Shown piece by piece: positions 1 through 64,000 of a stretch of 64,000 bases of DNA. The position numbers and the translations under genes are program-made. Under the pieces are notes generated by a model that was given only the letters and a program-made list of their open reading frames with translations, was not told where the DNA came from and searched no databases. Numbering within the stretch: position 1 is the first letter of the stretch; each line of letters begins with the position of its first letter. The stretch lies in the NCBI RefSeq assembly GCF_014196425.1, contig NZ_JACIDR010000005.1, forward strand, positions 124,001 through 188,000, read 5' to 3'. Origin of the DNA: Hansschlegelia beijingensis. Lineage in GTDB: Bacteria > Pseudomonadota > Alphaproteobacteria > Rhizobiales > Methylopilaceae.

Positions 1-978
1 CGCGCGGGCCGGGGACGGCGTCGGCGCAGGAGCGCGCGGGGCCACGGCGGCGACCTGCTCAGGCTCGGTCCGAGCCGGCGCGGCAGGCTTCGGCGCGGCC
101 TTCGGAGCCGCGGCGGGCGCAGCTTTCGGGGTGGCGGCGACGCGCTGCTCCGGCTGGGGAGCCGCCCTCTCGGGCTGAGCCGGCCCTTCCGCCATGATGC
201 CGTCGTCGAAGTCGCTGCGCGGCGCCTCGCCGGTCCTCGCCGCTTCCGCGATGGGATCGGCGGCCGGAGCCGCAGCGCCCGCCGGCGCGGCAGGCGCCTC
301 CGCCATCGAGCCATCCGGGCGAATGGTCATCGTCTTGACCTTGCGGGGGCCCTCGCCATTGGTGGAGGGTGCCGTTCGCTCCGCCGTCGCGGCCCCCTGC
401 GGCAGGATGATGCGCGCGCCCTCGTTCCGCGGCGCGGCCGAGGGAGCCGGAAGATCGACCGGCTCCTCCTCGCGGGAGACGACCTTCGAGTTCGCCTGCC
501 CGCCTGCGTCGACCCTGTCATAGACCGCCTTGGAGGGCTGCTGCGCGGTGTCGGACTTTTCCGGAACGGTCTTCACCGGCTCGGTGTCGGCCCTGATCAG
601 GGGCGCCTCGCCATTGGCGCCGCCAGAGCCGAGCATCTTGTATCCGACGACGCCGGCGCCGCCGACGAGCGCGACCGCGAGCACCGCGCCCACCATCATC
701 AGCCCGCTGCGGCCGCCGCCCCCGAGCGAGCGACGATCGGGCTCGTACTCGTAATAGAGCGGGTTGCCGTCCTGATCGTAGCCGTAGGGCTCGTCCGGAT
801 TGGGCGCATAGGCGCGCGGATCGTAGACCGGCTCCTCGTCAGGGTAGCCGTGCGCAGCCTGAGGCCGGCCGGCCTGATCGTAGTGGTGGCCGGCGCGCAG
901 GTCGTAGTCGTCATAGGCGGCGAACTCTTCGGTTCGAGCGCCCGCGGCGCCGCCGCGCCTTACAGCTTGGTTTTGCAT
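1..978 (-). CDS. SPOR-domain cell-division/peptidoglycan protein (3' end outside window)
   Basis: Reading leftward from ATG 978, the frame stays open for 326 codons to the window edge, so the C-terminus is missing. The protein has a Tyr/Asp/Pro-rich cytoplasmic N-terminus (about 85 residues, repeated PDEPYGYD-like stretches). One membrane helix follows (residues ~95-113, GLMMVGAVLAVALVGGAGVV). The rest is a long Ala/Pro-rich periplasmic linker containing the segment KTVPEKSDTAQQPSKAVYDR. This layout is that of rhizobial SPOR-repeat proteins, where a C-terminal SPOR domain binds denuded septal peptidoglycan; that domain would lie beyond base 1. Position directly downstream of dgt-argS matches the usual rhizobial order (SPOR gene, then nagZ, scpA, scpB). 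The family is inferred from N-terminal features and synteny because the diagnostic domain is not visible. Confidence 0.75.
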   Translation of the reverse strand, partial: MQNQAVRRGGAAGARTEEFAAYDDYDLRAGHHYDQAGRPQAAHGYPDEEPVYDPRAYAPNPDEPYGYDQDGNPLYYEYEPDRRSLGGGGRSGLMMVGAVLAVALVGGAGVVGYKMLGSGGANGEAPLIRADTEPVKTVPEKSDTAQQPSKAVYDRVDAGGQANSKVVSREEEPVDLPAPSAAPRNEGARIILPQGAATAERTAPSTNGEGPRKVKTMTIRPDGSMAEAPAAPAGAAAPAADPIAEAARTGEAPRSDFDDGIMAEGPAQPERAAPQPEQRVAATPKAAPAAAPKAAPKPAAPARTEPEQVAAVAPRAPAPTPSPARA

Positions 979-1050
979 TTCACCGGCCTCCGCGCGCCTT
1001 CCATAAGAGCGGCCGCGTCCGGATCGCCGTCATCGCCGGCGTCGGCCGCA

Positions 1051-2787
1051 TCACCGCATCTCGTCAGGAGCCGCGACCCCCAGAATACCAAGGCCCGAGG
1101 CGAGAACCAGAATGAAGGCCCTCACCAAGGCCAGGCGAGCATGGGACAACAATGCATTGTTTTCCATAATGAAGCGTAAATCCGGCGAATCCTTGCCGCG
1201 GTTCCAGTGCGCGTGGAACTCGCTGGCGAGGTCGTGGAGGAAGAACGCGATCCTGTGCGGCTGCCGCGCCGCCGCCGCCTGCTCGACCGCCCGCGGCCAG
1301 GCCGCGATGCGCTTGATCAGGGCCTGCTCGCCCGGATCCGTCAGCAGCGACAGATCCGCCTCCGAGCTTTCGCCATGCATCTCCCGCCCATTGCGCAGGA
1401 TCGACTGGGCGCGCGCATGGGCGTACTGGACGTAGAACACCGGATTGTCGCGCGACTGTTCCGTGACCTTGGCGAAGTCGAAGTCGAGCACGGCGTCGTT
1501 CGAGCGGAACAGCATCATGAAGCGCACGGCGTCGCGTCCGACCTCGTCGACGACGTCGCGCAGCGTGACGAAATCCCCTGCCCGCTTCGACATGCGCACC
1601 GGCTCGCCGGCGCGGAACAGCCGCACGAGCTGGCAGAGCTCCACGGTGACGCGGGCCGCGCCGCCCGAGAGCGCGCGGCCGACCGCCTCGAGGCGCTTCA
1701 CGTAGCCGCCGTGGTCGGCGCCGAGCACGAACACCATCTCCTCGAAGCCGCGCTGATACTTCGAGCGGAAATACGCCACGTCGGCCGCGAAGTAGGTGTA
1801 GGAGCCGTCGGACTTCATCAGCGGCCGGTCGATGTCGTCGCCGAACTCCGCCGAGCGGAACAGGGTCTGCTCGCGGTCCTCCCAGTCCTCCGGAAGCTGA
1901 CCTTTGGGAGGCGGCAGCCTGCCCTCATAGACGAGCCCCTGCGCCCGCAGATCCTCGACCGCGCGTACGATCGGGCCATCCGGCCCGTGCAGCGTGCGCT
2001 CCGAGAAGAAGACGTCGTGGACGATGCCGAGGCTCGCGAGATCGTCCCGGATCATCTCCATCATCGAGGCGATCGCGGCCTCGCGGACGATCGGGAGCCA
2101 CTCTGCCTCGGGAAGGTCGCGCAACGCGGCGCCATGGAGGTCGACGAGGGCTGTTCCGACGGGCTTCAGATAGTCGCCCGGGTAGAGCCCTTCCGGGATC
2201 GCGCCGATGTGTTCGCCGAGCGCCTCGCGGTAGCGCAGGAAGGCGGAGCGCGCGAGCACGTCGACCTGAGCGCCGGCGTCGTTGATGTAGTACTCGCGAG
2301 CGACCTCGTCGCCGGCGAAGACGAGCAGGTTCGCGAGCGAATCCCCGAACACCGCGCCGCGGCAGTGGCCGACATGCATGGGCCCTGTGGGGTTGGCCGA
2401 CACGTATTCCACATTGACCTTGGCGGGACGCGCCTTGCCCGGCTTGCCATAGTCGGCGCCGGCGGCGAGCGCCGCCTCCAGCGCGCGCCGCCAGAAATCG
2501 TGGCTCATCGTGGCGTTCACGAAGCCCGGGCCGGCCACGCTGACGGCGGCCACGTCCGGGTCCTTCTCGAGCCGCTCCGCGATGACGGTCGCGAGATCGC
2601 GCGGCTTGAGCCCGAGATCCTTCGCCAGGACCATGGCCGCGTTGGTCGCGAGGTCGCCATGGCTCGGATCGCGCGGCGGTTCGACGACGACGCGGGAGAG
2701 ATCCGGAAGACGGGCGATCGCGCCGTCGGCGGCGAGCGCCTCGATGATCGAGCGCAGGCGCGCGGCGAAATCGGCGAAGACGTTCAT
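1051..2787 (-). CDS. argS: Arginyl-tRNA synthetase
   Basis: The product (578 aa) charges tRNA-Arg in the cytoplasm. It is a class I synthetase: the HIGH-type signature appears as [12 protein letters not shown] (residues ~130-141), and a KMSKS-equivalent [12 protein letters not shown] lies in the C-terminal half. An N-terminal Add1-like domain contains [11 protein letters not shown] (~41-51). The DALR anticodon-binding region closes the protein. I chose ATG 2787 ([10 protein letters not shown]). The open frame extends further upstream, but that extension is unlike the family and runs into the end of dgt. The gene follows dgt by 31 bp in the same direction and precedes the SPOR gene, so the three probably form one transcription unit. 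Length and motifs are normal. Confidence 0.97.
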
Positions 2788-2818
2788 GGGCTTTCCGGGT
2801 GCCAGGGAGGCCCGGCGG

Positions 2819-4000
2819 CTAACGCAAATCCGGGGTCGCGTCAAACAGGCGCCGGTGTTGGGTGAGCGCGTAGCCGTCCGTCATGCCGGCGATGAAGTCG
2901 GCGACAGCCCGCGCATGGCTTGTCTCGCCGCCTCGACCCGCCTCCCGCGCCCATTCGGCCGGGAGAGCGTCTCTGTCCGCGAAATACCGATCGAACAGGT
3001 CCGACAGCACGCCGGCGGCCTCCGCCATCACGCGGTCGACGTGGGCATGCCGGTACATGCGCGCCGTCAGCAGCCGCTTCACGCCGCGCTCGGCCTCGGC
3101 CATTTGGGGCGAGAAGGCGATCAGCGCTTGGGGCGCGGACCGCACGTCTTCGATGTCCCTCGGCGCGAGCGCTTCGATCCTGCGGGCGCTCTCGGAGATC
3201 GCGTCCTCGACAAGCCGCGTGATGACGCGGCGAACGAGCTCGTGACCCCGACGATCATCGTCCAGGCCCGGATAGCGCGCATCCACTTCGGCGAGGATGT
3301 CGGCGAGCATCGGATCGTCCCCGAGCTCGTCGAGGCGAAACAGCCCGGCCCGCAGGCCGTCGTCCACGTCGTGGGCGTCATAGGCGATGTCGTCGGCGAT
3401 GGCGGCCGCTTGCGCCTCCGCGCTGGCATGGCCCTCGAGCGGAACGCCGGAGCGGCTCGCGACCTCGACGATCGCCGGCGTGAGCTCCTCCCCGACGAGC
3501 GGGCCATTGTGCTTCACGACGCCTTCCAGCGCCTCGAATGTGAGGTTCAGGCCGTCGAACTCGGCGTAGCGGCGCTCCAGCCGGGTGAGGACCCGCAGCG
3601 ACTGGGCGTTGTGGTCGAATCCCCCATAGGGCGCCATGCGGGCGTCGAGCGCCCGCTCGCCCGCATGGCCGAACGGCGCATGGCCCAGGTCATGGGCGAG
3701 CGCCACCGTCTCGGCCAGGTCCTCATCGAGCCCCAGCGCGCGAGCGATGGAGCGCGCGATCTGGGCGACCTCCAGCGTATGGGTGAGCCGCGTCCGGAAG
3801 TGGTCGCCCTCGTGATAGACGAAGACCTGGGTCTTGTGCTTCAGGCGCCGGAACGCGGTCGAATGCAGCACCCGGTCGCGGTCGCGCTGATATTCCGTTC
3901 GGGTCGCGCTCGGCGATTGCGGAACGGCCCTGCCCCGGCTCCGCCTCGGATCGGCGGCATAGGGCGCGCGGGGCCGCAATATCCATTTCGAGACGTCCAC
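2819..4000 (-). CDS. dgt: Deoxyguanosinetriphosphate triphosphohydrolase-like protein
   Basis: The product (393 aa) is an HD-superfamily dNTPase that cleaves dNTPs to deoxynucleoside and triphosphate. The metal-binding pattern is visible as TRLTHTLEV followed by [16 protein letters not shown]. The upstream family signature [19 protein letters not shown] is also present. The start is set at GTG 4000 because a strong GGAGG sits five bases upstream and the protein then begins a few residues before the conserved RAPYAADP stretch. A longer TTG start at 4039 would overlap the divergent promoter zone. The gene is divergent from erpA with a 116-bp shared regulatory gap and is followed by argS. Rhizobial homologues are usually annotated dGTPase-like; substrate preference cannot be read from sequence. 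Confidence 0.93.
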
Positions 4001-4116
4001 GCGTCCTCCGGGCTGGCGATCGCGCCGCGTTGACCACAAGGCACGGCGTGCTTACCTCTCCTGAGGAAGATGAGGCAACGTTCCTCGTCCGCATCGATCG
4101 AACGTCGCGACAGCTC

Positions 4117-4458
4117 ATGAGCACAGACACAGTCGCCCCCGTGAACGTCACCGACCGCGCGGCCGGGCGAATCCGCGAGATCCTCGCGCAGGAGCCGCCG
4201 AACACGATGCTGCGCGTCAGCGTCCTGGGCGGCGGATGCTCCGGGTTCCAGTATGATTTCGGCTTCGACACCCAGGCTCAGCAGGACGATCTGGTGATCT
4301 CCCGCGACGGCGCGACGGTGCTGATCGACCCGATCTCCCTGCCCTATCTCGCGGGCTCCGAGATCGACTTCGTCGATGAACTGATCGGAGCGGCGTTCCG
4401 GATCAACAATCCGAACGCCACCGCCTCGTGCGGCTGCGGCACCAGCTTCTCCGTCTGA
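4117..4458 (+). CDS. erpA: Iron-sulfur cluster insertion protein (A-type carrier)
   Basis: A 113-aa HesB/IscA-family carrier that passes Fe-S clusters to apoproteins. The three ligand cysteines are seen in GGGCSGFQYDF and near the C-terminus in TASCGCGTSF. The core VTDRAAGRIREIL and the FVDELIGAAFRINNPNA segment are typical of the alphaproteobacterial ErpA group found opposite dgt. The start ATG 4117 gives the usual family N-terminus. The open frame upstream (from 4030) is ignored because it adds an atypical extension across the divergent promoter. Members of this family cannot be separated from IscA/SufA by motif alone, so the symbol rests on synteny with dgt. Confidence 0.9.
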   Translation: MSTDTVAPVNVTDRAAGRIREILAQEPPNTMLRVSVLGGGCSGFQYDFGFDTQAQQDDLVISRDGATVLIDPISLPYLAGSEIDFVDELIGAAFRINNPNATASCGCGTSFSV

Positions 4459-4490
4459 GCCGGAGCAGGACGCGATTTCGCCAGCGCGTC

Positions 4491-4518
4491 TTGACAGGCG
4501 CCCGCGCCTGAGTAGGTT
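4491..4518 (+). promoter_or_regulatory. Probable sigma-70 promoter for rpmG
   Basis: A perfect TTGACA (4491-4496) is followed after 16 bases by TAGGTT (4513-4518). The pair lies in the erpA-rpmG gap, 61 bases before the rpmG start. Confidence 0.55.
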
Positions 4519-4578
4519 GCGCGCTCATTCGAATTCCAGACTGCGGCGCTTCGCGCCCCGCCCGCTCGAGGTTCCGTC

Positions 4579-4746
4579 ATGGCGAAAGCCGCCAACATCA
4601 AGATCAAGCTGCTGAGCACGGCCGACACCGGCTTCTTCTACGTGACCAGCAAGAACTCGCGCACCAAGACCGAAAAGATGGTGCTGAAGAAGTACGATCC
4701 GATCGCGCGCAAGCACGTCGACTTCAAGGAAACCAAGGTCAAGTAA
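4579..4746 (+). CDS. rpmG: 50S ribosomal protein L33
   Basis: A 55-aa ribosomal protein of the large subunit, starting [20 protein letters not shown] and ending [10 protein letters not shown]. It is the cysteine-free L33 type: no CxxC zinc ribbon is present, as is usual in proteobacteria. The conserved [15 protein letters not shown] core is intact. The gene is monocistronic: it has its own promoter-like TTGACA upstream and an intrinsic terminator 24 bp downstream. Length and sequence are normal for Alphaproteobacteria. Confidence 0.96.
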
Positions 4747-4770
4747 TCCTCGGTTTCTGAACGCTCTGAA

Positions 4771-4795
4771 GGCGCCCCGCGGGGCGCCTTTTTCG
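4771..4795 (+). terminator. Intrinsic terminator of rpmG
   Basis: A self-complementary GC stem (GGCGCCCCG/CGGGGCGCC, 4771-4788) is followed directly by TTTTTCGTTT. It ends the rpmG transcript before the convergent pleD stop codon. Confidence 0.9.
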
Positions 4796-4803
4796 TTTGA
4801 GCC

Positions 4804-6174
4804 TCAGGCCGCGTCCGCGACCACGCGGTTCCGCCCCGACGCCTTGGCGCGGTAGAGCGCGAGATCGGCGCGCTTCAGCAGAGTTGAGGCGTCATCGGCG
4901 CCGAGGAAGCTCGCCACGCCGACCGAGACGGTGACGTCGATCGCCGCCCGCCCGCCTGAGGTCACGAAGGGCGCCTCCGCGACCTTGGAGCGGATTCGCT
5001 CCGCCACGATCTGGGCGACCGCGCCGTCAGTCTCCGGCATGATGACCACGAACTCTTCGCCGCCCAGCCGGCAGGCGAGATCGATGCCCCGGACGCTCGC
5101 CTTGAGGCGCCGCGAGAACTCGCGCAGCACGTCGTCGCCGGCGTCATGGCCATGAGTGTCGTTCACGCTCTTGAAGAAATCGATGTCGACCACGAGGGTG
5201 GAGAGCGGCCGCTGCCGCGCGGCCGCCTGATCGAGCAGGCTCTGGAGATGCATCTCCATGTAGCGGCGGTTGTGCAGCCCGGTGAGCCCGTCCGTGATGG
5301 CGAGCTCCATGCTCGCCTGCAGGTTCGACCGGAGCTGCGCCGTGTAGCGCTGGCGGCGAACCTGGGTGCGAATCCGCGCCGTCAGCTCGGCGGGATCGAG
5401 CGGCCGGATGACGTAGTCGTTGACCCCGACCTCGAGGCCGCGCAGCACCCGGGCGTTGTCGTCGGGACTTGCGACGAGAACGACGGGCGTCATGCGCGTG
5501 CGCTCCAGCGAACGGAGCTGCGCGCACAGCCTCAGCGCATCGAACCCCTCGAGGCCGAGCGAGACCACCACGACGTCGTACTCACCCTCCGCCGCGCGAA
5601 ACAGCGCTTCCTGAGGGCTGGTCTCGACGTCCACCGTCTGCGAGGAGGCGAGCGCCGCCGAAATCCGTCTCCAGGAGTTCTCCCGGTCGTCGACCAGCAG
5701 CACGCGGCCGCCGAGGCCCGGATCGTTGACCGCCTCCATCAGCGCGTCCGTAAGGCCGATCTCGCGCGTGGTCTGCGCCCGGAGGCGAAGCTCGTCGCCA
5801 AGCATCTTGAGGCGCGCCAACGAGCGCACGCGAGCGAACAGGGCGACGTCCACCACGGGCTTGGTGAGGAAATCGTCGGCGCCGGCCTCGAGCCCACGGA
5901 TGCGATCCGACGGCTGATCCAGCGCGGTGACGATGATCACCGGGATATGGTGCGTCTTTGGGTCCGTCTTCAGGCGGCGGCAGACCTCGAAGCCGTCCAT
6001 GCCTGGCATCATGACGTCGAGAAGCACGATGTCGCATTGCGCACGGGCGCAGACATCGAGGGCCTCAAAGCCGTCGGAAGCGGTGGCGACCTCGAAATAT
6101 TCGGCGCTCAGCCGAGCGTCGAGCAGCTTCCGGTTGGCCGGAATGTCGTCGACCACGAGAACACGAGCAGTCAT
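4804..6174 (-). CDS. pleD: Diguanylate cyclase response regulator PleD
   Basis: The product (456 aa) has the order REC - degenerate REC adaptor - GGDEF. The receiver begins VLVVDDIPANRKLL, and its phosphoacceptor Asp53 lies in DIVLLDVMMPGMDG. The catalytic GGDEF loop reads LGGEEFVVIMPE, and an upstream R-x-x-D (VRGID) supplies the allosteric inhibitory site for c-di-GMP. In Caulobacter, PleD makes c-di-GMP at the stalked pole and is controlled by the kinases PleC and DivJ. It lies 9 bp downstream of divK, the conserved alphaproteobacterial pair. All catalytic residues are present, so an active cyclase is expected. Confidence 0.95.
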   Translation of the reverse strand: MTARVLVVDDIPANRKLLDARLSAEYFEVATASDGFEALDVCARAQCDIVLLDVMMPGMDGFEVCRRLKTDPKTHHIPVIIVTALDQPSDRIRGLEAGADDFLTKPVVDVALFARVRSLARLKMLGDELRLRAQTTREIGLTDALMEAVNDPGLGGRVLLVDDRENSWRRISAALASSQTVDVETSPQEALFRAAEGEYDVVVVSLGLEGFDALRLCAQLRSLERTRMTPVVLVASPDDNARVLRGLEVGVNDYVIRPLDPAELTARIRTQVRRQRYTAQLRSNLQASMELAITDGLTGLHNRRYMEMHLQSLLDQAAARQRPLSTLVVDIDFFKSVNDTHGHDAGDDVLREFSRRLKASVRGIDLACRLGGEEFVVIMPETDGAVAQIVAERIRSKVAEAPFVTSGGRAAIDVTVSVGVASFLGADDASTLLKRADLALYRAKASGRNRVVADAA

Positions 6175-6183
6175 CGGAGCGCC

Positions 6184-6555
6184 TCAGCCTTCGCCGAGGA
6201 AGTGCCGCACGGTCTCGAGGAACTTCGCCACCGAGATGGGCTTGGACAGATAGGCCTCGCAGCCGCCGCCGCGAATCCTCTCCTCGTCCCCCTTCATGGC
6301 GAAGGCCGTGACTGCGATCACCGGGATGTCGCGCGTGCGCTCGTCCTCCTTGATCCAGCGCGTGACGTCGAGACCCGAAACCTCCGGCAGCTGGATGTCC
6401 ATGAGGATGAGATCCGGCATATGGGTGCGGGCGAGATCAAGCGCCTCGATTCCGTTGCGGGTCTCGATCGTCGCGTAGCCGTGCGCCTCCAGAAGATCGT
6501 GGAAGAGCTTCATGTTGAGCTCGTTGTCCTCTACGATCAGGACGGTCTTGGGCAT
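6184..6555 (-). CDS. divK: Single-domain polar response regulator DivK
   Basis: A 123-aa stand-alone receiver domain. Acidic pocket residues are in [12 protein letters not shown], the phosphoacceptor Asp53 is in [13 protein letters not shown], and the conserved Lys is in AYLSKPIS. In Caulobacter and rhizobia DivK is phosphorylated by DivJ/PleC and signals through DivL to the CckA-ChpT-CtrA pathway that controls the cell cycle. It is the first gene of a two-gene unit with pleD. A 157-bp gap separates it from the divergent DUF3572 gene. No clear pair of CtrA half-sites (TTAA-N7-TTAA) was found in that gap. Confidence 0.95.
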
Positions 6556-6712
6556 GTCGATCCTGTGCTCTTCCGCGACGACGCTCGCGCCGCCCGAGTC
6601 CGCCCGGGATCAGAGTGGACGAGGGAAAATATACTCCGCCCGCCGACCTTCGCCGAACTCTCGTACTCTCCAGAAATGTTAAAGATCATTCGTTGCGAAA
6701 AGGCGAACGAAC

Positions 6713-7003
6713 ATGCTGAAGCGCCGCCCCGAAATGCCCCCGGCCGAAGCGATCGGCGCGAAGGCGCTGAGCTTCCTGGCCGGCGACATGGAGCGGCTGG
6801 GCCGGTTCCTCGCCCTGTCCGGGCTTGAGCCGCGGACGATCCGCGACGCGGCGCGCGACACGTCGTTCCTGCCGGCCGTGCTCGACTACGTGCTCGGCGA
6901 CGAACGATTGCTGTTCGAGTTCGTGGAAGCGGAGGGGCTGCCGCCGGAGGCGGTGTCGCGCGCGCGCAGGGAGCTCGCGCCCGAACAGTCCTCGGACGAC
7001 TGA
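6713..7003 (+). CDS. DUF3572 family protein
   Basis: A 96-aa, probably cytoplasmic, mostly helical small protein with no signal peptide or membrane segment. Recognisable family features are the N-terminal AEAIGAKALSFLAGD and the FLALSGLEPRTIRDAARD stretch. In rhizobia this family commonly sits between divK and dinB, as here. The function is unknown. It is 23 bp ahead of dinB in the same direction, so the two may be co-transcribed. Confidence 0.85.
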   Translation: MLKRRPEMPPAEAIGAKALSFLAGDMERLGRFLALSGLEPRTIRDAARDTSFLPAVLDYVLGDERLLFEFVEAEGLPPEAVSRARRELAPEQSSDD

Positions 7004-7026
7004 CCCGACCGCCGAGGCCGAGCGAG

Positions 7027-8298
7027 ATGGCCGCCTCCCCTCTGCGCTTCTGTCGGGACTGCCTCGCGCTGGCCGAGCAGGAGCGGCGCTGCGCAAGCTG
7101 CGGCAGCCCGCGGGTCGCCAGTCATCCGGCGCTGGGCGAGATGACCATCGCCCATGTCGACTGCGACGCCTTCTTCGCGACGATCGAGAAACGCGACGAT
7201 CCCTCGCTGGCAGACAGGCCCGTCATCATCGGCGGCGGCAAGCGCGGCGTCGTCTCCACCGCCTGCTACATCGCCCGCATCAGCGGCGTGAAATCGGCCA
7301 TGCCGATGTTCCAGGCGCTGAAGCTCTGCCCGGACGCCGTGGTCATCAAGCCGAACATGGCCAAGTACGTCGAAGCCGGCCGGGCGGTCCGGTCCAGGAT
7401 GCTCGCGCTCACGCCGCTTGTGGAGCCGGTCTCGATCGACGAGGCCTTCCTCGATCTCAGCGGCACCGAGCGGCTGCATCACGCTCCCGCCGCGATCGTG
7501 CTCGCCCGTTTCGCCAGGGAAGTGGAGCGCGAGGTCGGCATCACGGTCTCGGTCGGGCTCGCTTCGAACAAGTTCCTGGCGAAGATCGCGTCCGACCTCG
7601 ATAAACCGCGGGGGTTCGCCGCGCTGTCGCTGGAGGAGGCGCCGGGATTCCTGGCTCCGCGGCCCGTCGGCTTCCTGTGGGGCGTCGGACCCGCCTTCGC
7701 GGCGTCGCTGACGCGCGACGGATTGCGCACGATCGGCGATCTGCAGCGCGCCGATCCGCGCGAACTCGTCCGCCGCTATGGGGAACAGGGACTGCGACTG
7801 TCGCAGCTCGCCTTTGGCCGGGATTCGCGCCCCGTGCGGCCCGACCGCGAGCGCAAGAGCGTGGGTGCGGAGACGACGTTCGATACGGACATCGCCGATC
7901 CTGAAGCGCTCGCGGCCCATCTCTGGCGATTGTCCGAGAAGGTCGCCGGCCGGATGCGGGTTGAGGCGGTCGCCGGCCGAACGGTCACGCTCAAGCTCAA
8001 GACCGCGGATTTCCGACTGCGGACGCGCGCCCAGGCGCTGTCCTCATCGACCCGCCTCGCCGGGCGGATCTTCGATGCGGCGCGAGAGCTTCTGGCGCGC
8101 GAGGCCACCGGAGTGAGTTTCCGGCTCATCGGCGTCTCGGTGTCGGATCTCGCGCCCGCGGCGGAGGCCGATCCGCCGGATCTCGAGGGGCGGGTCGCCA
8201 AGCTTGACGCCATTGAGGGAGCGGTCGCCAGTCTCCGGGCGCGCTTCGGCGGCGACGCGGTCGAAAGGGCGTTCGCTCAGCGCCCGCGCAACCGCTGA
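7027..8298 (+). CDS. dinB: DNA polymerase IV (Y-family translesion polymerase)
   Basis: The product (423 aa) carries out error-prone translesion synthesis. Catalytic carboxylates are seen in IAHVDCDAFF (Asp45) and VSIDEAFLDLSG (Asp138, Glu139). Helix-hairpin-helix and little-finger regions follow, with FLWGVGPAFAASL and SVGAETTFDTD. Ahead of the catalytic core is an extra ~38-residue N-terminus with four cysteines (C9, C12, C22, C25) spaced like a small zinc ribbon, a variant found in alphaproteobacterial DinB. I saw no GTTC-N7-GTTC SOS box upstream, so LexA control is not supported by this window. The stop lies 5 bp from the convergent EipB-like gene. Confidence 0.95.
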   Translation: MAASPLRFCRDCLALAEQERRCASCGSPRVASHPALGEMTIAHVDCDAFFATIEKRDDPSLADRPVIIGGGKRGVVSTACYIARISGVKSAMPMFQALKLCPDAVVIKPNMAKYVEAGRAVRSRMLALTPLVEPVSIDEAFLDLSGTERLHHAPAAIVLARFAREVEREVGITVSVGLASNKFLAKIASDLDKPRGFAALSLEEAPGFLAPRPVGFLWGVGPAFAASLTRDGLRTIGDLQRADPRELVRRYGEQGLRLSQLAFGRDSRPVRPDRERKSVGAETTFDTDIADPEALAAHLWRLSEKVAGRMRVEAVAGRTVTLKLKTADFRLRTRAQALSSSTRLAGRIFDAARELLAREATGVSFRLIGVSVSDLAPAAEADPPDLEGRVAKLDAIEGAVASLRARFGGDAVERAFAQRPRNR

Positions 8299-8302
8299 CC
8301 GA

Positions 8303-9142
8303 TCAGCGGCAACCCGGCGTCGGCTTGAAGAACTCGAGCTCCTTCAGCTCGCCGTCGAGGACGAACTCCCCGTAGTCGATGCGGAGGTCGCGGCTGAGGC
8401 CGTTCTCGTAGAGCTTGAAGCTCATCTGGTAGTCCGGCGTCTGCTCGCCGTCCGCCTTCTTGCCCCGCTCGAAATAGCTGACCGTGACCGGCCAGAACCG
8501 GGCCTTGGCGAGCTCCGGCACGCGCGCGGGCGCCTCCAGATCAGCAGGGGGCGCGTCATGGCCTTTGCCGACGACGCTCAGCGTGTCGTAGGTCTTGTCG
8601 CCGTTCTCCGAGCCGTCATAGATCCGCGCCTCCAGCAGCTGATCGCCACGCTTGCCCGCCTCGATGATCTTCACCAGGTGCTCGGTCGGAAACAGCGTCC
8701 CGGGATCGAACGCGCTCGACGCGCTGGCGGGTTTTCTGAGCGTGACCTTCAGGGCCTCGCCGGAGCGTTCCGCCCGGCCGTCCGTGTCGCGATCGAGCTG
8801 CTGGTTCAGGAAGTTCTGGGCGGTGAACCGGAAGCTCTGCGCCTTGCCGTCCTCCCACGTCGCAGACCGCAGGTCCGAGACGTTGGTGTCGCCCTCCTCG
8901 CTCGCGATCTCGGTGACCTGGCGGAAATTGAGCGCGTAGCCGTCGCAGGCGTTGCCGGTGAACTCATAGACGATCCGGCCCCGGACCTGGTCGACCTGGG
9001 TCGAACCACGGGTCTCGCGCAGCTTCAGCTCATAGACCGCTCTGTGCGGGGCAAGCGTCACCTCGGCCCGAACGGCCGGAGCCGCCGCGAGTGCAATCGT
9101 GAGAGCCGCGGCGGCGGCGAGAGATCGACGGAGCTTGATCAC
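8303..9142 (-). CDS. EipB-like periplasmic cell-envelope integrity protein (DUF1849)
   Basis: About 279 aa with a Sec signal peptide (IKLRRSLAAAAALTIALA...AVRA), followed by the family opening VTLAPHRAVYELKL. It matches the DUF1849/EipB family, a periplasmic beta-spiral protein that in Brucella supports envelope integrity. Two cysteines, in NACDGYALNFRQ and in the C-terminal PTPGC, match the disulfide pair known in EipB. GTG 9142 is chosen because it places the signal peptide at the terminus. ATG 9190 is an in-frame alternative but has no ribosome binding site. It converges with dinB. The assignment rests on family pattern recognition. Confidence 0.8.
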   Translation of the reverse strand: MIKLRRSLAAAAALTIALAAAPAVRAEVTLAPHRAVYELKLRETRGSTQVDQVRGRIVYEFTGNACDGYALNFRQVTEIASEEGDTNVSDLRSATWEDGKAQSFRFTAQNFLNQQLDRDTDGRAERSGEALKVTLRKPASASSAFDPGTLFPTEHLVKIIEAGKRGDQLLEARIYDGSENGDKTYDTLSVVGKGHDAPPADLEAPARVPELAKARFWPVTVSYFERGKKADGEQTPDYQMSFKLYENGLSRDLRIDYGEFVLDGELKELEFFKPTPGCR

Positions 9143-9279
9143 GAGATGACGGCCTCGCCCGGTTGTCGTTTCATTGTGCGGCGCCGTCATCTAAACGCAA
9201 TCAGGGGACGGACCAGGCGCTTCGGTAATCTCGCGGCGCGGCGGAAATAGGTCCTTGGGACGGACGCGGGAGAGACGCA

Positions 9280-9450
9280 ATGGCTGAACGCCTGCTGGCG
9301 CGGCTGACCGGACTGGGCGCCACTGTGCCGCCGGCGCTGACGGGCAATCTCGTGCGAGCGGGCGGCGGAGGATCGGCCGGCGATGTCTCCCGACAGCCGG
9401 GCGCGGCTGTGGACGCTGTCAGCGACATCTCATCGGGAGCCGGAGCTTGA
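9280..9450 (+). CDS. 56-aa ORF, possible eroded RidA-family remnant
   Basis: An ATG-started ORF of 56 codons whose stop overlaps the start of the phosphodiesterase gene (TTGA, 9447-9450). The protein begins MAERLLARLTGLGATVPPA, which resembles the first ~15 residues of RidA-family enamine deaminases. The later QPGAAVDAVSDISSGAGA is Gly/Ala-rich and lacks the RidA fold. In many rhizobia a ridA gene directly precedes this phosphodiesterase gene, which is the reason for suspecting a remnant. It may simply be a leader ORF that couples translation. Coding status is uncertain. Confidence 0.35.
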   Translation: MAERLLARLTGLGATVPPALTGNLVRAGGGGSAGDVSRQPGAAVDAVSDISSGAGA

Positions 9451-10217
9451 AGCTCGACTGGCTGACGGCGGCGCCGATCGCCCATCGGGGCCTCCACGAC
9501 GCCGCCGCGGGCGTGCTCGAGAACACCCCGGGCGCCGTGTCCCGCGCGCTTGAGAGGGGTTACGGGGTCGAGATCGACGTGCGCGAGACCGCCGACGGCG
9601 AAGCCGTGGTGTTCCACGACGCCACGCTCCTGAGGCTGACCGGGCGAAAGGGCCGGGTGGGCGAACTGACCCTGGCGGAGCTGAAGGAACTTGAGCTGAT
9701 CGGTTCCCGGGAGCGCTTCTGGACGCTCGGCGAATGCCTCGAGCTGGTCGCCGGCCGCGGGGCGCTGGTGATCGAGATCAAGGCGCCGTGGCGCAAGGTT
9801 CCGGACTTCGCCCGACGGGTGGCCCAGCAGGTCTCCGGACGCGACGAGCCGATCGCCGTGAAATCGTTCAATCCCCGCGCGATAGCGGCGGTCCGTGAAG
9901 CCGCGCCTAAGCTCCCGCGCGGGATCATCGGAGAGGCCTTCGCCGACGACAATCCGGCCTGGAAGCATGTGTCGCCCCGGCGGCGCGCAAGCGCTCGCGA
10001 CATCCTTCATCGCAGGAAGACGAGGCCGCACTTTCTGTCCTGGGACATGACCGATCTGCCTCGGCCGGCGGTCGCGGAGATGCGCGAACGCGGCCTGCCC
10101 GTGCTGACCTGGACCGTCACCAACCCGGCCGAGCAGGCGCAGGCCCTCGCCTGTGCGGACCAGATCGTCTTCGAAGGTTTCACGCCGGCGCGCGCCGAAG
10201 ACGCCCGGACGTCCTGA
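9447..10217 (+). CDS. Glycerophosphodiester phosphodiesterase family protein
   Basis: A 256-aa GDPD-type TIM-barrel hydrolase expected to cleave glycerophosphodiesters to glycerol-3-phosphate and an alcohol. Catalytic signatures are IAHRGLHD (first His, Arg), ENTPGA, EIDVRETADGEAVVFHD (metal ligands Glu, Asp; second His) and LVIEIKAPW. No signal peptide is seen, so it should act in the cytoplasm. The TTG start at 9447 has GGGAG about 8 bases upstream and overlaps the stop of the preceding 56-codon ORF, suggesting coupled translation. Its stop lies 2 bp from the convergent outer-membrane barrel gene. Confidence 0.88.
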   Translation: MKLDWLTAAPIAHRGLHDAAAGVLENTPGAVSRALERGYGVEIDVRETADGEAVVFHDATLLRLTGRKGRVGELTLAELKELELIGSRERFWTLGECLELVAGRGALVIEIKAPWRKVPDFARRVAQQVSGRDEPIAVKSFNPRAIAAVREAAPKLPRGIIGEAFADDNPAWKHVSPRRRASARDILHRRKTRPHFLSWDMTDLPRPAVAEMRERGLPVLTWTVTNPAEQAQALACADQIVFEGFTPARAEDARTS

Positions 10218-10219
10218 AG

Positions 10220-11032
10220 CTAGAAGCGGTAGCCGATCCCGAGCGAGCCGCCGCGCTCGTCCAGCGCATCCTTGCCGATGGGCGTGACGAAAGCGGCGGC
10301 ATAGATCGTCAGCCGCTCCGTGAGATCGAACAGCGCCGCGCCCTGCAGCTTGTGGATGCGCTGCTTCAGCGCATAAGGGCCCTTCCACCGCGCGAGGCCG
10401 ATCGTATTGAAGGACTGCGCGAGCACGAGCCAGCGCGGCGCGAGGCGCGCCCCAAGCGTCGCGTCGAAGCGGAGCTCGTCGGCCGGGTGGCCGCTGCGCG
10501 CCCGGTAGCCGGCTTGGAGGTCGAGAAACCAGTGCCGCCCGAACGCTTCGAAGCTGTGCGCGACGAGGCCACGCAGGTCCAGTTGATCATCCGTCTCGCC
10601 GACGGCGGCGAGACCCTCGCTCTTCCTGGCTCCGGCGAGGGTGAACGACGCCTGCGCCGAGGCGATCCATCCCTGCGCCTCGAACACGCGAAAACGGGCG
10701 CCCAGTTCGGATCGCCCCAGCCCCTTGCGGGTGGAGGTCGTCCCGTCCTTCGCCGAAATCTTCTCGAGGGCTGAGGATCCGAAGACGGTCAGGCCATCGC
10801 GCAGACCGTATTCCGCAAAGGCCTGAAGATCATACTTGCGGTATCGGCCGCGGGACCGGAGCCTGCCGCGGCTGTCGAAGTAATGATCGCCAGCCGTCAT
10901 TAATCCCGAGACAAAGAGCTTCGCCTCGCCGGGCCGCAGCGTGAACGCGCCCGCGCATGCCGGCGCCGCATCGGCCAGCAGCCACGCAGCGAAGATGGAA
11001 CACGCGACCGTGCGGCCCCCTAGCCGAAACAC
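10220..11032 (-). CDS. Predicted outer-membrane beta-barrel protein, function unknown
   Basis: 270 aa with an N-terminal signal peptide (MFRLGGRTVACSIFAAWLL..ADAAPACAG). Many alternating amphipathic strands follow, such as KYDLQAFAEYGLRDGLTVFGS and WFLDLQAGYRARSG, and the protein ends GSLGIGYRF. A C-terminal aromatic Phe and Gly-Tyr/Phe-rich strands are hallmarks of BamA-assembled barrels. It resembles the general class of small transport/porin-like barrels of unknown substrate, but I do not recognise a specific family. It is flanked by the convergent phosphodiesterase gene and, upstream, a 110-bp gap from the Hpt gene. Confidence 0.65.
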   Translation of the reverse strand: MFRLGGRTVACSIFAAWLLADAAPACAGAFTLRPGEAKLFVSGLMTAGDHYFDSRGRLRSRGRYRKYDLQAFAEYGLRDGLTVFGSSALEKISAKDGTTSTRKGLGRSELGARFRVFEAQGWIASAQASFTLAGARKSEGLAAVGETDDQLDLRGLVAHSFEAFGRHWFLDLQAGYRARSGHPADELRFDATLGARLAPRWLVLAQSFNTIGLARWKGPYALKQRIHKLQGAALFDLTERLTIYAAAFVTPIGKDALDERGGSLGIGYRF

Positions 11033-11142
11033 CCGACCGCCCCCCGATCGTGACGGATGCGCCGCGCCCCTGCCCGTGGCAGGTGGCTACCGCCCGATAG
11101 TGGATCGTTCCGGGCGGCGCCCGCAATGGTTTTGATTCGCGC

Positions 11143-11484
11143 TCAGCTCGCCACAGAGGCGAGCTGCTCAAGATCGCGTACGAGACCGGCGCTGAATTCT
11201 GGCGTCAGGCGTCCTGGAGGTTGGGTCGCAAGCGCGGCCTCCAGCGCCCGGGCCCGGGCGCCCAACGCCGCGAGCCCGATCGTGGGAGCGCTTCCCGCGA
11301 GACCGTGCAACCCCCTCGTCAGCGCGTCGCGCGCCGCCTGAGCTTCGGGCCCATCTCCAGCGGCCGCTTCAGCAAGAGCCGCAAACTCCGCCATGCGGTC
11401 CGGGAGACCGCCAATCAGCCGAACTCTCGCGGCGGCGATCCGCTCGGCGAGGAGCTTGCGGACGTGGTCGTCCCGATCGTCCAT
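11143..11484 (-). CDS. Orphan Hpt (histidine phosphotransfer) domain protein
   Basis: A 113-aa all-helical protein. LTRGLHGLAGSAPTIGL matches the Hpt motif H-x-L-[AK]-G-[SA], with His60 as the expected phosphorylation site. The following helix ALGARARALEAAL is also typical. It carries no kinase or receiver domain. Such proteins relay phosphate between hybrid kinases and response regulators; the partner is not evident here. The nearest two-component genes (divK, pleD) are 5 kb away. It follows tamB by 31 bp in the same direction and could be the last gene of a tamA-tamB-hpt unit. Confidence 0.75.
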   Translation of the reverse strand: MDDRDDHVRKLLAERIAAARVRLIGGLPDRMAEFAALAEAAAGDGPEAQAARDALTRGLHGLAGSAPTIGLAALGARARALEAALATQPPGRLTPEFSAGLVRDLEQLASVAS

Positions 11485-11515
11485 GCACCCAGGATCCCGT
11501 GGGCCGCGGAGCCTG

Positions 11516-14500
11516 TCAGTAGTCCCACTGAACGGCGACGCCCGCGGAGGCGTTGCCGGCCGCGCCGGCCTCGGCGCGCGCCTTGACGTGCTTCGTCAGG
11601 TCGATGTCGGCGGTGATCGCGGTGTCCTCAGGCGTCGTGCCGGTGCGGAAGCCGAGATAGATGTTGTCCGAGATGTAGCGGCTGACGCCGACGCCGAAGC
11701 CGCCGCCCTGCCCGGCCCCGAGATCCAGGCTGTCCACGCCCAGTCCCTTGCGCAGGCTTTCGAGCGGCCCAGAGCCCCCGCCGCCCACGCCGCTGTACTC
11801 CGCGACCGCCTGGGCGAGTTGGAGGGCCTGCGTCGGCGACAGTTCGCCCGACGACTTGTTGAACAGCAGGCGGGCGAGAACCTCGTCGGTCGGCAGCGTC
11901 GGGTTGGAGGTGAAGGTGACCTGAGGCGCCGAGGCCGTGCCGGTGATGACCACCTGCGCGGTGATGTCCCCGGCCCGGGTCTCCGCCAGGAAGTCGAGCG
12001 AGGGATCGAGATCGCCGGCGAAGGAGACGGAGCCGCGGGTGAACTCGAGCCGGTGGCCGATGACGGTGATCTGGCTGCGGCCAGGGCGCAGCTGGAACGC
12101 GCCGACGGGGATCGGATTGGCGGAGGTGCCGGTGATCTTGATCTGGCCGCCGGCTTCGGCCTGCATCCCCATGCCGCGAATGAAGATGCGGTTGTCGGCC
12201 TCGACGTCGATGTCGAGCGTCGCCAGGAAGCCCTCTTCCGAGCCGCCCTTCTTCTTGCCGGCGTTGACGCTGTTGAACTGGCGGAGCACAGCCGGCGGCG
12301 CGCCCTTGTGACGGACGTTGGGCAGCGGCGTGTAGCGCGCCGGTATGCGGTCCGGGATCTGGATCTCGACCGAGCGGGTGCGGATGACGCCGCGCACGAC
12401 CGGTCGCCGCGCCAGCGGACCCTGCAGCCGGAGATCCGCGTCGGTGATGGCCGTCACGATGTCGGTGCCGATCAGTTCGGCGTTGTTCGCCCGGAAGGTG
12501 ATCTCGCCGGGGAAGCCCGCGCCGGGATTGACCGCGACGCGGCCCGAGCCTGAGATCGTGCCGCCGTTGCGGGTGGTGGCCCGCAGGCTCCGGACGTCGA
12601 TGTTCGGCCCGTCGGCGACGATGGACGCCTGGATTCCGCGCAACTGCAGCCCTGCGGCGCGATTGAAGTAGGAGCCGTTCTCGAGCCTGCCCGTGCCGTT
12701 GACGCGCGGCGCGGTGGTCGGGCCGCCGAGCTTCACGTCGAAAGTCGCGACGCCGTCGATCCGATCGCCGGAGATCGACAACGTGTCGTTGAGGAAGGCG
12801 AGCGGGGCGCGGCCTGCGACCGCGAGATCGAGATTGCCCGAACCGAGAGGCACGGTTCCGCGCGCGGTGACGCGCAGGCCTCGGGCGGCCGTCACCACCG
12901 TATCGGTCGAGACCCTGTCGCCCTGAAGCTGTCCCCTGGAGTCGATCTGCGCGGCGGGCACGCCGGCGCTGCGCGTCGCCGCGGTCGAGAGGCTTGTGAC
13001 GCGCAGCGTGTAGCTGCCGGTGGGCGCTGCGATCGTGCCGCCGAGCTTCGCGTCTCCCTGCAGCGTCCCCTGCGCGCCCAGCTCCGGCGAGAAGCCGTTG
13101 GCCAGAGCGAGCGGCACGCTGCGAAGCGCGACCGTCAGATCCAGCGGGCCGACTGAGCTCAGCCCCGCGGAGCCGTTCGCGGTCAGGCGCAGCCCGCCGC
13201 CCCCGGTCACGGCGGCGTCCGTGGTCACGCGCCCGTTGGCGAGGTCGCCCTTGGCCGTCACCGTCATGGCCGGAACGCCGCGCGCCTGCGCCGAGGTGAG
13301 GTTGGTCACGCGCAGATCGTAGCGGCCGCCCGGAGCCGCGAGCGGCCCCGTGACCCGCGCGGAGCCTGCGAGCGCGCCTCCGAGGCCGAGGCTCGGCATG
13401 AAGCCATTGGCGATGGCGAGCGGCAGTCGCGCCACGTCGATCGTGATATCCGCGTCGCCCGATCCGAGGGGGATCGCGCCCTTCGCCGTGGCGCGCACGC
13501 CGCCGCCGCCGGTGATCGCAGCGTCCGTGGTGACGCGCTGGCCCTCGAGGTTCCCCTTGGCGACGACCTGCAGCGGCGCGACGCCGCGCGCCTGGGCGGC
13601 CGTGAGATCGGTGACGGTGAGGTCGTAGGTCCCCTGCGGCGCGGCGATCGTGCCGCCCACCTGGGCGTTGGCCTTCAGCTTGCCGCCGAGGCCCAGCTCG
13701 GGCGAAACCGCGTTGGCGAGCGACAGCGGCAAGTCGCTGACGGCCACCGCCATGTCGACGGCGCCGGCGCCGCCGAGCGGCGCAGAACCCTTCGCGGTGA
13801 GGTTGATCCCGCCCGCCCCCGTCACCACCGCGTCGGTCGTGACCCGCTCGCCCTGAAGTTCGCCCCGCGCCGCGATCTGAAGCGGCGGCGCGCCCCTGGC
13901 CCGCGCTGAAGTCAGGCCCGCGACCGCAAGATCATAGGTCCCGCGCGGCGCCGCCAGCGGCCCCGACACCTTCGCCGTCCCTCGCAGAGATCCGGCCAGG
14001 CCGAGGCTCGGCTGGACAGCGTTGGCGAGCGCGAGCGGCAGTTCCCGCAGGACGACGTCCATGTCGATGTCGCCCTCGCCGATCGGCGCGGAGCCGCGCG
14101 CCGTCGCCTCGATCCCGCCGCCGCCGGTGATCGCGGTGTCCGTGGTGACGCGCTGACCCTCGAAAGCTCCCTTGGTGACGACCTTCAGCGCCGGCACCCC
14201 CTTGGCGGCGGTCGAGGTGAGGTCCGCGATCGTGAGGTCATAGTCGCCGCGGGGCGCCGTCACCGGACCCTTCACGGTCGCGTCGCCCCTGACGGTTCCG
14301 GCGAGACCGAGCTCCGGGCGCACGCTGTTGGCGAGCGCGAGCGGCAGGTGGCTCACAGCGACCGCCATGTCGACATCGCCGTCGCCGAGCGGCGCCGATC
14401 CTTTCGCGGTAAGGCTGATCCCGCCTTCGCCTGTCACCGTCGCGTCGGTCGTCACCCGCGCGCCCTGCAGGTCGCCCCGGGCCGCGACCTGCAGCGGCGG

Positions 14501-17500
14501 GACCCCCTTGGCCTGGCTGGAGACGAGATCGGAGACCTGCAGATCGTATGTGCCGACGGGCCGCCGAACAGGGCCCGAGAGCTTCACATCGCCTCGCAGA
14601 AGTCCGGCGAGCCCGAGATCGGAACGAAGATTGTTGGCGAGCGCGAGCGGGAGTCCCCGGATCGACGCCGTCATGTCGACATCGCCGTCGTCGAGCGGCG
14701 CGGAGCCCTTGGCGACCACGTTGAGCTCGCCGCCGGTGATCCGGGTCTCGGTGGCGACGCGCTTGCCTTCCAGCGTTCCGCGGGTGTCGACCTGCAGCGG
14801 AGGGGCGCCCTTGAGCAGCGCGGCGTCGAGACCGGAGATCCGCAGCGCATAGGTTCCGCGCGGCGCAGCGATCGGCCCGAGCAGCTTCGCCTCGCCCTGC
14901 GCGGCGCCCGCCAGGCCGAGGCGCGGGACGAAGGCGTTGGCGATGGCGAGCGGGAACGCCTTCAACGCGACGTCCAGATCAAGATCTCCGTCGCCGATCG
15001 GAGCCGCGCCCTGGACGGTGGCCTCGACGCCTCCGCCTCCCGTGATCGTGGCGTCGGTCGTGATCCGCTTCGGCGCGAGCGCGCCCTTCGCTGCGACGCG
15101 CAGCGCCGGAACGCCGCGCGCCTTGCCCGAGGCGACGTCCACGACGGTGACGTCATAGCTGCCGCTGGGGCCCGCGAGCGGTCCCGTGAGACGAGCCGTG
15201 CCGCGAAGCGTGCCGCTGACGTCCACGTCGGGCGCCACCGCGCTCGCCAGTTGCAGCGGGAGCGACCGGATCACGACGTCCATGTCGAGATCACCGTCGC
15301 CGATCGGCGCCACGCCCTGCATGGAAAGATCGACCCCGCCGCCTGTCACCACGGTCCGCGTGGTCAGACGGCGACCTTCGAGCGCGCCATGCGTGGTGAT
15401 CTGCAAGGCCGGAACGCCCTGGGCCATGGCGGCGGTGAGGCCGGAAACCTTGAGGTCGTAATTGCCGCGCGGCGCTTCGATCGGGCCGCTGAGCCGCACG
15501 TCTCCGCGCAGCGCGCCGCCGAGGCCAAGATCCGGCCGCACCGCATTCGCGAGCTTGAGCGGCAGGTCGCGGATCGCGATCGTCATGTCGACGTCGCCCT
15601 TGCCGAGCGGGGCGACGCCCTGCGCCGTGACGCTGATCCCGCCGCCGCCGGTGATGGTGGCGTCCGTTGTCACGCGCGCGCCCTCGAGGGCGCCCCTGGC
15701 CGTGATCGCGAGCGGCGGCACGCCCTGCGCCCGTCCGCTGACGAAGTCCGCGACCTTCACGTCATAGGCGCCGCGCGGCGCCGAAAGAGGACCGGCGACC
15801 TTTGCGTCGCCCTGCAGAACCCCGCCGAGCGCCAGGTCGGGCATGAAGGCGTTGGCCAGCGCAAGCGGCACGGCGCGAAGGCCGACGGACATGTCGAGCT
15901 CGCCCGCGCCCAGCGGCGCGGCGCCCTGCGCCGTCACGCTCACGCCGCCGGCGCCCGTGATGCGCGTGTCCGTGATGATCCGGTCGCCTTCGAGGCGTCC
16001 CGTGGTGGCGAGCGCGAGCGGAGGGACCTTCGCCTCGCGCAACTGCGCGATCGAGAGATCGCGCCCTTTCAGGTTGAAGGTCGCGTCCGGCGCCGATGCC
16101 AGGCCCGTGACGCGGGCGTCGCCTTCGAGCATGCCGCCGAGCCCCAGGCCCGGCGTGAACGCGTTGCCGAGCGCGAGCGGCAGCGCGCGCAAGCCGACCG
16201 TGAGGTCGAGCTGGCCGCCGGCCTTGCCGGCCACGTTCAGCACCCCGCCTTCGCCCGCCCGCAGCGAGAAGGCGTCGATGAACAACTCGGAGCCGACCAG
16301 CCGCAATCGCGCCGGAGCGTTGAGCGAGCCCGTCTTGCCGCCGCCGGCCAGATCGAGGCGGGCGACGTCGATCTTCGTCTCGGCGGGGCCGTAGACGACC
16401 CGCCCCGCGGCGGACGCCGACGAGCCCTGCGCGCTCATGTCGAGCGTGACGTCCATTCCGTCGGGCGCGCCCCTGCCGATGAGAGCGAGCTTGTCGACCG
16501 CGTGGTCGCCGTAGGAGAGACCCGCGGCGCTGGCGGTTCCGTCCAGTCTGATCTTGCCCGCGGGATCGATTACGGTCGCGGCGACGTCGAGCTGACCCGC
16601 GCGGGCGCCTGCGCCTGCGAGATCCGCGCCTTTGGCGTTGATCACGACGCGCTGGACGTCTCCCTCGGCCGACAGCGCCACGTCGCCTTTGAGGCTCCCC
16701 GAAAGCTCGGTCAGCGCCAGCGCGCCCAGGTCGGAGAGGTCCGCCGCGTCGATCGCCAGTTCGCCCGTCGCGAGCCCGGTCGGCGCAACCGTGACGTCGC
16801 CCTTGATGACCGCGGAGGCGATCGTCACGTCGAGTGCCTCGACACGACGGGCCCCCGAATCCTCCGTCACGATCCGGCCGCCGCCCCGGAGCGGCTCGCC
16901 GTCGAGCGACCCGGCCACGACGAAGACGCCGCGAAGCGTGTCCGTCACGTCCGTGGCGTCGACGTCGAAGGTGAAGTCCTTCAGTGGCCGATCCATGGCG
17001 CGGCCGTCGGGAACGGACAGCCGGGCCTTGAGCCCGAGGTCCTCGAGCCGCCCGCTCAGGGTCGCGTCGACCGTCGCGGCGCCGCTCAGTCGGGAGTCGA
17101 CCAGGGCCAGATCGTCGACCACGGCCCGCGCCTTGGCGTCGGCGTTCGTCTGCGTCGCGGAGCCGTCGGCCGTCAGCCGCACATGCTCGCCGGTCACGCG
17201 CAGGTCACGGAACGCGAATGAGCCGTCCGGCGCGCGCGTCACCCCGCCGCTGAGCGAGACTGCGCCGCCGGACAGCGCGTCGACCTGCGAATAGCCAGTC
17301 TTGAGCCCGCTGCCCTCCCCCACGATATCGGCCGACAGGCGCGACAGATCGTAGGTGAGGTCAAAATTGGAGGTCAGGTCGACCGCGCCGGCCAGCGGCC
17401 GGCCGGCAAGCGCCGCAAGGGTGGAAAGGTCGCTCGCCTTCAGTGTCGCCCGCCCCTTCGCAGCCTCAGGCGAGACCTGCCCGGCATAGGTCGCGACGGC

Positions 17501-18916
17501 GTCCGAGAGCTTGATCTCGGCGCGGCGCACGTCGGCGTCGCCCCGCAGCGTGGTGGCGCCTTCCGCTGACAGGGTGAGATCGCGCCCGAGCGTGAACAGT
17601 CGGTCGTCCGCGAATTTGACCCCGGTCGCGGTCGCGTCGATCACGGCGGAGACGCGCGTGTCGTTCCGCGCCAGCGGACCGTCCGGGGTCGCGGTCAGGA
17701 CGATGCGCGCCGTCTCGGCGCCGCCCTGAGGCGCGGCCAGGCCGCCGCCGTCGATCGTCGCCTTGACCTCCGGATGATCCAGCGGCCCGTTCGCCGTGCC
17801 GCTGGCGGCCAGCGAGACCCAGCTCAGGCCGGTCGGCAGCACGCCATCGAAGCGTCGGACCTCGCCGGCCTTGAGGTCGTAGGAGATCGCGATCGTCTCC
17901 GCCGTGGGATCGACGGTTCCGCGCACGCCGGCCTGGAGCGATCGCGCGTCGAGCGTGACGTCGCTGATCTGGATCGGCCCCTCGTCGGGCGCGAGCGCCT
18001 CAGCCGTGAGCCTGGTCGTTCCTTCCACCAGCGACGCGTAGGCGGGCTGAACAAGACGGCTGACGTCGCCGTTGAGGCCGATCTTGATGCGGCGCGCCTC
18101 GCCTTCCCGGTTGACCTCGGCGGCGCCGTCGATGCGGCCCTGCTCGCCGGCGATCAGAACGAGTTGCGCCCGCAACGCGTCCAGCGTGCCGGACCCCTGC
18201 ACGCCGACATTGATCGGCGGCAGCCCCGGTATCTCCGCGAGACGGGCCACGAGACCGCCGGCGGGCTCGCTCCCCTTGAGCGTGAGCTCGACGCCGTCGG
18301 TGGCGGGGATGAACCTGCCCTTGCCCTCGATCTGCCCCGCGACGCCGTCGATGCGGCGCAGCTCGAATTCCGCCGCGACGCCTTCGGACGGCTGGCGGAT
18401 CGTCGCGGACGCGCTCGCCGACAGTCTCGCGGGAACGCCGATGACGGGCTGGGCGAGATCCAGATCGGCCAGCAGCAACCGGCCCAGGCGGATCTCGATG
18501 GGCAATTGCGGGAACAGCGGGGCGTCCGGATCGACCGGAACGTCCGGCTCATCGGACGGCGGGATCTCCGGCGTCCGGGCCACCTGGACGTGCCCGACAT
18601 CGACCAGATCGATGGTCAGCTTGCGGGAGAACAGCTGCAGCGGCGACCAGACGATGCGGGCGCGGTCGACCGCGAGCCACTCGCCCTCGCGGTCGGCGAG
18701 CCGCAGGTCCCGAACGGTGAGATCCGTCGGGAACGAGCCCTCGATCTTGCCGATCGAAATCTTCGCGTCAGGAGAGCTCGCGTAGCGCGAGGTGAGGCTT
18801 GCGACCGTGGCGAGGCCCGGCGCTGTGGTGAGGTAGAGAAAGGCGGCCGCCAGCACGACCACCGGGATCAGCAACAGGACGCCGAGCACGAGAAGGGCGC
18901 GCTTCAGGATGGCCAT
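11516..18916 (-). CDS. tamB: Translocation and assembly module subunit TamB, repeat-expanded
   Basis: An inner-membrane-anchored periplasm-spanning AsmA/VPS13-like protein that works with TamA and is implicated in lipid transport and outer-membrane protein assembly. An N-terminal anchor (ALLVLGVLLLIPVVVLAAAFLYL, residues ~7-29) precedes long beta-rich repeats. The C-terminus has the DUF490 signature (FLAETRAGDITAQVVITGTA, DEVLARLLFNKSSGELSPTQ) and ends VQWDY. At 2466 aa it is about twice E. coli TamB (~1260 aa). The extra length is an 11-copy tandem array at residues 912-2036, described separately. It lies 49 bp downstream of tamA. The reading frame is intact throughout, with no frameshift. 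Confidence 0.92.
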   Translation of the reverse strand: MAILKRALLVLGVLLLIPVVVLAAAFLYLTTAPGLATVASLTSRYASSPDAKISIGKIEGSFPTDLTVRDLRLADREGEWLAVDRARIVWSPLQLFSRKLTIDLVDVGHVQVARTPEIPPSDEPDVPVDPDAPLFPQLPIEIRLGRLLLADLDLAQPVIGVPARLSASASATIRQPSEGVAAEFELRRIDGVAGQIEGKGRFIPATDGVELTLKGSEPAGGLVARLAEIPGLPPINVGVQGSGTLDALRAQLVLIAGEQGRIDGAAEVNREGEARRIKIGLNGDVSRLVQPAYASLVEGTTRLTAEALAPDEGPIQISDVTLDARSLQAGVRGTVDPTAETIAISYDLKAGEVRRFDGVLPTGLSWVSLAASGTANGPLDHPEVKATIDGGGLAAPQGGAETARIVLTATPDGPLARNDTRVSAVIDATATGVKFADDRLFTLGRDLTLSAEGATTLRGDADVRRAEIKLSDAVATYAGQVSPEAAKGRATLKASDLSTLAALAGRPLAGAVDLTSNFDLTYDLSRLSADIVGEGSGLKTGYSQVDALSGGAVSLSGGVTRAPDGSFAFRDLRVTGEHVRLTADGSATQTNADAKARAVVDDLALVDSRLSGAATVDATLSGRLEDLGLKARLSVPDGRAMDRPLKDFTFDVDATDVTDTLRGVFVVAGSLDGEPLRGGGRIVTEDSGARRVEALDVTIASAVIKGDVTVAPTGLATGELAIDAADLSDLGALALTELSGSLKGDVALSAEGDVQRVVINAKGADLAGAGARAGQLDVAATVIDPAGKIRLDGTASAAGLSYGDHAVDKLALIGRGAPDGMDVTLDMSAQGSSASAAGRVVYGPAETKIDVARLDLAGGGKTGSLNAPARLRLVGSELFIDAFSLRAGEGGVLNVAGKAGGQLDLTVGLRALPLALGNAFTPGLGLGGMLEGDARVTGLASAPDATFNLKGRDLSIAQLREAKVPPLALATTGRLEGDRIITDTRITGAGGVSVTAQGAAPLGAGELDMSVGLRAVPLALANAFMPDLALGGVLQGDAKVAGPLSAPRGAYDVKVADFVSGRAQGVPPLAITARGALEGARVTTDATITGGGGISVTAQGVAPLGKGDVDMTIAIRDLPLKLANAVRPDLGLGGALRGDVRLSGPIEAPRGNYDLKVSGLTAAMAQGVPALQITTHGALEGRRLTTRTVVTGGGVDLSMQGVAPIGDGDLDMDVVIRSLPLQLASAVAPDVDVSGTLRGTARLTGPLAGPSGSYDVTVVDVASGKARGVPALRVAAKGALAPKRITTDATITGGGGVEATVQGAAPIGDGDLDLDVALKAFPLAIANAFVPRLGLAGAAQGEAKLLGPIAAPRGTYALRISGLDAALLKGAPPLQVDTRGTLEGKRVATETRITGGELNVVAKGSAPLDDGDVDMTASIRGLPLALANNLRSDLGLAGLLRGDVKLSGPVRRPVGTYDLQVSDLVSSQAKGVPPLQVAARGDLQGARVTTDATVTGEGGISLTAKGSAPLGDGDVDMAVAVSHLPLALANSVRPELGLAGTVRGDATVKGPVTAPRGDYDLTIADLTSTAAKGVPALKVVTKGAFEGQRVTTDTAITGGGGIEATARGSAPIGEGDIDMDVVLRELPLALANAVQPSLGLAGSLRGTAKVSGPLAAPRGTYDLAVAGLTSARARGAPPLQIAARGELQGERVTTDAVVTGAGGINLTAKGSAPLGGAGAVDMAVAVSDLPLSLANAVSPELGLGGKLKANAQVGGTIAAPQGTYDLTVTDLTAAQARGVAPLQVVAKGNLEGQRVTTDAAITGGGGVRATAKGAIPLGSGDADITIDVARLPLAIANGFMPSLGLGGALAGSARVTGPLAAPGGRYDLRVTNLTSAQARGVPAMTVTAKGDLANGRVTTDAAVTGGGGLRLTANGSAGLSSVGPLDLTVALRSVPLALANGFSPELGAQGTLQGDAKLGGTIAAPTGSYTLRVTSLSTAATRSAGVPAAQIDSRGQLQGDRVSTDTVVTAARGLRVTARGTVPLGSGNLDLAVAGRAPLAFLNDTLSISGDRIDGVATFDVKLGGPTTAPRVNGTGRLENGSYFNRAAGLQLRGIQASIVADGPNIDVRSLRATTRNGGTISGSGRVAVNPGAGFPGEITFRANNAELIGTDIVTAITDADLRLQGPLARRPVVRGVIRTRSVEIQIPDRIPARYTPLPNVRHKGAPPAVLRQFNSVNAGKKKGGSEEGFLATLDIDVEADNRIFIRGMGMQAEAGGQIKITGTSANPIPVGAFQLRPGRSQITVIGHRLEFTRGSVSFAGDLDPSLDFLAETRAGDITAQVVITGTASAPQVTFTSNPTLPTDEVLARLLFNKSSGELSPTQALQLAQAVAEYSGVGGGGSGPLESLRKGLGVDSLDLGAGQGGGFGVGVSRYISDNIYLGFRTGTTPEDTAITADIDLTKHVKARAEAGAAGNASAGVAVQWDY
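12809..16183 (-). repeat. Eleven tandem ~102-codon repeats within tamB
   Basis: Each unit runs from LPLALANAV through [39 protein letters not shown] and APLGDGDVDM to the next LPLAL. Units 1-11 cover residues 912-2036 (1125 residues, mean 102). All units are in frame, and indels are confined to a few residues. A degenerate twelfth start (APLAFLND) follows. Copies differ at many positions, so the array is not a recent exact duplication, but the block motifs are retained in nearly every copy. Confidence 0.9.
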
Positions 18917-18965
18917 CAGGTCGCCTCCCCCGCCTCGGCGGACAGGATCGTCGCCGCTCCGGTCA

Positions 18966-20936
18966 TCAGAACGCCTGCCCGATGCCGATGTAGAGCGCGA
19001 CGCGCGAGTCGTTCTTGCTGCGGCCCACCACCGGGGTCGCCACGTCGACGCGGATCGGGCCGATCGCCGTATAGTACCGCAGGCCGACGCCCGCGCCGAC
19101 CCGGATGTTCTCGCTGAAGTCCGGATAGGTCTTGTCGAAGGCCGCTCCGGCGTCGACGAAGGGCACGATCCCGATCGTGTCCGTCACCTTGATGCGCGCC
19201 TCGATCGAGGCCTCGAGCAGGCTCCGGCCGCCGATCGGCGTATCGTCGTCGCATTTCAGCGCGTGCTTCGGCCGCGGAACGATCGGGGTGCAGTACGGGC
19301 TCGCGCTCTGATAGGCGAAGCCGCGGATCGACCCGCCGCCGCCGGCGAAGAAGCGCCTGTTGGCCGGGACGTCCGCGAGATCCTTCGGCCCGACGATCGA
19401 CCCGACGCCGATCTTGCCGGCCAGGATGAAGCGGTGCGCCTCGTCGAAGCTGAGATAGCTCGAGACCTGGCCCTTGAAGATGTTGAGGCTCTTGGTGTCG
19501 CCCTGGAAGTTGTAATAGGGCGCGGCGCTCAGCGTCGCCCGGATGCCCTTGGCGGGATCGAGCGCGCTGTCGGTGCTGTCGAAGGTGGCGAGCAGCGGGA
19601 CGCCGGCAAGCAGGTAATCCTTCTCGCCGAAGGTGTCCCGGATGGTCGAAGCCTCGACCTCGACGCCTGCCTGGATAGACAGCTCGCTCGTCAATCGCCG
19701 CCGGATCGCGGCGGCGCCGCGGACGCCGTCGCGGTGATAGGCGTCCGGCCGCTCGCGCATCGCCTCGAGATCCACCAGCAGATCGTCGAACCCGGTCCAG
19801 ATCCCCGGCTTCTCGAAATGCGCCTTGAGCCCGTACTCGTAGTCCCGGGGCTTGTTGGTGATCAGCCGCGACGCGCCGGCGTCGATCCGCAGCTTCTCGG
19901 CGCCGCCGAACAGATTGCGATGGCCCCAGAAGGCGTTGACGCTGGCGCCGTCGATCGTGTCGTACTTCACGCCCGCGCCGACGTAGCGGAACTTCTTTTC
20001 CTCGACCTCGATCGCGACGGGCACGCGGCCCTGGGCGTCCGGGGCCGTGGCCTCACGGATCCGGATCGAGGAGAACACATCGAGCTTGGCGAGCTCGGTG
20101 CGGAGCTCGGCGATTTTCTTGGGGCTGTAGCGCTCCCCGGGCCGGAAGGGCACGCGTCCCAGCACGACCGCGGGGTCGACTTCGCGCGTCCCCGTGACCG
20201 TGACGTTCCCGAACGGGGCGCGCGGTCCGGCGGCGACCTTGATCGTGACGTCGAGATGATGTCGGGAATGGTCGGCGACGACGTCGCGACCTTTCACGGC
20301 CGCGAACGGATAGCCGTCGTCCCGCAGTTCGTCGACGATCCTGGATTCCGCGGAGAAGATCGCCGTCGACGGCGCAGGTTGTCCGGGAACGAGGCCGACC
20401 TTGCGCGGTTCGAGCGACGCCGCCTTGCCGGAGCCTGAGTCAAGGCTCTCGATGCGCACGCGCCCCAGCGTGAACACGGGCCCGGGACGCACCCGCACGA
20501 CCACCGGCACCGGCCTCCGCGCCCGCTGCGCGGCGTCGGCCGCACTCGCGGAAGTGACGGGAACGCCCGCCACCGTCACGTCCACGGTCGCCGCGTAGCG
20601 GCCTGTGGCCGCGAGGGCTGCGGCGATGCGCTCGATATCGGCCTTGGCGCGGCCGACGAGTCCAGGCGGGCCGGGCGGCGCGTCCTTCTGGAGCGTCTGG
20701 AGCGAGGAGGTGTCGCGCGCGATCTTCTCGACGGCCGCATCGCCGCCGTCGACCACGAACCGGGTGTCGTAGCTGATGCCCGGAACCGCGGCGGCCGCCG
20801 CCGGCGGAGGGCCGGAGGGAGCCTGAGCAAGCGCGTCGCCGGGACCGCCTGCAAGACAGGCGGCCGCGACGACGAAACCCGCCGCGCTTCTCCGGCTCTT
20901 ACGCGCCACGCTCAAAAGAGCCGCCCCCCGCATCAC
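18966..20936 (-). CDS. tamA: Translocation and assembly module TamA (Omp85 family)
   Basis: A 656-aa outer-membrane protein with signal peptide (SAAGFVVAAACLAGG..ALA), periplasmic POTRA domains (for example FTLGRVRIESLD and APFGNVTVTGTREVDPAVVLGRV) and a C-terminal 16-strand-type barrel. The barrel includes the Omp85 motif GGGGSIRGFAYQS and ends IGIGQAF with a terminal Phe. It pairs with TamB, encoded immediately downstream, to form the TAM complex. The start ATG 20936 gives a conventional signal peptide. The gap upstream to the MerR gene is 66 bp and the gap to tamB is 49 bp, so tamA-tamB are likely one operon. Confidence 0.93.
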   Translation of the reverse strand: MMRGAALLSVARKSRRSAAGFVVAAACLAGGPGDALAQAPSGPPPAAAAAVPGISYDTRFVVDGGDAAVEKIARDTSSLQTLQKDAPPGPPGLVGRAKADIERIAAALAATGRYAATVDVTVAGVPVTSASAADAAQRARRPVPVVVRVRPGPVFTLGRVRIESLDSGSGKAASLEPRKVGLVPGQPAPSTAIFSAESRIVDELRDDGYPFAAVKGRDVVADHSRHHLDVTIKVAAGPRAPFGNVTVTGTREVDPAVVLGRVPFRPGERYSPKKIAELRTELAKLDVFSSIRIREATAPDAQGRVPVAIEVEEKKFRYVGAGVKYDTIDGASVNAFWGHRNLFGGAEKLRIDAGASRLITNKPRDYEYGLKAHFEKPGIWTGFDDLLVDLEAMRERPDAYHRDGVRGAAAIRRRLTSELSIQAGVEVEASTIRDTFGEKDYLLAGVPLLATFDSTDSALDPAKGIRATLSAAPYYNFQGDTKSLNIFKGQVSSYLSFDEAHRFILAGKIGVGSIVGPKDLADVPANRRFFAGGGGSIRGFAYQSASPYCTPIVPRPKHALKCDDDTPIGGRSLLEASIEARIKVTDTIGIVPFVDAGAAFDKTYPDFSENIRVGAGVGLRYYTAIGPIRVDVATPVVGRSKNDSRVALYIGIGQAF

Positions 20937-21002
20937 ACCCCGATACCTTCATAGCCCGTTACCGGGCTGGCGGGAAGGCGAAGCCCTCCATTCCTCGGGG
21001 CT

Positions 21003-21626
21003 TCACGACCGCTGGTCCAGCAGACGGCGACATGCGCGCAGCTCTTGCAGCGCCGCCGTCAGGCGGGCGGTCTGCTCAGGCGAGAGCCCCGGCGAAGCCG
21101 CGGCCGGAGGAACCGGGCTCGCGGAAACGGGGGCCGAAGACGGACCGCCGTCCTCTTCCGCATCCTCGAAATAGGTCTGCTCTTCCGGGGCCGGATCGGG
21201 CCCCGGCGCCACGGGCGCCTCTCTCCTTCCACGCGGCGCCCAGACCTCGGGTCCGGCTGCGCCCCCCGCGAGTCCATAGGACGCCTCGGGGCCGCCGGAC
21301 GGGTCGCTCTCGGCGCTCCCGCCGGCAGCCGCCAGAATCGCCGCTTTCCGGCCGCCCTGCTCGCGAAGGATCCGCTGCACGCCGCGGATCGTGTAGCCTT
21401 CCCCGTAGAGCAACTGCTTGATGCCGCGAAGGAGATCGACGTCGTTTGGGCGGTAGTAGCGCCGGCCGCCTCCCCGCTTGATCGGCTTGATCTGCGGAAA
21501 CCGGGTCTCCCAGAAACGCAGCACGTGCTGCGGCAGGCCGAGCTCCTCCGCCACCTCGCTGATGGTGCGGAACGCGCCGGGGTCCTTGCCGCCCTCGCGT
21601 GCAGCGTCGCCGGGATCGAACGTCAA
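21003..21626 (-). CDS. MerR-family transcriptional regulator
   Basis: About 207 aa. The N-terminal winged helix is clear: [40 protein letters not shown] and [20 protein letters not shown]. The rest is Pro/Glu/Gly-rich linker plus a short C-terminal helix ([20 protein letters not shown]). It has no metal-binding cysteine cluster, so it is not a classic metal sensor. This is the MerR protein that follows ihfA in many rhizobia; its target is unknown. The TTG start at 21626 overlaps the ihfA stop as TTGA, which fits translational coupling. An open frame continues upstream through ihfA but is only a shadow. Confidence 0.88.
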
Positions 21627-21949
21627 GCCGAGCCGTTCCTCTTCGTCGCGGGTTCTTCGATGTGGTTGATGCGGCTCTTCAGGATGTTCGACGGCTTGAA
21701 CACCATGACGCGGCGGGGCGGGATCGGAACCTCCTGCCCGCTCTTCGGATTGCGCCCGACCCGCTGTCCCTTGTCGCGCACGACGAAGGAGCCGAACGAG
21801 GAGAGCTTGACCGTCTCGCCGCGTTCCAGGCAGTCGCCGATCTCGGCCAGAACCATCTCCACCAACGAGGCGGACTCGGTGCGTGACAGGCCGACCTTCT
21901 GGTAGACCGCCTCGCACAAATCCGCACGTGTAACGGTGCGCCCCGTCAT
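21623..21949 (-). CDS. ihfA: Integration host factor subunit alpha
   Basis: A 108-aa HU/IHF-family DNA-bending protein. The beta-arm signature [24 protein letters not shown] is present, as is the N-terminal [21 protein letters not shown] typical of the alpha subunit. It bends DNA at specific sites as a heterodimer with IhfB, whose gene is outside the window. It lies between fabH and the MerR gene in the same direction, the usual rhizobial arrangement. A 128-bp gap separates it from fabH. Confidence 0.95.
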
Positions 21950-22077
21950 CCCCCGTTCCCCCTGCCCATGAAGCCGTCCGCGCGATCTGACGCCGCGTCT
22001 TTCGACCCCCGAAGGCTATGTGTCCCGCCAGCGGCGGTCAACGCTCCTAATCTCCGACGCCGTCAGGGATATTCTGC

Positions 22078-23055
22078 CTACCAGCGGAGCAGCGCCGACC
22101 CCCAGGTGAATCCCCCGCCCATGGCTTCGAGCAGGACGAGGTCGCCCTCGGCGATCCTTCCGTCCGCCCGCGCCTCGGCGAGGGCGAGCGGGATGGATGC
22201 GGCCGAGGTATTGCCGTGATGGTCCACGGTCACCACCACCTTCTCCGGCGCGATCCCGAGCTTCTGCGCGCTCGCGTCGATGATCCGCCGGTTCGCCTGA
22301 TGCGGCACGAACCAGTCGATCGTCTCCGCGCTCTCGCCGGTTGCCTCGAAGGCGTCGTGAATCACGTCCGTGATCATGCCGACCGCATGGCGGAACACCT
22401 CGCGGCCCTCCATCCGGACGTGGCCGGTGGTGCCGGTCGAGGACGGGCCGCCGTCGACGAACAGCTTCGCCTTGTGACGTCCGTCCGAGCGGAGATGCGT
22501 GGTGAGGACGCCGCGGTCCTCGGAGGTCCCGGCCTGCTCCACCGCCTCGAGGACCACCGCGCCGGCGCCGTCGCCGAACAGCACGCAGGTGGTGCGGTCG
22601 GTCCAGTCCAGAATGCGCGAGAACGTCTCGGCGCCGATCACCAGCGCGCGCCGGTGCTGCCCCGAGGTCAGGAACTTGTCGGCGATCGCGAGCGAATAGA
22701 CGAAGCCGGAGCAGACCGCCTGCACGTCGAAGGCGAAGCCGTTCGTGATGCCGAGCGCCGCCTGCACCGACGTCGCGGTCGCCGGGAAGGTGTTGTCCGG
22801 GGTGGAGGTGCCGAGCACGATCAGGTCGATGTCGGACGCGTCGAGCCCGGCGTCGGCGAGCGCAGCCTTGGCGGCGGCCGTCGCGAGGTCCGAGGTCATC
22901 TCGCCGGGCGCCGCGATGTGGCGACTGCGGATGCCGGTCCGCTGGACGATCCATTCGTCCGAGGTGTCGACCGTCTTGGCGAGGTCGTCATTGGTCAGGA
23001 TTTCGGCCGGCAGATAGGATCCGCAGCCCTTTACGACGGAGCGGATGCGGGTCAC
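22078..23055 (-). CDS. fabH: 3-oxoacyl-ACP synthase III (KAS III)
   Basis: A 325-aa condensing enzyme that joins acetyl-CoA and malonyl-ACP to start type II fatty acid synthesis in the cytoplasm. The catalytic triad is visible: Cys115 ([12 protein letters not shown]), His252 ([10 protein letters not shown]) and Asn282 (HHGNTSAAS). The product-binding [13 protein letters not shown] closes the protein. The start ATG 23055 overlaps the plsX stop by 4 bases, so the two are translationally coupled. Length is normal for the family. Confidence 0.96.
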
Positions 23056-24131
23056 GAGGCGGCCTCGGCGAGAGCCGGCTCCGTGGCGCTCGCCATGCCT
23101 GCGGCCATCGCGGCGCGCTCATGGACATGACCCTGCAGGATCTTGGCCGTCAGGTCATAGCGGGCCATGTCGTAGCCGAGCTCGACCGCGGACGCGAAGC
23201 CCTCGGCGTCGGCGCCGCCATGGCTCTTGATCACTACCCCGTCCAGTCCGAGGAAAACGCCGCCATTCACCTTACGGGGATCCATCTTGTCCTTGAGAGT
23301 GTCGAAGGCGTGCTTCGCCAGGAGATAACCGATCTTCGACAGAAAGGTTCGACCGAGCGCCGAGCGGAGGTATTCGCCGATCTGGCGCGCGGTGCCCTCT
23401 GCGGTCTTGAGGGCGATGTTGCCCGAGAAACCCTCCGTGACGACGACGTCGACGGAGCCCTTGCCGATGTCGTCGCCCTCCACGAAGCCGCGGAAATCCA
23501 TGCCCGGAAAGGCCTGCTCCTTCAGCAGCCGGGCGGCCTCCTTGACCTGCTCGACGCCCTTGATCTCTTCGACGCCGACGTTCAGCAGGCCGACGGTCGG
23601 GCGTTCGATGTCGAACAGGATGCGCGCCATCGCAGAGCCCATGACGGCGAAGTCGACCAGTTGCTTGGCGTCCGCGCCGATCGTGGCCCCGACGTCGAGC
23701 ACGATGCTTTCGCCGCGCAGGGTCGGCCAGATCGCCGCGATGGCGGGACGATCGATGTCCGGCAGCATTCTGAGGCAGAAGCGCGACATCGCCATCAGCG
23801 CGCCGGTGTTGCCGGCGGACACCGCGACATGCGCTCGGCGCCCCTTCACGGCCTCCAGCGCGAGCCACATGGACGACCGACGACGGCCCTGGCGCAGGGC
23901 CACGCTGGGCTTATCCTCCATCCGAACGGCGACGTCCGTGTGCTGGATCTCGGAGACCGCCGCGAGATTCGGATGCGCGTCGAGCAGCGGACGGATGCGG
24001 GCTTCGTCCCCGACGAACAGGAAGCTCGTGTCAGGCTTGCGGGTGAGCGCGATCGCGGCTCCGGGCACGACGACCTCGGGGCCGTGATCGCCCCCCATGG
24101 CGTCGAGTGCGATGCAAACCTTGTCTATCAT
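23052..24131 (-). CDS. plsX: Phosphate acyltransferase PlsX
   Basis: A 359-aa enzyme converting acyl-ACP to acyl-phosphate for phospholipid synthesis by PlsY. The N-terminus [18 protein letters not shown], the central [13 protein letters not shown] and [17 protein letters not shown] are family hallmarks. The start is ATG 24131 ([14 protein letters not shown]). A longer frame upstream lacks homology and would run towards yceD. It precedes fabH with a 4-base overlap. The gap to yceD (24132-24261, 130 bp) shows no gene; no rpmF is present between them. Confidence 0.95.
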
Positions 24132-24261
24132 TCGTCTTTGAAGCCGGAGACCGTGCTCTACGCGATTGAGGCGCCGAGAAGAACCGGTGACGTGCGGCTG
24201 TTCGGACGCGGGCGGACCATAGCGTCTGTCGCTCGGGTGGCAACCCTCATGGACCTCAGAC

Positions 24262-24777
24262 TCAATGTTCGCCCGAACCGTTCGGACTGAGGCGACGCAG
24301 GATCGCGAAGGGCGACTCGGCGCCCGCCCCGCCCTCCTCCAGCTCGAAAGCCGCGCCGGGCTTGCGCGGGTACGGGTCGAGACCAAGCGTGAAGAACTCG
24401 GAGGTCACCGCGCCGAGATCCACGACGCCGCCGACCAGCGGGTCCGGAGCGTCCTCGTCGATTTCCTGCTCCCCGCCGACCGGCGCGACCTCTGGCGAGA
24501 ATCGGACCGACACATCCTCGCGGACGGTCTCCTCGAACGGCTCCAGCGTGACGACGCAGGTGCGCGTCGTCCGGGCCTGAACGGAGCCGCTGACCTCCAG
24601 CCCGTCCGAGCCGAAGGGGCGGACATGGAGGCGAGCGATCAGCGATTCCACCGAAAGCACGTCGTTCAGAGCGGCGACGGCCTCGAGCTCCTGCGGCGAG
24701 GCCACGACCTCGATGTCGAGCCCCTCGGAGGGAACGGAGGCCGCCTGGAGCGGCCGGGAGAGCGGAGCGTCGATCAA
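24262..24777 (-). CDS. DUF177 (YceD) family protein
   Basis: A 171-aa acidic cytoplasmic protein with the YceD core [20 protein letters not shown] and the downstream acidic stretch ending [20 protein letters not shown]. YceD is linked to 23S rRNA accumulation in some bacteria and is usually encoded beside plsX. The TTG start at 24777 overlaps the stop of the cytochrome-chaperone gene (TTGA) and has AGGAGG eight bases upstream, supporting this choice. It belongs to a leftward unit of chaperone, yceD, plsX, fabH, ihfA and merR. Confidence 0.88.
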
Positions 24778-25325
24778 GGCGCGGCCTCCTGAATGGCCGG
24801 GAAAGCGGGGCCGACTCCGATCAGCCCCTCGGCCGGCTGGGACTGCAGCGCGTCGGCCGCGAGGATGACGTAAGCCGCAAGGTGGTCGGGCGCATCGGCC
24901 GCGGCGGGATCGTCCCGATACACGATCCGCCTGAGAGCCGCCGCCAGCGCCTGTTCGTCGCGACGATCGAGCGCCGCGTCGTATTGGGCGGCGCCGTCGT
25001 AGAAGGCGCGGATAATCGGCTTCATCTTCTTGCCGACCGATAGATCTCCCACGCCGATCTCCCGCAGGCTTGCATCGAGACTGCGAAACATCTCCTCGAC
25101 GACCTCCTGGGCCCTCGCGGCCGCCTCCGGACCCTCCGAACGCAGCCTTCGGAGATAGAGCACCGCATGCAGCACGATAAGCTCGAAACGTCCCGGCAAC
25201 GTGTCCGGGACGGCGAGGTCGCGGTAGAACTCCGGCCTCCTGGCCTCGAGCACCAGGCCGGCGTAAATCCGCTCGGCCGGCGTGGGTTCGGCGGCGGCTC
25301 GCCTTTTAAGAAGCCCGAAGATCAT
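24774..25325 (-). CDS. Ubiquinol-cytochrome c chaperone (CBP3 family)
   Basis: A 183-aa protein with the Cbp3/UbcC family features AERIYAGLVLEARRPEFYRD, HAVLYLRRLR and VEEMFRSLDASLREIGVGDL, then KKMKPIIRAFYDG. Family members help cytochrome b biogenesis and assembly of the bc1 complex. The ATG 25325 start (MIFGLLKRR) is preferred over upstream in-frame codons, which would extend it across the bamE promoter region. It is divergent from bamE across 172 bp and is the first gene of the yceD-plsX-fabH unit. Confidence 0.88.
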   Translation of the reverse strand: MIFGLLKRRAAAEPTPAERIYAGLVLEARRPEFYRDLAVPDTLPGRFELIVLHAVLYLRRLRSEGPEAAARAQEVVEEMFRSLDASLREIGVGDLSVGKKMKPIIRAFYDGAAQYDAALDRRDEQALAAALRRIVYRDDPAAADAPDHLAAYVILAADALQSQPAEGLIGVGPAFPAIQEAAP

Positions 25326-25497
25326 CGCCGCGTCGCCCGAGACGAGACGCCGGCCGCGCGCCTCCACTGTTGAACTGGGACCTCCCGCGAGGTACGCCAA
25401 GAGCGGCGGAGCGGCAAGCCTCAGCGGCGGAGGGCGCGTTGCGCCGGCGCCATGTGGAGGCGCCCGTCGAGTAGCGTTTGGGGAGGAAGCTTCGAGC

Positions 25498-25950
25498 ATG
25501 GGCATCAAGGGTTCGCCGGCGCTGGTCCGCACGGCCGGTCTCATCGTGGCCTCGGCTCTGGCGCTGGGCGCCGCCGGCTGCGCCGAGGACCAGTCGAAAG
25601 GCTATGTCTTCTCCGAGAGCGCCCTTCAGCAGGTGTCGGTGGGCTCCAGCCAGGAGCAGGTCCTCGTCGTGCTCGGGACGCCCTCGACGACCGCGACCCT
25701 CAAGGGTCAGGTGTTCTACTACATCTCCCAGAAGACCCACCGGCCCGTCGCCTTCATGAACCCGAAGATCACGGATCAGCGGGTGCTCGCGATCTTCTTC
25801 GACCAGAACCGCAGGGTCGAGAAAATCGCGGATTACGGCCTCAAGGATGGTCGCGTGTTCGACTTCCGGAACCAGGTCACGCCGACGGCCGGCCAGGAGC
25901 AGAACTTCATCGAGCACATGTTCAAGGGCCTGCTCTCGAACGAAGAGTGA
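25498..25950 (+). CDS. bamE: Outer membrane protein assembly factor BamE (SmpA/OmlA lipoprotein)
   Basis: A 150-aa lipoprotein. The signal peptide LIVASALALGAAGC ends at a lipobox-type cysteine. The SmpA/OmlA fold follows, with VSVGSSQEQVLVVLGTPSTT and FYYISQKT and a C-terminal tail NFIEHMFKGLLSN. BamE supports the BamA complex that inserts beta-barrels in the outer membrane; bamA itself is 23 kb away. The start ATG 25498 has GGGAGGAAG 9 bases upstream. It is divergent from the chaperone gene. Confidence 0.92.
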   Translation: MGIKGSPALVRTAGLIVASALALGAAGCAEDQSKGYVFSESALQQVSVGSSQEQVLVVLGTPSTTATLKGQVFYYISQKTHRPVAFMNPKITDQRVLAIFFDQNRRVEKIADYGLKDGRVFDFRNQVTPTAGQEQNFIEHMFKGLLSNEE

Positions 25951-25975
25951 GAGCGCCGTGTCGCGGGAGGTTCGG

Positions 25976-26413
25976 ATGGTCGGGCTCAGGCGGGCAGTCG
26001 CCGTTCTTTGCCTGGCGGGCGCGGCGCTGGCCGCTCCCGCCGAAGCCGCCCCGGGCGACCGGCAGTTCGTCGGCGTCGATCGCCACGACCCGTCGACCTT
26101 CCTGAGGGCGGTGCGGGCCGGCGCCGACTTCGTGAAGGGCGGCCGTGGCCGGCAGTTCCGGGTGATCCTCGCGAACTCCGGCGTCATCGTCGTGATTCCG
26201 GGCACCTCGACCGTTCAGATGCAGCTCGCGGAGGCGACGCGCGGCGCCCGCGGCCTGCAGATCATCGCCTGCCGCGAGACGATCGACGCCCTGTCCAAGG
26301 CCAACCGTCGGCGCGTGCCGGTTCTTCAAGGCGTCACGTTGATGCCCTGCGCGAGCCTGCGGAACAAGATGACGGTCGCAGGCTGGCAGGAAGCTCCGGG
26401 GCTGGGCTACTAG
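25976..26413 (+). CDS. Exported DsrE-like protein
   Basis: A 145-aa protein with a signal peptide (RRAVAVLCLAGAALAAPAEA), so probably periplasmic. The mature part has an alternating beta-alpha pattern (FRVILANSGVIVVIPG, GLQIIACRETIDALSKANRR, LQGVTLMPCASLRNKM) resembling the DsrE/DsrF fold. Two cysteines (IIACRE, LMPCAS) sit in positions used for sulfur relay in that family, but no function can be assigned. ATG 25976 follows GGGAGG closely. A GTG at 25958 is a weaker alternative. It lies 25 bp after bamE and is likely co-transcribed. Confidence 0.6.
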   Translation: MVGLRRAVAVLCLAGAALAAPAEAAPGDRQFVGVDRHDPSTFLRAVRAGADFVKGGRGRQFRVILANSGVIVVIPGTSTVQMQLAEATRGARGLQIIACRETIDALSKANRRRVPVLQGVTLMPCASLRNKMTVAGWQEAPGLGY

Positions 26414-26443
26414 CGTCCGGACACAGGGGCCCGGCGATCGCGC

Positions 26444-26881
26444 ATGCCGCTTCATCTGCAAAAGCTCTGCGTGGGATGCGATTCGCCGGAAGACCTCCGC
26501 GGCTGGATCGACGAGCGCATGGCGGAGCGCCGCCGACGGGGAGCCCCGGAGGAGCAGGTCCATGTCACCCGGATGGCGCCGAAGCGCGCCGCCGAGCTTC
26601 TCGACGGCGGCTCGCTCTACTGGGTGATCAAGGGCGTGATTCTGGTCCGCCAGCCCCTTCTCGACCTGAGAACCGTCACGGGCGCGGACGGCGTGGAGCG
26701 TTGCGAACTGGTCCTGCTGCCGGAGCTCGTTCCGGTGCGGCCTGCGCCGCGTCGGCCGTTCCAGGGCTGGCGTTATCTGCCCCACGCGGACGCCCCGGCC
26801 GATCTCGCAGAGGACGAGCGCCGCGCGCCAGGGCTGCCGACGCATCTCGTCACGGAGTTGCGCATGCTGGGGTTGCTGTGA
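26444..26881 (+). CDS. DUF1489 family protein
   Basis: A 145-aa soluble protein with the family opening LHLQKLCVGCDSPEDLRGW. Central features are VTRMAPKRAAELLDGGSLYWVIKG and a C-terminal FQGWRYL...ADLAEDERRAPGLP...LRMLGLL. The family is nearly confined to Alphaproteobacteria and has no known role. It lies in the rightward run bamE - DsrE-like - DUF1489 - DUF599. Confidence 0.88.
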   Translation: MPLHLQKLCVGCDSPEDLRGWIDERMAERRRRGAPEEQVHVTRMAPKRAAELLDGGSLYWVIKGVILVRQPLLDLRTVTGADGVERCELVLLPELVPVRPAPRRPFQGWRYLPHADAPADLAEDERRAPGLPTHLVTELRMLGLL

Positions 26882-26909
26882 GCGCCCGCGCCTCCTCGGA
26901 GCCGCTCCC

Positions 26910-27587
26910 GTGAGCCCCTTCACGGCGCTCGACCTCGTGGCGCTCTGCGTCTTCTTCGGCATCTGGTTCGTGCATCACCTCGTCTCGGAGAGGTCGCCCG
27001 GCGGGCTAAGCTCCGTGATGGCGCGACGCCGCCGCGAGTGGATGGGGCGCATGAGCGCGCGCGAAGCCAGGATGCCCGACTCGATCACCATGCAGGGCCT
27101 GCAGAACGGCTCCGCCTTCTTCGCCTCGACGTCGCTGATCGCGATCGGCGGCGGCCTCGCCGCCCTTCAGGCGAGCCAGCAGGCGATCGAAGTGTTCGCC
27201 GCCCTGCCCTTCGGCGTCGCCACCACGCCCCAGCTCTACGACGTCAAGGTGGTCGGGTTTTCGGCGATCTTCGTCTACATCTTCTTCAAGTTCGTCTGGG
27301 CGTACCGGCTGTTCAACTACTGCTCGATCCTGATCGTCGCCGCGCCGCCGCCGGACATGCGCGGCACGCCCGAGATGGACATCGCCGTCGAGCGGGCGGC
27401 GCGCATGAACATCGAGGCCGGGCGGCACTTCAACCGCGGCTTGCGTTCGCTGTTCTTCGTGCTCGCCTATCTGGGCTGGTTCCTCAGCCCGATGGTGCTG
27501 ATCGCGTCCAGCATCGTCGTCTGGATCGTGCTGTACCGCCGCCAGTTCGCGTCGGAGTCGCTACGCGCCGCAAGCTTCGGCGAGTGA
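26910..27587 (+). CDS. DUF599 family membrane protein
   Basis: A 225-aa inner-membrane protein with about four hydrophobic segments: ALDLVALCVFFGIWFV, FASTSLIAIGGGLAAL, VGFSAIFVYIFFKFVWAY and LFFVLAYLGWFLSPMVLIAS. The conserved DSITMQGLQNGSAFFAST identifies DUF599. No function is known. The start is GTG 26910. Its 3' end overlaps the convergent cimA 3' end by 27 bases (27561-27587), so the two genes share coding DNA on opposite strands. Confidence 0.85.
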   Translation: MSPFTALDLVALCVFFGIWFVHHLVSERSPGGLSSVMARRRREWMGRMSAREARMPDSITMQGLQNGSAFFASTSLIAIGGGLAALQASQQAIEVFAALPFGVATTPQLYDVKVVGFSAIFVYIFFKFVWAYRLFNYCSILIVAAPPPDMRGTPEMDIAVERAARMNIEAGRHFNRGLRSLFFVLAYLGWFLSPMVLIASSIVVWIVLYRRQFASESLRAASFGE

Positions 27588-29185
27588 CGACGCGCCGGCC
27601 GGCGCGCCGGCCCTGAGGAGCTTGTAGGTCACGCTGTCGACCAGCGCCTCGAACGAGGCGTCGATGATGTTCGGCGAGACCCCGACGGTCGTCCAGCTTT
27701 CGCCTTTCCCGTCGGTCGACTCGATCAACACGCGGGTTATCGCCTCGGTGCCGCCGTTCAGGATGCGGACCTTGTAGTCCGTGAGCTTCAGGTCGGTGAT
27801 GAAGGGCTGGTATCGCCCGAGGTCCTTGCGGAGCGCCAGGTCGAGCGCGTTCACCGGACCGATCCCCTCCGCCGCCGTGATCAGCGGCTCGCCGTCGACG
27901 ACGACCTTCACGACCGCTTCGGAAACGGTGACGAGTTCGCCGACGGCGTTGTGCCGACGCTCGACCATCACGCGGAAGCTCTCGACGGAGAAGTAGTCCG
28001 GCACGCGGCCGAGCGCGCGGCGGGCGAGCAGCGCGAAGGAGGCGTCGGCGCCCTCATAGGCGTAGCCCTGCGCCTCACGTTCCTTGACCAGCGCGAGGAG
28101 GACGTCGACCCGGGGGTCGCCGCGGTCCGCCTCCACGCCCACGCGAGCGAGTTCGGCGAGCAGGTTGGACTTCCCGCCCTGGTCGGACACCAGCAGACGG
28201 CGGCGGTTGCCGACGCTTTCCGGCGGCACGTGCTCATAGGTGCGCGGGTTCTTCAGGATCGCGGAGGCGTGGATTCCGGCCTTGGTGGCGAAGGCGTTGA
28301 CCCCGACATACGGCGCGTAGCGGTTCGCGGGCCGGTTCAACAGTTCGTCGAAGGAGCGCGAGAGCTGCGACAGCGACGCCAGAGCCTCGTCGCTGACGGC
28401 GATCTCGAAACGCTCCGCGAATTCGGGCTTGAGCTTCAGGGTCGGGATCAGCGTCGTCAGGTTGGCGTTGCCGCAGCGCTCGCCGAGGCCGTTCAGCGTG
28501 CCCTGGATCTGCCGCGCGCCTGCCCGCACGGCGGCGAGCGAATTGGCGACGCCGAGCCCCATGTCGTCATGGGCGTGGATGCCCAGCCTTTCGCCCGGCA
28601 CCACGCCGGCGGCCCGGGCGACGATGGCGGCGACCTCCTCGACGGTCGTGCCGCCGTTCGTGTCGCACATCACCGCCCAGCGGGCGCCGGCGTCGATCGC
28701 GGCTTCAAGGCAGGCCAGCGCATAGGACGGGTTGGCCTTGAAGCCGTCGAAGAAGTGCTCGCAGTCGATCATCGTCTCGCGGCCGGCGGCGACGGACGCC
28801 TCCACCGTCTCGCGGATCTGCCCGAGGTTTTCCTCGAGCGAAATTCCCAGCGCCTCGACGACGTGGAAGTCCCAGCTCTTGGCCACGAAGCAGCAGGCCT
28901 GGGCCTCGGCCCGCAGCACGCCCTGCAGCCCGGGATCGTTCGAAGCCGAACGGCCCGCGCGCTTGGTCATGCCAAAGGCGGTGAAGCGCGCGCGTGCGGT
29001 GCGCGGCGCGGAGAAGAACTCGGTGTCCGTCGGGTTCGCGCCGGGGAAGCCGCCCTCGACATAGTCCACGCCCAGTCCGTCCAGCAGCCGCGCCACCAGG
29101 ATCTTGTCCTGGAGCGTGAAGTCGACGCCCGCCGTCTGGGCGCCGTCACGCAGCGTGGTGTCGAACAGATAGAGGCGCTCCCGGG

Positions 29186-29189
<4 letters not shown>
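27561..29189 (-). CDS. cimA: Citramalate synthase
   Basis: A 542-aa DRE-TIM metallolyase that condenses pyruvate and acetyl-CoA to citramalate, giving isoleucine via 2-oxobutyrate. Signatures are [17 protein letters not shown] near the N-terminus, [19 protein letters not shown], and [20 protein letters not shown] with the metal-binding His-x-His. A C-terminal LeuA-type regulatory domain ([18 protein letters not shown]) implies feedback control. The long C-terminal half and [10 protein letters not shown] separate it from LeuA. ATG 29189 overlaps the cysS stop (ATGA), fixing the start. The cysS-cimA pairing is common in rhizobia. Confidence 0.9.
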
Positions 29190-30544
<1,355 letters not shown>

Positions 30545-30972
30545 GCCCCGTCCTCCTCGTGGGCCGGGGTGTCGTTCTTCTCGCAAAAGATCAAGAAAAA
30601 ACCGCCGCGGCCAGCCTCAGCTATGCGCAGATAATGACGATCCGGTTGGTGGCGTCGGCGCGTCCGGCGGCGTTCATGGCGCGGACAATGATCACGCGGG
30701 CAAGCTCCGTCAAGCCTTGGCGCCAGCGGGACAAACCGCCCGGCGGCCGGGCTGGAAATGGGGCGATGACGTGACGCGCGGCTTCGGAGCGCCCTCCGCC
30801 GGCGGCCCGGAATCCTAAGAAGATCTTGAGGATCAAGCACCTAGATTACCAAGATTTAAGGCGGCGCGCGCTGGCGCCCCTCTGCCGGCAAAGCTATCTT
30901 CCGTGACGCGCCAAGAGGAGCGTCTCCGCTTCTCGAAGGTGCGAAGTCTTAGGGAACCCTTAGGAGGCTATC
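30545..30972. other. 428-bp cysS-pqqA divergent intergenic region
   Basis: No convincing gene is present on either strand. It must carry the promoters of cysS and of the pqq operon. Visible elements are a 13-bp imperfect dyad CTTGAGGATCAAG (30825-30837), an AT-richer patch around 30838-30860, and a strong TAGGAGG ribosome binding site at 30961-30967 ahead of pqqA. I could not assign a clear -35/-10 pair. Confidence 0.5.
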
Positions 30973-31053
30973 ATGGCCATTTGGACCGCTCCGATCGTCG
31001 AAGAGACCCCCGTCGGTCTCGAAGTCACGTCGTACAGCCCGGCCGAGCTCTGA
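30973..31053 (+). CDS. pqqA: PQQ precursor peptide PqqA
   Basis: A 26-aa ribosomal peptide, MAIWTAPIVEETPVGLEVTS then YSPAEL, which is the substrate for pyrroloquinoline quinone synthesis. The conserved E-V-T-S-Y motif supplies Glu17 and Tyr21, spaced by three residues, which PqqE crosslinks and which become the PQQ skeleton. TAGGAGG sits 5 bases before the ATG. It is the first gene of the pqqABCDE cluster, with a 52-bp gap before pqqB, the usual place for uneven expression of the abundant precursor. Confidence 0.96.
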   Translation: MAIWTAPIVEETPVGLEVTSYSPAEL

Positions 31054-31105
31054 GCTGAAGCCGTGACTGTATTCGAGACGATCTGAGGAAGGATCGGCTT
31101 TCGCC

Positions 31106-32056
31106 ATGTCTCTTCGGATGATCGTTCTCGGATCAGCTGCCGGCGGCGGCTTTCCCCAGTGGAATTGCCGCTGTCCGGTGTGCGCTCTGGCGTGGGACAA
31201 CGACCCGCGCGTGAAGCGCCGCACCCAGTCCTCGATCGCGGTCGAAACCGGTCGGGGCGCCTGGACGCTGTTCAACGCTTCGCCTGACCTGCGCTCGCAG
31301 ATCCTGGCGACGCCGAAGCTGCAGCCGACCGGGCTGCGCGAGACTCCGATCCGTTCGGTGGTCCTCACCAATGGCGACGTCGATCATGTCGACGGGCTGA
31401 TCACGCTGCGTGAACGTTCGCCGCTGACGGTCTACGCCACGTCGCAGATCTCCGCGGTGCTCGACTCGAATCCGATCTTTGGCGTTCTGGCTAAGGACGT
31501 CGTCGGTCGCCAGACGGTCGAACTCGACAAGCCGTTCAGGATCGACGACGCGACGATCGAGTTCTTCGGGGTGCCGGGCAAAGTCCCGCTCTATCTCGAG
31601 ACCGAGAATCTGAAGATCGGAGATACGTCCGGCGACACCGTTGGCGTCGACATCCGCAAGGACGGCCGGCGTCTGGTCTACATCCCCGGATGCGCGGTCG
31701 TGAATGACGGCGTCCTGCGCCGGGTGGACGGCGCCGACGTCCTGCTGTTCGACGGGACTGTTTTCGAAGACGACGAGATGCGAAAGGCCGGCGTCGGCGA
31801 GAAGACCGGCCGACGCATGGGACACGTGCCGCTTTCGGGCGACGGCGGATCCATGACGGCCTTCGACGGCGTGAAGGTAGGTCGCAAGATCTACATTCAC
31901 ATCAACAATACGAACCCGATTCTCGTAGCCGGCTCGCCCGAGCGGCGGACCGTCGAGGATCATGGCTGGGAAGTGTCGGAAGACGGGCTCGAGGTGACGG
32001 TCGGAGAGGCCGTCCGCTCCGTTGAACGGCAGGATCGCGGGTCAACCGCGGCATAG
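31106..32056 (+). CDS. pqqB: PQQ biosynthesis protein PqqB (metallo-beta-lactamase fold hydroxylase)
   Basis: A 316-aa cytoplasmic protein. The N-terminus RMIVLGSAAGGGFPQWNCRC is diagnostic, and the metal-site loop LTNGDVDHVDGL lies near residue 95. PqqB is reported to act on the crosslinked Glu-Tyr intermediate as an oxygenase before the PqqC step. The later MGHVPLSGDGGSMTAF and HINNTNPIL segments are also conserved. It sits between pqqA and pqqC in the operon. Length is normal. Confidence 0.95.
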   Translation: MSLRMIVLGSAAGGGFPQWNCRCPVCALAWDNDPRVKRRTQSSIAVETGRGAWTLFNASPDLRSQILATPKLQPTGLRETPIRSVVLTNGDVDHVDGLITLRERSPLTVYATSQISAVLDSNPIFGVLAKDVVGRQTVELDKPFRIDDATIEFFGVPGKVPLYLETENLKIGDTSGDTVGVDIRKDGRRLVYIPGCAVVNDGVLRRVDGADVLLFDGTVFEDDEMRKAGVGEKTGRRMGHVPLSGDGGSMTAFDGVKVGRKIYIHINNTNPILVAGSPERRTVEDHGWEVSEDGLEVTVGEAVRSVERQDRGSTAA

Positions 32057-32073
32057 ACTGCGGAGGATTTGCG

Positions 32074-32826
32074 ATGTCGGACCTGCTCACCGCGAGCCAG
32101 CTTGAGGAGCGCCTTCGCGAGGTCGGCGCGACCCGCTATCATCACCTCCATCCGTTCCAGCTGCGGCTGCAGTCCGGCGCGTGCTCGCGCGGCGAGGTCG
32201 AGGCCTGGGCGCTCAACCGCTACCTCTATCAGGCCTGCATCCCGCAGAAGGACGCCATCATCCTGTCGCGGATGGAGGACGCGCAGCTGCGCCGCGAATG
32301 GCGGCAGCGCATCATCGACCATGACGGCGAGCGCGAGGGCGAAGGCGGCATCGCCAAGTGGCTGAAGCTGACCGACGATCTCGGCCTCGACCGCGGCGCC
32401 GTGATGAGCGGCGAACTGGCCCTACCCGCCACGAAATTCGCCGTGAACGCCTACATGACCTTCGTGCGCGATCGTTCGCTGCTGGAGGCGGTCGCCTCAT
32501 CGCTCACCGAGCTGTTCTCGCCGATGGTGATCGCGACGCGCGTCTCGGGGATGCTGGCGAACTACGACTATGTCACGCAGGAGACGCTCGCCTATTTCAC
32601 GGCGCGGCCGGTGCAGGCCAAGCGCGACAGCGATTTCGCGCTCGACTACTGCAAGACGCACGCACGGACGCCGGAGCAGCAGCGGGCGGTGATCGCCGCC
32701 CTGGAGTTCAAGTGCTCGATGCTGTGGGCCATGTTGGACGCGCTCGAGCATGCCTATCTGTACGCCAAGCCTTGGCCCGACGCGTTCCGGCCCGCGGACC
32801 AGGCTGATCGGCAGGCGGCGGAATGA
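32074..32826 (+). CDS. pqqC: Pyrroloquinoline-quinone synthase PqqC
   Basis: A 250-aa cofactorless oxidase that performs ring closure and the final eight-electron oxidation to PQQ. It is an all-helical protein of the TENA/heme-oxygenase fold. Family segments include HHLHPFQLRLQSGACSR, LNRYLYQACIPQKDA, ELFSPMVIATRVSGMLANY and LDYCKTHARTPEQQ. It is separate from pqqD, overlapping it by 4 bases, unlike the pqqC/D fusion known from Methylobacterium extorquens. Confidence 0.95.
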   Translation: MSDLLTASQLEERLREVGATRYHHLHPFQLRLQSGACSRGEVEAWALNRYLYQACIPQKDAIILSRMEDAQLRREWRQRIIDHDGEREGEGGIAKWLKLTDDLGLDRGAVMSGELALPATKFAVNAYMTFVRDRSLLEAVASSLTELFSPMVIATRVSGMLANYDYVTQETLAYFTARPVQAKRDSDFALDYCKTHARTPEQQRAVIAALEFKCSMLWAMLDALEHAYLYAKPWPDAFRPADQADRQAAE

Positions 32827-33104
32827 CGGAAGTCTCGTCCGACGCCACGCCGAGCCTTCCGCGGGGCGTACGCCTGCGGAGGGACGAGGTTCGCAACCAG
32901 TGGCTGCTGCTCGCGCCGGAGCGCGTGCTGCACCCGGACGCAATCGCCGTCGCGGTGCTCGAACGCTGCGACGGGGTGAGGACGGTCTCCGCGATCGTCG
33001 ATGATCTGGCGACCGCCTATGCGGCGCCGCGCGAGACGATCGAGACGGACGTCAAGGCGATGCTTGCGGACCTCGCCAACAAGCGCGTGCTGGACCTCGG
33101 CTGA
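32823..33104 (+). CDS. pqqD: PQQ peptide chaperone PqqD
   Basis: A 93-aa RiPP recognition element that binds PqqA and presents it to PqqE. The winged-helix core reads [21 protein letters not shown], then [20 protein letters not shown] and VDDLATAY. The start ATG overlaps the pqqC stop (ATGA), and pqqE follows after 13 bp. Its stand-alone form supports the classic five-gene arrangement. Confidence 0.94.
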
Positions 33105-33117
33105 GGAGGCCGAAGCC

Positions 33118-34308
33118 ATGAACGACATGACGATCCCAAATCCGGCGGAAGCGGCCCGCGTGCCGCCGCCGGCGCCGCTCGGCATGCTCGCCGAGCTGAC
33201 GCATCGCTGCCCGCTGTCCTGCCCCTACTGCTCGAATCCCGTCGAGCTCGACAAGCGCTCCGGCGAACTCGACACCGAGACCTGGAAGCGGGTGTTCTCC
33301 GAGGCCGCCGCGATGGGGGTGCTGCACCTCCACCTTTCGGGCGGTGAGCCGACCGCTCGCAAGGACATCGTGGAGCTCACCGCCCACGCCGTGAAGGTCG
33401 GGCTCTACACCAACCTCATCACCTCCGGGATCGGCGTCACGCGGGAGAAGCTGGAAGAGCTCGCCACTGCGGGCCTGGACCACGTCCAGCTGTCGATCCA
33501 GGACGCGCTGCCGGACACCGCCGACCGCATCGCGGGGCTCAAGGGCGCCCATGAGAAGAAGCGGATCTTCGCCGGCTGGGTGCTCGAACTCGGCCTGCCG
33601 CTGACGATCAACGCGGTCATCCATCGCGCCAACATCGAGAACATCGAGCCGCTGGTGAACATGGCGCTCGAATTCGGCGCGCGCCGCGTCGAGATCGCGC
33701 ATTCGCAGTATTACGGCTGGGCGCTCGAGAACCGCCGGATGCTGATGCCGACCCGCGAGCAGGTGATGCGCGCGGCCGAGACCGTGGAGCGGCTGCGCGA
33801 CGAGCTCAAGGGCAAGCTGGTGATCGACGCCGTCGTGCCCGACTATTACGCGCGCCGGCCAAAACCCTGCGTGGGCGGCTGGGGACGCCAGTCGCTCAAC
33901 GTCACGCCCTCGGGCAAGGTGCTGCCCTGCCACGCGGCGGAGACCATCAAGCACCTGAAGTTCGACTACGTCACCGAGCGCAGCCTGCCGGACATCTGGG
34001 CGAACTCCTCCGCCTTCGAGGCCTATCGCGGCACCAGCTGGATGAAGGAGCCCTGCAAGGGCTGCCCGCGCAAGGAGATCGATTTCGGCGGATGCCGCTG
34101 CCAGGCGCTCGCGATCACCGGCGATCCCGAACAGGCCGATCCCGCCTGCTCGCTGTCGCCGTTCCACGCCAAGATCGTGGCCCTGGCGATCAAGGACGCC
34201 GCCGTGGATCAGACGGATTACGTCTACCGCCGCTTCGGCGGCGTGCCCGACCCGCGCGTGACCGTCACGCACAACAACGCGCCCGTCCCGGCTGGCCCGG
34301 TGGACTGA
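33118..34308 (+). CDS. pqqE: PqqA peptide cyclase PqqE (radical SAM)
   Basis: A 396-aa radical-SAM enzyme that forms the Glu-Tyr C-C crosslink in PqqA. The SAM cluster motif C-x3-C-x2-C is at Cys31, Cys35 and Cys38 ([13 protein letters not shown]), followed by [15 protein letters not shown]-terminal SPASM region binds auxiliary clusters through cysteines in [17 protein letters not shown] and [21 protein letters not shown] ten bases upstream and ATG 33118 set the start; the longer frame from 33001 overlaps pqqD. It is the last gene of the cluster. Confidence 0.96.
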
Positions 34309-34453
34309 GCCGCCAGGAGGGCTCCGGCTGCTCTGACGGGCCGGATCCGCGCGACTCGGCGCAATCTCATTTTCCTCGGGCCCTGTGCGGATCGGGCCTC
34401 AGCGGCTAAACAAGCCGGGGGCAACGCGCGCCGACTCGCGCTTAGGGACTGGC

Positions 34454-35611
34454 ATGAGGTCGTTTCTCGCCGCTGTCGCGGCTTTTCCGCTCGTCTTCGC
34501 GTCCGTCGGCGCGCAGGCGCAGCAGGGGTCCGAGACCTGCCTGCGGCTCGAGGCCCAGCTCGCCTCCTTGGGGCGGCCGCGCCAGGCGGACCCGCGTCAG
34601 CTCCAGCAGGCCGCCGCCCGCCAGCAGGCCGAGCTCGACCGCACGACCGCCTACGCCAAGGGGCTGGGCTGCGGACGCCGCTTCTTCTTCTCGCCCGATC
34701 CGCCCGCCGAATGCAGGCCTCTCACCGACCGCATCCGCCAGATGCAGGCCAATCTCGACCGGCTGAGCGCGCAGCTCGCCCAGGCGAGCCAGGGCGGCGG
34801 AGGCGATCCGCGTCGGCGGGAGCTTTTGATCGCCCTGGCCCGCAACGAGTGCGGCCCGCAATACCGTCTCGTCGAGCGGCGGGTTCCCGGCCAGCCGCAG
34901 AAGCGCGGCTTCTTCGACTTCCTGTTCGGCGGCCCGGGCTCGGAGGAGCCGTCGCAGGGCGAGACCGTGATCGAGCCGGAGATGTCGCCGGAATCGACCC
35001 CGCGCGTCTCCACCTTCCGCACCGTCTGCGTGCGGACCTGCGACGGCTTCTTCTTCCCGATCTCGTATCAGACGACCCGCAACGCCTTCGAACGCGACGA
35101 AGCGATCTGTCAGGCCACCTGCCCCGGCACGGAGGCGAAGCTGTTCGCCTACCCGAACCCGGGCGGCCAGATCGACCAGGCCGCGAGCGTCGACGGCGAG
35201 CCCTACACGAAGCTCGAGAACGCTTTCCGCTACCGCAAGGAGTTCGTTTCAGGCTGCTCCTGCAAGCCCGAGGGGATGAGCTGGGCTCAGGCGCTTCAGG
35301 GCGTCGAGGACAAGACCGTCAAGAAGGGCGACATCGTCGTCGACGAGCAGAAGGCCCAGGAGCTTTCGCGCCCCCAGGGCGAGGCGACGTTGCGCGCGGC
35401 GCCGAAGCCGCAGAGCCCGCAGCAGCGGGCGTCCGGCGCCGCCGAGCCGGCCCAGCCTCAGGACGACCAGCGGCCGACCGGCGGCGCGGCGCCGTCTCCC
35501 GCCGGCGTGCCGGACGACGTCATCATCCTGAAGCAGCCGCCGCTCGAGCGCGGACGGATCGAACGCCGGCCCCTCGATGGCCCGGCCGTCGAACGCGCTC
35601 CGCAGCAATGA
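34454..35611 (+). CDS. Exported DUF2865 protein
   Basis: A 385-aa protein with signal peptide (RSFLAAVAAFPLVFASVGAQA) and a Gln-rich coiled segment. The cysteine-rich DUF2865 core includes CGRRFFFSPDPP, TVCVRTCDGFFFPISYQT and AICQATCPGTEAKLFAYPNP. A low-complexity Pro/Ala/Gln C-terminus follows. The family is common in rhizobia and of unknown function. Its many cysteines suggest disulfides in the periplasm. It lies 145 bp after pqqE and 66 bp before trpG and is probably a separate unit. Confidence 0.85.
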   Translation: MRSFLAAVAAFPLVFASVGAQAQQGSETCLRLEAQLASLGRPRQADPRQLQQAAARQQAELDRTTAYAKGLGCGRRFFFSPDPPAECRPLTDRIRQMQANLDRLSAQLAQASQGGGGDPRRRELLIALARNECGPQYRLVERRVPGQPQKRGFFDFLFGGPGSEEPSQGETVIEPEMSPESTPRVSTFRTVCVRTCDGFFFPISYQTTRNAFERDEAICQATCPGTEAKLFAYPNPGGQIDQAASVDGEPYTKLENAFRYRKEFVSGCSCKPEGMSWAQALQGVEDKTVKKGDIVVDEQKAQELSRPQGEATLRAAPKPQSPQQRASGAAEPAQPQDDQRPTGGAAPSPAGVPDDVIILKQPPLERGRIERRPLDGPAVERAPQQ

Positions 35612-35677
35612 GGCCGCGCCGCCCTTGACGCGCTGCGCCGCTGCGCATTGAGTGCGCGCCTTGAGAGAGCCGCCGCG

Positions 35678-36298
35678 ATGACCGCCGTCACCCTGATCGA
35701 CAACTACGACAGCTTCACCTGGAACGTCGTCCACGCTCTGGGCGCGCTCGGCGCCGAGGTGAAGGTCGTGCGCAACGACAAGGCCACGGCGGACGAGGTT
35801 CTGGCCGAAGGGCCGGACGCGATCGTCATCTCGCCCGGCCCGTGCACGCCGCACGAGGCCGGCGTGTCCTGCGAACTGATCGCGCGAGCCGCGGGCCAGG
35901 TCCCGGTCTTCGGCGTCTGCCTTGGCCATCAGGCCATCGGCGAAGTGTTCGGCGGCGCGGTCGTGCGCGCGCCGAGCCCCGTGCACGGCAAGCTGGCGCG
36001 GATCAATCATGCGGGGCGCGGCGTCTTCCGTGGCCTCAACGGGCCCCTTCAGGCGACGCGGTACCACTCGCTCGTGGTTCGGCGCGACGACCTGCCCGAT
36101 GCGCTCGAGGTGACCGCCGAGACCGACGACGGCCTGATCATGGGGCTGTCGCATCGCCAGTGGCCGATCCACGGCGTCCAGTTCCACCCCGAAAGCATCG
36201 CGTCCGAGCACGGCGCTTCGATCTTCGGGAACTTCCTCGCCGACGCAGCCGAGTGGAACGCCGAACGCCGGCGGCTCGCGGCCGCGCGCGCGTCCTGA
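35678..36298 (+). CDS. trpG: Anthranilate synthase component II (glutamine amidotransferase)
   Basis: A 206-aa class I amidotransferase that supplies ammonia for anthranilate synthesis in the tryptophan pathway. The nucleophile Cys81 is in [11 protein letters not shown], and the His/Glu of the triad are in [11 protein letters not shown]. The N-terminal [14 protein letters not shown] and [12 protein letters not shown] are typical. The start is ATG 35678. It is the first of trpG-trpD-trpC. trpE is not adjacent; the DUF2865 gene lies upstream instead. Confidence 0.95.
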
Positions 36299-36308
36299 GA
36301 CCCCGACA

Positions 36309-37334
36309 ATGGATGGATTCAAGGCGGTGCTCGCCCGGATCGCTGATGGGCGTCCGCTCGATCGCGCTGAGGCGGAGGCGGCGTTCGGGCAGCTGATGTC
36401 CGGCGAAGCGACGGCGGCGCAGCTCGGCGCCTTTCTGATGGGCCTGCGGGTGCGCGGCGAGACCGTGGATGAGATCGCCGGCGCGGTCGCCGCGATGCGG
36501 GCCCGCATGACCCCTGTCGCGGCCCCGGCCGACGCGGTCGACGTGGTCGGCACCGGCGGCGACGGCTCCGGCTCCGTCAACGTCTCCACCTGCGCCGCCT
36601 TCGTGGTGGCCGGCTGCGGCGTGCCCGTTGCCAAGCATGGCAACCGCGCCCTGTCGTCCCGATCGGGCTCGGCCGACGTTCTGCGCGCGCTCGGCGTGGC
36701 GGTCGACATCGACGCGAACCGCATCTCGGCCTGCGTCGCGGAGGCCGGCATCGGCTTCATGTTCGCGCCCAACCACCATTCCGCGATGCGCCATGTCGGG
36801 CCTGCCCGGACCGAGCTCGGCGTCCGGACGATCTTCAACCTGCTGGGGCCGCTCTCGAATCCGGCCGGCGTCAAGCGGCAGATGGTCGGCGTGTTCGCCC
36901 GCCGATGGGTCGTGCCGATCGCGGAAGCGCTGGCCCAGCTCGGCTCGGAGCGGGCCTGGGTGGTCCACGGCTCCGACGGGCTTGACGAGATCACCACCTC
37001 GGGGCCGACCTTCGTGGCCTCGCTCGATAACGGCGCGGTGACGACCTTCGAGGTCTCGCCGGAGCAGGCCGGTTTCACCCCGCATCCGGTCGGAGCGCTC
37101 GCGGGCGGCGACGCCGACAGCAATGCGCGCGCCATGCGACAGGTGCTCGAGGGCCGGCCGGGCGCTTACCGGGACGTCGCGATCCTCAACGCGGCCGCGG
37201 CGCTGGTGGTCGCCGGGCGCGCGGCGGACATCGCGGAAGGCGCGGCGCTCGCGACGGCCGCCCTCGACTCGGGCGCGGCGCTGGCCCGGCTCGAGGCGCT
37301 CGTGCAGGTCTCGAACGCGGAGCTCGCGGCGTGA
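36309..37334 (+). CDS. trpD: Anthranilate phosphoribosyltransferase
   Basis: A 341-aa enzyme joining anthranilate and PRPP. The PRPP/anthranilate-binding signatures are [38 protein letters not shown] and [20 protein letters not shown]. It begins 10 bp after trpG and overlaps trpC by 4 bases (GTGA), so trpGDC are tightly coupled. Length and motifs are normal. Confidence 0.96.
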
Positions 37335-38134
37335 GCGACATTCTGGATCGCATCGCGGCCTACAAGCGGCGCGAGATCGCCGAGGCGAAAAGCGCCCGCT
37401 CCTTCGCGGAAGTGCGCAAGGCCGCCGACGTGGCCTCTCCCCCGCGCGGATTCGCGGACGCCATCCGTCGCACCCTCGACGCGGGCGGCACGGCCCTGAT
37501 CGCGGAGATCAAGAAGGCCAGCCCGTCCAAGGGCCTGATCCGCGCCGACTTCGACCCGCCCGCGCTCGCCCGCGCCTATGCGGAGGGCGGCGCGACCTGC
37601 CTGTCCGTGCTGACCGACGCGCCGTCCTTCCAGGGAGCGCCGGAGTTCCTGGTGCGGGCCCGTGAAGCGGCGCCTCTGCCCGTGATCCGCAAGGACTTCC
37701 TCTACGAGCCCTATCAGGTCGCCGAGGCGCGCGCGCTTGGCGCCGACTGCATCCTCGTCATCATGGCCGCCGTCACCGACGCCGAGGCGCGAGATCTCGT
37801 CTCGGCCTCCGCAGACTTCGGCATGGACGTCCTCATCGAGGTGCATGACGCCGCAGAGCTCGAACGGGCTCTGCCGCTCGCCGCGCCCCTGCTCGGCGTG
37901 AACAATCGCAACCTTCGGACCTTCGAGGTCACTCTGGAGACCACCGAGAGGCTGGCGCCTCTGGTTCCGGCCGGCCGCATCCTGGTCGGGGAGAGCGGCA
38001 TCTTCACGCCCGCAGACGTGGCGCGGCTCGCCGCCGTCGGCTGCCGGACCCTTCTGGTGGGCGAGAGCCTGATGAGGCAGGAAGACGTCGCCGCCGCCAC
38101 TCGCGCCCTTCTGGCTTCGCCTCCCGCGGCTTGA
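37331..38134 (+). CDS. trpC: Indole-3-glycerol phosphate synthase
   Basis: A 267-aa TIM-barrel enzyme of tryptophan synthesis. Catalytic segments are [20 protein letters not shown] (Glu, Lys), [13 protein letters not shown] (Lys), [26 protein letters not shown] and [13 protein letters not shown]. The GTG start lies inside the trpD stop. In many rhizobia trpC is followed directly by moaC; here two membrane-protein genes intervene. Confidence 0.96.
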
Positions 38135-38149
38135 ACAACGGGCCGTCAT

Positions 38150-38716
38150 ATGTCCCCAGACCCCCGCGCCGAGCTCGACCCTGCAGCGAGACGTTGGCTG
38201 GGCAAGGACGCGGAGGCGCTGACGGAGGCTGAAGCCCGCGTGCTGAAGCACGCCCGGCGGCGCAGCGTCCTGATCCGGCGTCCTGCCGGCGACGAACAGA
38301 AGACGTTCGGCGAAAGTCTCGCCGACCAGGTCGCGTCCTTCGGCGGCTCCTGGACGTTCATCATCAGTTTCTGCGTGTTCCTGTTGCTGTGGGCCGGGGC
38401 CAATCTCTGGCTGCTGTCGCAGCCCTTCGATCCCTACCCGTTCATCTTCCTCAATCTGATGCTGTCGATGCTTGCGGCGCTTCAGGCCCCGGTGATCATG
38501 ATGAGCCAGAACCGCCAGGCCATCAAAGATCGCGAGAACGCCGCGCGCGACTACGAAGTGAACCTGAAGGCGGAGATCGAGATCATGGGGTTGCACGAGA
38601 AGCTGGATCGGCTGAGGGACGAACACATCATGACGCTGATCGCGAAGCAGCAGGAGCAGATCGACCTCCTCACCCGCCTCGTGCGCAGGAACGACGAACT
38701 CGGGGGCGGCCGTTGA
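38150..38716 (+). CDS. DUF1003 membrane protein
   Basis: A 188-aa protein with a soluble N-terminus and two adjacent membrane helices (WTFIISFCVFLLLWAGANLW, FIFLNLMLSMLAALQAPVIM). A charged C-terminal helical tail (LHEKLDRLRDEHIMTLIAKQ) probably forms a coiled coil in the cytoplasm. The FGGSWTFI...PYPFIFLNLMLS...ApvIMMSQNRQ pattern is diagnostic of DUF1003, whose function is unknown. It follows trpC by 15 bp and overlaps the next gene by TTGA. Confidence 0.88.
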   Translation: MSPDPRAELDPAARRWLGKDAEALTEAEARVLKHARRRSVLIRRPAGDEQKTFGESLADQVASFGGSWTFIISFCVFLLLWAGANLWLLSQPFDPYPFIFLNLMLSMLAALQAPVIMMSQNRQAIKDRENAARDYEVNLKAEIEIMGLHEKLDRLRDEHIMTLIAKQQEQIDLLTRLVRRNDELGGGR

Positions 38717-39090
38717 ACGCACAGATCGGGAGCGCTGAGGCGGTCTCTCCTCAGGTCGGCGAGGAGCGGGTCGAGGCCGTATTCCGCAACGGCACGATCA
38801 CGGCTTACGGCATCACCGTCTCGTTCACCTTGGGGTTCCTCTCGCAATGGGCCTCGAGCGCGGACGCGTGGCGCCTGTATGATGTGCCCGCCGTCGCCGC
38901 AGTCTTCGCAGGCGGCATGTTCCAGATCTGGGCGCTGGCTTTGCTTCTGCCGGTCGAAGGTTTGGTGAAGACGATCTATGACCGAGCCACTCGCCTTTAT
39001 CTGATCGGCCTGGCGCTCACCGGAACAGGCGTCGTGACGGCGGTCTCGTTCGACGTCGCCAGAGGAATCCTTGGCAAGGACGTGACGTGA
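38713..39090 (+). CDS. Small membrane protein of unknown function
   Basis: A 125-aa protein read from TTG 38713, which overlaps the DUF1003 stop as TTGA; the next in-frame ATG is well inside the hydrophobic core. It has three probable membrane helices: [39 protein letters not shown] and [21 protein letters not shown] do not recognise the family. Its 3' end overlaps moaC by GTGA, so it is embedded in the trp-moa transcription unit and is probably translated with its neighbours. Confidence 0.7.
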
Positions 39091-39578
39091 GCTCTCAACC
39101 AGCCGGCCTGACGCATCTCTCCGCCTCCGGCGAGGCCAATATGGTCGACGTCGGGGACAAGCCCGCCACCGTGCGGGAGGCGACGGCGGAGGGCCGCGTG
39201 CTCATGGCCCCCGAGACGCTGGCGCTGATCCTCGCCGGCGACGCCAAGAAGGGCGATGTGCTCGGAACGGCGCGGATCGCCGGCATCATGGCCGCGAAGC
39301 GGACCCACGAACTGATCCCGCTGTGCCACCCGCTGGCGCTCTCGAAGGTGTCCGTCGAGCTGACGCCGGACGAGGCGCTCCCGGGCGTCGTCGTGACGGC
39401 CATGGCGCGGGTGACCGGGCCGACCGGGGTCGAGATGGAGGCTCTGACCGCCGTCTCCGTCGCCTGTCTCACGATCTATGACATGACCAAGGCCGTCGAC
39501 CGGGGCATGCGGATCGAGGGCGTGCGTCTGCTCGCTAAGTCCGGCGGGCGCTCAGGCGACTTCCGGGCCGAAGGATGA
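39087..39578 (+). CDS. moaC: Cyclic pyranopterin monophosphate synthase
   Basis: A 163-aa enzyme that, after MoaA, forms cyclic pyranopterin monophosphate in molybdenum cofactor synthesis. Conserved segments are [58 protein letters not shown] and the Lys in [12 protein letters not shown]. The GTG start overlaps the preceding stop, and the 3' end overlaps moeA (ATGA). The moaC-moeA-lexA order is typical of Rhizobiales. Confidence 0.96.
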
Positions 39579-40795
39579 GCGGCCTCCTCCCTGTCGCGGA
39601 GGCCCGCGCTCGAATTCTGTCGGGGCTCGCGACGCTTCCCGCCGAACGCGTCGGACTTGGCGAAGCGCTCGGGCGGACGCTCGCCGTCCCGCTCAAGGCG
39701 GTCCGGACGCAGCCGCCATGGGACTGCTCCGCCATGGACGGCTATGCGGTGCGTTCGGTGGATGTCCAGTCCGCCCCTGTCCGGCTGCGCGTCGTGGGCG
39801 AGGCGGCGGCCGGCAAGGCGTTTGCCGGCGAGGTTGGCTCCGGGCAGGCCGCGCGGATCTTCACCGGGGCGCCGCTGCCCCGCGGCGCCGACGCTGTCCT
39901 GCTCCAGGAGAACGCCGACCGGGAGGGCGACGAGGTCGTCGTCCGGGAGCCCGTCCAGGCCGGTCGACATGTCCGCCGCGCCGGCCTCGACTTCTCCGCG
40001 GGCGAGACCCTGCTTCCCGCGGGGCGTCGGCTCGGCGCGCGCGACCTCGGGCTCGCGGCCGCGCTCGGCCACGGCGTTCTGGACGTCAGCCGGCGGCCGC
40101 GCGTGGCGATCCTGGCGACGGGCGACGAGCTTGCGCTCCCAGGGAAGGAGGCCGGCCCCGACCAGATCTTCGCCTCCAACAGCTTCGCCATCGCGGCCGC
40201 CGTGGCCGGCGAAGGCGGCCTGCCGCTCGATCTCGGCATCGCCCCGGACGAGCCGGCGGCGATCCGTGCGGCGATCGAGCGCGCGATCTCCGAGAAAGCG
40301 GACATCCTCGTCACGCTCGGGGGCGCGTCGGTGGGCGACCACGACCTCGTCCGGCCGGCGCTCGAGGCGTGCGGAGTCACGCTCGACTTCTGGAAGATCG
40401 CCATGCGTCCCGGCAAGCCGATGATGGCCGGACGGCGCGGCGAAATGGTGGCGCTCGGGCTGCCGGGCAACCCGGTGTCGGCGCTCGTCTGTTCCGTCCT
40501 CTTCCTGATCCCGGCGCTTCGCCGCCTCGCAGGGTGTTCCGACGTCACGCCCAAGACCCGGCGCGGCCGGCTCGGCCGGGACATGCCGGCGAACGATCAC
40601 CGCGAAGACTATGTGCGGGCCGCCCTGTCCCATGACGCAGACGGCGTCCCGGTCGCCACCGCGTTCCCGCGGCAGGATTCCTCCATGCTCCGCGCGCTCT
40701 CCGAGGCGGAGTGCCTGCTGGTGCGCCCGGCGAACGCCGTCGCGGCTCGGGCGGGAGACCCCTGCGACATCCTTCTTCTGCCCCCACCCCTCTGA
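39575..40795 (+). CDS. moeA: Molybdopterin molybdenumtransferase
   Basis: A 406-aa enzyme inserting molybdate into adenylated molybdopterin. The MoeA signatures are [15 protein letters not shown] in domain [21 protein letters not shown], the MPT-binding [29 protein letters not shown] and [12 protein letters not shown]. It is translationally coupled to moaC. It ends 121 bp before lexA, and that gap contains the SOS box. Confidence 0.96.
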
Positions 40796-40853
40796 TCGCC
40801 AGCAATCCGGGAACGTCGCCGCGCGGAGCATGCACCGAACGTTAACGGTTGCG

Positions 40854-40868
40854 GAACACATCTAGAAC
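40854..40868 (+). promoter_or_regulatory. LexA operator (alphaproteobacterial SOS box)
   Basis: GAAC-ACATCTA-GAAC is an exact match to the alphaproteobacterial LexA direct repeat (GTTC-N7-GTTC read on the other strand). It lies 48 bp upstream of the lexA start, as expected for autoregulation. A further GTTC at 40881-40884 forms an inverted pair with the second half-site. Confidence 0.88.
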
Positions 40869-40916
40869 AGGTAGATTTCTGTTCATGATTTGTTTTGCAT
40901 CGTCGCGGACCCGCCC

Positions 40917-41630
40917 ATGTTGACCCGCAAGCAGTACGAGCTTCTGCGCTTCATTCATGAGCGGCTGAAGGAGGCCGGCGTTCCGCCCTCCTTCGAGGAG
41001 ATGAAGGAGGCGCTGGACCTCAAGTCGAAGTCCGGCATTCACCGGCTGATCATGGCGCTCGAGGAGCGCGGTTTCATCCGCCGCCTCCCGAACCGGGCGC
41101 GCGCGCTTGAGGTGCTGAAGCTGCCCGAAGCCGCGGCCCCCTCCGTGACGCGGCCGGCGACGCGGTTCTCTCCGAGCGTGATCGAAGGCAACCTCGGACG
41201 GCTCAAGCCTGCCTCGTCGAGCGACGATGACGGCGAAGACCGGCGGTCCGCAGTGCATGTGCCCGTCATGGGGCGCATTGCGGCCGGCGTGCCGATCTCG
41301 GCGATCCAGACGAGAAGCCACACCATCGCGGTGTCGCCGGACCTGATCTCCACCGGAGAGCACTTCGCGCTCGAGGTGCGAGGCGACTCGATGATCGAGG
41401 CCGGCATTCTCGACGGAGATCTGGTCCTCATCCGGCGCCAGGACACGGCCGACACCGGCGACATCGTCGTGGCGCTGGTGGACGAGGAGGAAGCGACGCT
41501 GAAACGTCTGCGGAAGCGCGGCGCCTCCATCGCGCTCGAGGCGGCGAACCCCGCTTACGAGACGCGGATCTTCGGGCCCGATCGGGTCGCGATTCAGGGA
41601 CGGCTCGTGGGCCTGATCCGGCGTTACTGA
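40917..41630 (+). CDS. lexA: SOS-response repressor LexA
   Basis: A 237-aa repressor. The N-terminal winged helix ([20 protein letters not shown] through [16 protein letters not shown]) binds operators. The C-terminal S24 peptidase domain has the self-cleavage site Ala123-Gly124 (GRIAAGVP), Ser158 ([11 protein letters not shown]) and Lys196 (ATLKRLR). RecA-stimulated autocleavage is therefore expected. ATG 40917 gives the family start; an ATG at 40890 is in frame but adds nine unconserved residues. The 3' end overlaps the convergent comEC by 7 bases. The gene carries its own LexA box. Confidence 0.96.
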
Positions 41631-43942
41631 TCATCAGGCGAAACGGCGTCGTCCGCGTCGGTCTCGTCCGGGGGATCGGTGGGATCGACCGGCGGCGGCT
41701 CGGGCTCCCGGGTGAGCGGCGGCGTCGCCGCGAAGATCAGTCGGGTCGCTGCCTCGGGAGGCGGCGCTGCGGGCTGCCGGGTCCAGGGCCGGGAGCCGGA
41801 CGGCTCGAGAGCCGCGACGCCTGAGAAGCCCTTCCCGGAGCGGGTCAGGCTCAGGGCCCCGGTGGCGGCCAGGATCTTCCGGTCTATGACCGCCGCCGTT
41901 TCGGCGCATGCCGCGGGCGCCTCGCGCCGGGTGACCACCAGCGTCGCGCGTCGGCAGTCCTCCTCCAGGCCTCTCGCATCCCTGGAGAGCGCCACCAGGC
42001 CGCCGCCCGCGAGCGGCGCGACGCAGCCGTAGGCGTCGCAGCGGACGCCGCGCGCCGCCTCTCGCGTGGGCGCGGACGAGCCGTCCGCCGCGAACCAGAC
42101 CTTGGCCGCGAAACCTCCCGGGCTGGCGCCCACAAGCGCCAGCCGGCCATCCGGCGTCCGCGCCGCGAGCGCCCGGCCGGACGCGTCGATGACGACGTCG
42201 GGCCGCGCCGGAAAGGCTGCGAGCGCCAGCGCCGCCGCGAGGATCGGCGCGCCGCCCCAGCGCAGCGGCGTTCGCCAGAGGCAAAGCCAGGCCAGCCCCA
42301 GCGCGAACAGGATGAGCGCTTCCGGCCCGAACGCCACCACGTTGCGTTCGGCGCCCGGCCACGACGCAACCGCGTGCGCGATCGCCAGGACGCCCTCGAG
42401 CCCAAGGCCCATGAGCCGCCACCAGAAGCCGTCCAGCCCGAGCGGCGCGAAGATGAGGCCGCCGATCGCCGCCGGCATCACGACAAGCCCGATGAGCGGC
42501 TCAGCGAGCGCGTTGCCGGCGAGCGCGTAGGGCGTGAGGCGCTGAAAGTGGTAGGCGGCGAACGGGGCGGTGGCCGCCCCGGCGACCAGCGTCGTCATCA
42601 CCGCGAGCGTGGCCGCCCGCCGCAGGCGGCGCATGACCGCGGCCCCGCGCGAGGCCGGGGGCGGCGCGGGCGGCAGGTCGCGCCTTGTCTCGAACCAGGC
42701 GACCAGCCCGGCGACGGCGGCGAACGACATCTGGAAGCTCGGCCCGAGCAGCGCCTCAGGGGTCCAGGCGGCCACCAGCAGCCCGGCGAGCGCGAAGTTG
42801 CGGGGGGCGAGCGCGGGCCGACCCAGCATCACGGCGATCAGCGCGACGGCGATCATGACGTAGGAGCGCTGCGTCGCGACCTCCGCGCCGGACAGCGCGA
42901 GATAGAAGGTCGCGCCGGCCAGCGCGATCGCAGCGCCGATCTCCTTGACCGGCAGCCTCAGGGCGGCGCGCTGGGACAGCGCCAGAGACGCCCGGGCGAA
43001 CCAGAACAGGGTTCCCGCGACCAGCGCCATGTGGAGGCCGGAGATCGAGAGGATATGGCTGAGGCCGGCCGCACGCAGATCGTCCGACACCGATTGCGGG
43101 ATTGGGCCCTGCACGCCGGTGACGAGCGCGGCCGCGACCGCGCCTTCGGGTCCGCCGACGGCGGACGTGATGCGCGCCGTGAGCCGCGCGCGCAATCGCT
43201 CCAGCGCAGCCGCGGCCCTCGCCGCGAGGCCCTCGGGAACGGCGGGCAGAAGGCGGATGTCCTTCGCTCCGAAACCCGTCGCTCCGATCTTCTCGAAGAA
43301 CGCGACCCGCGCGAAATCATAGCCTCCGGGCCGCACCGGTCCTTCCGGCGGCCGCCACAGCGCGGTCAGCGAAACACGGTCTCCGGCCGCGAGCGGCGGA
43401 TCGGCGCGCGCCGTCACCCGGACGCGCGCCGGCAGATCGTCCGCCGCCAGCGTCGTGAGGCGCTCCGGCTCGATCGTCAGCCGCCGCATGCCGCGCGCCC
43501 GCGGCTCCACCAGCAGGACGCGGCCGACGACCTCGCCGCGCAGCGGTCGATCGAGCGCGGGGGCCTCCGCGCGCACGGTCGCGAGCTTTCCGGCGAGGAA
43601 TCCCGCGCCGCCGAAGGTCACGGCGAGCGCGAGCCACAGCGTCAGGAACTTGCCGCGGGCGAGCCAGAGCAGTGCGAGACCCACCGCCGCCGGCGCCGCG
43701 CTCGCCCAAAGCTCCGGCTCGCGGCTCGCCGAGAAATAGATCACCGCGCCGCAGCCGAACGCGACAGGGAGCCACAAGGCCGGCCGGCCGGCCTCCGCCT
43801 CCTCGGCCAGCAGGGCGAGCATCCGGTCGGAGAGCCGCAGCCGCCATGCGCGCGCGGCCGCGGAAGGCTCGCCCGCCCGGAGCTCCGGGATGGCCGCCGC
43901 GCGCGCTCTGCCCCGCCCTGGCCGCCCCGGCTGCTCAGCCAT
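41624..43942 (-). CDS. comEC: ComEC/Rec2-family DNA-uptake channel protein
   Basis: A 772-aa polytopic membrane protein. The DUF4131 N-terminal region is followed by the Competence domain with [18 protein letters not shown] and [19 protein letters not shown]. The C-terminal part resembles a beta-lactamase-like domain but lacks an obvious HxHxDH metal motif, as is common in alphaproteobacterial members. ComEC forms the inner-membrane channel for transforming DNA; competence of this organism is not established. ATG 43942 (MAEQPGRPG) is chosen; ATG 43972 is possible. The position between lexA and gltX is usual for rhizobia. Confidence 0.9.
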
Positions 43943-44041
43943 GGCGCGTCTTTCCCCCGGTCGCGCCGCCATGCTACACCGGCGCGCCGCGGCGTACAGA
44001 TGACGTCGCCCCCTCCCCCGAGCGCGAGAGAACGACCTGAA

Positions 44042-45475
44042 TTGAGCGACACCGTCGTCACACGCTTCGCGCCGTCGCCGACCGGCTTCCTGCATATCGG
44101 CGGCGCCAGGACTGCGCTGTTCAACTGGCTGTTCGCCAGGAGCCTCGGCGGCAAGATGCTGCTGCGGATCGAGGACACGGACCGCGCGCGCTCGACGGAA
44201 GCCGCCATCACGGCGATCCTCGACGGGCTGAAGTGGCTGGAGCTCGATTGGGACGGGGAGCCCGTGTTCCAGTTCGCGCGCGCGGGGCGCCATCGCGAGG
44301 CGGTCGAGCGGATGCTGGCCGAGGGGCGCGCCTATCGCTGCTACGCGACCGCCCAGGAGCTCGAGGAGATGCGCGCCACGGCGCAGGCCGAGGGCCGCCC
44401 GCCGCGCTATGACGGCCGCTGGCGTGACCGTCCCGAGGCCGACTGGCCGACCGACCGGGCGCCGGCGATCCGACTGAAGGCGCCGACCGAGGGCGAAACC
44501 GTGATCGACGACCTGGTGCAGGGTCGCGTCGTGATCCCGAACAAGGATCTCGACGACCTCGTGCTGCTGAGGTCGGACGGCACGCCGACCTATATGCTCG
44601 CCGTGGTGGTCGACGACCACGACATGGGCGTCACCCACGTCATCCGCGGCGTCGACCATCTCACCAACGCGGCCCGGCAGGCGCAGATCTACGACGCGAT
44701 GGGCTGGAGCGCGCCCCGGATGGCGCACATCCCGCTGATCCACGGGCCGGACGGCGCGAAGCTCTCCAAGCGCCACGGCGCGCTCGGCGTGGAGGCCTAC
44801 CGCGAGATGGGCTTCCTGCCGGCGGCGCTGCGCAACTACCTCGCCCGTCTCGGCTGGAGCCACGGCGACGACGAGATCTTCTCGACCGAGCAGGCGATCG
44901 AGTGGTTCGACATAGCCGACGTGGGCCGCTCGGCCGCGCGGTTCGATCAGGTGAAGTTGCAGAACCTGAACGGGCATTACATGCGCGCGACGCCCGACGA
45001 CGAGCTGATGGCGACGTTCCGGGCCGCCCTTCCCTATCTTCCGGGCGGCCTCGCCGCGATCGCGCGCCTCGACGAGACCGGCCGCTGGCCCGCCCTGGAG
45101 GGCGCGCTGCCGGGGCTCAAGGAGCGGGCGAAGACCCTCGTCGAACTGCTGGACGGCGCCCGTTTCCTGCTCGATCAGCGGCCGCTGTCGCTGGAGCCGG
45201 CTGCGGAGCAGTTGCTGACGCCGGAGGCGCGGCGGCTGCTGGCGCTGCTCGGCGAGCGGCTCGCGGCCATCGAGCCCTGGGCGGCCCCGGAAGCGGAGGC
45301 CGCCGTGCGCTCCGTCGCCGAGGAGGCCGGCGTCAAGCTCGGGGCGGCGGCGCAGCCGCTCCGCGCCGCGCTGACCGGGCGCAAGACGTCGCCCGGCATC
45401 TTCGACGTGCTCGTCGCGCTCGGGCGTGAGGAAAGCCTCGCGCGGATCGCGGATCAGGCCGCGCAGAGGCCGTGA
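44042..45475 (+). CDS. gltX: Glutamyl-tRNA synthetase
   Basis: About 477 aa, class I synthetase. The HIGH region is [20 protein letters not shown] at the N-terminus, and the KMSKS-like loop [12 protein letters not shown] lies near residue 240. The conserved [10 protein letters not shown] and [13 protein letters not shown] are present. The TTG at 44042 gives the family-typical opening [14 protein letters not shown]. An ATG at 44000 is also in frame and would add a Pro-rich 14-residue extension without a clear ribosome binding site. Alphaproteobacteria commonly have two gltX copies; only one is in the window. It is divergent from comEC. Confidence 0.94.
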
Positions 45476-45500
45476 ACCGGGCCAAAACTGGCGCTGCGGT

Positions 45501-45529
45501 TTGACAGCGCTAGAACGCACTGCAACAAA
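45501..45529 (+). promoter_or_regulatory. Probable gltA promoter
   Basis: A perfect TTGACA (45501-45506) and AACAAA (45524-45529) are separated by 17 bases, 105 bp upstream of the gltA start. Confidence 0.55.
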
Positions 45530-45633
45530 AGTAGCGTCGCGCTGACCCTGCGCCCTCTCCCTCCAGTGAGCCGGAGAGCCACGTGCCGTCACCGGCGCGA
45601 CGAGGCCATAATTCCAGCGAAGGGGCATGGCGC

Positions 45634-46962
45634 ATGAATGCGACGACCAGCACGCTCAAGGTTCAAGAAGGCTCGCCAGAAGCCGCGCATCTGAGCGTCG
45701 AAGGGGCCGAGCTTGCTCTTCCGATCAAGCACGGCTCCATCGGCCCGTCCGTTCTCGACGTCCAGACGCTCTACAAAGACACCGGACTGTTCACCTACGA
45801 TCCGGGCTTCACCTCGACCGCGAGCTGCGAGTCGAAGATCACCTATATCGACGGCGACGCCGGCCTGCTGCTCTACCGCGGCTATCCGATCGACGAACTG
45901 GCCGAGCACGGCGACTTCCTGGAGACCTGCTACCTGCTGCTGTTCGGCGAACTGCCGACCTCGGCGCAGAAGGCGGAGTTCGACCGGCAGGTCACGCGCC
46001 ACACCATGGTCCACGAGCAGATGTCGCGCTTCTACAGCGGCTTCCGCCGGGACGCCCACCCGATGGCGGTGATGTGCGGCGTCGTGGGCGCCCTGTCGGC
46101 CTTCTACCACGACTCGACCGACATCACCGATCCCGAGCAGCGGTTGATCGCCTCCATCCGCATGATCGCCAAGACGCCGACGCTCGCCGCGATGGCGTAC
46201 AAATATTCGATCGGCCAGCCCTTCGTATATCCGCAGAACGCGCTCGATTTCTCCGCGAACTTCCTGAACATGTGCTTCGCGGTGCCGTGCGAGGAGTACA
46301 AGGTCAATCCGGTGCTCGCGCGCGCGATGGACAGGATCTTCATCCTGCACGCCGATCACGAGCAGAACGCCTCGACCTCGACGGTTCGGCTCGCAGGCTC
46401 TTCGGGCGCAAACCCCTTCGCCTGCATCGCGGCGGGCATCGCCTGCCTCTGGGGCCCCGCCCATGGCGGAGCGAACGAGGCCGCCCTCAAGATGCTCGGC
46501 GAGATCGGCACGCCCGACAAGGTCGATCTCTACGTCAAGAAGGCCAAGGACAAGAACGACCCGTTCCGCCTGATGGGCTTCGGCCATCGCGTCTACAAGA
46601 ACTACGACCCCCGCGCCAAGATCATGCAGAAGACCTGCCACGAGGTCCTCGCTGAGCTCGGCATCCAGGACGACCCGCTGCTCGAAGTGGCGATGGAGCT
46701 CGAGAAGATCGCCCTCAAGGACGAGTACTTCATCGAGAAGAAGCTCTATCCGAACATCGATTTCTATTCGGGCATCACGCTCAAGGCGATGGGCTTCCCG
46801 ACCGCTATGTTCACGGTGCTGTTCGCCGTGGCGCGCACCGTCGGCTGGATCGCCCAGTGGAAGGAGATGGTCGAGGATCCGTCGCAGCGCATCGGCCGGC
46901 CGCGCCAGCTCTACACCGGCGCGCCGGAGCGGGATTACGTGCCGATCAGCGAGCGCCGCTGA
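45634..46962 (+). CDS. gltA: Citrate synthase
   Basis: A 442-aa hexameric-type citrate synthase of the TCA cycle. Catalytic residues appear in [35 protein letters not shown] and [16 protein letters not shown]. The N-terminal domain with [19 protein letters not shown] is characteristic of the Gram-negative type I enzyme. ATG 45634 fits homologues; the upstream frame from 45583 is not conserved. It ends at a strong bidirectional terminator. In rhizobia its convergent neighbour is usually lpxB; here it is fabZ. Confidence 0.96.
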
Positions 46963-46980
46963 GGCCGCGCCCTGAGCAGG

Positions 46981-47012
46981 AAAAAAGCCCCGCCTTCCGG
47001 CGGGGCTTTTTT
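46981..47012. terminator. Bidirectional intrinsic terminator between gltA and fabZ
   Basis: AAAAAAGCCCCGCC (46981-46994), loop TTCC, then GGCGGGGCTTTTTT (46999-47012). This perfect 14-bp stem has A/T tracts on both sides, so it can stop transcripts from either direction. The fabZ stop codon (47014-47012) touches its edge, leaving no space for further leftward genes. Confidence 0.93.
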
Positions 47013-47494
47013 CATTTGTCGACCAGCATCGCCGAGATTTCGGCCTCGCAGACCAGCGTCCCGGCGACCTTGGCCTCGCCGCGGAACCACCACATGTTCG
47101 CGCGCTTCTTGATCTGCGTCATGTGGTACTCGACCACATCCCCGGGCGTCACCGGCTTGCGGAACTTCGCCTTGTCGATCGTCATGAAGTAGACGATCCG
47201 CGGCGAGCTCGGGGCCGTGCGCGACGCCACGCAGATGGCGCCCGCCGTCTGCGCCATGCCTTCGATCAGCAGCACGCCCGGCATCACCGGGGACTGGGGA
47301 AAGTGTCCCTGGAAGTGCGGCTCGTTGAACGTCACGTTCTTGATCCCGACGCCCGACCTGTCGCCGTCGATATCGATGATCCGGTCCACGAGCAGGAACG
47401 GGTAGCGATGCGGCAGATAGGACATGATCGTCGCGATGTCGGCGGCGGCGAGCGCGGTCGGCTGCGAGGATGGCGTCGCGGTGGCGTCGTTCAT
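47012..47494 (-). CDS. fabZ: 3-hydroxyacyl-ACP dehydratase FabZ
   Basis: A 160-aa hot-dog-fold dehydratase of fatty acid elongation. The catalytic His is in [20 protein letters not shown], with Glu a few residues on. The opening [17 protein letters not shown] is diagnostic and distinguishes it from FabA. The start ATG 47494 is preferred over the longer frame from 47551. In most rhizobia it is followed by lpxA, lpxI and lpxB; here transcription ends immediately after it. Upstream is the shortened lpxD. Confidence 0.95.
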
Positions 47495-47523
47495 TTTGCT
47501 TTTCCCTGAGCGCCGACGCGGCT

Positions 47524-47577
47524 CTACGGCCGTAGCGTCAACGCGTGACATCCAAGAGGTCCGCCGGAGCCCGGCGG
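47524..47577 (-). promoter_or_regulatory. Palindromic elements in the lpxD-fabZ gap
   Basis: The 126-bp gap holds a perfect 12-bp palindrome CTACGGCCGTAG (47524-47535), with TTGACG directly beside it on the minus strand (47541-47536). It also holds a 7-bp GC hairpin CCGCCGG-AGC-CCGGCGG (47561-47577). The first could be an operator or promoter element for fabZ and the second a weak terminator after lpxD. There is no T-tract, and neither role is shown. Confidence 0.3.
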
Positions 47578-47620
47578 CTGTTCGGGGGAGCCTCCGCCCG
47601 CTGGGGCGCTCCCCTCTGCT

Positions 47621-48493
47621 CTACGTGGCGGCCTCGAGATTCCCCACCACCTCGAAGTCGTCGAGCGTCGCGCCAGGCGGGACCTGACTGCGGGCAAGAA
47701 CGACGCAATGCCGGCCGACAGTGACGTTGTGGCCGATCCGGACAAGGTTGTCGATCTTCGCGCCCTCCCCGATGACCGTGTCACGATCGGCCCCCCGGTC
47801 GACGGTGGCGTTCGCGCCGATCTGCACGTCGTCCTGGACGATGGCGCGACCGGTTTGCGGGACCTGCGCGTGGCCGCCGCTCCCGGAGGCGAGCGCGACG
47901 CCGTCCTGACCGATGCGGGCGCCCTGGCGGATGATCACCCGGTCGCCGATCAGCGCATGGACGATCGTGGCGCCGGGCCCCACCACGCTGCCGCGGCCCA
48001 GCCGGACGTCGGCGCCGATGACGGCGTTGGCGCAGATCACCGCGCCGCACCCGATCTCCGCGCGCGGACCCACCACCGCTCCAGGATCGACCGTGACGTC
48101 GTTCTCGAGCTTCGCCTCCGGATGAATGACCGCTCCCGGGGCGACGCCCTCGCCGAACACCGGCTGGGGCCGCAGCGCGCTCGGGAACAGCGCGGCGGCC
48201 ACCTGCGCCAGCGCCTTCGCCGGCTCCGGCGTGATCAGCGCCACGGCGCCCTCGGGGGCCAGCTCTTCGAATTCGGCCGACGCGAAGACCACGCCCGCCA
48301 GACTGCAGCCGACCGCTTCGGCGTCCTCGGAACCTGACAGCGAGGCGGCGTCGGAGGGGCCGGCCCAGCCGATCGGGGCGACGCCTGTGATCGAGGCGTC
48401 CTCCGGCCCACGGGCGCGGCGGGCGCCGGTCAGCGCGACCAGCGCCTGCAGGTCGAGCGGCTGCGGCGGGGGGAAGAAGCGGGGTTCGGTCAT
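47621..48493 (-). CDS. lpxD: C-terminally truncated LpxD homologue (possible decaying gene)
   Basis: A 290-aa protein; LpxD is normally about 340-350 aa. It N-acylates UDP-3-O-acylglucosamine in lipid A synthesis. Present are the N-terminal uridine-binding domain (LDLQALVALTGARRARG, VAPIGWAGPSDAASL), a left-handed beta-helix of hexapeptide repeats, and the catalytic His255 in IDNLVRIGHNVTVGRHC. The frame stops after DDFEVVGNLEAAT, where homologues continue for roughly 60 more residues (last coils, a second conserved His and the C-terminal helix). The loop usually GQDGFG...GHxKIPQ reads GQDGVALASGSGGHAQVPQT. The other two frames downstream show no LpxD-like sequence. Activity is doubtful. Confidence 0.8.
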   Translation of the reverse strand: MTEPRFFPPPQPLDLQALVALTGARRARGPEDASITGVAPIGWAGPSDAASLSGSEDAEAVGCSLAGVVFASAEFEELAPEGAVALITPEPAKALAQVAAALFPSALRPQPVFGEGVAPGAVIHPEAKLENDVTVDPGAVVGPRAEIGCGAVICANAVIGADVRLGRGSVVGPGATIVHALIGDRVIIRQGARIGQDGVALASGSGGHAQVPQTGRAIVQDDVQIGANATVDRGADRDTVIGEGAKIDNLVRIGHNVTVGRHCVVLARSQVPPGATLDDFEVVGNLEAAT

Positions 48494-48521
48494 CGGGCTC
48501 CGGCGGCCGCCGGCGCAAACG

Positions 48522-48555
48522 AAACGGGCGGCGGATGTTTCTCCGCCGCCCGTTT
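48522..48555 (-). terminator. Strong hairpin terminator after bamA
   Basis: AAACGGGCGGCGGA (48522-48535), loop TGTTTC, then TCCGCCGCCCGTTT (48542-48555). This perfect 14-bp stem lies 33 bp past the bamA stop; the minus-strand 3' arm ends in GTTTCGTTT. It should separate bamA transcription from lpxD-fabZ. Confidence 0.8.
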
Positions 48556-48587
48556 ATGAGATTTCCGTGAAGGCTGGAAGCCCGTTC

Positions 48588-51020
48588 TTAGAACCGGGTG
48601 CCGCCGGAGAACCGGAACACCTGGGTCTCGTCATACTTCTCCTTCGACAGCACCTTGGCGAAGTCGAAGCGGATCGGGCCGAGCGGCGAGTTCCAGAGGA
48701 TCGAGGCGCCGACAGACGAGCGGATCTTCTTGCTGTCCTTGGCGTTCACGAACACCGTGCTGGTCCCGCCGCCGCCGCCCGCGCCGTTCGGAACGCCGCT
48801 GATGCTCTTGATGCCGTCATAGCCGAACACGGTGCCGGCGTCGGCGAAGACCGCGCCCTTGAGACCGACCTCACGAGGCAGCCCGAAGATCGGGAACTGC
48901 GCTTCGGCGGAGGCGCCGAAGTAGGTCGTGCCGCCGAGCGGATCGTCGTTCGGGCTGCCGACGAGCGGGTTGGCCGTTCCGAGGTCGCGAGGACCAAAGC
49001 CCTGCGGCTCGAAGCCACGCACGAGGTCGGGGCCGCCCGGGAAGTGATCGAGCACGCGCAGATCCTGGCCGCCGAACGCTTTCACGTGACCGCCCTGAAG
49101 GCGCAGGATGCCGACCACGTCGTCGACGAACAGCGGGTGATAGTACCGGCCGTCGAAGGTCCCGCGGACATACTTGGCGTCGCCGCCGAGGCCCGCCACG
49201 TCGCCCTTGAGCTCGGCGTAGATGCCCTGGGTCGGGTTCACCGGGTTGTCGAGCGTGTTGTAGATCAGCGACAGACCGGCGAGCGACGTGAGCGTCTTGC
49301 CTTCGGCTTCGAAGATCGCCGCCGACGCGCGGTCGCGGTTCACCGCGCCGTTCTTGTCGAAGATGTCGCGATAGCGGCCCGGGATCTTCAGATCCTGTTG
49401 GTAGAGCTGATACCGCGTTCCGACGGTGAACTCGTCCGTGATCGGGAAGCCGAAGCGGAGGCCGCCGCCATAAGTGTCGACCTTGTAGGACGAGTAGTCG
49501 GTGTCGTCGCGACGCTTCACGTAAGCGTCGACGCCGGCGGACACGCGATAGCCGAGGAAATACGGCTCAGTGAACGAGAAGTCGAAGCCGGACGTGTTCT
49601 GGCCGAACTGAGCCGCGATGCGGGCGTACTGGCCGCGACCGAGGAAGTTGCGCTCGCCGAGCGCGATCTCGCCGATGATGCCGTCCTGCGAGGAGTAGCC
49701 GCCGGCGACCGAGAACTCGCCGGTGGGCTGATCCTCGACGTCCACGTTGACGATGACGCGATCCGGCGCCGAACCCGGCTCCGTCGTGATGCGCACGTTC
49801 TTGAAGAAGCCGAGCGCCTTGATGCGCCGCTCCGCGCGGTCGATGAAGATCTGGTTGTAGGCGTCGCCTTCGCCGATATCGAACTCGCGGCGGACGACGT
49901 AGTCACGCGTGCGGGTGTTGCCGCGCACGTTGATGCGCTCGACGTAGACCCGCGCGCCTTCCTCGACGACGTAGGTGATCGAGATCGTGCGGTTGTTGAT
50001 GTCGCGATCGCCGCGAGGACGGACCTGCGCGAAGGCGTAGCCGCGCGAGGCCAGCTCGAGCGACATGTTCTCGACCGACTTGTCGACGTCCTTGGCGCTG
50101 TAGACCGAGCCCGTCGAGGACTGGATCCGGCTCTTCAGGGTCGCGGCGTCCACCTCGGCGACATGCGACTCCACGTCGACAGGACCGAAGCGGTACTGCT
50201 GTCCTTCGTCGACCACGATCTTGAGCGTGAACGCGTTGGTCTCGCGGTTCAGATCGGCGGTCGCCGAAACGACCCGGAAATCAGCGTAGCCGTGGTTGAG
50301 GTAGTACTTGCGAAGCTGCTCGAGGTCGGCGTTGACGCGGTCAGGATCGTAGACGTCGGACGTCTTGATCCAGCTCAGCCAGTTCGACTCCGTGGTCGAC
50401 ATCTGGTCGCGCAGCGTGCCGTCGGAGTAGGCCTCGTTGCCTTCGAATTCGATGGCCTGGATCTTGGTCTTGTCGCCCTCGTTGATCTCGAAGACGAGAT
50501 CCACGCGACCGTTCGGCTGGCTGATCGTCTTCGGCTCGACGGTCACCTGATAGCGGCCGGAGCGCCGATAGATCTCGGTGATGCGCTGGGCGTCGGCCTG
50601 CACGACGGCGGGGTTGAACGGCCCGCGCGCCTTCGACTGGACCTCCGAGGTCAGGACCGTGTCCTTAACCTTGGAATTGCCCTCGAACGCCACCCGGTTG
50701 ATGACCTGGTTCTCGCTGACGTTCACGACGATGCCGCCGCCGGCGCGCGTCACCCGCACGTCGGAGAACAGACCGCTCGCGTAGAGACCGCGGATGCCCT
50801 CATCCACGACCGCCTGGGTCAGCGGGCCACGGCCCGTGAAATAGGAACGGATCGTCTCCGCATCGACGCGCTGGTTGCCACGGACGGTGATGCCGTTCGC
50901 GCTCTGCGCACTGGCCGCCGTAGCGCCGAGAAGGCCGGCCCCCACGCCCGCTATCATCGGCGCGACCGCGACCGACGAGGCAAGGGCAAGGCGCCCGACT
51001 ACTCGAACCATACGCTTCAT
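48588..51020 (-). CDS. bamA: Outer membrane protein assembly factor BamA
   Basis: An 810-aa Omp85 protein that inserts beta-barrels into the outer membrane. A signal peptide (VAVAPMIAGVGAGLLGATAASA) is followed by five POTRA domains (first: ITVRGNQRVDAETIRSYF) and a C-terminal 16-strand barrel. The barrel has the conserved lid motif GPDLVRGFEPQGFGPR and ends FRFSGGTRF with a terminal Phe. ATG 51020 (MKRMVRVVGRL) yields the signal peptide at the terminus; the longer frame to 51128 crosses the promoter gap. It follows rseP by 174 bp. It looks fully functional, in contrast to the adjacent lpxD. Confidence 0.96.
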   Translation of the reverse strand: MKRMVRVVGRLALASSVAVAPMIAGVGAGLLGATAASAQSANGITVRGNQRVDAETIRSYFTGRGPLTQAVVDEGIRGLYASGLFSDVRVTRAGGGIVVNVSENQVINRVAFEGNSKVKDTVLTSEVQSKARGPFNPAVVQADAQRITEIYRRSGRYQVTVEPKTISQPNGRVDLVFEINEGDKTKIQAIEFEGNEAYSDGTLRDQMSTTESNWLSWIKTSDVYDPDRVNADLEQLRKYYLNHGYADFRVVSATADLNRETNAFTLKIVVDEGQQYRFGPVDVESHVAEVDAATLKSRIQSSTGSVYSAKDVDKSVENMSLELASRGYAFAQVRPRGDRDINNRTISITYVVEEGARVYVERINVRGNTRTRDYVVRREFDIGEGDAYNQIFIDRAERRIKALGFFKNVRITTEPGSAPDRVIVNVDVEDQPTGEFSVAGGYSSQDGIIGEIALGERNFLGRGQYARIAAQFGQNTSGFDFSFTEPYFLGYRVSAGVDAYVKRRDDTDYSSYKVDTYGGGLRFGFPITDEFTVGTRYQLYQQDLKIPGRYRDIFDKNGAVNRDRASAAIFEAEGKTLTSLAGLSLIYNTLDNPVNPTQGIYAELKGDVAGLGGDAKYVRGTFDGRYYHPLFVDDVVGILRLQGGHVKAFGGQDLRVLDHFPGGPDLVRGFEPQGFGPRDLGTANPLVGSPNDDPLGGTTYFGASAEAQFPIFGLPREVGLKGAVFADAGTVFGYDGIKSISGVPNGAGGGGGTSTVFVNAKDSKKIRSSVGASILWNSPLGPIRFDFAKVLSKEKYDETQVFRFSGGTRF

Positions 51021-51194
51021 GGGCTGACGGACCCCCGTGCCGTGTGCCGCGCTTCCGCAACCGCTTGCAACGGCTGAAATCCCCGGAGCGACACCGTCCG
51101 CTTCTATAGAACTTTGACGCACGTGCAAACTCGCTACTCAACGCCTGTCGACGTTTGCCCCCTGCCGTTGCGGCGAGGCCACGCCACCCCGATT

Positions 51195-52343
51195 TCAGCC
51201 TAGCGACGAAAGATGAACGATGTCGTTCCACGTCGCGAACAGCATCAAGGCTAGCACCAGGGCGAAGCCCAGGCGCATCCCCATTTCCTGCATGCGCGGC
51301 CCCAATGGGCGGCCGCGCAGCGCTTCAATCGCATAGAAGAGAAGATGCCCGCCGTCGAGCATCGGGATCGGAACGAGGTTCAACAACCCGATCGAAACCG
51401 ATAGAATCGCAGCAAGATTGAGCAGTGCTAGGAACCCTAGGCTGGCGAAGTCGCCCGAGGTCTTGGCGATCCGGATCGGGCCGCCGATCTGCTCGGTCGA
51501 TTCTCTGCCGATCACCATCCGGCCGAGATAGGAGGCGGTGCGAGAAACCTGGAACCAGGTCTCCTGCGCGCCCGCCGCGACGGCCTCCAGGGGGCCATAG
51601 CGTTCGAGCCGCAGATTCTGCTGGTTGGTCGAGCGCTTGATTCCGAGCAGGCCGATCTTGAGCTTGTTGCCGAAGGGATCAGAGATCTCCTTCAGCCTCG
51701 GCGTCGCCTCGAGAGCGACCTGCTTGCCGGCGCGCTCCACGATCACCCGCAGCGGCTGATCGGCGCTGACCTCGACGATTCTCTGCATGTCGCTGAACGA
51801 GCGGATCGGAGAATCGTTGATCCGCAGCACGAGGTCGCCGGGGACGAAGCCAGCCTCGGCCGCCGCGCTTCCCGGCTCGATCTCGTCCACCATCGCTTCC
51901 GTGACCGGCCGGCCGGCGACCATGAACACGCCGGCGAAGATCGCGATCGCGAGCAGGAAGTTCGCGATGGGACCAGCGGCCACGATGGCCGCGCGGCTCG
52001 GCAGCGGCGCGAAGAAGAAGCTGCCGCGCCGCTCCTCCGGAGTCATCTTCTCCAGAAGCTCGACGTCGGGCCCGCTCGCGGCGTTCTCGTCTCCGGCGAA
52101 GCGCACATAGCCGCCCAGCGGAATCGCCGCGATGCGCCAGCGCGTGCCCCTCCGGTCGTTGAAGCCGAACAGCTCCGGCCCGAAGCCGATCGAGAAGGTC
52201 AGCACCCGCACGCCCGTCCAGCGCGCGACCAGGAAATGCCCGAGCTCGTGGAAGAAGATCACGAGCGTGAGCACGAACAGGAACGGGAGCAGATAGCCGA
52301 GAGTGGCTGAACCTGCGCCCAGCATCTCGTGGAGAAACGTCAT
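51195..52343 (-). CDS. rseP: Site-2 metalloprotease RseP
   Basis: A 382-aa intramembrane zinc protease. The active site HELGH (His32, Glu33, His36) is in the first helix LFVLTLVIFFHELGHFLVA. A PDZ domain (PGSAAAEAGFVPGDLVLRIN) follows, and the third zinc ligand is in LVPIPMLDGGHLLFYAIEA. RseP cleaves anti-sigma factors and remnant signal peptides. The dxr-rseP-bamA order is standard. Confidence 0.94.
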   Translation of the reverse strand: MTFLHEMLGAGSATLGYLLPFLFVLTLVIFFHELGHFLVARWTGVRVLTFSIGFGPELFGFNDRRGTRWRIAAIPLGGYVRFAGDENAASGPDVELLEKMTPEERRGSFFFAPLPSRAAIVAAGPIANFLLAIAIFAGVFMVAGRPVTEAMVDEIEPGSAAAEAGFVPGDLVLRINDSPIRSFSDMQRIVEVSADQPLRVIVERAGKQVALEATPRLKEISDPFGNKLKIGLLGIKRSTNQQNLRLERYGPLEAVAAGAQETWFQVSRTASYLGRMVIGRESTEQIGGPIRIAKTSGDFASLGFLALLNLAAILSVSIGLLNLVPIPMLDGGHLLFYAIEALRGRPLGPRMQEMGMRLGFALVLALMLFATWNDIVHLSSLG

Positions 52344-52398
52344 CGAATCCTCGAGTCAGGCGGCGCCAGACCGCGCCGCCACAGTGCGATCGCCCAGT

Positions 52399-53595
52399 CT
52401 ACTGCGACCGGGGCCGGCTCTCCAGCAGACAAGCGGACGCGATTGCGCGAGCCTCGCCGTCGAGCGCGATGGCCTCGTCGATGGTGGCCGGCGCGGAGCT
52501 GAGCCCCCGTCGGCTCGCCTGATCGAGCGCGTCGGCCACGATTCTGGGGATGTCCATGAAGCCGATGCGGCCATCGAGGAACAGCGCGACGGCCACCTCG
52601 TTCGCCGCGTTCAGGATGGTCGCCGCGGCGCCGCCCGCCTCCATCGCCTCGCGCGCGAGGCGAAGCGCCGGGAATCGATCGGGATCGGGCGCCTCGAAGG
52701 TCAACGAGCCGAGCTGAACGAGGTCGAGCCGGGGAGTCGGGGCGTCGATGCGATGCGGGTGGCCGAGCGCATAGGCGATCGGAACCCGCATGTCAGGCGC
52801 CGCGAGCCCGGCCGTCACGGCGCCGTCCCTGAACGTGACGAGCCCGTGCACGACCGACTGGGGATGCACCACCACGTCGAGCCGGCCGGCCTCCACGCCG
52901 AACAGATGAAGCGCCTCGATCAGCTCCAGCCCCTTGTTCATCAAGGTGGCGGAATCGATCGTGATCTTCGCGCCCATCGACCAGGTGGGATGCTTGAGCG
53001 CGTCCTCCGGACGAGCGGCGGCGATCCGGTCCGCGGGCCACTGCCGGAACGGCCCGCCGGAAGCGGTGATCGTCATCTTCTCGACGTCCGCGACCGGCTG
53101 GCCGCCGAGCGCCTGCAGCAATGCGTTGTGCTCGGAATCGACCGGCAACAGCGTCGCGCCGGCGCGCCCGACCTCCGCCATGAAAGCCGCCCCGGCGCAG
53201 ACGAGGCACTCCTTGGTGGCGAAAGCGACCGCGCCGCCGGTCCTCACCGCGGCGATCGTGGGGGCGAGGCCGGCCGCGCCGCTGATCGCCGCCATCGTCC
53301 AGTCGACGGGCAGCGAGGCCGCGTCCAGCATGGCCGAAAGACCTGCGCTCGCCGCAACGCCGGAACCCTCGAGGATGGAGGAAAGCCGCGGCCCCTGCGC
53401 CGGATCGGCGATCACGGCGCGCCGCGCCCCGGTTCTGGCCGCCAGCTCGGCGAGGCTTGCGGCGTCGTTCCCGGCGACGAGCGCTTCGACTTCAAACAGG
53501 TCCGGGTGCCGCTCGATCAGGTCGAGCGTCGCGCGGCCCACCGAGCCGGTCGCGCCCAGAACCGTGACGCGCCGCCTGCCGCCTGGGCTCACCAT
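52399..53595 (-). CDS. dxr: 1-deoxy-D-xylulose 5-phosphate reductoisomerase
   Basis: A 398-aa NADPH-dependent enzyme of the MEP isoprenoid pathway. The Rossmann motif VTVLGATGSVGRATLDLIE is at the N-terminus. Metal and substrate segments include ATKECLVCAGAAFM, LLPVDSEHNALLQAL, ITASGGPFRQW, HPTWSMGAKITIDSATLMNK and VVVHPQSVVHGLV. ATG 53595 overlaps the end of cdsA by 7 bases. It sits between cdsA and rseP; MEP products feed undecaprenyl and quinone synthesis. Confidence 0.96.
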   Translation of the reverse strand: MVSPGGRRRVTVLGATGSVGRATLDLIERHPDLFEVEALVAGNDAASLAELAARTGARRAVIADPAQGPRLSSILEGSGVAASAGLSAMLDAASLPVDWTMAAISGAAGLAPTIAAVRTGGAVAFATKECLVCAGAAFMAEVGRAGATLLPVDSEHNALLQALGGQPVADVEKMTITASGGPFRQWPADRIAAARPEDALKHPTWSMGAKITIDSATLMNKGLELIEALHLFGVEAGRLDVVVHPQSVVHGLVTFRDGAVTAGLAAPDMRVPIAYALGHPHRIDAPTPRLDLVQLGSLTFEAPDPDRFPALRLAREAMEAGGAAATILNAANEVAVALFLDGRIGFMDIPRIVADALDQASRRGLSSAPATIDEAIALDGEARAIASACLLESRPRSQ

Positions 53596-54443
53596 CGCAG
53601 AAGGCCCTGCCCCGCGCCGTCGAGCCCGCCGCGCGCGAGCCCGACCGCCGCCACGAAGGTGGCGGCGACGAGGAAGCCGTCGAGCCGGTCCATGAGGCCG
53701 CCATGGCCGGGGATCAGCTGGCTCGAGTCCTTTGCGCCGAAGGCGCGCTTCACGCCTGACTCGAACAGGTCCCCGAGCTCCGCCAGAACCGCCGTGACCA
53801 GCGCGACCAGGGCGACCGGCCAAAGATTGCCGACCCCGCCGAGCGCGGCGACGCCGACGCCCGCGCAGGCCGCCGCGGCCGCGCCGCCCACGGCGCCGGA
53901 CCATGTCTTCTTCGGCGAGATGCGGGGCGCGAGCTTCGGACCGCCGATCGCCCGGCCGGTGAAATAGGCTGCGATGTCCGTGGCCCACACCACGGCGAAC
54001 AGCCAGAGCGTCGCGAGCAGCCCGTCATGCGGGTCGCGCCGCAGGAGGATCACCCCGATGAAGACGGCGGCCCCGTAGGGCACGGCGGCGGCTGTGACAT
54101 AGACCGGACGCGCCAGCAGCGCGGCGGCGGCGGCCCCGATGGCGAGCGCCGCAGCGATCACCCAGAACGGGATGGCGAAGTAGCTCGCGAGCCCGACCAG
54201 CGCGCCGGCGACGCCGAGCGTGAGCCCGACCGTCTGCGCCGCGCGCCGCCGCGCCCTCGGATCAGGCGAGGAGAGCCAGGCCCACTCGACTCCGACCGCG
54301 ACGCCGGCGAGCGTCCAGAAGACGGCGAACAGGAGGCCCCCGATCCAGGCCGATAGCAGCGCCGCGGCGATCATGACGACGCCTGAGACGACGCGTTTCG
54401 CCAGCTCCGAGGAGCTGCGGGCCGCCTGCGGAGCTTCCGTCAC
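53589..54443 (-). CDS. cdsA: Phosphatidate cytidylyltransferase
   Basis: A 284-aa polytopic inner-membrane enzyme making CDP-diacylglycerol. The CTP-transferase signature is [20 protein letters not shown] followed by [32 protein letters not shown]. Several hydrophobic helices precede it ([39 protein letters not shown]). The GTG start at 54443 overlaps the uppS stop (GTGA), which decides against the longer frame to 54674. Confidence 0.94.
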
Positions 54444-55213
54444 GCGCCGGTCCGCGCCGCGCGACCGCCATAGCGACGCTGCCGCGACCGGAAGCTCGCG
54501 ATGGCCTCCTCGAAGTCGGAGCGGCCGAAATCCGGCCAGAACTGCGGCAGGAACACGAACTCCGCATAGGCGCTCTGCCACAGCAGGAAGTTCGACAGCC
54601 GCAGCTCCCCGCTCGTGCGGATCACCAGATCCGGATCGGGGATGTTCGCGGTGTCGAGATGCGCCGAAATGCACGCGACGTCGATGTCCGCAGGGTCGAG
54701 GCGGCCATCGCGCACCTCCGCGGCGATCCGCCGGACCGCGCGCACGATCTCCTGCCGGCCGCCATAGTTGAAGGCGACGACGAGGTTCAGGCCGGTGTTC
54801 GCCCGCGTCAGACTCTCGGCCTCCTCGAGCAGGTTCGCGATGTCCTGCGGGAGCCCCTCCCGCTCGCCGATCACCCGCACGCGCACGTTCTCGCGGTGCA
54901 GCTCGGAGAGATCCCGCCGGATGAAGAGCCGCAACAGATTGAGCAGGTCGGAGACCTCCTCGGCGGGCCGCGACCAGTTCTCCGAGGAGAAGCTGTAGAG
55001 CGTGAGGTACCGGACGCCGAGCTCATAGGCCGCCTGGACGGCGCGCCTCAGCGCCTCCACGCCGCGGCGGTGGCCTTCGAGCCGCGGCAGCCCGCGCGCC
55101 GCAGCCCAACGCCCATTGCCGTCCATGATGATCGCGACGTGCCGCGGCGGCGCGCCTTCGGCCGCCTGCTCGGCCGGAGTTCCACTCAATCTGCTCAGAC
55201 TGCTCGGCGACAT
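54440..55213 (-). CDS. uppS: Undecaprenyl diphosphate synthase (isoprenyl transferase)
   Basis: About 257 aa. A cis-prenyltransferase making the C55 carrier for peptidoglycan and polysaccharide export. Signatures are [45 protein letters not shown] and the C-terminal [23 protein letters not shown] 55213 is chosen; ATG 55255 is an equally in-frame option with a longer poorly conserved leader. It is coupled to cdsA and follows frr by 101 bp. Confidence 0.94.
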
Positions 55214-55314
55214 GGCAGGGCCCGGACCAGCATGCTCGAAGCCCCGGTCCGGCATGGCCAGGACCTTCGTCACATTCGGCCTGGCGGCCGAGGCGGCTAT
55301 CCGTCCGGAGGGTA

Positions 55315-55878
55315 TCACACCTGCAGGATATCTTTTTCCTTCGCCGCGACCGCCTGGTCGATCTCTGCGACCGAGGCGTCCGTGGCCTTCTGGACCTGAT
55401 CCGCCAGGCGGTCGTGGTCGTCCTGGCTGATGTCGCCGTCCTTCTCGTTCTTCTTCAGGGTGTCGAGGCCGTCGCGGCGGACGTGCCGCACGGCGATCCG
55501 CGCCTGCTCGGCGTATTTGTGGGCGACCTTGACGAGCTCCTTGCGCCGCTCGGCGTTGAGCTCCGGCAGAGGGATCCGCATGAGCTGACCCTCGGTGATC
55601 GGGTTGAGGCCCAGATTGGCCTCCCGGATCGCCTTCTCCACGGCGCCGACCATGGAGCGGTCCCAGACCTGAACGCTCAGCATGCGCGATTCGGGCACGC
55701 TGACCGTCGCGACCTGGTTGAGCGGCATCTCGGCGCCGTAGGCGTTCACCGTCACCGGGTCGAGCAGGTTCGCCGAAGCGCGGCCTGTGCGAAGCCCCTG
55801 AAGGTCGGTCTTCAGCGAGGCGATCGCCCCCTGCATGCGGCGCTTGATGTCATCGATGTCGAACGAACCGGCGGACAT
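55315..55878 (-). CDS. frr: Ribosome recycling factor
   Basis: A 187-aa factor that splits post-termination ribosomes with EF-G. The helical domain shows [40 protein letters not shown] and [24 protein letters not shown], then the long C-terminal helix. The length and every conserved block are normal. It lies downstream of pyrH by 47 bp, the conserved rpsB-tsf-pyrH-frr order. Confidence 0.97.
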
Positions 55879-55925
55879 GATGGAGATGCTTCCTGCTTGC
55901 GGGCCTGAAGGGCGCTTGAGGCGCG

Positions 55926-56657
55926 TCAGCTCGTGACGATCGTCGCGCGTCCTCCGCCGCAGATGACCGCCGGGATCGAGCCGGGCTCATGGATGGAAAA
56001 CACGATTAGCGGAAGTGCGTTCTCGCGGGCAAGCGCGAAGGCCGCCGCGTCCATGACCTTGAGGTCGCGCTGAAGCACCTCGTCATGGGTGACGCGGTCG
56101 AAGCGCGTGGCTGTCGGATCGGTCTTGGGATCGCCGGTGTAGACGCCGTCGACCTGCGTCGCCTTCAGAAGCGCGTCGCAGCCGGTCTCGATCGCTCGCA
56201 GGGCCGCCGCGGTGTCGGTGGTGAAGAACGGATTGCCCGTTCCGGCCGCGAAGATCACGACCCTCCCGCGGTCGAGATGCGCCAGCGCGCGGGGCCGGGT
56301 GTAGGTCTCGCAGACGGCCGGCATGTCGAGCGCAGACAGCACCCGCGTCTGCACGCCCTGCCGCATCAACGCGGCCGCGAGCGCGAGCGCGTTCATGACG
56401 GTGGCGAGCATGCCCATGTAGTCGCCGGTCGCCCGGTCGACGCCCTGGGCCGAGACCTGCACGCCGCGGAAGATGTTGCCGCCGCCGACGACCACCGCGA
56501 GTTCGACCCCGAGCGCATGCGCCGCCGCGAGATCGGCGGCGATGCGGTCCACGGTCGGCTGATGGAGCCCGAAGGCGGAGGGCCCCATCAGGGCCTCGCC
56601 CGACACCTTGACGAGGACGCGTCGATAGAGCGGCGTCGTCGCGGAGGCGGGCGTCAC
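55926..56657 (-). CDS. pyrH: Uridylate kinase
   Basis: A 243-aa amino-acid-kinase-fold enzyme that makes UDP from UMP. Segments are [65 protein letters not shown] and [14 protein letters not shown]. The GTG start at 56657 lies 4 bp after the tsf stop. It is essential and part of the rpsB-tsf-pyrH-frr unit. Confidence 0.96.
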
Positions 56658-56661
56658 GGCG

Positions 56662-57591
56662 TCAGCTTTTCGTGCCGGCGGCCGCGGCGACCTCGGCCGC
56701 GAAGTCGCTTTCCTCGCGCTCGACGCCCTCGCCCAGCGCGAGCCGGACGAAGCCGGTGATCTCGATCGGGGCGCCGACTTCGGCCTCGGCCGCCTTCACG
56801 GCCTGGGCGACGGTCTTGGAGCCGTCATGCACGAAGGGCTGATCGACGAGGCAGACCTCCTTGTAGAAGGTCTTGACGCCGCTCTCGACGATCTTCTCGA
56901 CGACGTTCTCGGGCTTGCCCGAGGCGCGCGCCTTGTCGGCCAGAACGTTGCGCTCGCGCTCGACGATCGCAGGGTCGAGCGAGGCCGCGTCGAGAGCCTG
57001 CGGGTTGATCGCCGCGATGTGCATCGCGACCTGACGACCGAGCGCGGCGAGCGGCTCGGCCTTGCCCTCGGACTTGAGCCCGACGAGGACCGCGATCTTG
57101 CCGAGGTTCGGCGCGACCGGCGAATGCACGTAGGAGCCCACGACGCCGGCCGGCACGACGATCTGCGCCGCGCGGCGCAGCGTCATGTTCTCGCCGATCT
57201 TGGCGACGGTCGCCTGGATCTTCTCCTGGACGCTGCCGCCGCCCGGATAACCGGCCGCCTCGATGGTCGAGACGTCGGCGCCGGCCTCGAGCGCGACGGT
57301 CGCGATCGTGGCGACCATCTCCTGGAATTCCGGGTTGCGCGCGACGAAGTCCGTCTCGGCGTTCACCTCGATCGCGACGCCCTTCGGGCCCGCCACCGCA
57401 AGCGCCACCAGACCTTCCGCCGCGACGCGGCCGGCCTTCTTGGCGGCCTTGGCGAGGCCCTTCTTGCGCAGCCAGTCGACCGCGGCCTCCATGTCGCCGC
57501 CGGCCTCGCCGAGCGCATTCTTGCAGTCCATCATGCCGGCGCCGGTCTTCTCGCGAAGCTCCTTCACCATGGCTGCGGTGATGTTGGCCAT
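56662..57591 (-). CDS. tsf: Elongation factor Ts
   Basis: A 309-aa nucleotide-exchange factor for EF-Tu. The N-terminal UBA-like domain reads [20 protein letters not shown], and the core has [19 protein letters not shown] and [22 protein letters not shown]. The late [16 protein letters not shown] segment is also conserved. It lies 85 bp after rpsB and immediately before pyrH. Confidence 0.97.
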
Positions 57592-57676
57592 TGTATCCTC
57601 TAACTCGCGCCGCCACGCGGGACGACGAATGTCGGTTGGGGCCCGCGCCTGACGACGCGGGCGTCCCGATCGATCG

Positions 57677-58705
57677 TCAGGCCGCGACGCCGGCGAGGTG
57701 CTCGCGCGCCTGCGCGACCCAGCCTTCGCGGTCGATGCGGCCGTTGAGCTTCATGTCGGCGTCCGCCTTCGCGACGTCCTCCGGCTTCATCGCCGAGAGC
57801 TGCCAGTAGTGGTAGATGCCGTACTCGTTCAGCTTCTGCTCGAGCTGCGGGCCGACGCCCGTGAGCTTCGACAGATCGTCCGGCGCGCCGCGCGGAGCGG
57901 CGAGCAGCTCGAACGCCTCCTCGGCCGCCTCGGGCTCGGCGGTCTCGGCGACGGCGATCGCCGGCTCCTCGAGCGCGGGCTCCTCCTGCGCGCCGAGATC
58001 GACGCCGAGGTCGCCCTGGCCGCGGCCGATGCCGTCGATCGCGGCGCGGGCGATCAGGTCGCCGTAGAGCGCAAGCGCGCGGCCGGCGTCGTCATTGCCC
58101 GGGATCGGATAGGTGATGCCTTCCGGATCCGAATTGGTGTCGAGGATCGCCGCGACCGGGATGCCGAGCCGCTGCGCTTCCTTGACGGCGATCTGCTCCT
58201 TGTTCGTGTCGATCACGAAGATCAGGTTCGGCAGGCCGCCCATGTCCTTGATGCCGCCGAGCGTCTTCTCGAGCTTGTCGCGCTCGCGCGACAGCGTCAG
58301 ACGCTCCTTCTTGGTGAAGCCCTGGGCCTCGCCGGAGAGCATCTCCTCGAGCTTGCGCAGGCGCTGGATCGAGCCGGAGATCGTCTTCCAGTTGGTCAGC
58401 ATGCCGCCGAGCCAGCGGGAGTTGACGAAGTACTGGGCCGACCGGCGCGCCGAATCCGCGACGATGTCGGCGGCCTGGCGCTTGGTGCCGACGATGAGCA
58501 CGCGGCCGCCGCCGGCGACGACGTCGCTCACGGCCTGAAGCGCGCGGTGCAGCAGCGGCACCGTCTGGGCGAGGTCGATGATGTGGATGTTGTTGCGGGC
58601 GCCGAAGATGTAGGGGCCCATCTTCGGGTTCCAGCGGTGGGCCTGATGGCCGAAATGCACGCCAGCTTCGAGCAGCTGGCGCATCGTGAAGTCGGGAAGC
58701 GCCAT
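57677..58705 (-). CDS. rpsB: 30S ribosomal protein S2 with C-terminal extension
   Basis: A 342-aa protein; the S2 core ([20 protein letters not shown] to about residue 235) is followed by an acidic linker and a helix-hairpin-helix-like tail ([40 protein letters not shown]). E. coli S2 is ~241 aa. Such extensions occur in rhizobia and resemble helical domains otherwise appended to enzymes; their role is unknown. The start ATG 58705 fits all homologues. It heads rpsB-tsf-pyrH-frr. Confidence 0.95.
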
Positions 58706-58804
58706 TTTCGTATTCTCCGGTTGCCTTCGCGGGCGCCGCTGGCTCTCTGGCCAGCGCCGGAACGGCTTGGTTATCGCCGCCTGCCCGCGTGTGGGATGGC
58801 GCGG

Positions 58805-58834
58805 CTTATAGGCGAAAGGCGGACATGAAGGCAA
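58805..58834 (-). promoter_or_regulatory. Probable rpsB promoter
   Basis: On the minus strand TTGCCT (58834-58829) and TATAAG (58810-58805) are separated by 18 bases, 100 bp upstream of the rpsB start and within the 180-bp dnaE-rpsB gap. The -10 is close to consensus. Confidence 0.5.
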
Positions 58835-58885
58835 GCCGAGAGCCTGCCCGCCTTTCAGGTTGAAGCGCGCTGGATCCGCGGCATC

Positions 58886-61800
58886 TCAGGCGGCCTCGAC
58901 CGCGACGACGCCCGGCACGGTCTTCAGCGCCCCGGCGATCTGCGGCGAGACCCGATAGCGGCCGGGCAGCCTGATCTCGACCTCGGTCTCCTCCTCGTCC
59001 AGCAGAAGGACGACCGAGACCTCCCCGTCGCCGGCCTCCAGCCGCCGCGAGACGTGCTCCATCGGTTCGGCCGCCCGCATGAAGATGCGCACGGAGCGCT
59101 GCAGCCGCTCCGCCGCCTGGTCGAGCGGTTCGACATGCTCGAGCCGCAGTCGCAGCTCGTCGCCCTCCACGGCGGCCGACACCCCGACGATCACCGGCGT
59201 GTTGGGTTCGAGCAGGTCGCGGTATTTGGCGAGTCCTTCCGAGAAGATCACCGCCTCATAGTGCCCCGTCGGGTCCGACAGGGTGACCACGCCCATGCGG
59301 TTGCCGGTCTTGGTCTTGCGCTCCTGCCGGGTCAGCACCGTGGCGGCGAGCCGGCCCGCCGTCGCGCCCGCCTTGGCGGCGGCCGCGAAGTCCGCGAAGC
59401 GCCTCACCCTCAGCTTCTCCAGCAGCGCCTGGTAGTCGTCGAGCGGATGGCCCGAGAGGAAGAAGCCGACCGCCTCATACTCGCGCTTCAGACGCTCGCC
59501 CGCCGACCAGGCCTCGTGCGGCTGCGGGCGGATCGGCTCCTCGGCCGCCTCGAAGAAGCCGAACTGGCCGATCGCCTCGTCGTCCCTGGTGCGGGAGGCG
59601 ATCGCCATCACGGCGTCGACGCTCGCGAGCGCCCGGGCGCGGTCCGGCTCGAGCGCGTCGAGCGCGCCCGCCTGGACCAGGCTTTCCAGCGCGCGCCGCG
59701 GCAGGGCCTTGGCGTCGAGGCGCCTGGCGAAATCCCGCAGATCGCGGAACTTGCCCTCGCGCCGCTGCGCCACGATGCCCTCGACCGCCTGCGGCCCGAC
59801 GCCCTTCAGCGCCGCGAGCGCGTAGAGGATCGCACCGTCCTCGACGTCGAAGGCGACGTTGGAGCGGTTCACGCAAGGCGGCCGCACGGCGATTCCGAGC
59901 CGCATGGCCTCCTGACGGAACTCGGCCAGCTTGTCGGTCGAGCCCATGTCCAGCGTCATCGAGGCCGCCAGGAACTCCACCGGATAGGTCGCCTTGAGAT
60001 AGGCGGTCTGGTAGGCGACCAGGGCGTAGGCGGCGGCGTGGCTCTTGTTGAAGCCGTAGTCCGCGAACTTCGCGAGCAGCTCGAAGATCGTGGCCGCGTC
60101 GGCCTTGCCGATGCCGCGCTCGACCGCGCCGGAGACGAAGCGTTCGCGCTGCGCGTCCATCTCGGAGCGGATCTTCTTGCCCATCGCGCGGCGCAGCAGG
60201 TCGGCTTCGCCGAGCGAGTAGCCGGCGAGCGACTGCGCCACCTGCATCACCTGTTCCTGGTAGATGATGACGCCGAACGTCTCGGACAGGATCGGTTCGA
60301 GCTTGGGGTGCAGGTACTCCGGCTTCTCGAGCCCGTGCTTGCGCGCGCAGTAGGTCGGGATGTTCGCCATCGGGCCCGGCCGGTAGAGCGCGACCAGCGC
60401 GATGATGTCCTCGAAGCGGTCCGGCTTCATGTCGGCGAGCGCACGCCGCATTCCCGCGCTTTCGAGCTGGAACACCCCGACGGTCTCGCCCCGCGACAGC
60501 ATCGCGTAGGTCGCCGGATCGTCGATCGGGATCGTCTCGAGGTCGAGCTCCACGCCGCGCTGCCGCAGCAGCTTCGCGGTGGTCGACAGCGTGGTCAGCG
60601 TCTTGAGGCCAAGGAAGTCGAACTTCACGAGGCCCGCGGGCTCCACCCACTTCATGTTGAACTGGGTGACCGGCATTTCGGAGCGCGGATCGCGGTAGAG
60701 CGGCACCAGCTGCTCGAGCGGCCGGTCGCCGATGACGATGCCGGCCGCATGCGTCGAGGCGTGGCGGTAGAGGCCCTCGAGCTTCAGCGCGATGTCGAGC
60801 ATGCGCCCGACGGTCGGGTCCGTGTTACGGGCCTCGGCGAGCTTCGGCTCGTCGCCGACCGCCTGCTTGAGCGTCACCGGATTGGCCGGGTTCTGCGGAA
60901 CGAGCTTGCAGAGCTTGTCGACCTGCCCGTAGGGCATTTCGAGCACGCGCCCGACGTCGCGCATCACGCCGCGCGCCTGCAGCGTGCCGAAGGTGATGAT
61001 CTGCGCCACGCGGTCCTGGCCGTAGCGGTCCTGGACGTAGCGGATCACCTCCTCGCGCCGGTCCTGGCAGAAGTCGATGTCGAAGTCCGGCATCGACACG
61101 CGCTCGGGATTGAGGAAGCGCTCGAACAGCAGCCCGAACCTCAGCGGGTCGAGGTCCGTGATGGTGAGCGCGTAAGCGACGAGCGAGCCTGCGCCGGAGC
61201 CGCGGCCCGGGCCGACCGGAATGCCCTGCGCCTTCGCCCATTTGATGAAGTCCGAGACGATCAGGAAGTAGCCCGGATATTTCATGCGCTCGATGACGCC
61301 GAGCTCGAACTCGAGACGCGCCTCGTAGTCCTGCACCGAGAGCCCGGGCGCGGGTTCGTGGGCGGCGAGCCGGGCCGCAAGGCCCGCCTGCGCCTGACGC
61401 CGGAGCTCCGCGGCCTCGGCGTCGGCGCCGTCCGCGGTCGCGTCGCCCACCGTGAAGCGCGGCAGGATCGGCTTGGCGGTGCGGGGCCGGTAGGCGCTCC
61501 GCCGTGCGATCTCGACGGTGTTCTCGAGCGCCTCCGGCAGATCGGAGAACAGCGCCGCCATCTCGGCGCGGGTCTTGAGGTAGTGGTCGGGCGACATCTG
61601 CCGGCGGTCGGTCTCGGCCAGCACCCGGCCGTCGGCCAGGCAGATGAGCGCGTCGTGCGCCTCGTGGTCGGCGCGCTCCACGAACCGCGCGCCGTTCGTG
61701 GCGACGAGCGGCAGCCCCCGCTCATAGGCGAGCCCGACCAAAGCGGGCTCGACGGCGGCCTCGCCCGGCAGGCCGTGTCGCTGCAGCTCGATATAGAGCC

Positions 61801-62335
61801 GGTCGCCGAAGAAGCCCGAAAGCCTGCTCAGCCTCGCGCCCGCGACGTCGTCCGCGCCTTCCGAGAAGGCGCAGTCGAGCGGTCCCTCGGGGCCGCCCGT
61901 GAGAGCGATCAGCCCCCCGCAGAGACCTTCCAGCATCTCGAGCGTGGCGTGCGGGGGCGCGTCCGGGTCGCTCTGGAGAAAGGCGCGACTGCTCAGCGCC
62001 ATCAGGTTCCGGTAACCCTCGGCCGACTGCGCGAGCAGCACGATCGAAGGGCGCCGAAGGTCGCGCGCCGGCCGGCCGCCGCGCTGTTCGCGATCGTTGA
62101 AGTCGACCGGCAGGGTGAGCCCGACGATCGGCTGCACGCCGGCGCCGGCGAGTTTCTCGGAGAATTCAAGCGCGCCGAACAGATTGTCGTCCGTCAGCGC
62201 GATCGCCGGCATCCGGTCGGACTTCGCCGCCGCGGCGAGTTTCGCGATGGTGAGCGCGCCTTCGAGCAGCGAGAAGGACGAGCGCACATTGAGATGCACG
62301 AAGCCCGGGTCGCTCGTCAGTCCTCCCGCCGCCAT
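58886..62335 (-). CDS. dnaE: DNA polymerase III alpha subunit
   Basis: An 1149-aa replicative polymerase. The PHP domain begins FVHLNVRSSFSLLEGALTI. The catalytic site includes GPGRGSGAGSLVAYALTITD and the carboxylate motif SMPDFDIDFCQDRREEV (near residue 415). Fingers-domain GVFQLESAGMRRAL and VIIYQEQVMQVAQSLAGYS follow, then an HhH and a C-terminal OB-fold (AATVLTRQERKTKTGNRMGVV). It is the DnaE1 type by length and motif order, not the shorter mutagenic DnaE2. In the opposite direction a long antisense frame exists but is not a gene. Confidence 0.96.
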   Translation of the reverse strand: MAAGGLTSDPGFVHLNVRSSFSLLEGALTIAKLAAAAKSDRMPAIALTDDNLFGALEFSEKLAGAGVQPIVGLTLPVDFNDREQRGGRPARDLRRPSIVLLAQSAEGYRNLMALSSRAFLQSDPDAPPHATLEMLEGLCGGLIALTGGPEGPLDCAFSEGADDVAGARLSRLSGFFGDRLYIELQRHGLPGEAAVEPALVGLAYERGLPLVATNGARFVERADHEAHDALICLADGRVLAETDRRQMSPDHYLKTRAEMAALFSDLPEALENTVEIARRSAYRPRTAKPILPRFTVGDATADGADAEAAELRRQAQAGLAARLAAHEPAPGLSVQDYEARLEFELGVIERMKYPGYFLIVSDFIKWAKAQGIPVGPGRGSGAGSLVAYALTITDLDPLRFGLLFERFLNPERVSMPDFDIDFCQDRREEVIRYVQDRYGQDRVAQIITFGTLQARGVMRDVGRVLEMPYGQVDKLCKLVPQNPANPVTLKQAVGDEPKLAEARNTDPTVGRMLDIALKLEGLYRHASTHAAGIVIGDRPLEQLVPLYRDPRSEMPVTQFNMKWVEPAGLVKFDFLGLKTLTTLSTTAKLLRQRGVELDLETIPIDDPATYAMLSRGETVGVFQLESAGMRRALADMKPDRFEDIIALVALYRPGPMANIPTYCARKHGLEKPEYLHPKLEPILSETFGVIIYQEQVMQVAQSLAGYSLGEADLLRRAMGKKIRSEMDAQRERFVSGAVERGIGKADAATIFELLAKFADYGFNKSHAAAYALVAYQTAYLKATYPVEFLAASMTLDMGSTDKLAEFRQEAMRLGIAVRPPCVNRSNVAFDVEDGAILYALAALKGVGPQAVEGIVAQRREGKFRDLRDFARRLDAKALPRRALESLVQAGALDALEPDRARALASVDAVMAIASRTRDDEAIGQFGFFEAAEEPIRPQPHEAWSAGERLKREYEAVGFFLSGHPLDDYQALLEKLRVRRFADFAAAAKAGATAGRLAATVLTRQERKTKTGNRMGVVTLSDPTGHYEAVIFSEGLAKYRDLLEPNTPVIVGVSAAVEGDELRLRLEHVEPLDQAAERLQRSVRIFMRAAEPMEHVSRRLEAGDGEVSVVLLLDEEETEVEIRLPGRYRVSPQIAGALKTVPGVVAVEAA

Positions 62336-62422
62336 GTCCGCTCCTTCGTGATCAGCCCCGACCCTACCCGGCTCCGCGCGGCGGCGCCTGATCTAACGGC
62401 GGGTCTCCACAGGAGAGGACCT

Positions 62423-62533
62423 TCAGGCCGCGCCGAGCGCCACCGCCCAGACCATCACGGCTCCGACGAACAAGGTCACGGAGGCGAGCTCGAGGCAGAA
62501 GACAGTCGCTGCGCGGATGCCGTGGAAGGCCAT
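62423..62533 (-). CDS. 36-aa predicted single-pass membrane protein
   Basis: ATG 62533 opens a 36-codon frame. The product starts MAFHGIRAATVFCLELA and ends in a hydrophobic stretch, SVTLFVGAVMVWAVALGAA, long enough for one membrane helix. A GGGGAG ribosome binding site is 8-13 bases upstream, and a TTGACT-N17-ACAAAT promoter-like pair precedes it. No family is recognised. The combination of promoter, ribosome binding site and amphipathic head plus helix suggests a real small membrane protein, between dnaE and the chloride channel gene. Confidence 0.5.
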   Translation of the reverse strand: MAFHGIRAATVFCLELASVTLFVGAVMVWAVALGAA

Positions 62534-62562
62534 GGTTCTCTCCCCGTTCTTGTCTGTACCTT

Positions 62563-62591
62563 ATTTGTTCTCCTGCGCACGCCGGAGTCAA
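62563..62591 (-). promoter_or_regulatory. Promoter-like pair ahead of the 36-aa ORF
   Basis: Minus-strand TTGACT (62591-62586), 17-base spacer, ACAAAT (62568-62563); the ORF start is 29 bases further on. Confidence 0.4.
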
Positions 62592-62612
62592 GCGCCCCGG
62601 TCCGGGGTTCCG

Positions 62613-64000
62613 TCAGCGCTCGCCGAACAGTTCGCGTTGCGCCTTCTCCAGCTCCTCGGCGTAGCGCCGGCGCACGAAGGTTTCCGAGAGCACGCCGAGC
62701 ACCTCGCTGTCGGGGCCGATGACGGCGAGCTCGTCGACCTGCGCCGAGTCGAACAGGCGCATCACCGCCCCGATGTCCATCTCCGGCCTGAGCGCGACGT
62801 CTTTCGCGCTCGCGAGCTGCGCCACCGGCTGGGCGGGATCGACGCCCTCCCCGTAGGCCGCGGCCGTGACCAGAACGCCGGCGTATCTGCCCGTCTCGTC
62901 CGCCAGCACCACACGGCTCGTCGATCCGAGCGGGAACCGCCGACGGAACTCGGCGACCGTGGTCGAAGAGGGGGTGGTGTTGGCCTCGCGGCGCATCATG
63001 CGGCCAGCGGTGAGCGTCTTCACCCAGCCGACGTCGCGTGCGCTCTTCACCGTCTCGCCCCGCAGATGGAGGCGCCAGGTGGAGAACGAGTAGCCGAACG
63101 CCTCGCGCACGATGGTGCTCGCGACGAGCGCGGCGGCCAGCACCGCGCCGGTGAGCGTCAGGTCGCGCGTCGCCTCGAGCACCAGCATCGCCATGGTGAT
63201 GGGCCCGCCCACCACCGCGACGGCGAGCGCCGCCATCCCGACCAGCGCGGCGTCGGTGACGTTGACGATGCCCGGGCCGAGAATCACGGCCGCGCCCTCG
63301 GCGAACAGATGTCCCGCGAGCGTCCCGAGGAACAGCGAGGCGAAGAACAGGCCGCCGCGGAAGCCGAAGCCGAGCGAGACGATCGAGGCCAGGCACTTGG
63401 CGACGAACACGACGGCGATGAAGCCGAGCGCCGCGCCGCCGGCGAGGTCGAGATGCAGCGCGCCGTGCCCGGCCGAGAGCACCTGCGGCGAGATCATCGC
63501 GAGCGGGATCAGCAGCAGGCCGCCTATCGCGGGCCGCGCATAGGCCGGCAGCTTCGCCTTGCGGGCGCCGATCTCCACCAGCGCGACCGAGCGCATCAGG
63601 AGGATGCCGATGATGGCGCAGAGCGCGCCGAGCGGCGCCAGCATCAGGAGATCGGTGGCGCCCAGCGCCCCGCCGGTCGGCGCGCTGACCAGGTACGGCG
63701 TCGAGCCGAGCGCCCGCGCGGTCATGACGCCCGCGAGCGCGGCCGCGGCGATCGGGGCGATGGCCGAAGGCGTGTAGGCGCCGATGACGATTTCGAACGC
63801 GTAGAACGCGCCCGTCAGCGGCGCGCCGAAGGCGGCGGCGATGCCGGCGCCCGCCCCCGCCCCGACCAGCGTCCGCACGTCCGCCCGCCTGATCCGGAAG
63901 GCCCGCCCGGCGAGCGAGCCGCCCGCGCCGCCCATCTGCGCATAGGCGGCCTCGAGGCCGACCGAGGCGCCGAAGCCGTTCGAGATCAGCGTCTGCCCGG
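62613..64000 (-). CDS. CLC-family chloride channel/antiporter with CBS domains (5' end outside window)
   Basis: The frame is open to the window edge; 462 codons are visible and the N-terminal helices are missing. The visible part includes the CLC signatures FGASVGLEAAYAQMGGA, AAFGAPLTGAFYAFEIVIG and SLGFGFRGGLFFASLFLG. A cytoplasmic pair of CBS-like repeats (TAGRMMRREANTTPSSTTVA, VDELAVIGPDSEVLGVLSE) lies at the C-terminus. A proton-type gating Glu is expected in the GLEAAYAQMGG region. Transport mode (channel or chloride/proton exchange) cannot be decided from the partial sequence. Confidence 0.88.
   Translation of the reverse strand, partial: GQTLISNGFGASVGLEAAYAQMGGAGGSLAGRAFRIRRADVRTLVGAGAGAGIAAAFGAPLTGAFYAFEIVIGAYTPSAIAPIAAAALAGVMTARALGSTPYLVSAPTGGALGATDLLMLAPLGALCAIIGILLMRSVALVEIGARKAKLPAYARPAIGGLLLIPLAMISPQVLSAGHGALHLDLAGGAALGFIAVVFVAKCLASIVSLGFGFRGGLFFASLFLGTLAGHLFAEGAAVILGPGIVNVTDAALVGMAALAVAVVGGPITMAMLVLEATRDLTLTGAVLAAALVASTIVREAFGYSFSTWRLHLRGETVKSARDVGWVKTLTAGRMMRREANTTPSSTTVAEFRRRFPLGSTSRVVLADETGRYAGVLVTAAAYGEGVDPAQPVAQLASAKDVALRPEMDIGAVMRLFDSAQVDELAVIGPDSEVLGVLSETFVRRRYAEELEKAQRELFGER

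Follow-up and report, generated by a model that had tools for sequence, protein, structure and literature searches.

In the window analysed here (the whole stretch of 64,000 nucleotides from contig NZ_JACIDR010000005.1 of Hansschlegelia beijingensis), gltA and fabZ are convergent neighbours, and the lipid A genes lpxA, lpxI and lpxB, which an earlier sequence-only reading had expected between them, as is usual in rhizobial genomes, are missing. The locus raises the question of whether a diderm bacterium has dispensed with the canonical lipid A pathway and, if so, which lipid could serve in its stead and by what route that lipid would reach the outer membrane.

The gltA-fabZ junction and the lipid A genes of the genus

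The site without lpxA-lpxI-lpxB is a gap of 49 bp (46963..47011), in line with the figure of about 50 bp given by the sequence-only reading. On its left lies the citrate synthase gene gltA (45634..46962, + strand, longest ORF from 45583; TIGR01798, 794.6 bits against a cut-off of 485.15), whose stop is at 46962, and on its right the retained 3-hydroxyacyl-ACP dehydratase gene fabZ (47012..47494, - strand, longest ORF to 47551; NF000582, 194.4 bits against 113), whose stop codon occupies 47012-47014. Folding and a consensus scan place a hairpin with a T run, a probable intrinsic terminator between gltA and fabZ, at 46980..47013 (+ strand). It has 15 pairs with A and T runs on its flanks and a minimum free energy of -28.6 kcal/mol (z -5.15; none of 200 shuffled sequences was as stable). 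This terminator had been described as bidirectional, with its T-tract at the fabZ stop; the hairpin and the T run reaching the stop codon stand, and the scan called a single site, on the + strand only (0.4 expected). By eye, the A run 5' of the stem makes the element symmetrical.

Upstream of fabZ lies a shortened LpxD homologue of 290 aa that lacks the C-terminal part (47621..48493, - strand), followed by an intact bamA as the right border (48588..51020, - strand; TIGR03303, 751.1 bits against 297.15). Most of the neighbours named in the sequence-only reading were recognized by NCBIfam, with trpG, trpD, trpC, lexA, gltX and dxr passing a curated cut-off and gltA, fabZ, bamA, rseP and uppS passing a cut-off, as did frr, pyrH and tsf. 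Two were best matches below cut-off (moeA, 349 bits against 440; cdsA, 91.9 bits against 385), and moaC and comEC were unconfirmed, the ORFs at 38150-38716, 38713-39090 and 41624-43822 having no NCBIfam match at E 1e-40. The expected order, bamA-lpxD-fabZ-lpxA-lpxI-lpxB with convergent gltA, does exist in a congener (G004), where gltA adjoins lpxB and is followed by gltX and a comEC-like gene.

The genome that holds the window (G000) is a draft of 3.66 Mb in 12 contigs with a completeness of 100. Profile searches, in which all first-look candidates of this genome were scored for LpxA, LpxC, LpxK and WaaA, returned no canonical LpxC, LpxK or WaaA over cut-off and no LpxA over cut-off, the best of four weak LpxA matches being the lpxD homologue. 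By tblastn, in which 14 of 19 first-look candidates were scored, no LpxI, LpxB or DUF374 protein was found. The claim that the canonical lipid A pathway has been lost or replaced is thereby supported, since no intact set is present in G000 and the same searches do find these genes in five of the congeners. Within the sensitivity of the searches, the gene loss is firm.

Thirteen genomes of the genus were compared. Canonical lpxC and lpxK were over cut-off in the same five (G003, G004, G006, G009 and G011, hereafter the lipid A genomes) and in none of the other eight, which we refer to as lipid A-less; waaA was over cut-off in the same five, with sub-threshold matches in G005 and G007. A joined tblastn query across 35 genomes placed LpxA, LpxI, LpxB, LptC and the DUF374 protein in these five and in none of the eight; outside the genus, the same query found LpxI, LpxB and DUF374 in G041 and G119 only, and LpxA in those two genomes with weak hexapeptide-type matches in G039, G051 and G086. 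At the locus itself, lpxD (357 aa)-fabZ-lpxA-lpxI-lpxB is present in five of the 13 and lpxA-lpxI-lpxB is absent from the other eight, so that the comparison with close relatives called for by the sequence-only reading separates the same two groups. Some calls carry qualifications: lpxA, lpxI and lpxB of G009 were named by profile, LpxI below its curated cut-off, and lpxB of G011 comes from tblastn and not from a gene call. While fabZ was matched in all 13 genomes, it directly adjoins gltA in seven of the eight lipid A-less ones, the exception being G007, which is 88% complete. More widely, among the best 80 FabZ loci in named records, LpxA lies nearby in 79, the exception being a single metagenome-assembled genome (L065).

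A phylogeny built from BamA, RseP, Dxr and FabZ (1676 columns; the 13 genomes with seven outgroups, an eighth that had FabZ only having been dropped) gathers the eight lipid A-less genomes in a single clade (ultrafast bootstrap 97), with the five lipid A genomes as its sister (96). All five genomes of the same family outside the genus have lpxC over cut-off. Because the eight form one clade and these outsiders are all lpxC-positive, the most economical interpretation is an ancestor with lipid A and a single loss inside the genus.

Export genes and the sphingolipid-type cluster

The loss extends to part of the lipopolysaccharide (LPS) export system. Between pepA and lptD, the five lipid A genomes carry lptF-lptG (in G003, G009 and G011 on the strength of the PF03739 profile search and not of gene calls), and in the eight lipid A-less genomes the pair is absent from this site, pepA and lptD lying 430-693 bp apart. 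Similarly, G009 and G003 carry lptC between the gene for a 204-aa 3'-5' exonuclease and lptA, a place where G000 and G005 have none. The LptC profile recognized the same five genomes and found nothing in the eight, save one match in G005 that stays under the threshold and falls within the LptD frame; several of the lpxC-less families beyond the genus do have LptC. The canonical LPS export set (LptB2FGC-A-DE) is therefore incomplete in G000, with no lptF or lptG beside lptD and no lptC beside lptA.

Other components are kept. LptD is present in all 13 genomes, LptA in all eight genomes of the genus that were tested (six of them lipid A-less), and an ABC ATPase occupies the LptB position adjoining LptA in G000 and G005. 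For lptD, dN/dS computed on longest ORFs was 0.10-0.45 in five lipid A-less pairs vs 0.33 in two lipid A pairs. The lipid kinase, GNAT, ABC and LpxC-like rows of that table were set aside because of wrong extensions, gaps or paralogues, and lptA and lptB were computed separately. The G000-G005 pair gave 0.22 for lptA and 0.28 for lptB, vs 0.36 and 0.14, respectively, for the lipid A pair G003-G009. These values indicate continuing constraint on all three genes, although for lptB it is somewhat weaker than in the lipid A pair.

A second lptF-lptG pair is present in all 13 genomes (fragmented in G007) and is located in a sphingolipid-type gene cluster. Counts of PF03739 genes are consistent with this arrangement: four in each of the five lipid A genomes, two in seven of the eight lipid A-less ones and four fragments in G007. 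In G000 the cluster (contig C7, loci L160/L161) comprises 12 genes, namely those for an MsbA-like ABC transporter, a fatty acyl-AMP ligase (NF006624, 825.8 bits against a cut-off of 600), an ACP (PF00550, 45.5 bits against 20.8), a serine palmitoyltransferase (SPT; NF047599, 676.1 bits against 500), a 319-aa protein with no Pfam match, a lipid kinase, a CDP-alcohol transferase, a 145-aa protein with a sub-threshold HIT match, LptF2, LptG2 (PF03739, 202.4 and 205 bits, respectively), a GNAT protein and a MobA-like nucleotidyltransferase. The ten best solved relatives of the SPT are all named serine palmitoyltransferase, and LptF2 aligns with a solved LptF over residues 16-368 of 408. The cluster thus unites the SPT, ACP and acyl-AMP ligase of a Caulobacter-type sphingolipid cluster with LptF2 and LptG2 inside it. 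Judged by family, the lipid kinase, CDP-alcohol transferase and MobA-like nucleotidyltransferase would fit a route to ceramide phosphoglycerate (CPG/CPG2), and the GNAT protein is a candidate ceramide synthase. No CerR was found beside SPT in the genus, the best tblastn match in G000 being a partial one, at 29% identity, to an epimerase, and the profile search for LptC2 returned no LptC-family match in G000.

All 12 cluster genes were matched in 12 of the 13 genomes, although in G008 and G010 the last gene runs off the stretch, and several genes of G007 show frame breaks. In G011, eight of the 12 were matched and the contig ends ahead of the remaining four. Since the five lipid A genomes carry the cluster as well, its presence alone is insufficient for loss of lipid A.

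Association of lpxC loss and sphingolipid genes across the order

From the order we drew 199 genomes evenly, each with completeness of at least 95, and found lpxC over cut-off in 175. The 24 lpxC-less genomes comprise 21 without any match (one of them presumably G202) and three, G000, G008 and G012, with a divergent paralogue only. SPT, for which at most eight first-look candidates were scored per genome, was over cut-off in 27 of the 199: 21 of the 24 lpxC-less genomes vs six of the 175 lpxC-positive ones (G003, G004, G006, G009, G041 and G119; Fisher p 4e-20). G011 was scored as a miss despite holding most of the cluster, and counting it in gives 7/175 and p 2e-19. When the genus itself was set aside, SPT was found in 17 of 20 lpxC-less genomes vs two of 170 lpxC-positive ones, and by family, a count over 44 families made by hand and the sole means by which relatedness was handled, the figures were 7/9 vs 2/35 (p 3e-5). 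A further 13 genomes, all lpxC-positive (families f20 and f45), had SPT matches of 457-479 bits, below the cut-off. In the control search, E. coli, Caulobacter and Bacteroides gave matches at the threshold used, and two of 14 controls were over cut-off.

Retention of the export bridge follows the same division. LptA was found in each of the 21 lpxC-less genomes that carry SPT; the three that do not carry it (G063, G076 and G094) had no LptA (p 5e-4). Among 20 SPT regions from other families, 17 contain a homologue of LptF2 or LptG2 (that of G036 weakly) and 17 have a CerR match; the loci of lower GC content (L184, L196 and L198) were read by tblastn. No lptF2G2 was seen near SPT, in the stretch read, in the lpxC-less genomes G039, G151 and G031, the G031 region ending at a contig end. 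When 62 sequences were placed in a tree, LptF2 proteins linked to SPT, from eight families, grouped together with local support of 1.00 (0.88 when G036 is included), apart from canonical LptF; LptG was unresolved in this tree. Taking the genus and the other families together, at least two losses of lipid A in Hyphomicrobiales are the simplest reading.

A proposed replacement for lipid A and its significance

From the observed gene losses and retentions, the linkage of the cluster to lptF2G2 and the order-wide association, we infer as the likely explanation that a phosphosphingolipid, exported by LptF2G2 with shared LptB, LptA and LptD, replaces lipid A; what the lipid is, how it is exported and what it does are all read from genes. 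An ancestor within the genus would have lost lpxA, lpxI, lpxB, lpxC, lpxK, waaA and the linked DUF374 gene, and with them the LPS-side inner-membrane export parts lptC, lptF and lptG. The cell is still diderm, as it retains bamA, tamB, lptD and a tamA-like gene. The 12-gene cluster would make a phosphosphingolipid of the ceramide phosphoglycerate type in lipid A's stead, and its MsbA-like ABC transporter could flip it. LptF2-LptG2 of the cluster, working with the shared ATPase LptB and, in the eight genomes, without a recognizable LptC, would then extract the lipid, and the shared LptA and LptD would deliver it to the outer leaflet. Counting against this reading are the failure to find CerR in the genus cluster, the lack of an LptC in the eight genomes, which bears on how LptF2G2 would connect with LptA, and the three lpxC-less genomes with SPT in which the stretch read showed no lptF2G2 near it.

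Three other explanations have to be weighed. First, the main substitute for lipid A could be hopanoids, ornithine lipids or some other glycolipid, with the sphingolipid a minor component and LptF2G2, LptA and LptD serving something else. Presence of the cluster in congeners that still have lipid A would suit such an arrangement; it is nevertheless improbable, considering that within the genus it is the LPS-side lptC, lptF and lptG that are gone and the pair of the sphingolipid cluster that is kept, and that across the order lpxC loss, SPT and LptA retention co-occur.

Second, an unusual lipid A might still be made by diverged enzymes, with an LpxC-like paralogue and the shortened LpxD acting on another acyl-sugar nucleotide. 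The lpxD earlier described as damaged is shortened: the protein of G000 has 290 aa vs 357 aa in the five intact relatives, and it passes the NF002060 subfamily cut-off (246 vs 207) but fails that of the LpxD equivalog TIGR01853 (213 bits vs 242.5). None of the eight remnants reaches 357 aa (called lengths 203-317 aa), and, aligned with the five 357-aa LpxD proteins, all lack the C-terminal part. One motif in this alignment carries the catalytic histidine in E. coli LpxD; G000 and G010 retain that residue, and in the other six remnants it is substituted or absent. The LpxD homologue of G000 is probably not a working LpxD, to judge from these sequence features. Six lipid A-less pairs gave an LpxD dN/dS of 0.25-0.43 vs 0.06-0.15 in four intact pairs, a rise that is only partly specific because the control gene fabZ rises as well (0.16-0.34 vs 0.07-0.23). 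The remnant is therefore relaxed and not neutral, so that a residual or new role is possible, and the idea that it is neutral debris is unsupported by ratios well below 1. A contig scan with the shortened LpxD as query confirmed no relative.

The one LpxC-type gene of G000 is a divergent paralogue whose protein retains the TVEH, HRxLDxVGD and GH motifs, which we take to be catalytic in LpxC. Genes for an MFS transporter and for a Cu-Zn superoxide dismutase adjoin it, and those for IMPDH and GMP synthase lie no more than 7 kb away. We did not count it as a stand-in for LpxC or as evidence for lipid A, since it coexists with canonical lpxC in the five lipid A congeners and is missing from two of the eight lipid A-less genomes, G002 and G005, which have no LpxC-type match whatsoever. 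Thus, the retained motifs and the constraint on the LpxD remnant speak for continued synthesis by diverged enzymes, and against it stand the equal presence of the LpxC-like gene in lipid A congeners, its absence from G002 and G005, the altered LpxD histidine in six of eight remnants and the lack of LpxA, LpxB, LpxK and WaaA; we regard it as very unlikely.

Finally, mere relocation of the lipid A genes, the alternative named in the sequence-only reading, or their concealment in an assembly gap, is scarcely credible: G000 is a draft of 12 contigs in which 14 of 19 tblastn candidates were scored, yet its completeness of 100 and the genome-wide searches contradict relocation, LpxA (by tblastn), LpxI, LpxB, canonical LpxC, LpxK and WaaA are jointly missing from eight related genomes, including G012, a single contig, and gltA directly follows fabZ in seven of the eight.

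Replacement of lipid A by an exported phosphosphingolipid has partial precedents. In Caulobacter crescentus, a 17-gene region (CC_1168-CC_1152) holds ceramide and phosphosphingolipid genes with LptC2, LptF2 and LptG2, and its authors suggest, without having tested it, that these three proteins move phosphosphingolipids (PMC11324152). The likeness to the genus lies in the grouping, in one region, of SPT, ACP, an acyl-activating enzyme, a second LptF and LptG, a candidate ABC flippase, a lipid kinase and a nucleotidyltransferase. However, Caulobacter still makes lipid A in nature, whereas in the genus cluster neither lptC2 nor cerR was found, the latter one of the five Caulobacter ceramide genes, and the eight lack canonical lptC, lptF and lptG; the regions were compared by gene families. 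For some genes of the Caulobacter region, the enzyme family used in this comparison is our assumption. A further study shows that the nucleotidyltransferase CpgD makes CDP-glycerate for a lipid that partly supports Caulobacter without LPS (PMC12275187); the genus cluster too has a nucleotidyltransferase, likened to CpgD by family. Lipid A-less mutants of Caulobacter depend on an anionic sphingolipid (Zik et al., 2022, as cited in PMC10964400 and PMC12275187). In both cases a sphingolipid would support a cell without lipid A, for the genus as proposed from its genes; the mutants differ in that the loss in the genus is natural, fixed in a clade and accompanied by loss of LPS-side Lpt genes.

Outer membranes with sphingolipids and no lipid A are already known in kind. 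Sphingomonas has no lipid A in nature and produces sphingolipids (PMC10964400), and the sphingolipid genes of Sphingomonadales are described as scattered (PMC11324152). The gene content found here agrees with an outer membrane of the Sphingomonas type, predicted in this case from genes, in that lipid A is naturally absent and sphingolipid genes are present; Sphingomonas differs in belonging to another order, and the loss described here falls within one genus that has intact sister species. Wolbachia and its relatives have lost lipid A genes (PMC3087551) and are likewise Alphaproteobacteria without the pathway, but that group is intracellular, whereas the genomes here measure 3.6-5.5 Mb and keep LptD. 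The literature we searched, which covered few subscription papers, contained no account of this group losing lipid A, and a search on sphingolipid transport and Lpt found no papers. What appears new, as far as we searched, is that the natural loss falls within a single Hyphomicrobiales genus and that lptC, lptF and lptG have selectively gone, whereas lptD (with lptA and lptB where tested) and the sphingolipid-linked lptF2G2 have stayed.

The reason that most diderms cannot do without lipid A is an open question (PMC10964400), and the route of bacterial sphingolipids from the inner to the outer membrane is given as unknown (PMC11324152). We lean modestly towards the view that Hyphomicrobiales have naturally swapped a sphingolipid for lipid A more than once, handing the Lpt bridge (LptB, LptA and LptD) to a dedicated LptF2-LptG2, in this genus without a recognizable LptC. 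What divides the sister clades is the lipid A pathway together with lptC, lptF and lptG, a natural deletion that separates cargo-specific from shared Lpt parts. If the proposal is true, LptD would export lipids in general, with the permease determining which cargo it carries, and the sister species studied here would offer a natural experiment on the usual essentiality of lipid A.

Homologues of lipid A enzymes in the genus

The shortened LpxD homologue (window 47621-48493) has a dN/dS well below 1 among the genomes that lack lipid A, which suggests that this protein may have taken on a new role. A divergent LpxC paralogue is encoded on the minus strand of H. beijingensis contig C6 (108790-109716; 7791-8717 of the locus L024). 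Its score against the best model, PRK13187, is 347.5 bits, under the cut-off of 423, and the LpxC motifs are conserved. The paralogue occurs in 11 of the 13 genomes of the genus, with or without lipid A alike, and may act as a deacetylase of another acyl-sugar.

Outer membrane assembly and epimerase genes

In window 11516-20756, tamB forms a long open frame of 2466 aa and an Omp85 gene of tamA-like type is likewise a long open frame, indicating that genes of outer membrane protein assembly have been retained. An epimerase gene adjoins lptA-lptB of H. beijingensis (contig C2; L202:8933-9928), and matches to CerR-like epimerases also lie close to lptA in several other genomes searched. In G007, a genus member without the lipid A locus (L178/L179; one contig, 5.5 Mb, completeness 88%), several genes of the sphingolipid-type cluster carry frame breaks, which are probably sequencing indels.

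Loci and genomes elsewhere in the order

Among the best 80 FabZ loci in named records, 79 have an LpxA match. The Hyphomicrobiales MAG GL140_1_metabat_75 (L065) carries both lpxD and fabZ; its 14.5 kb locus holds no LpxA match. Finally, genome searches of the order found no lpxC, no serine palmitoyltransferase over the cut-off and no LptA match in G063 and G094 (family f46) or in the 1.4-Mb genome G076 (f21), and these absences point to a possible complete loss of both lipid A and the Lpt bridge in all three.
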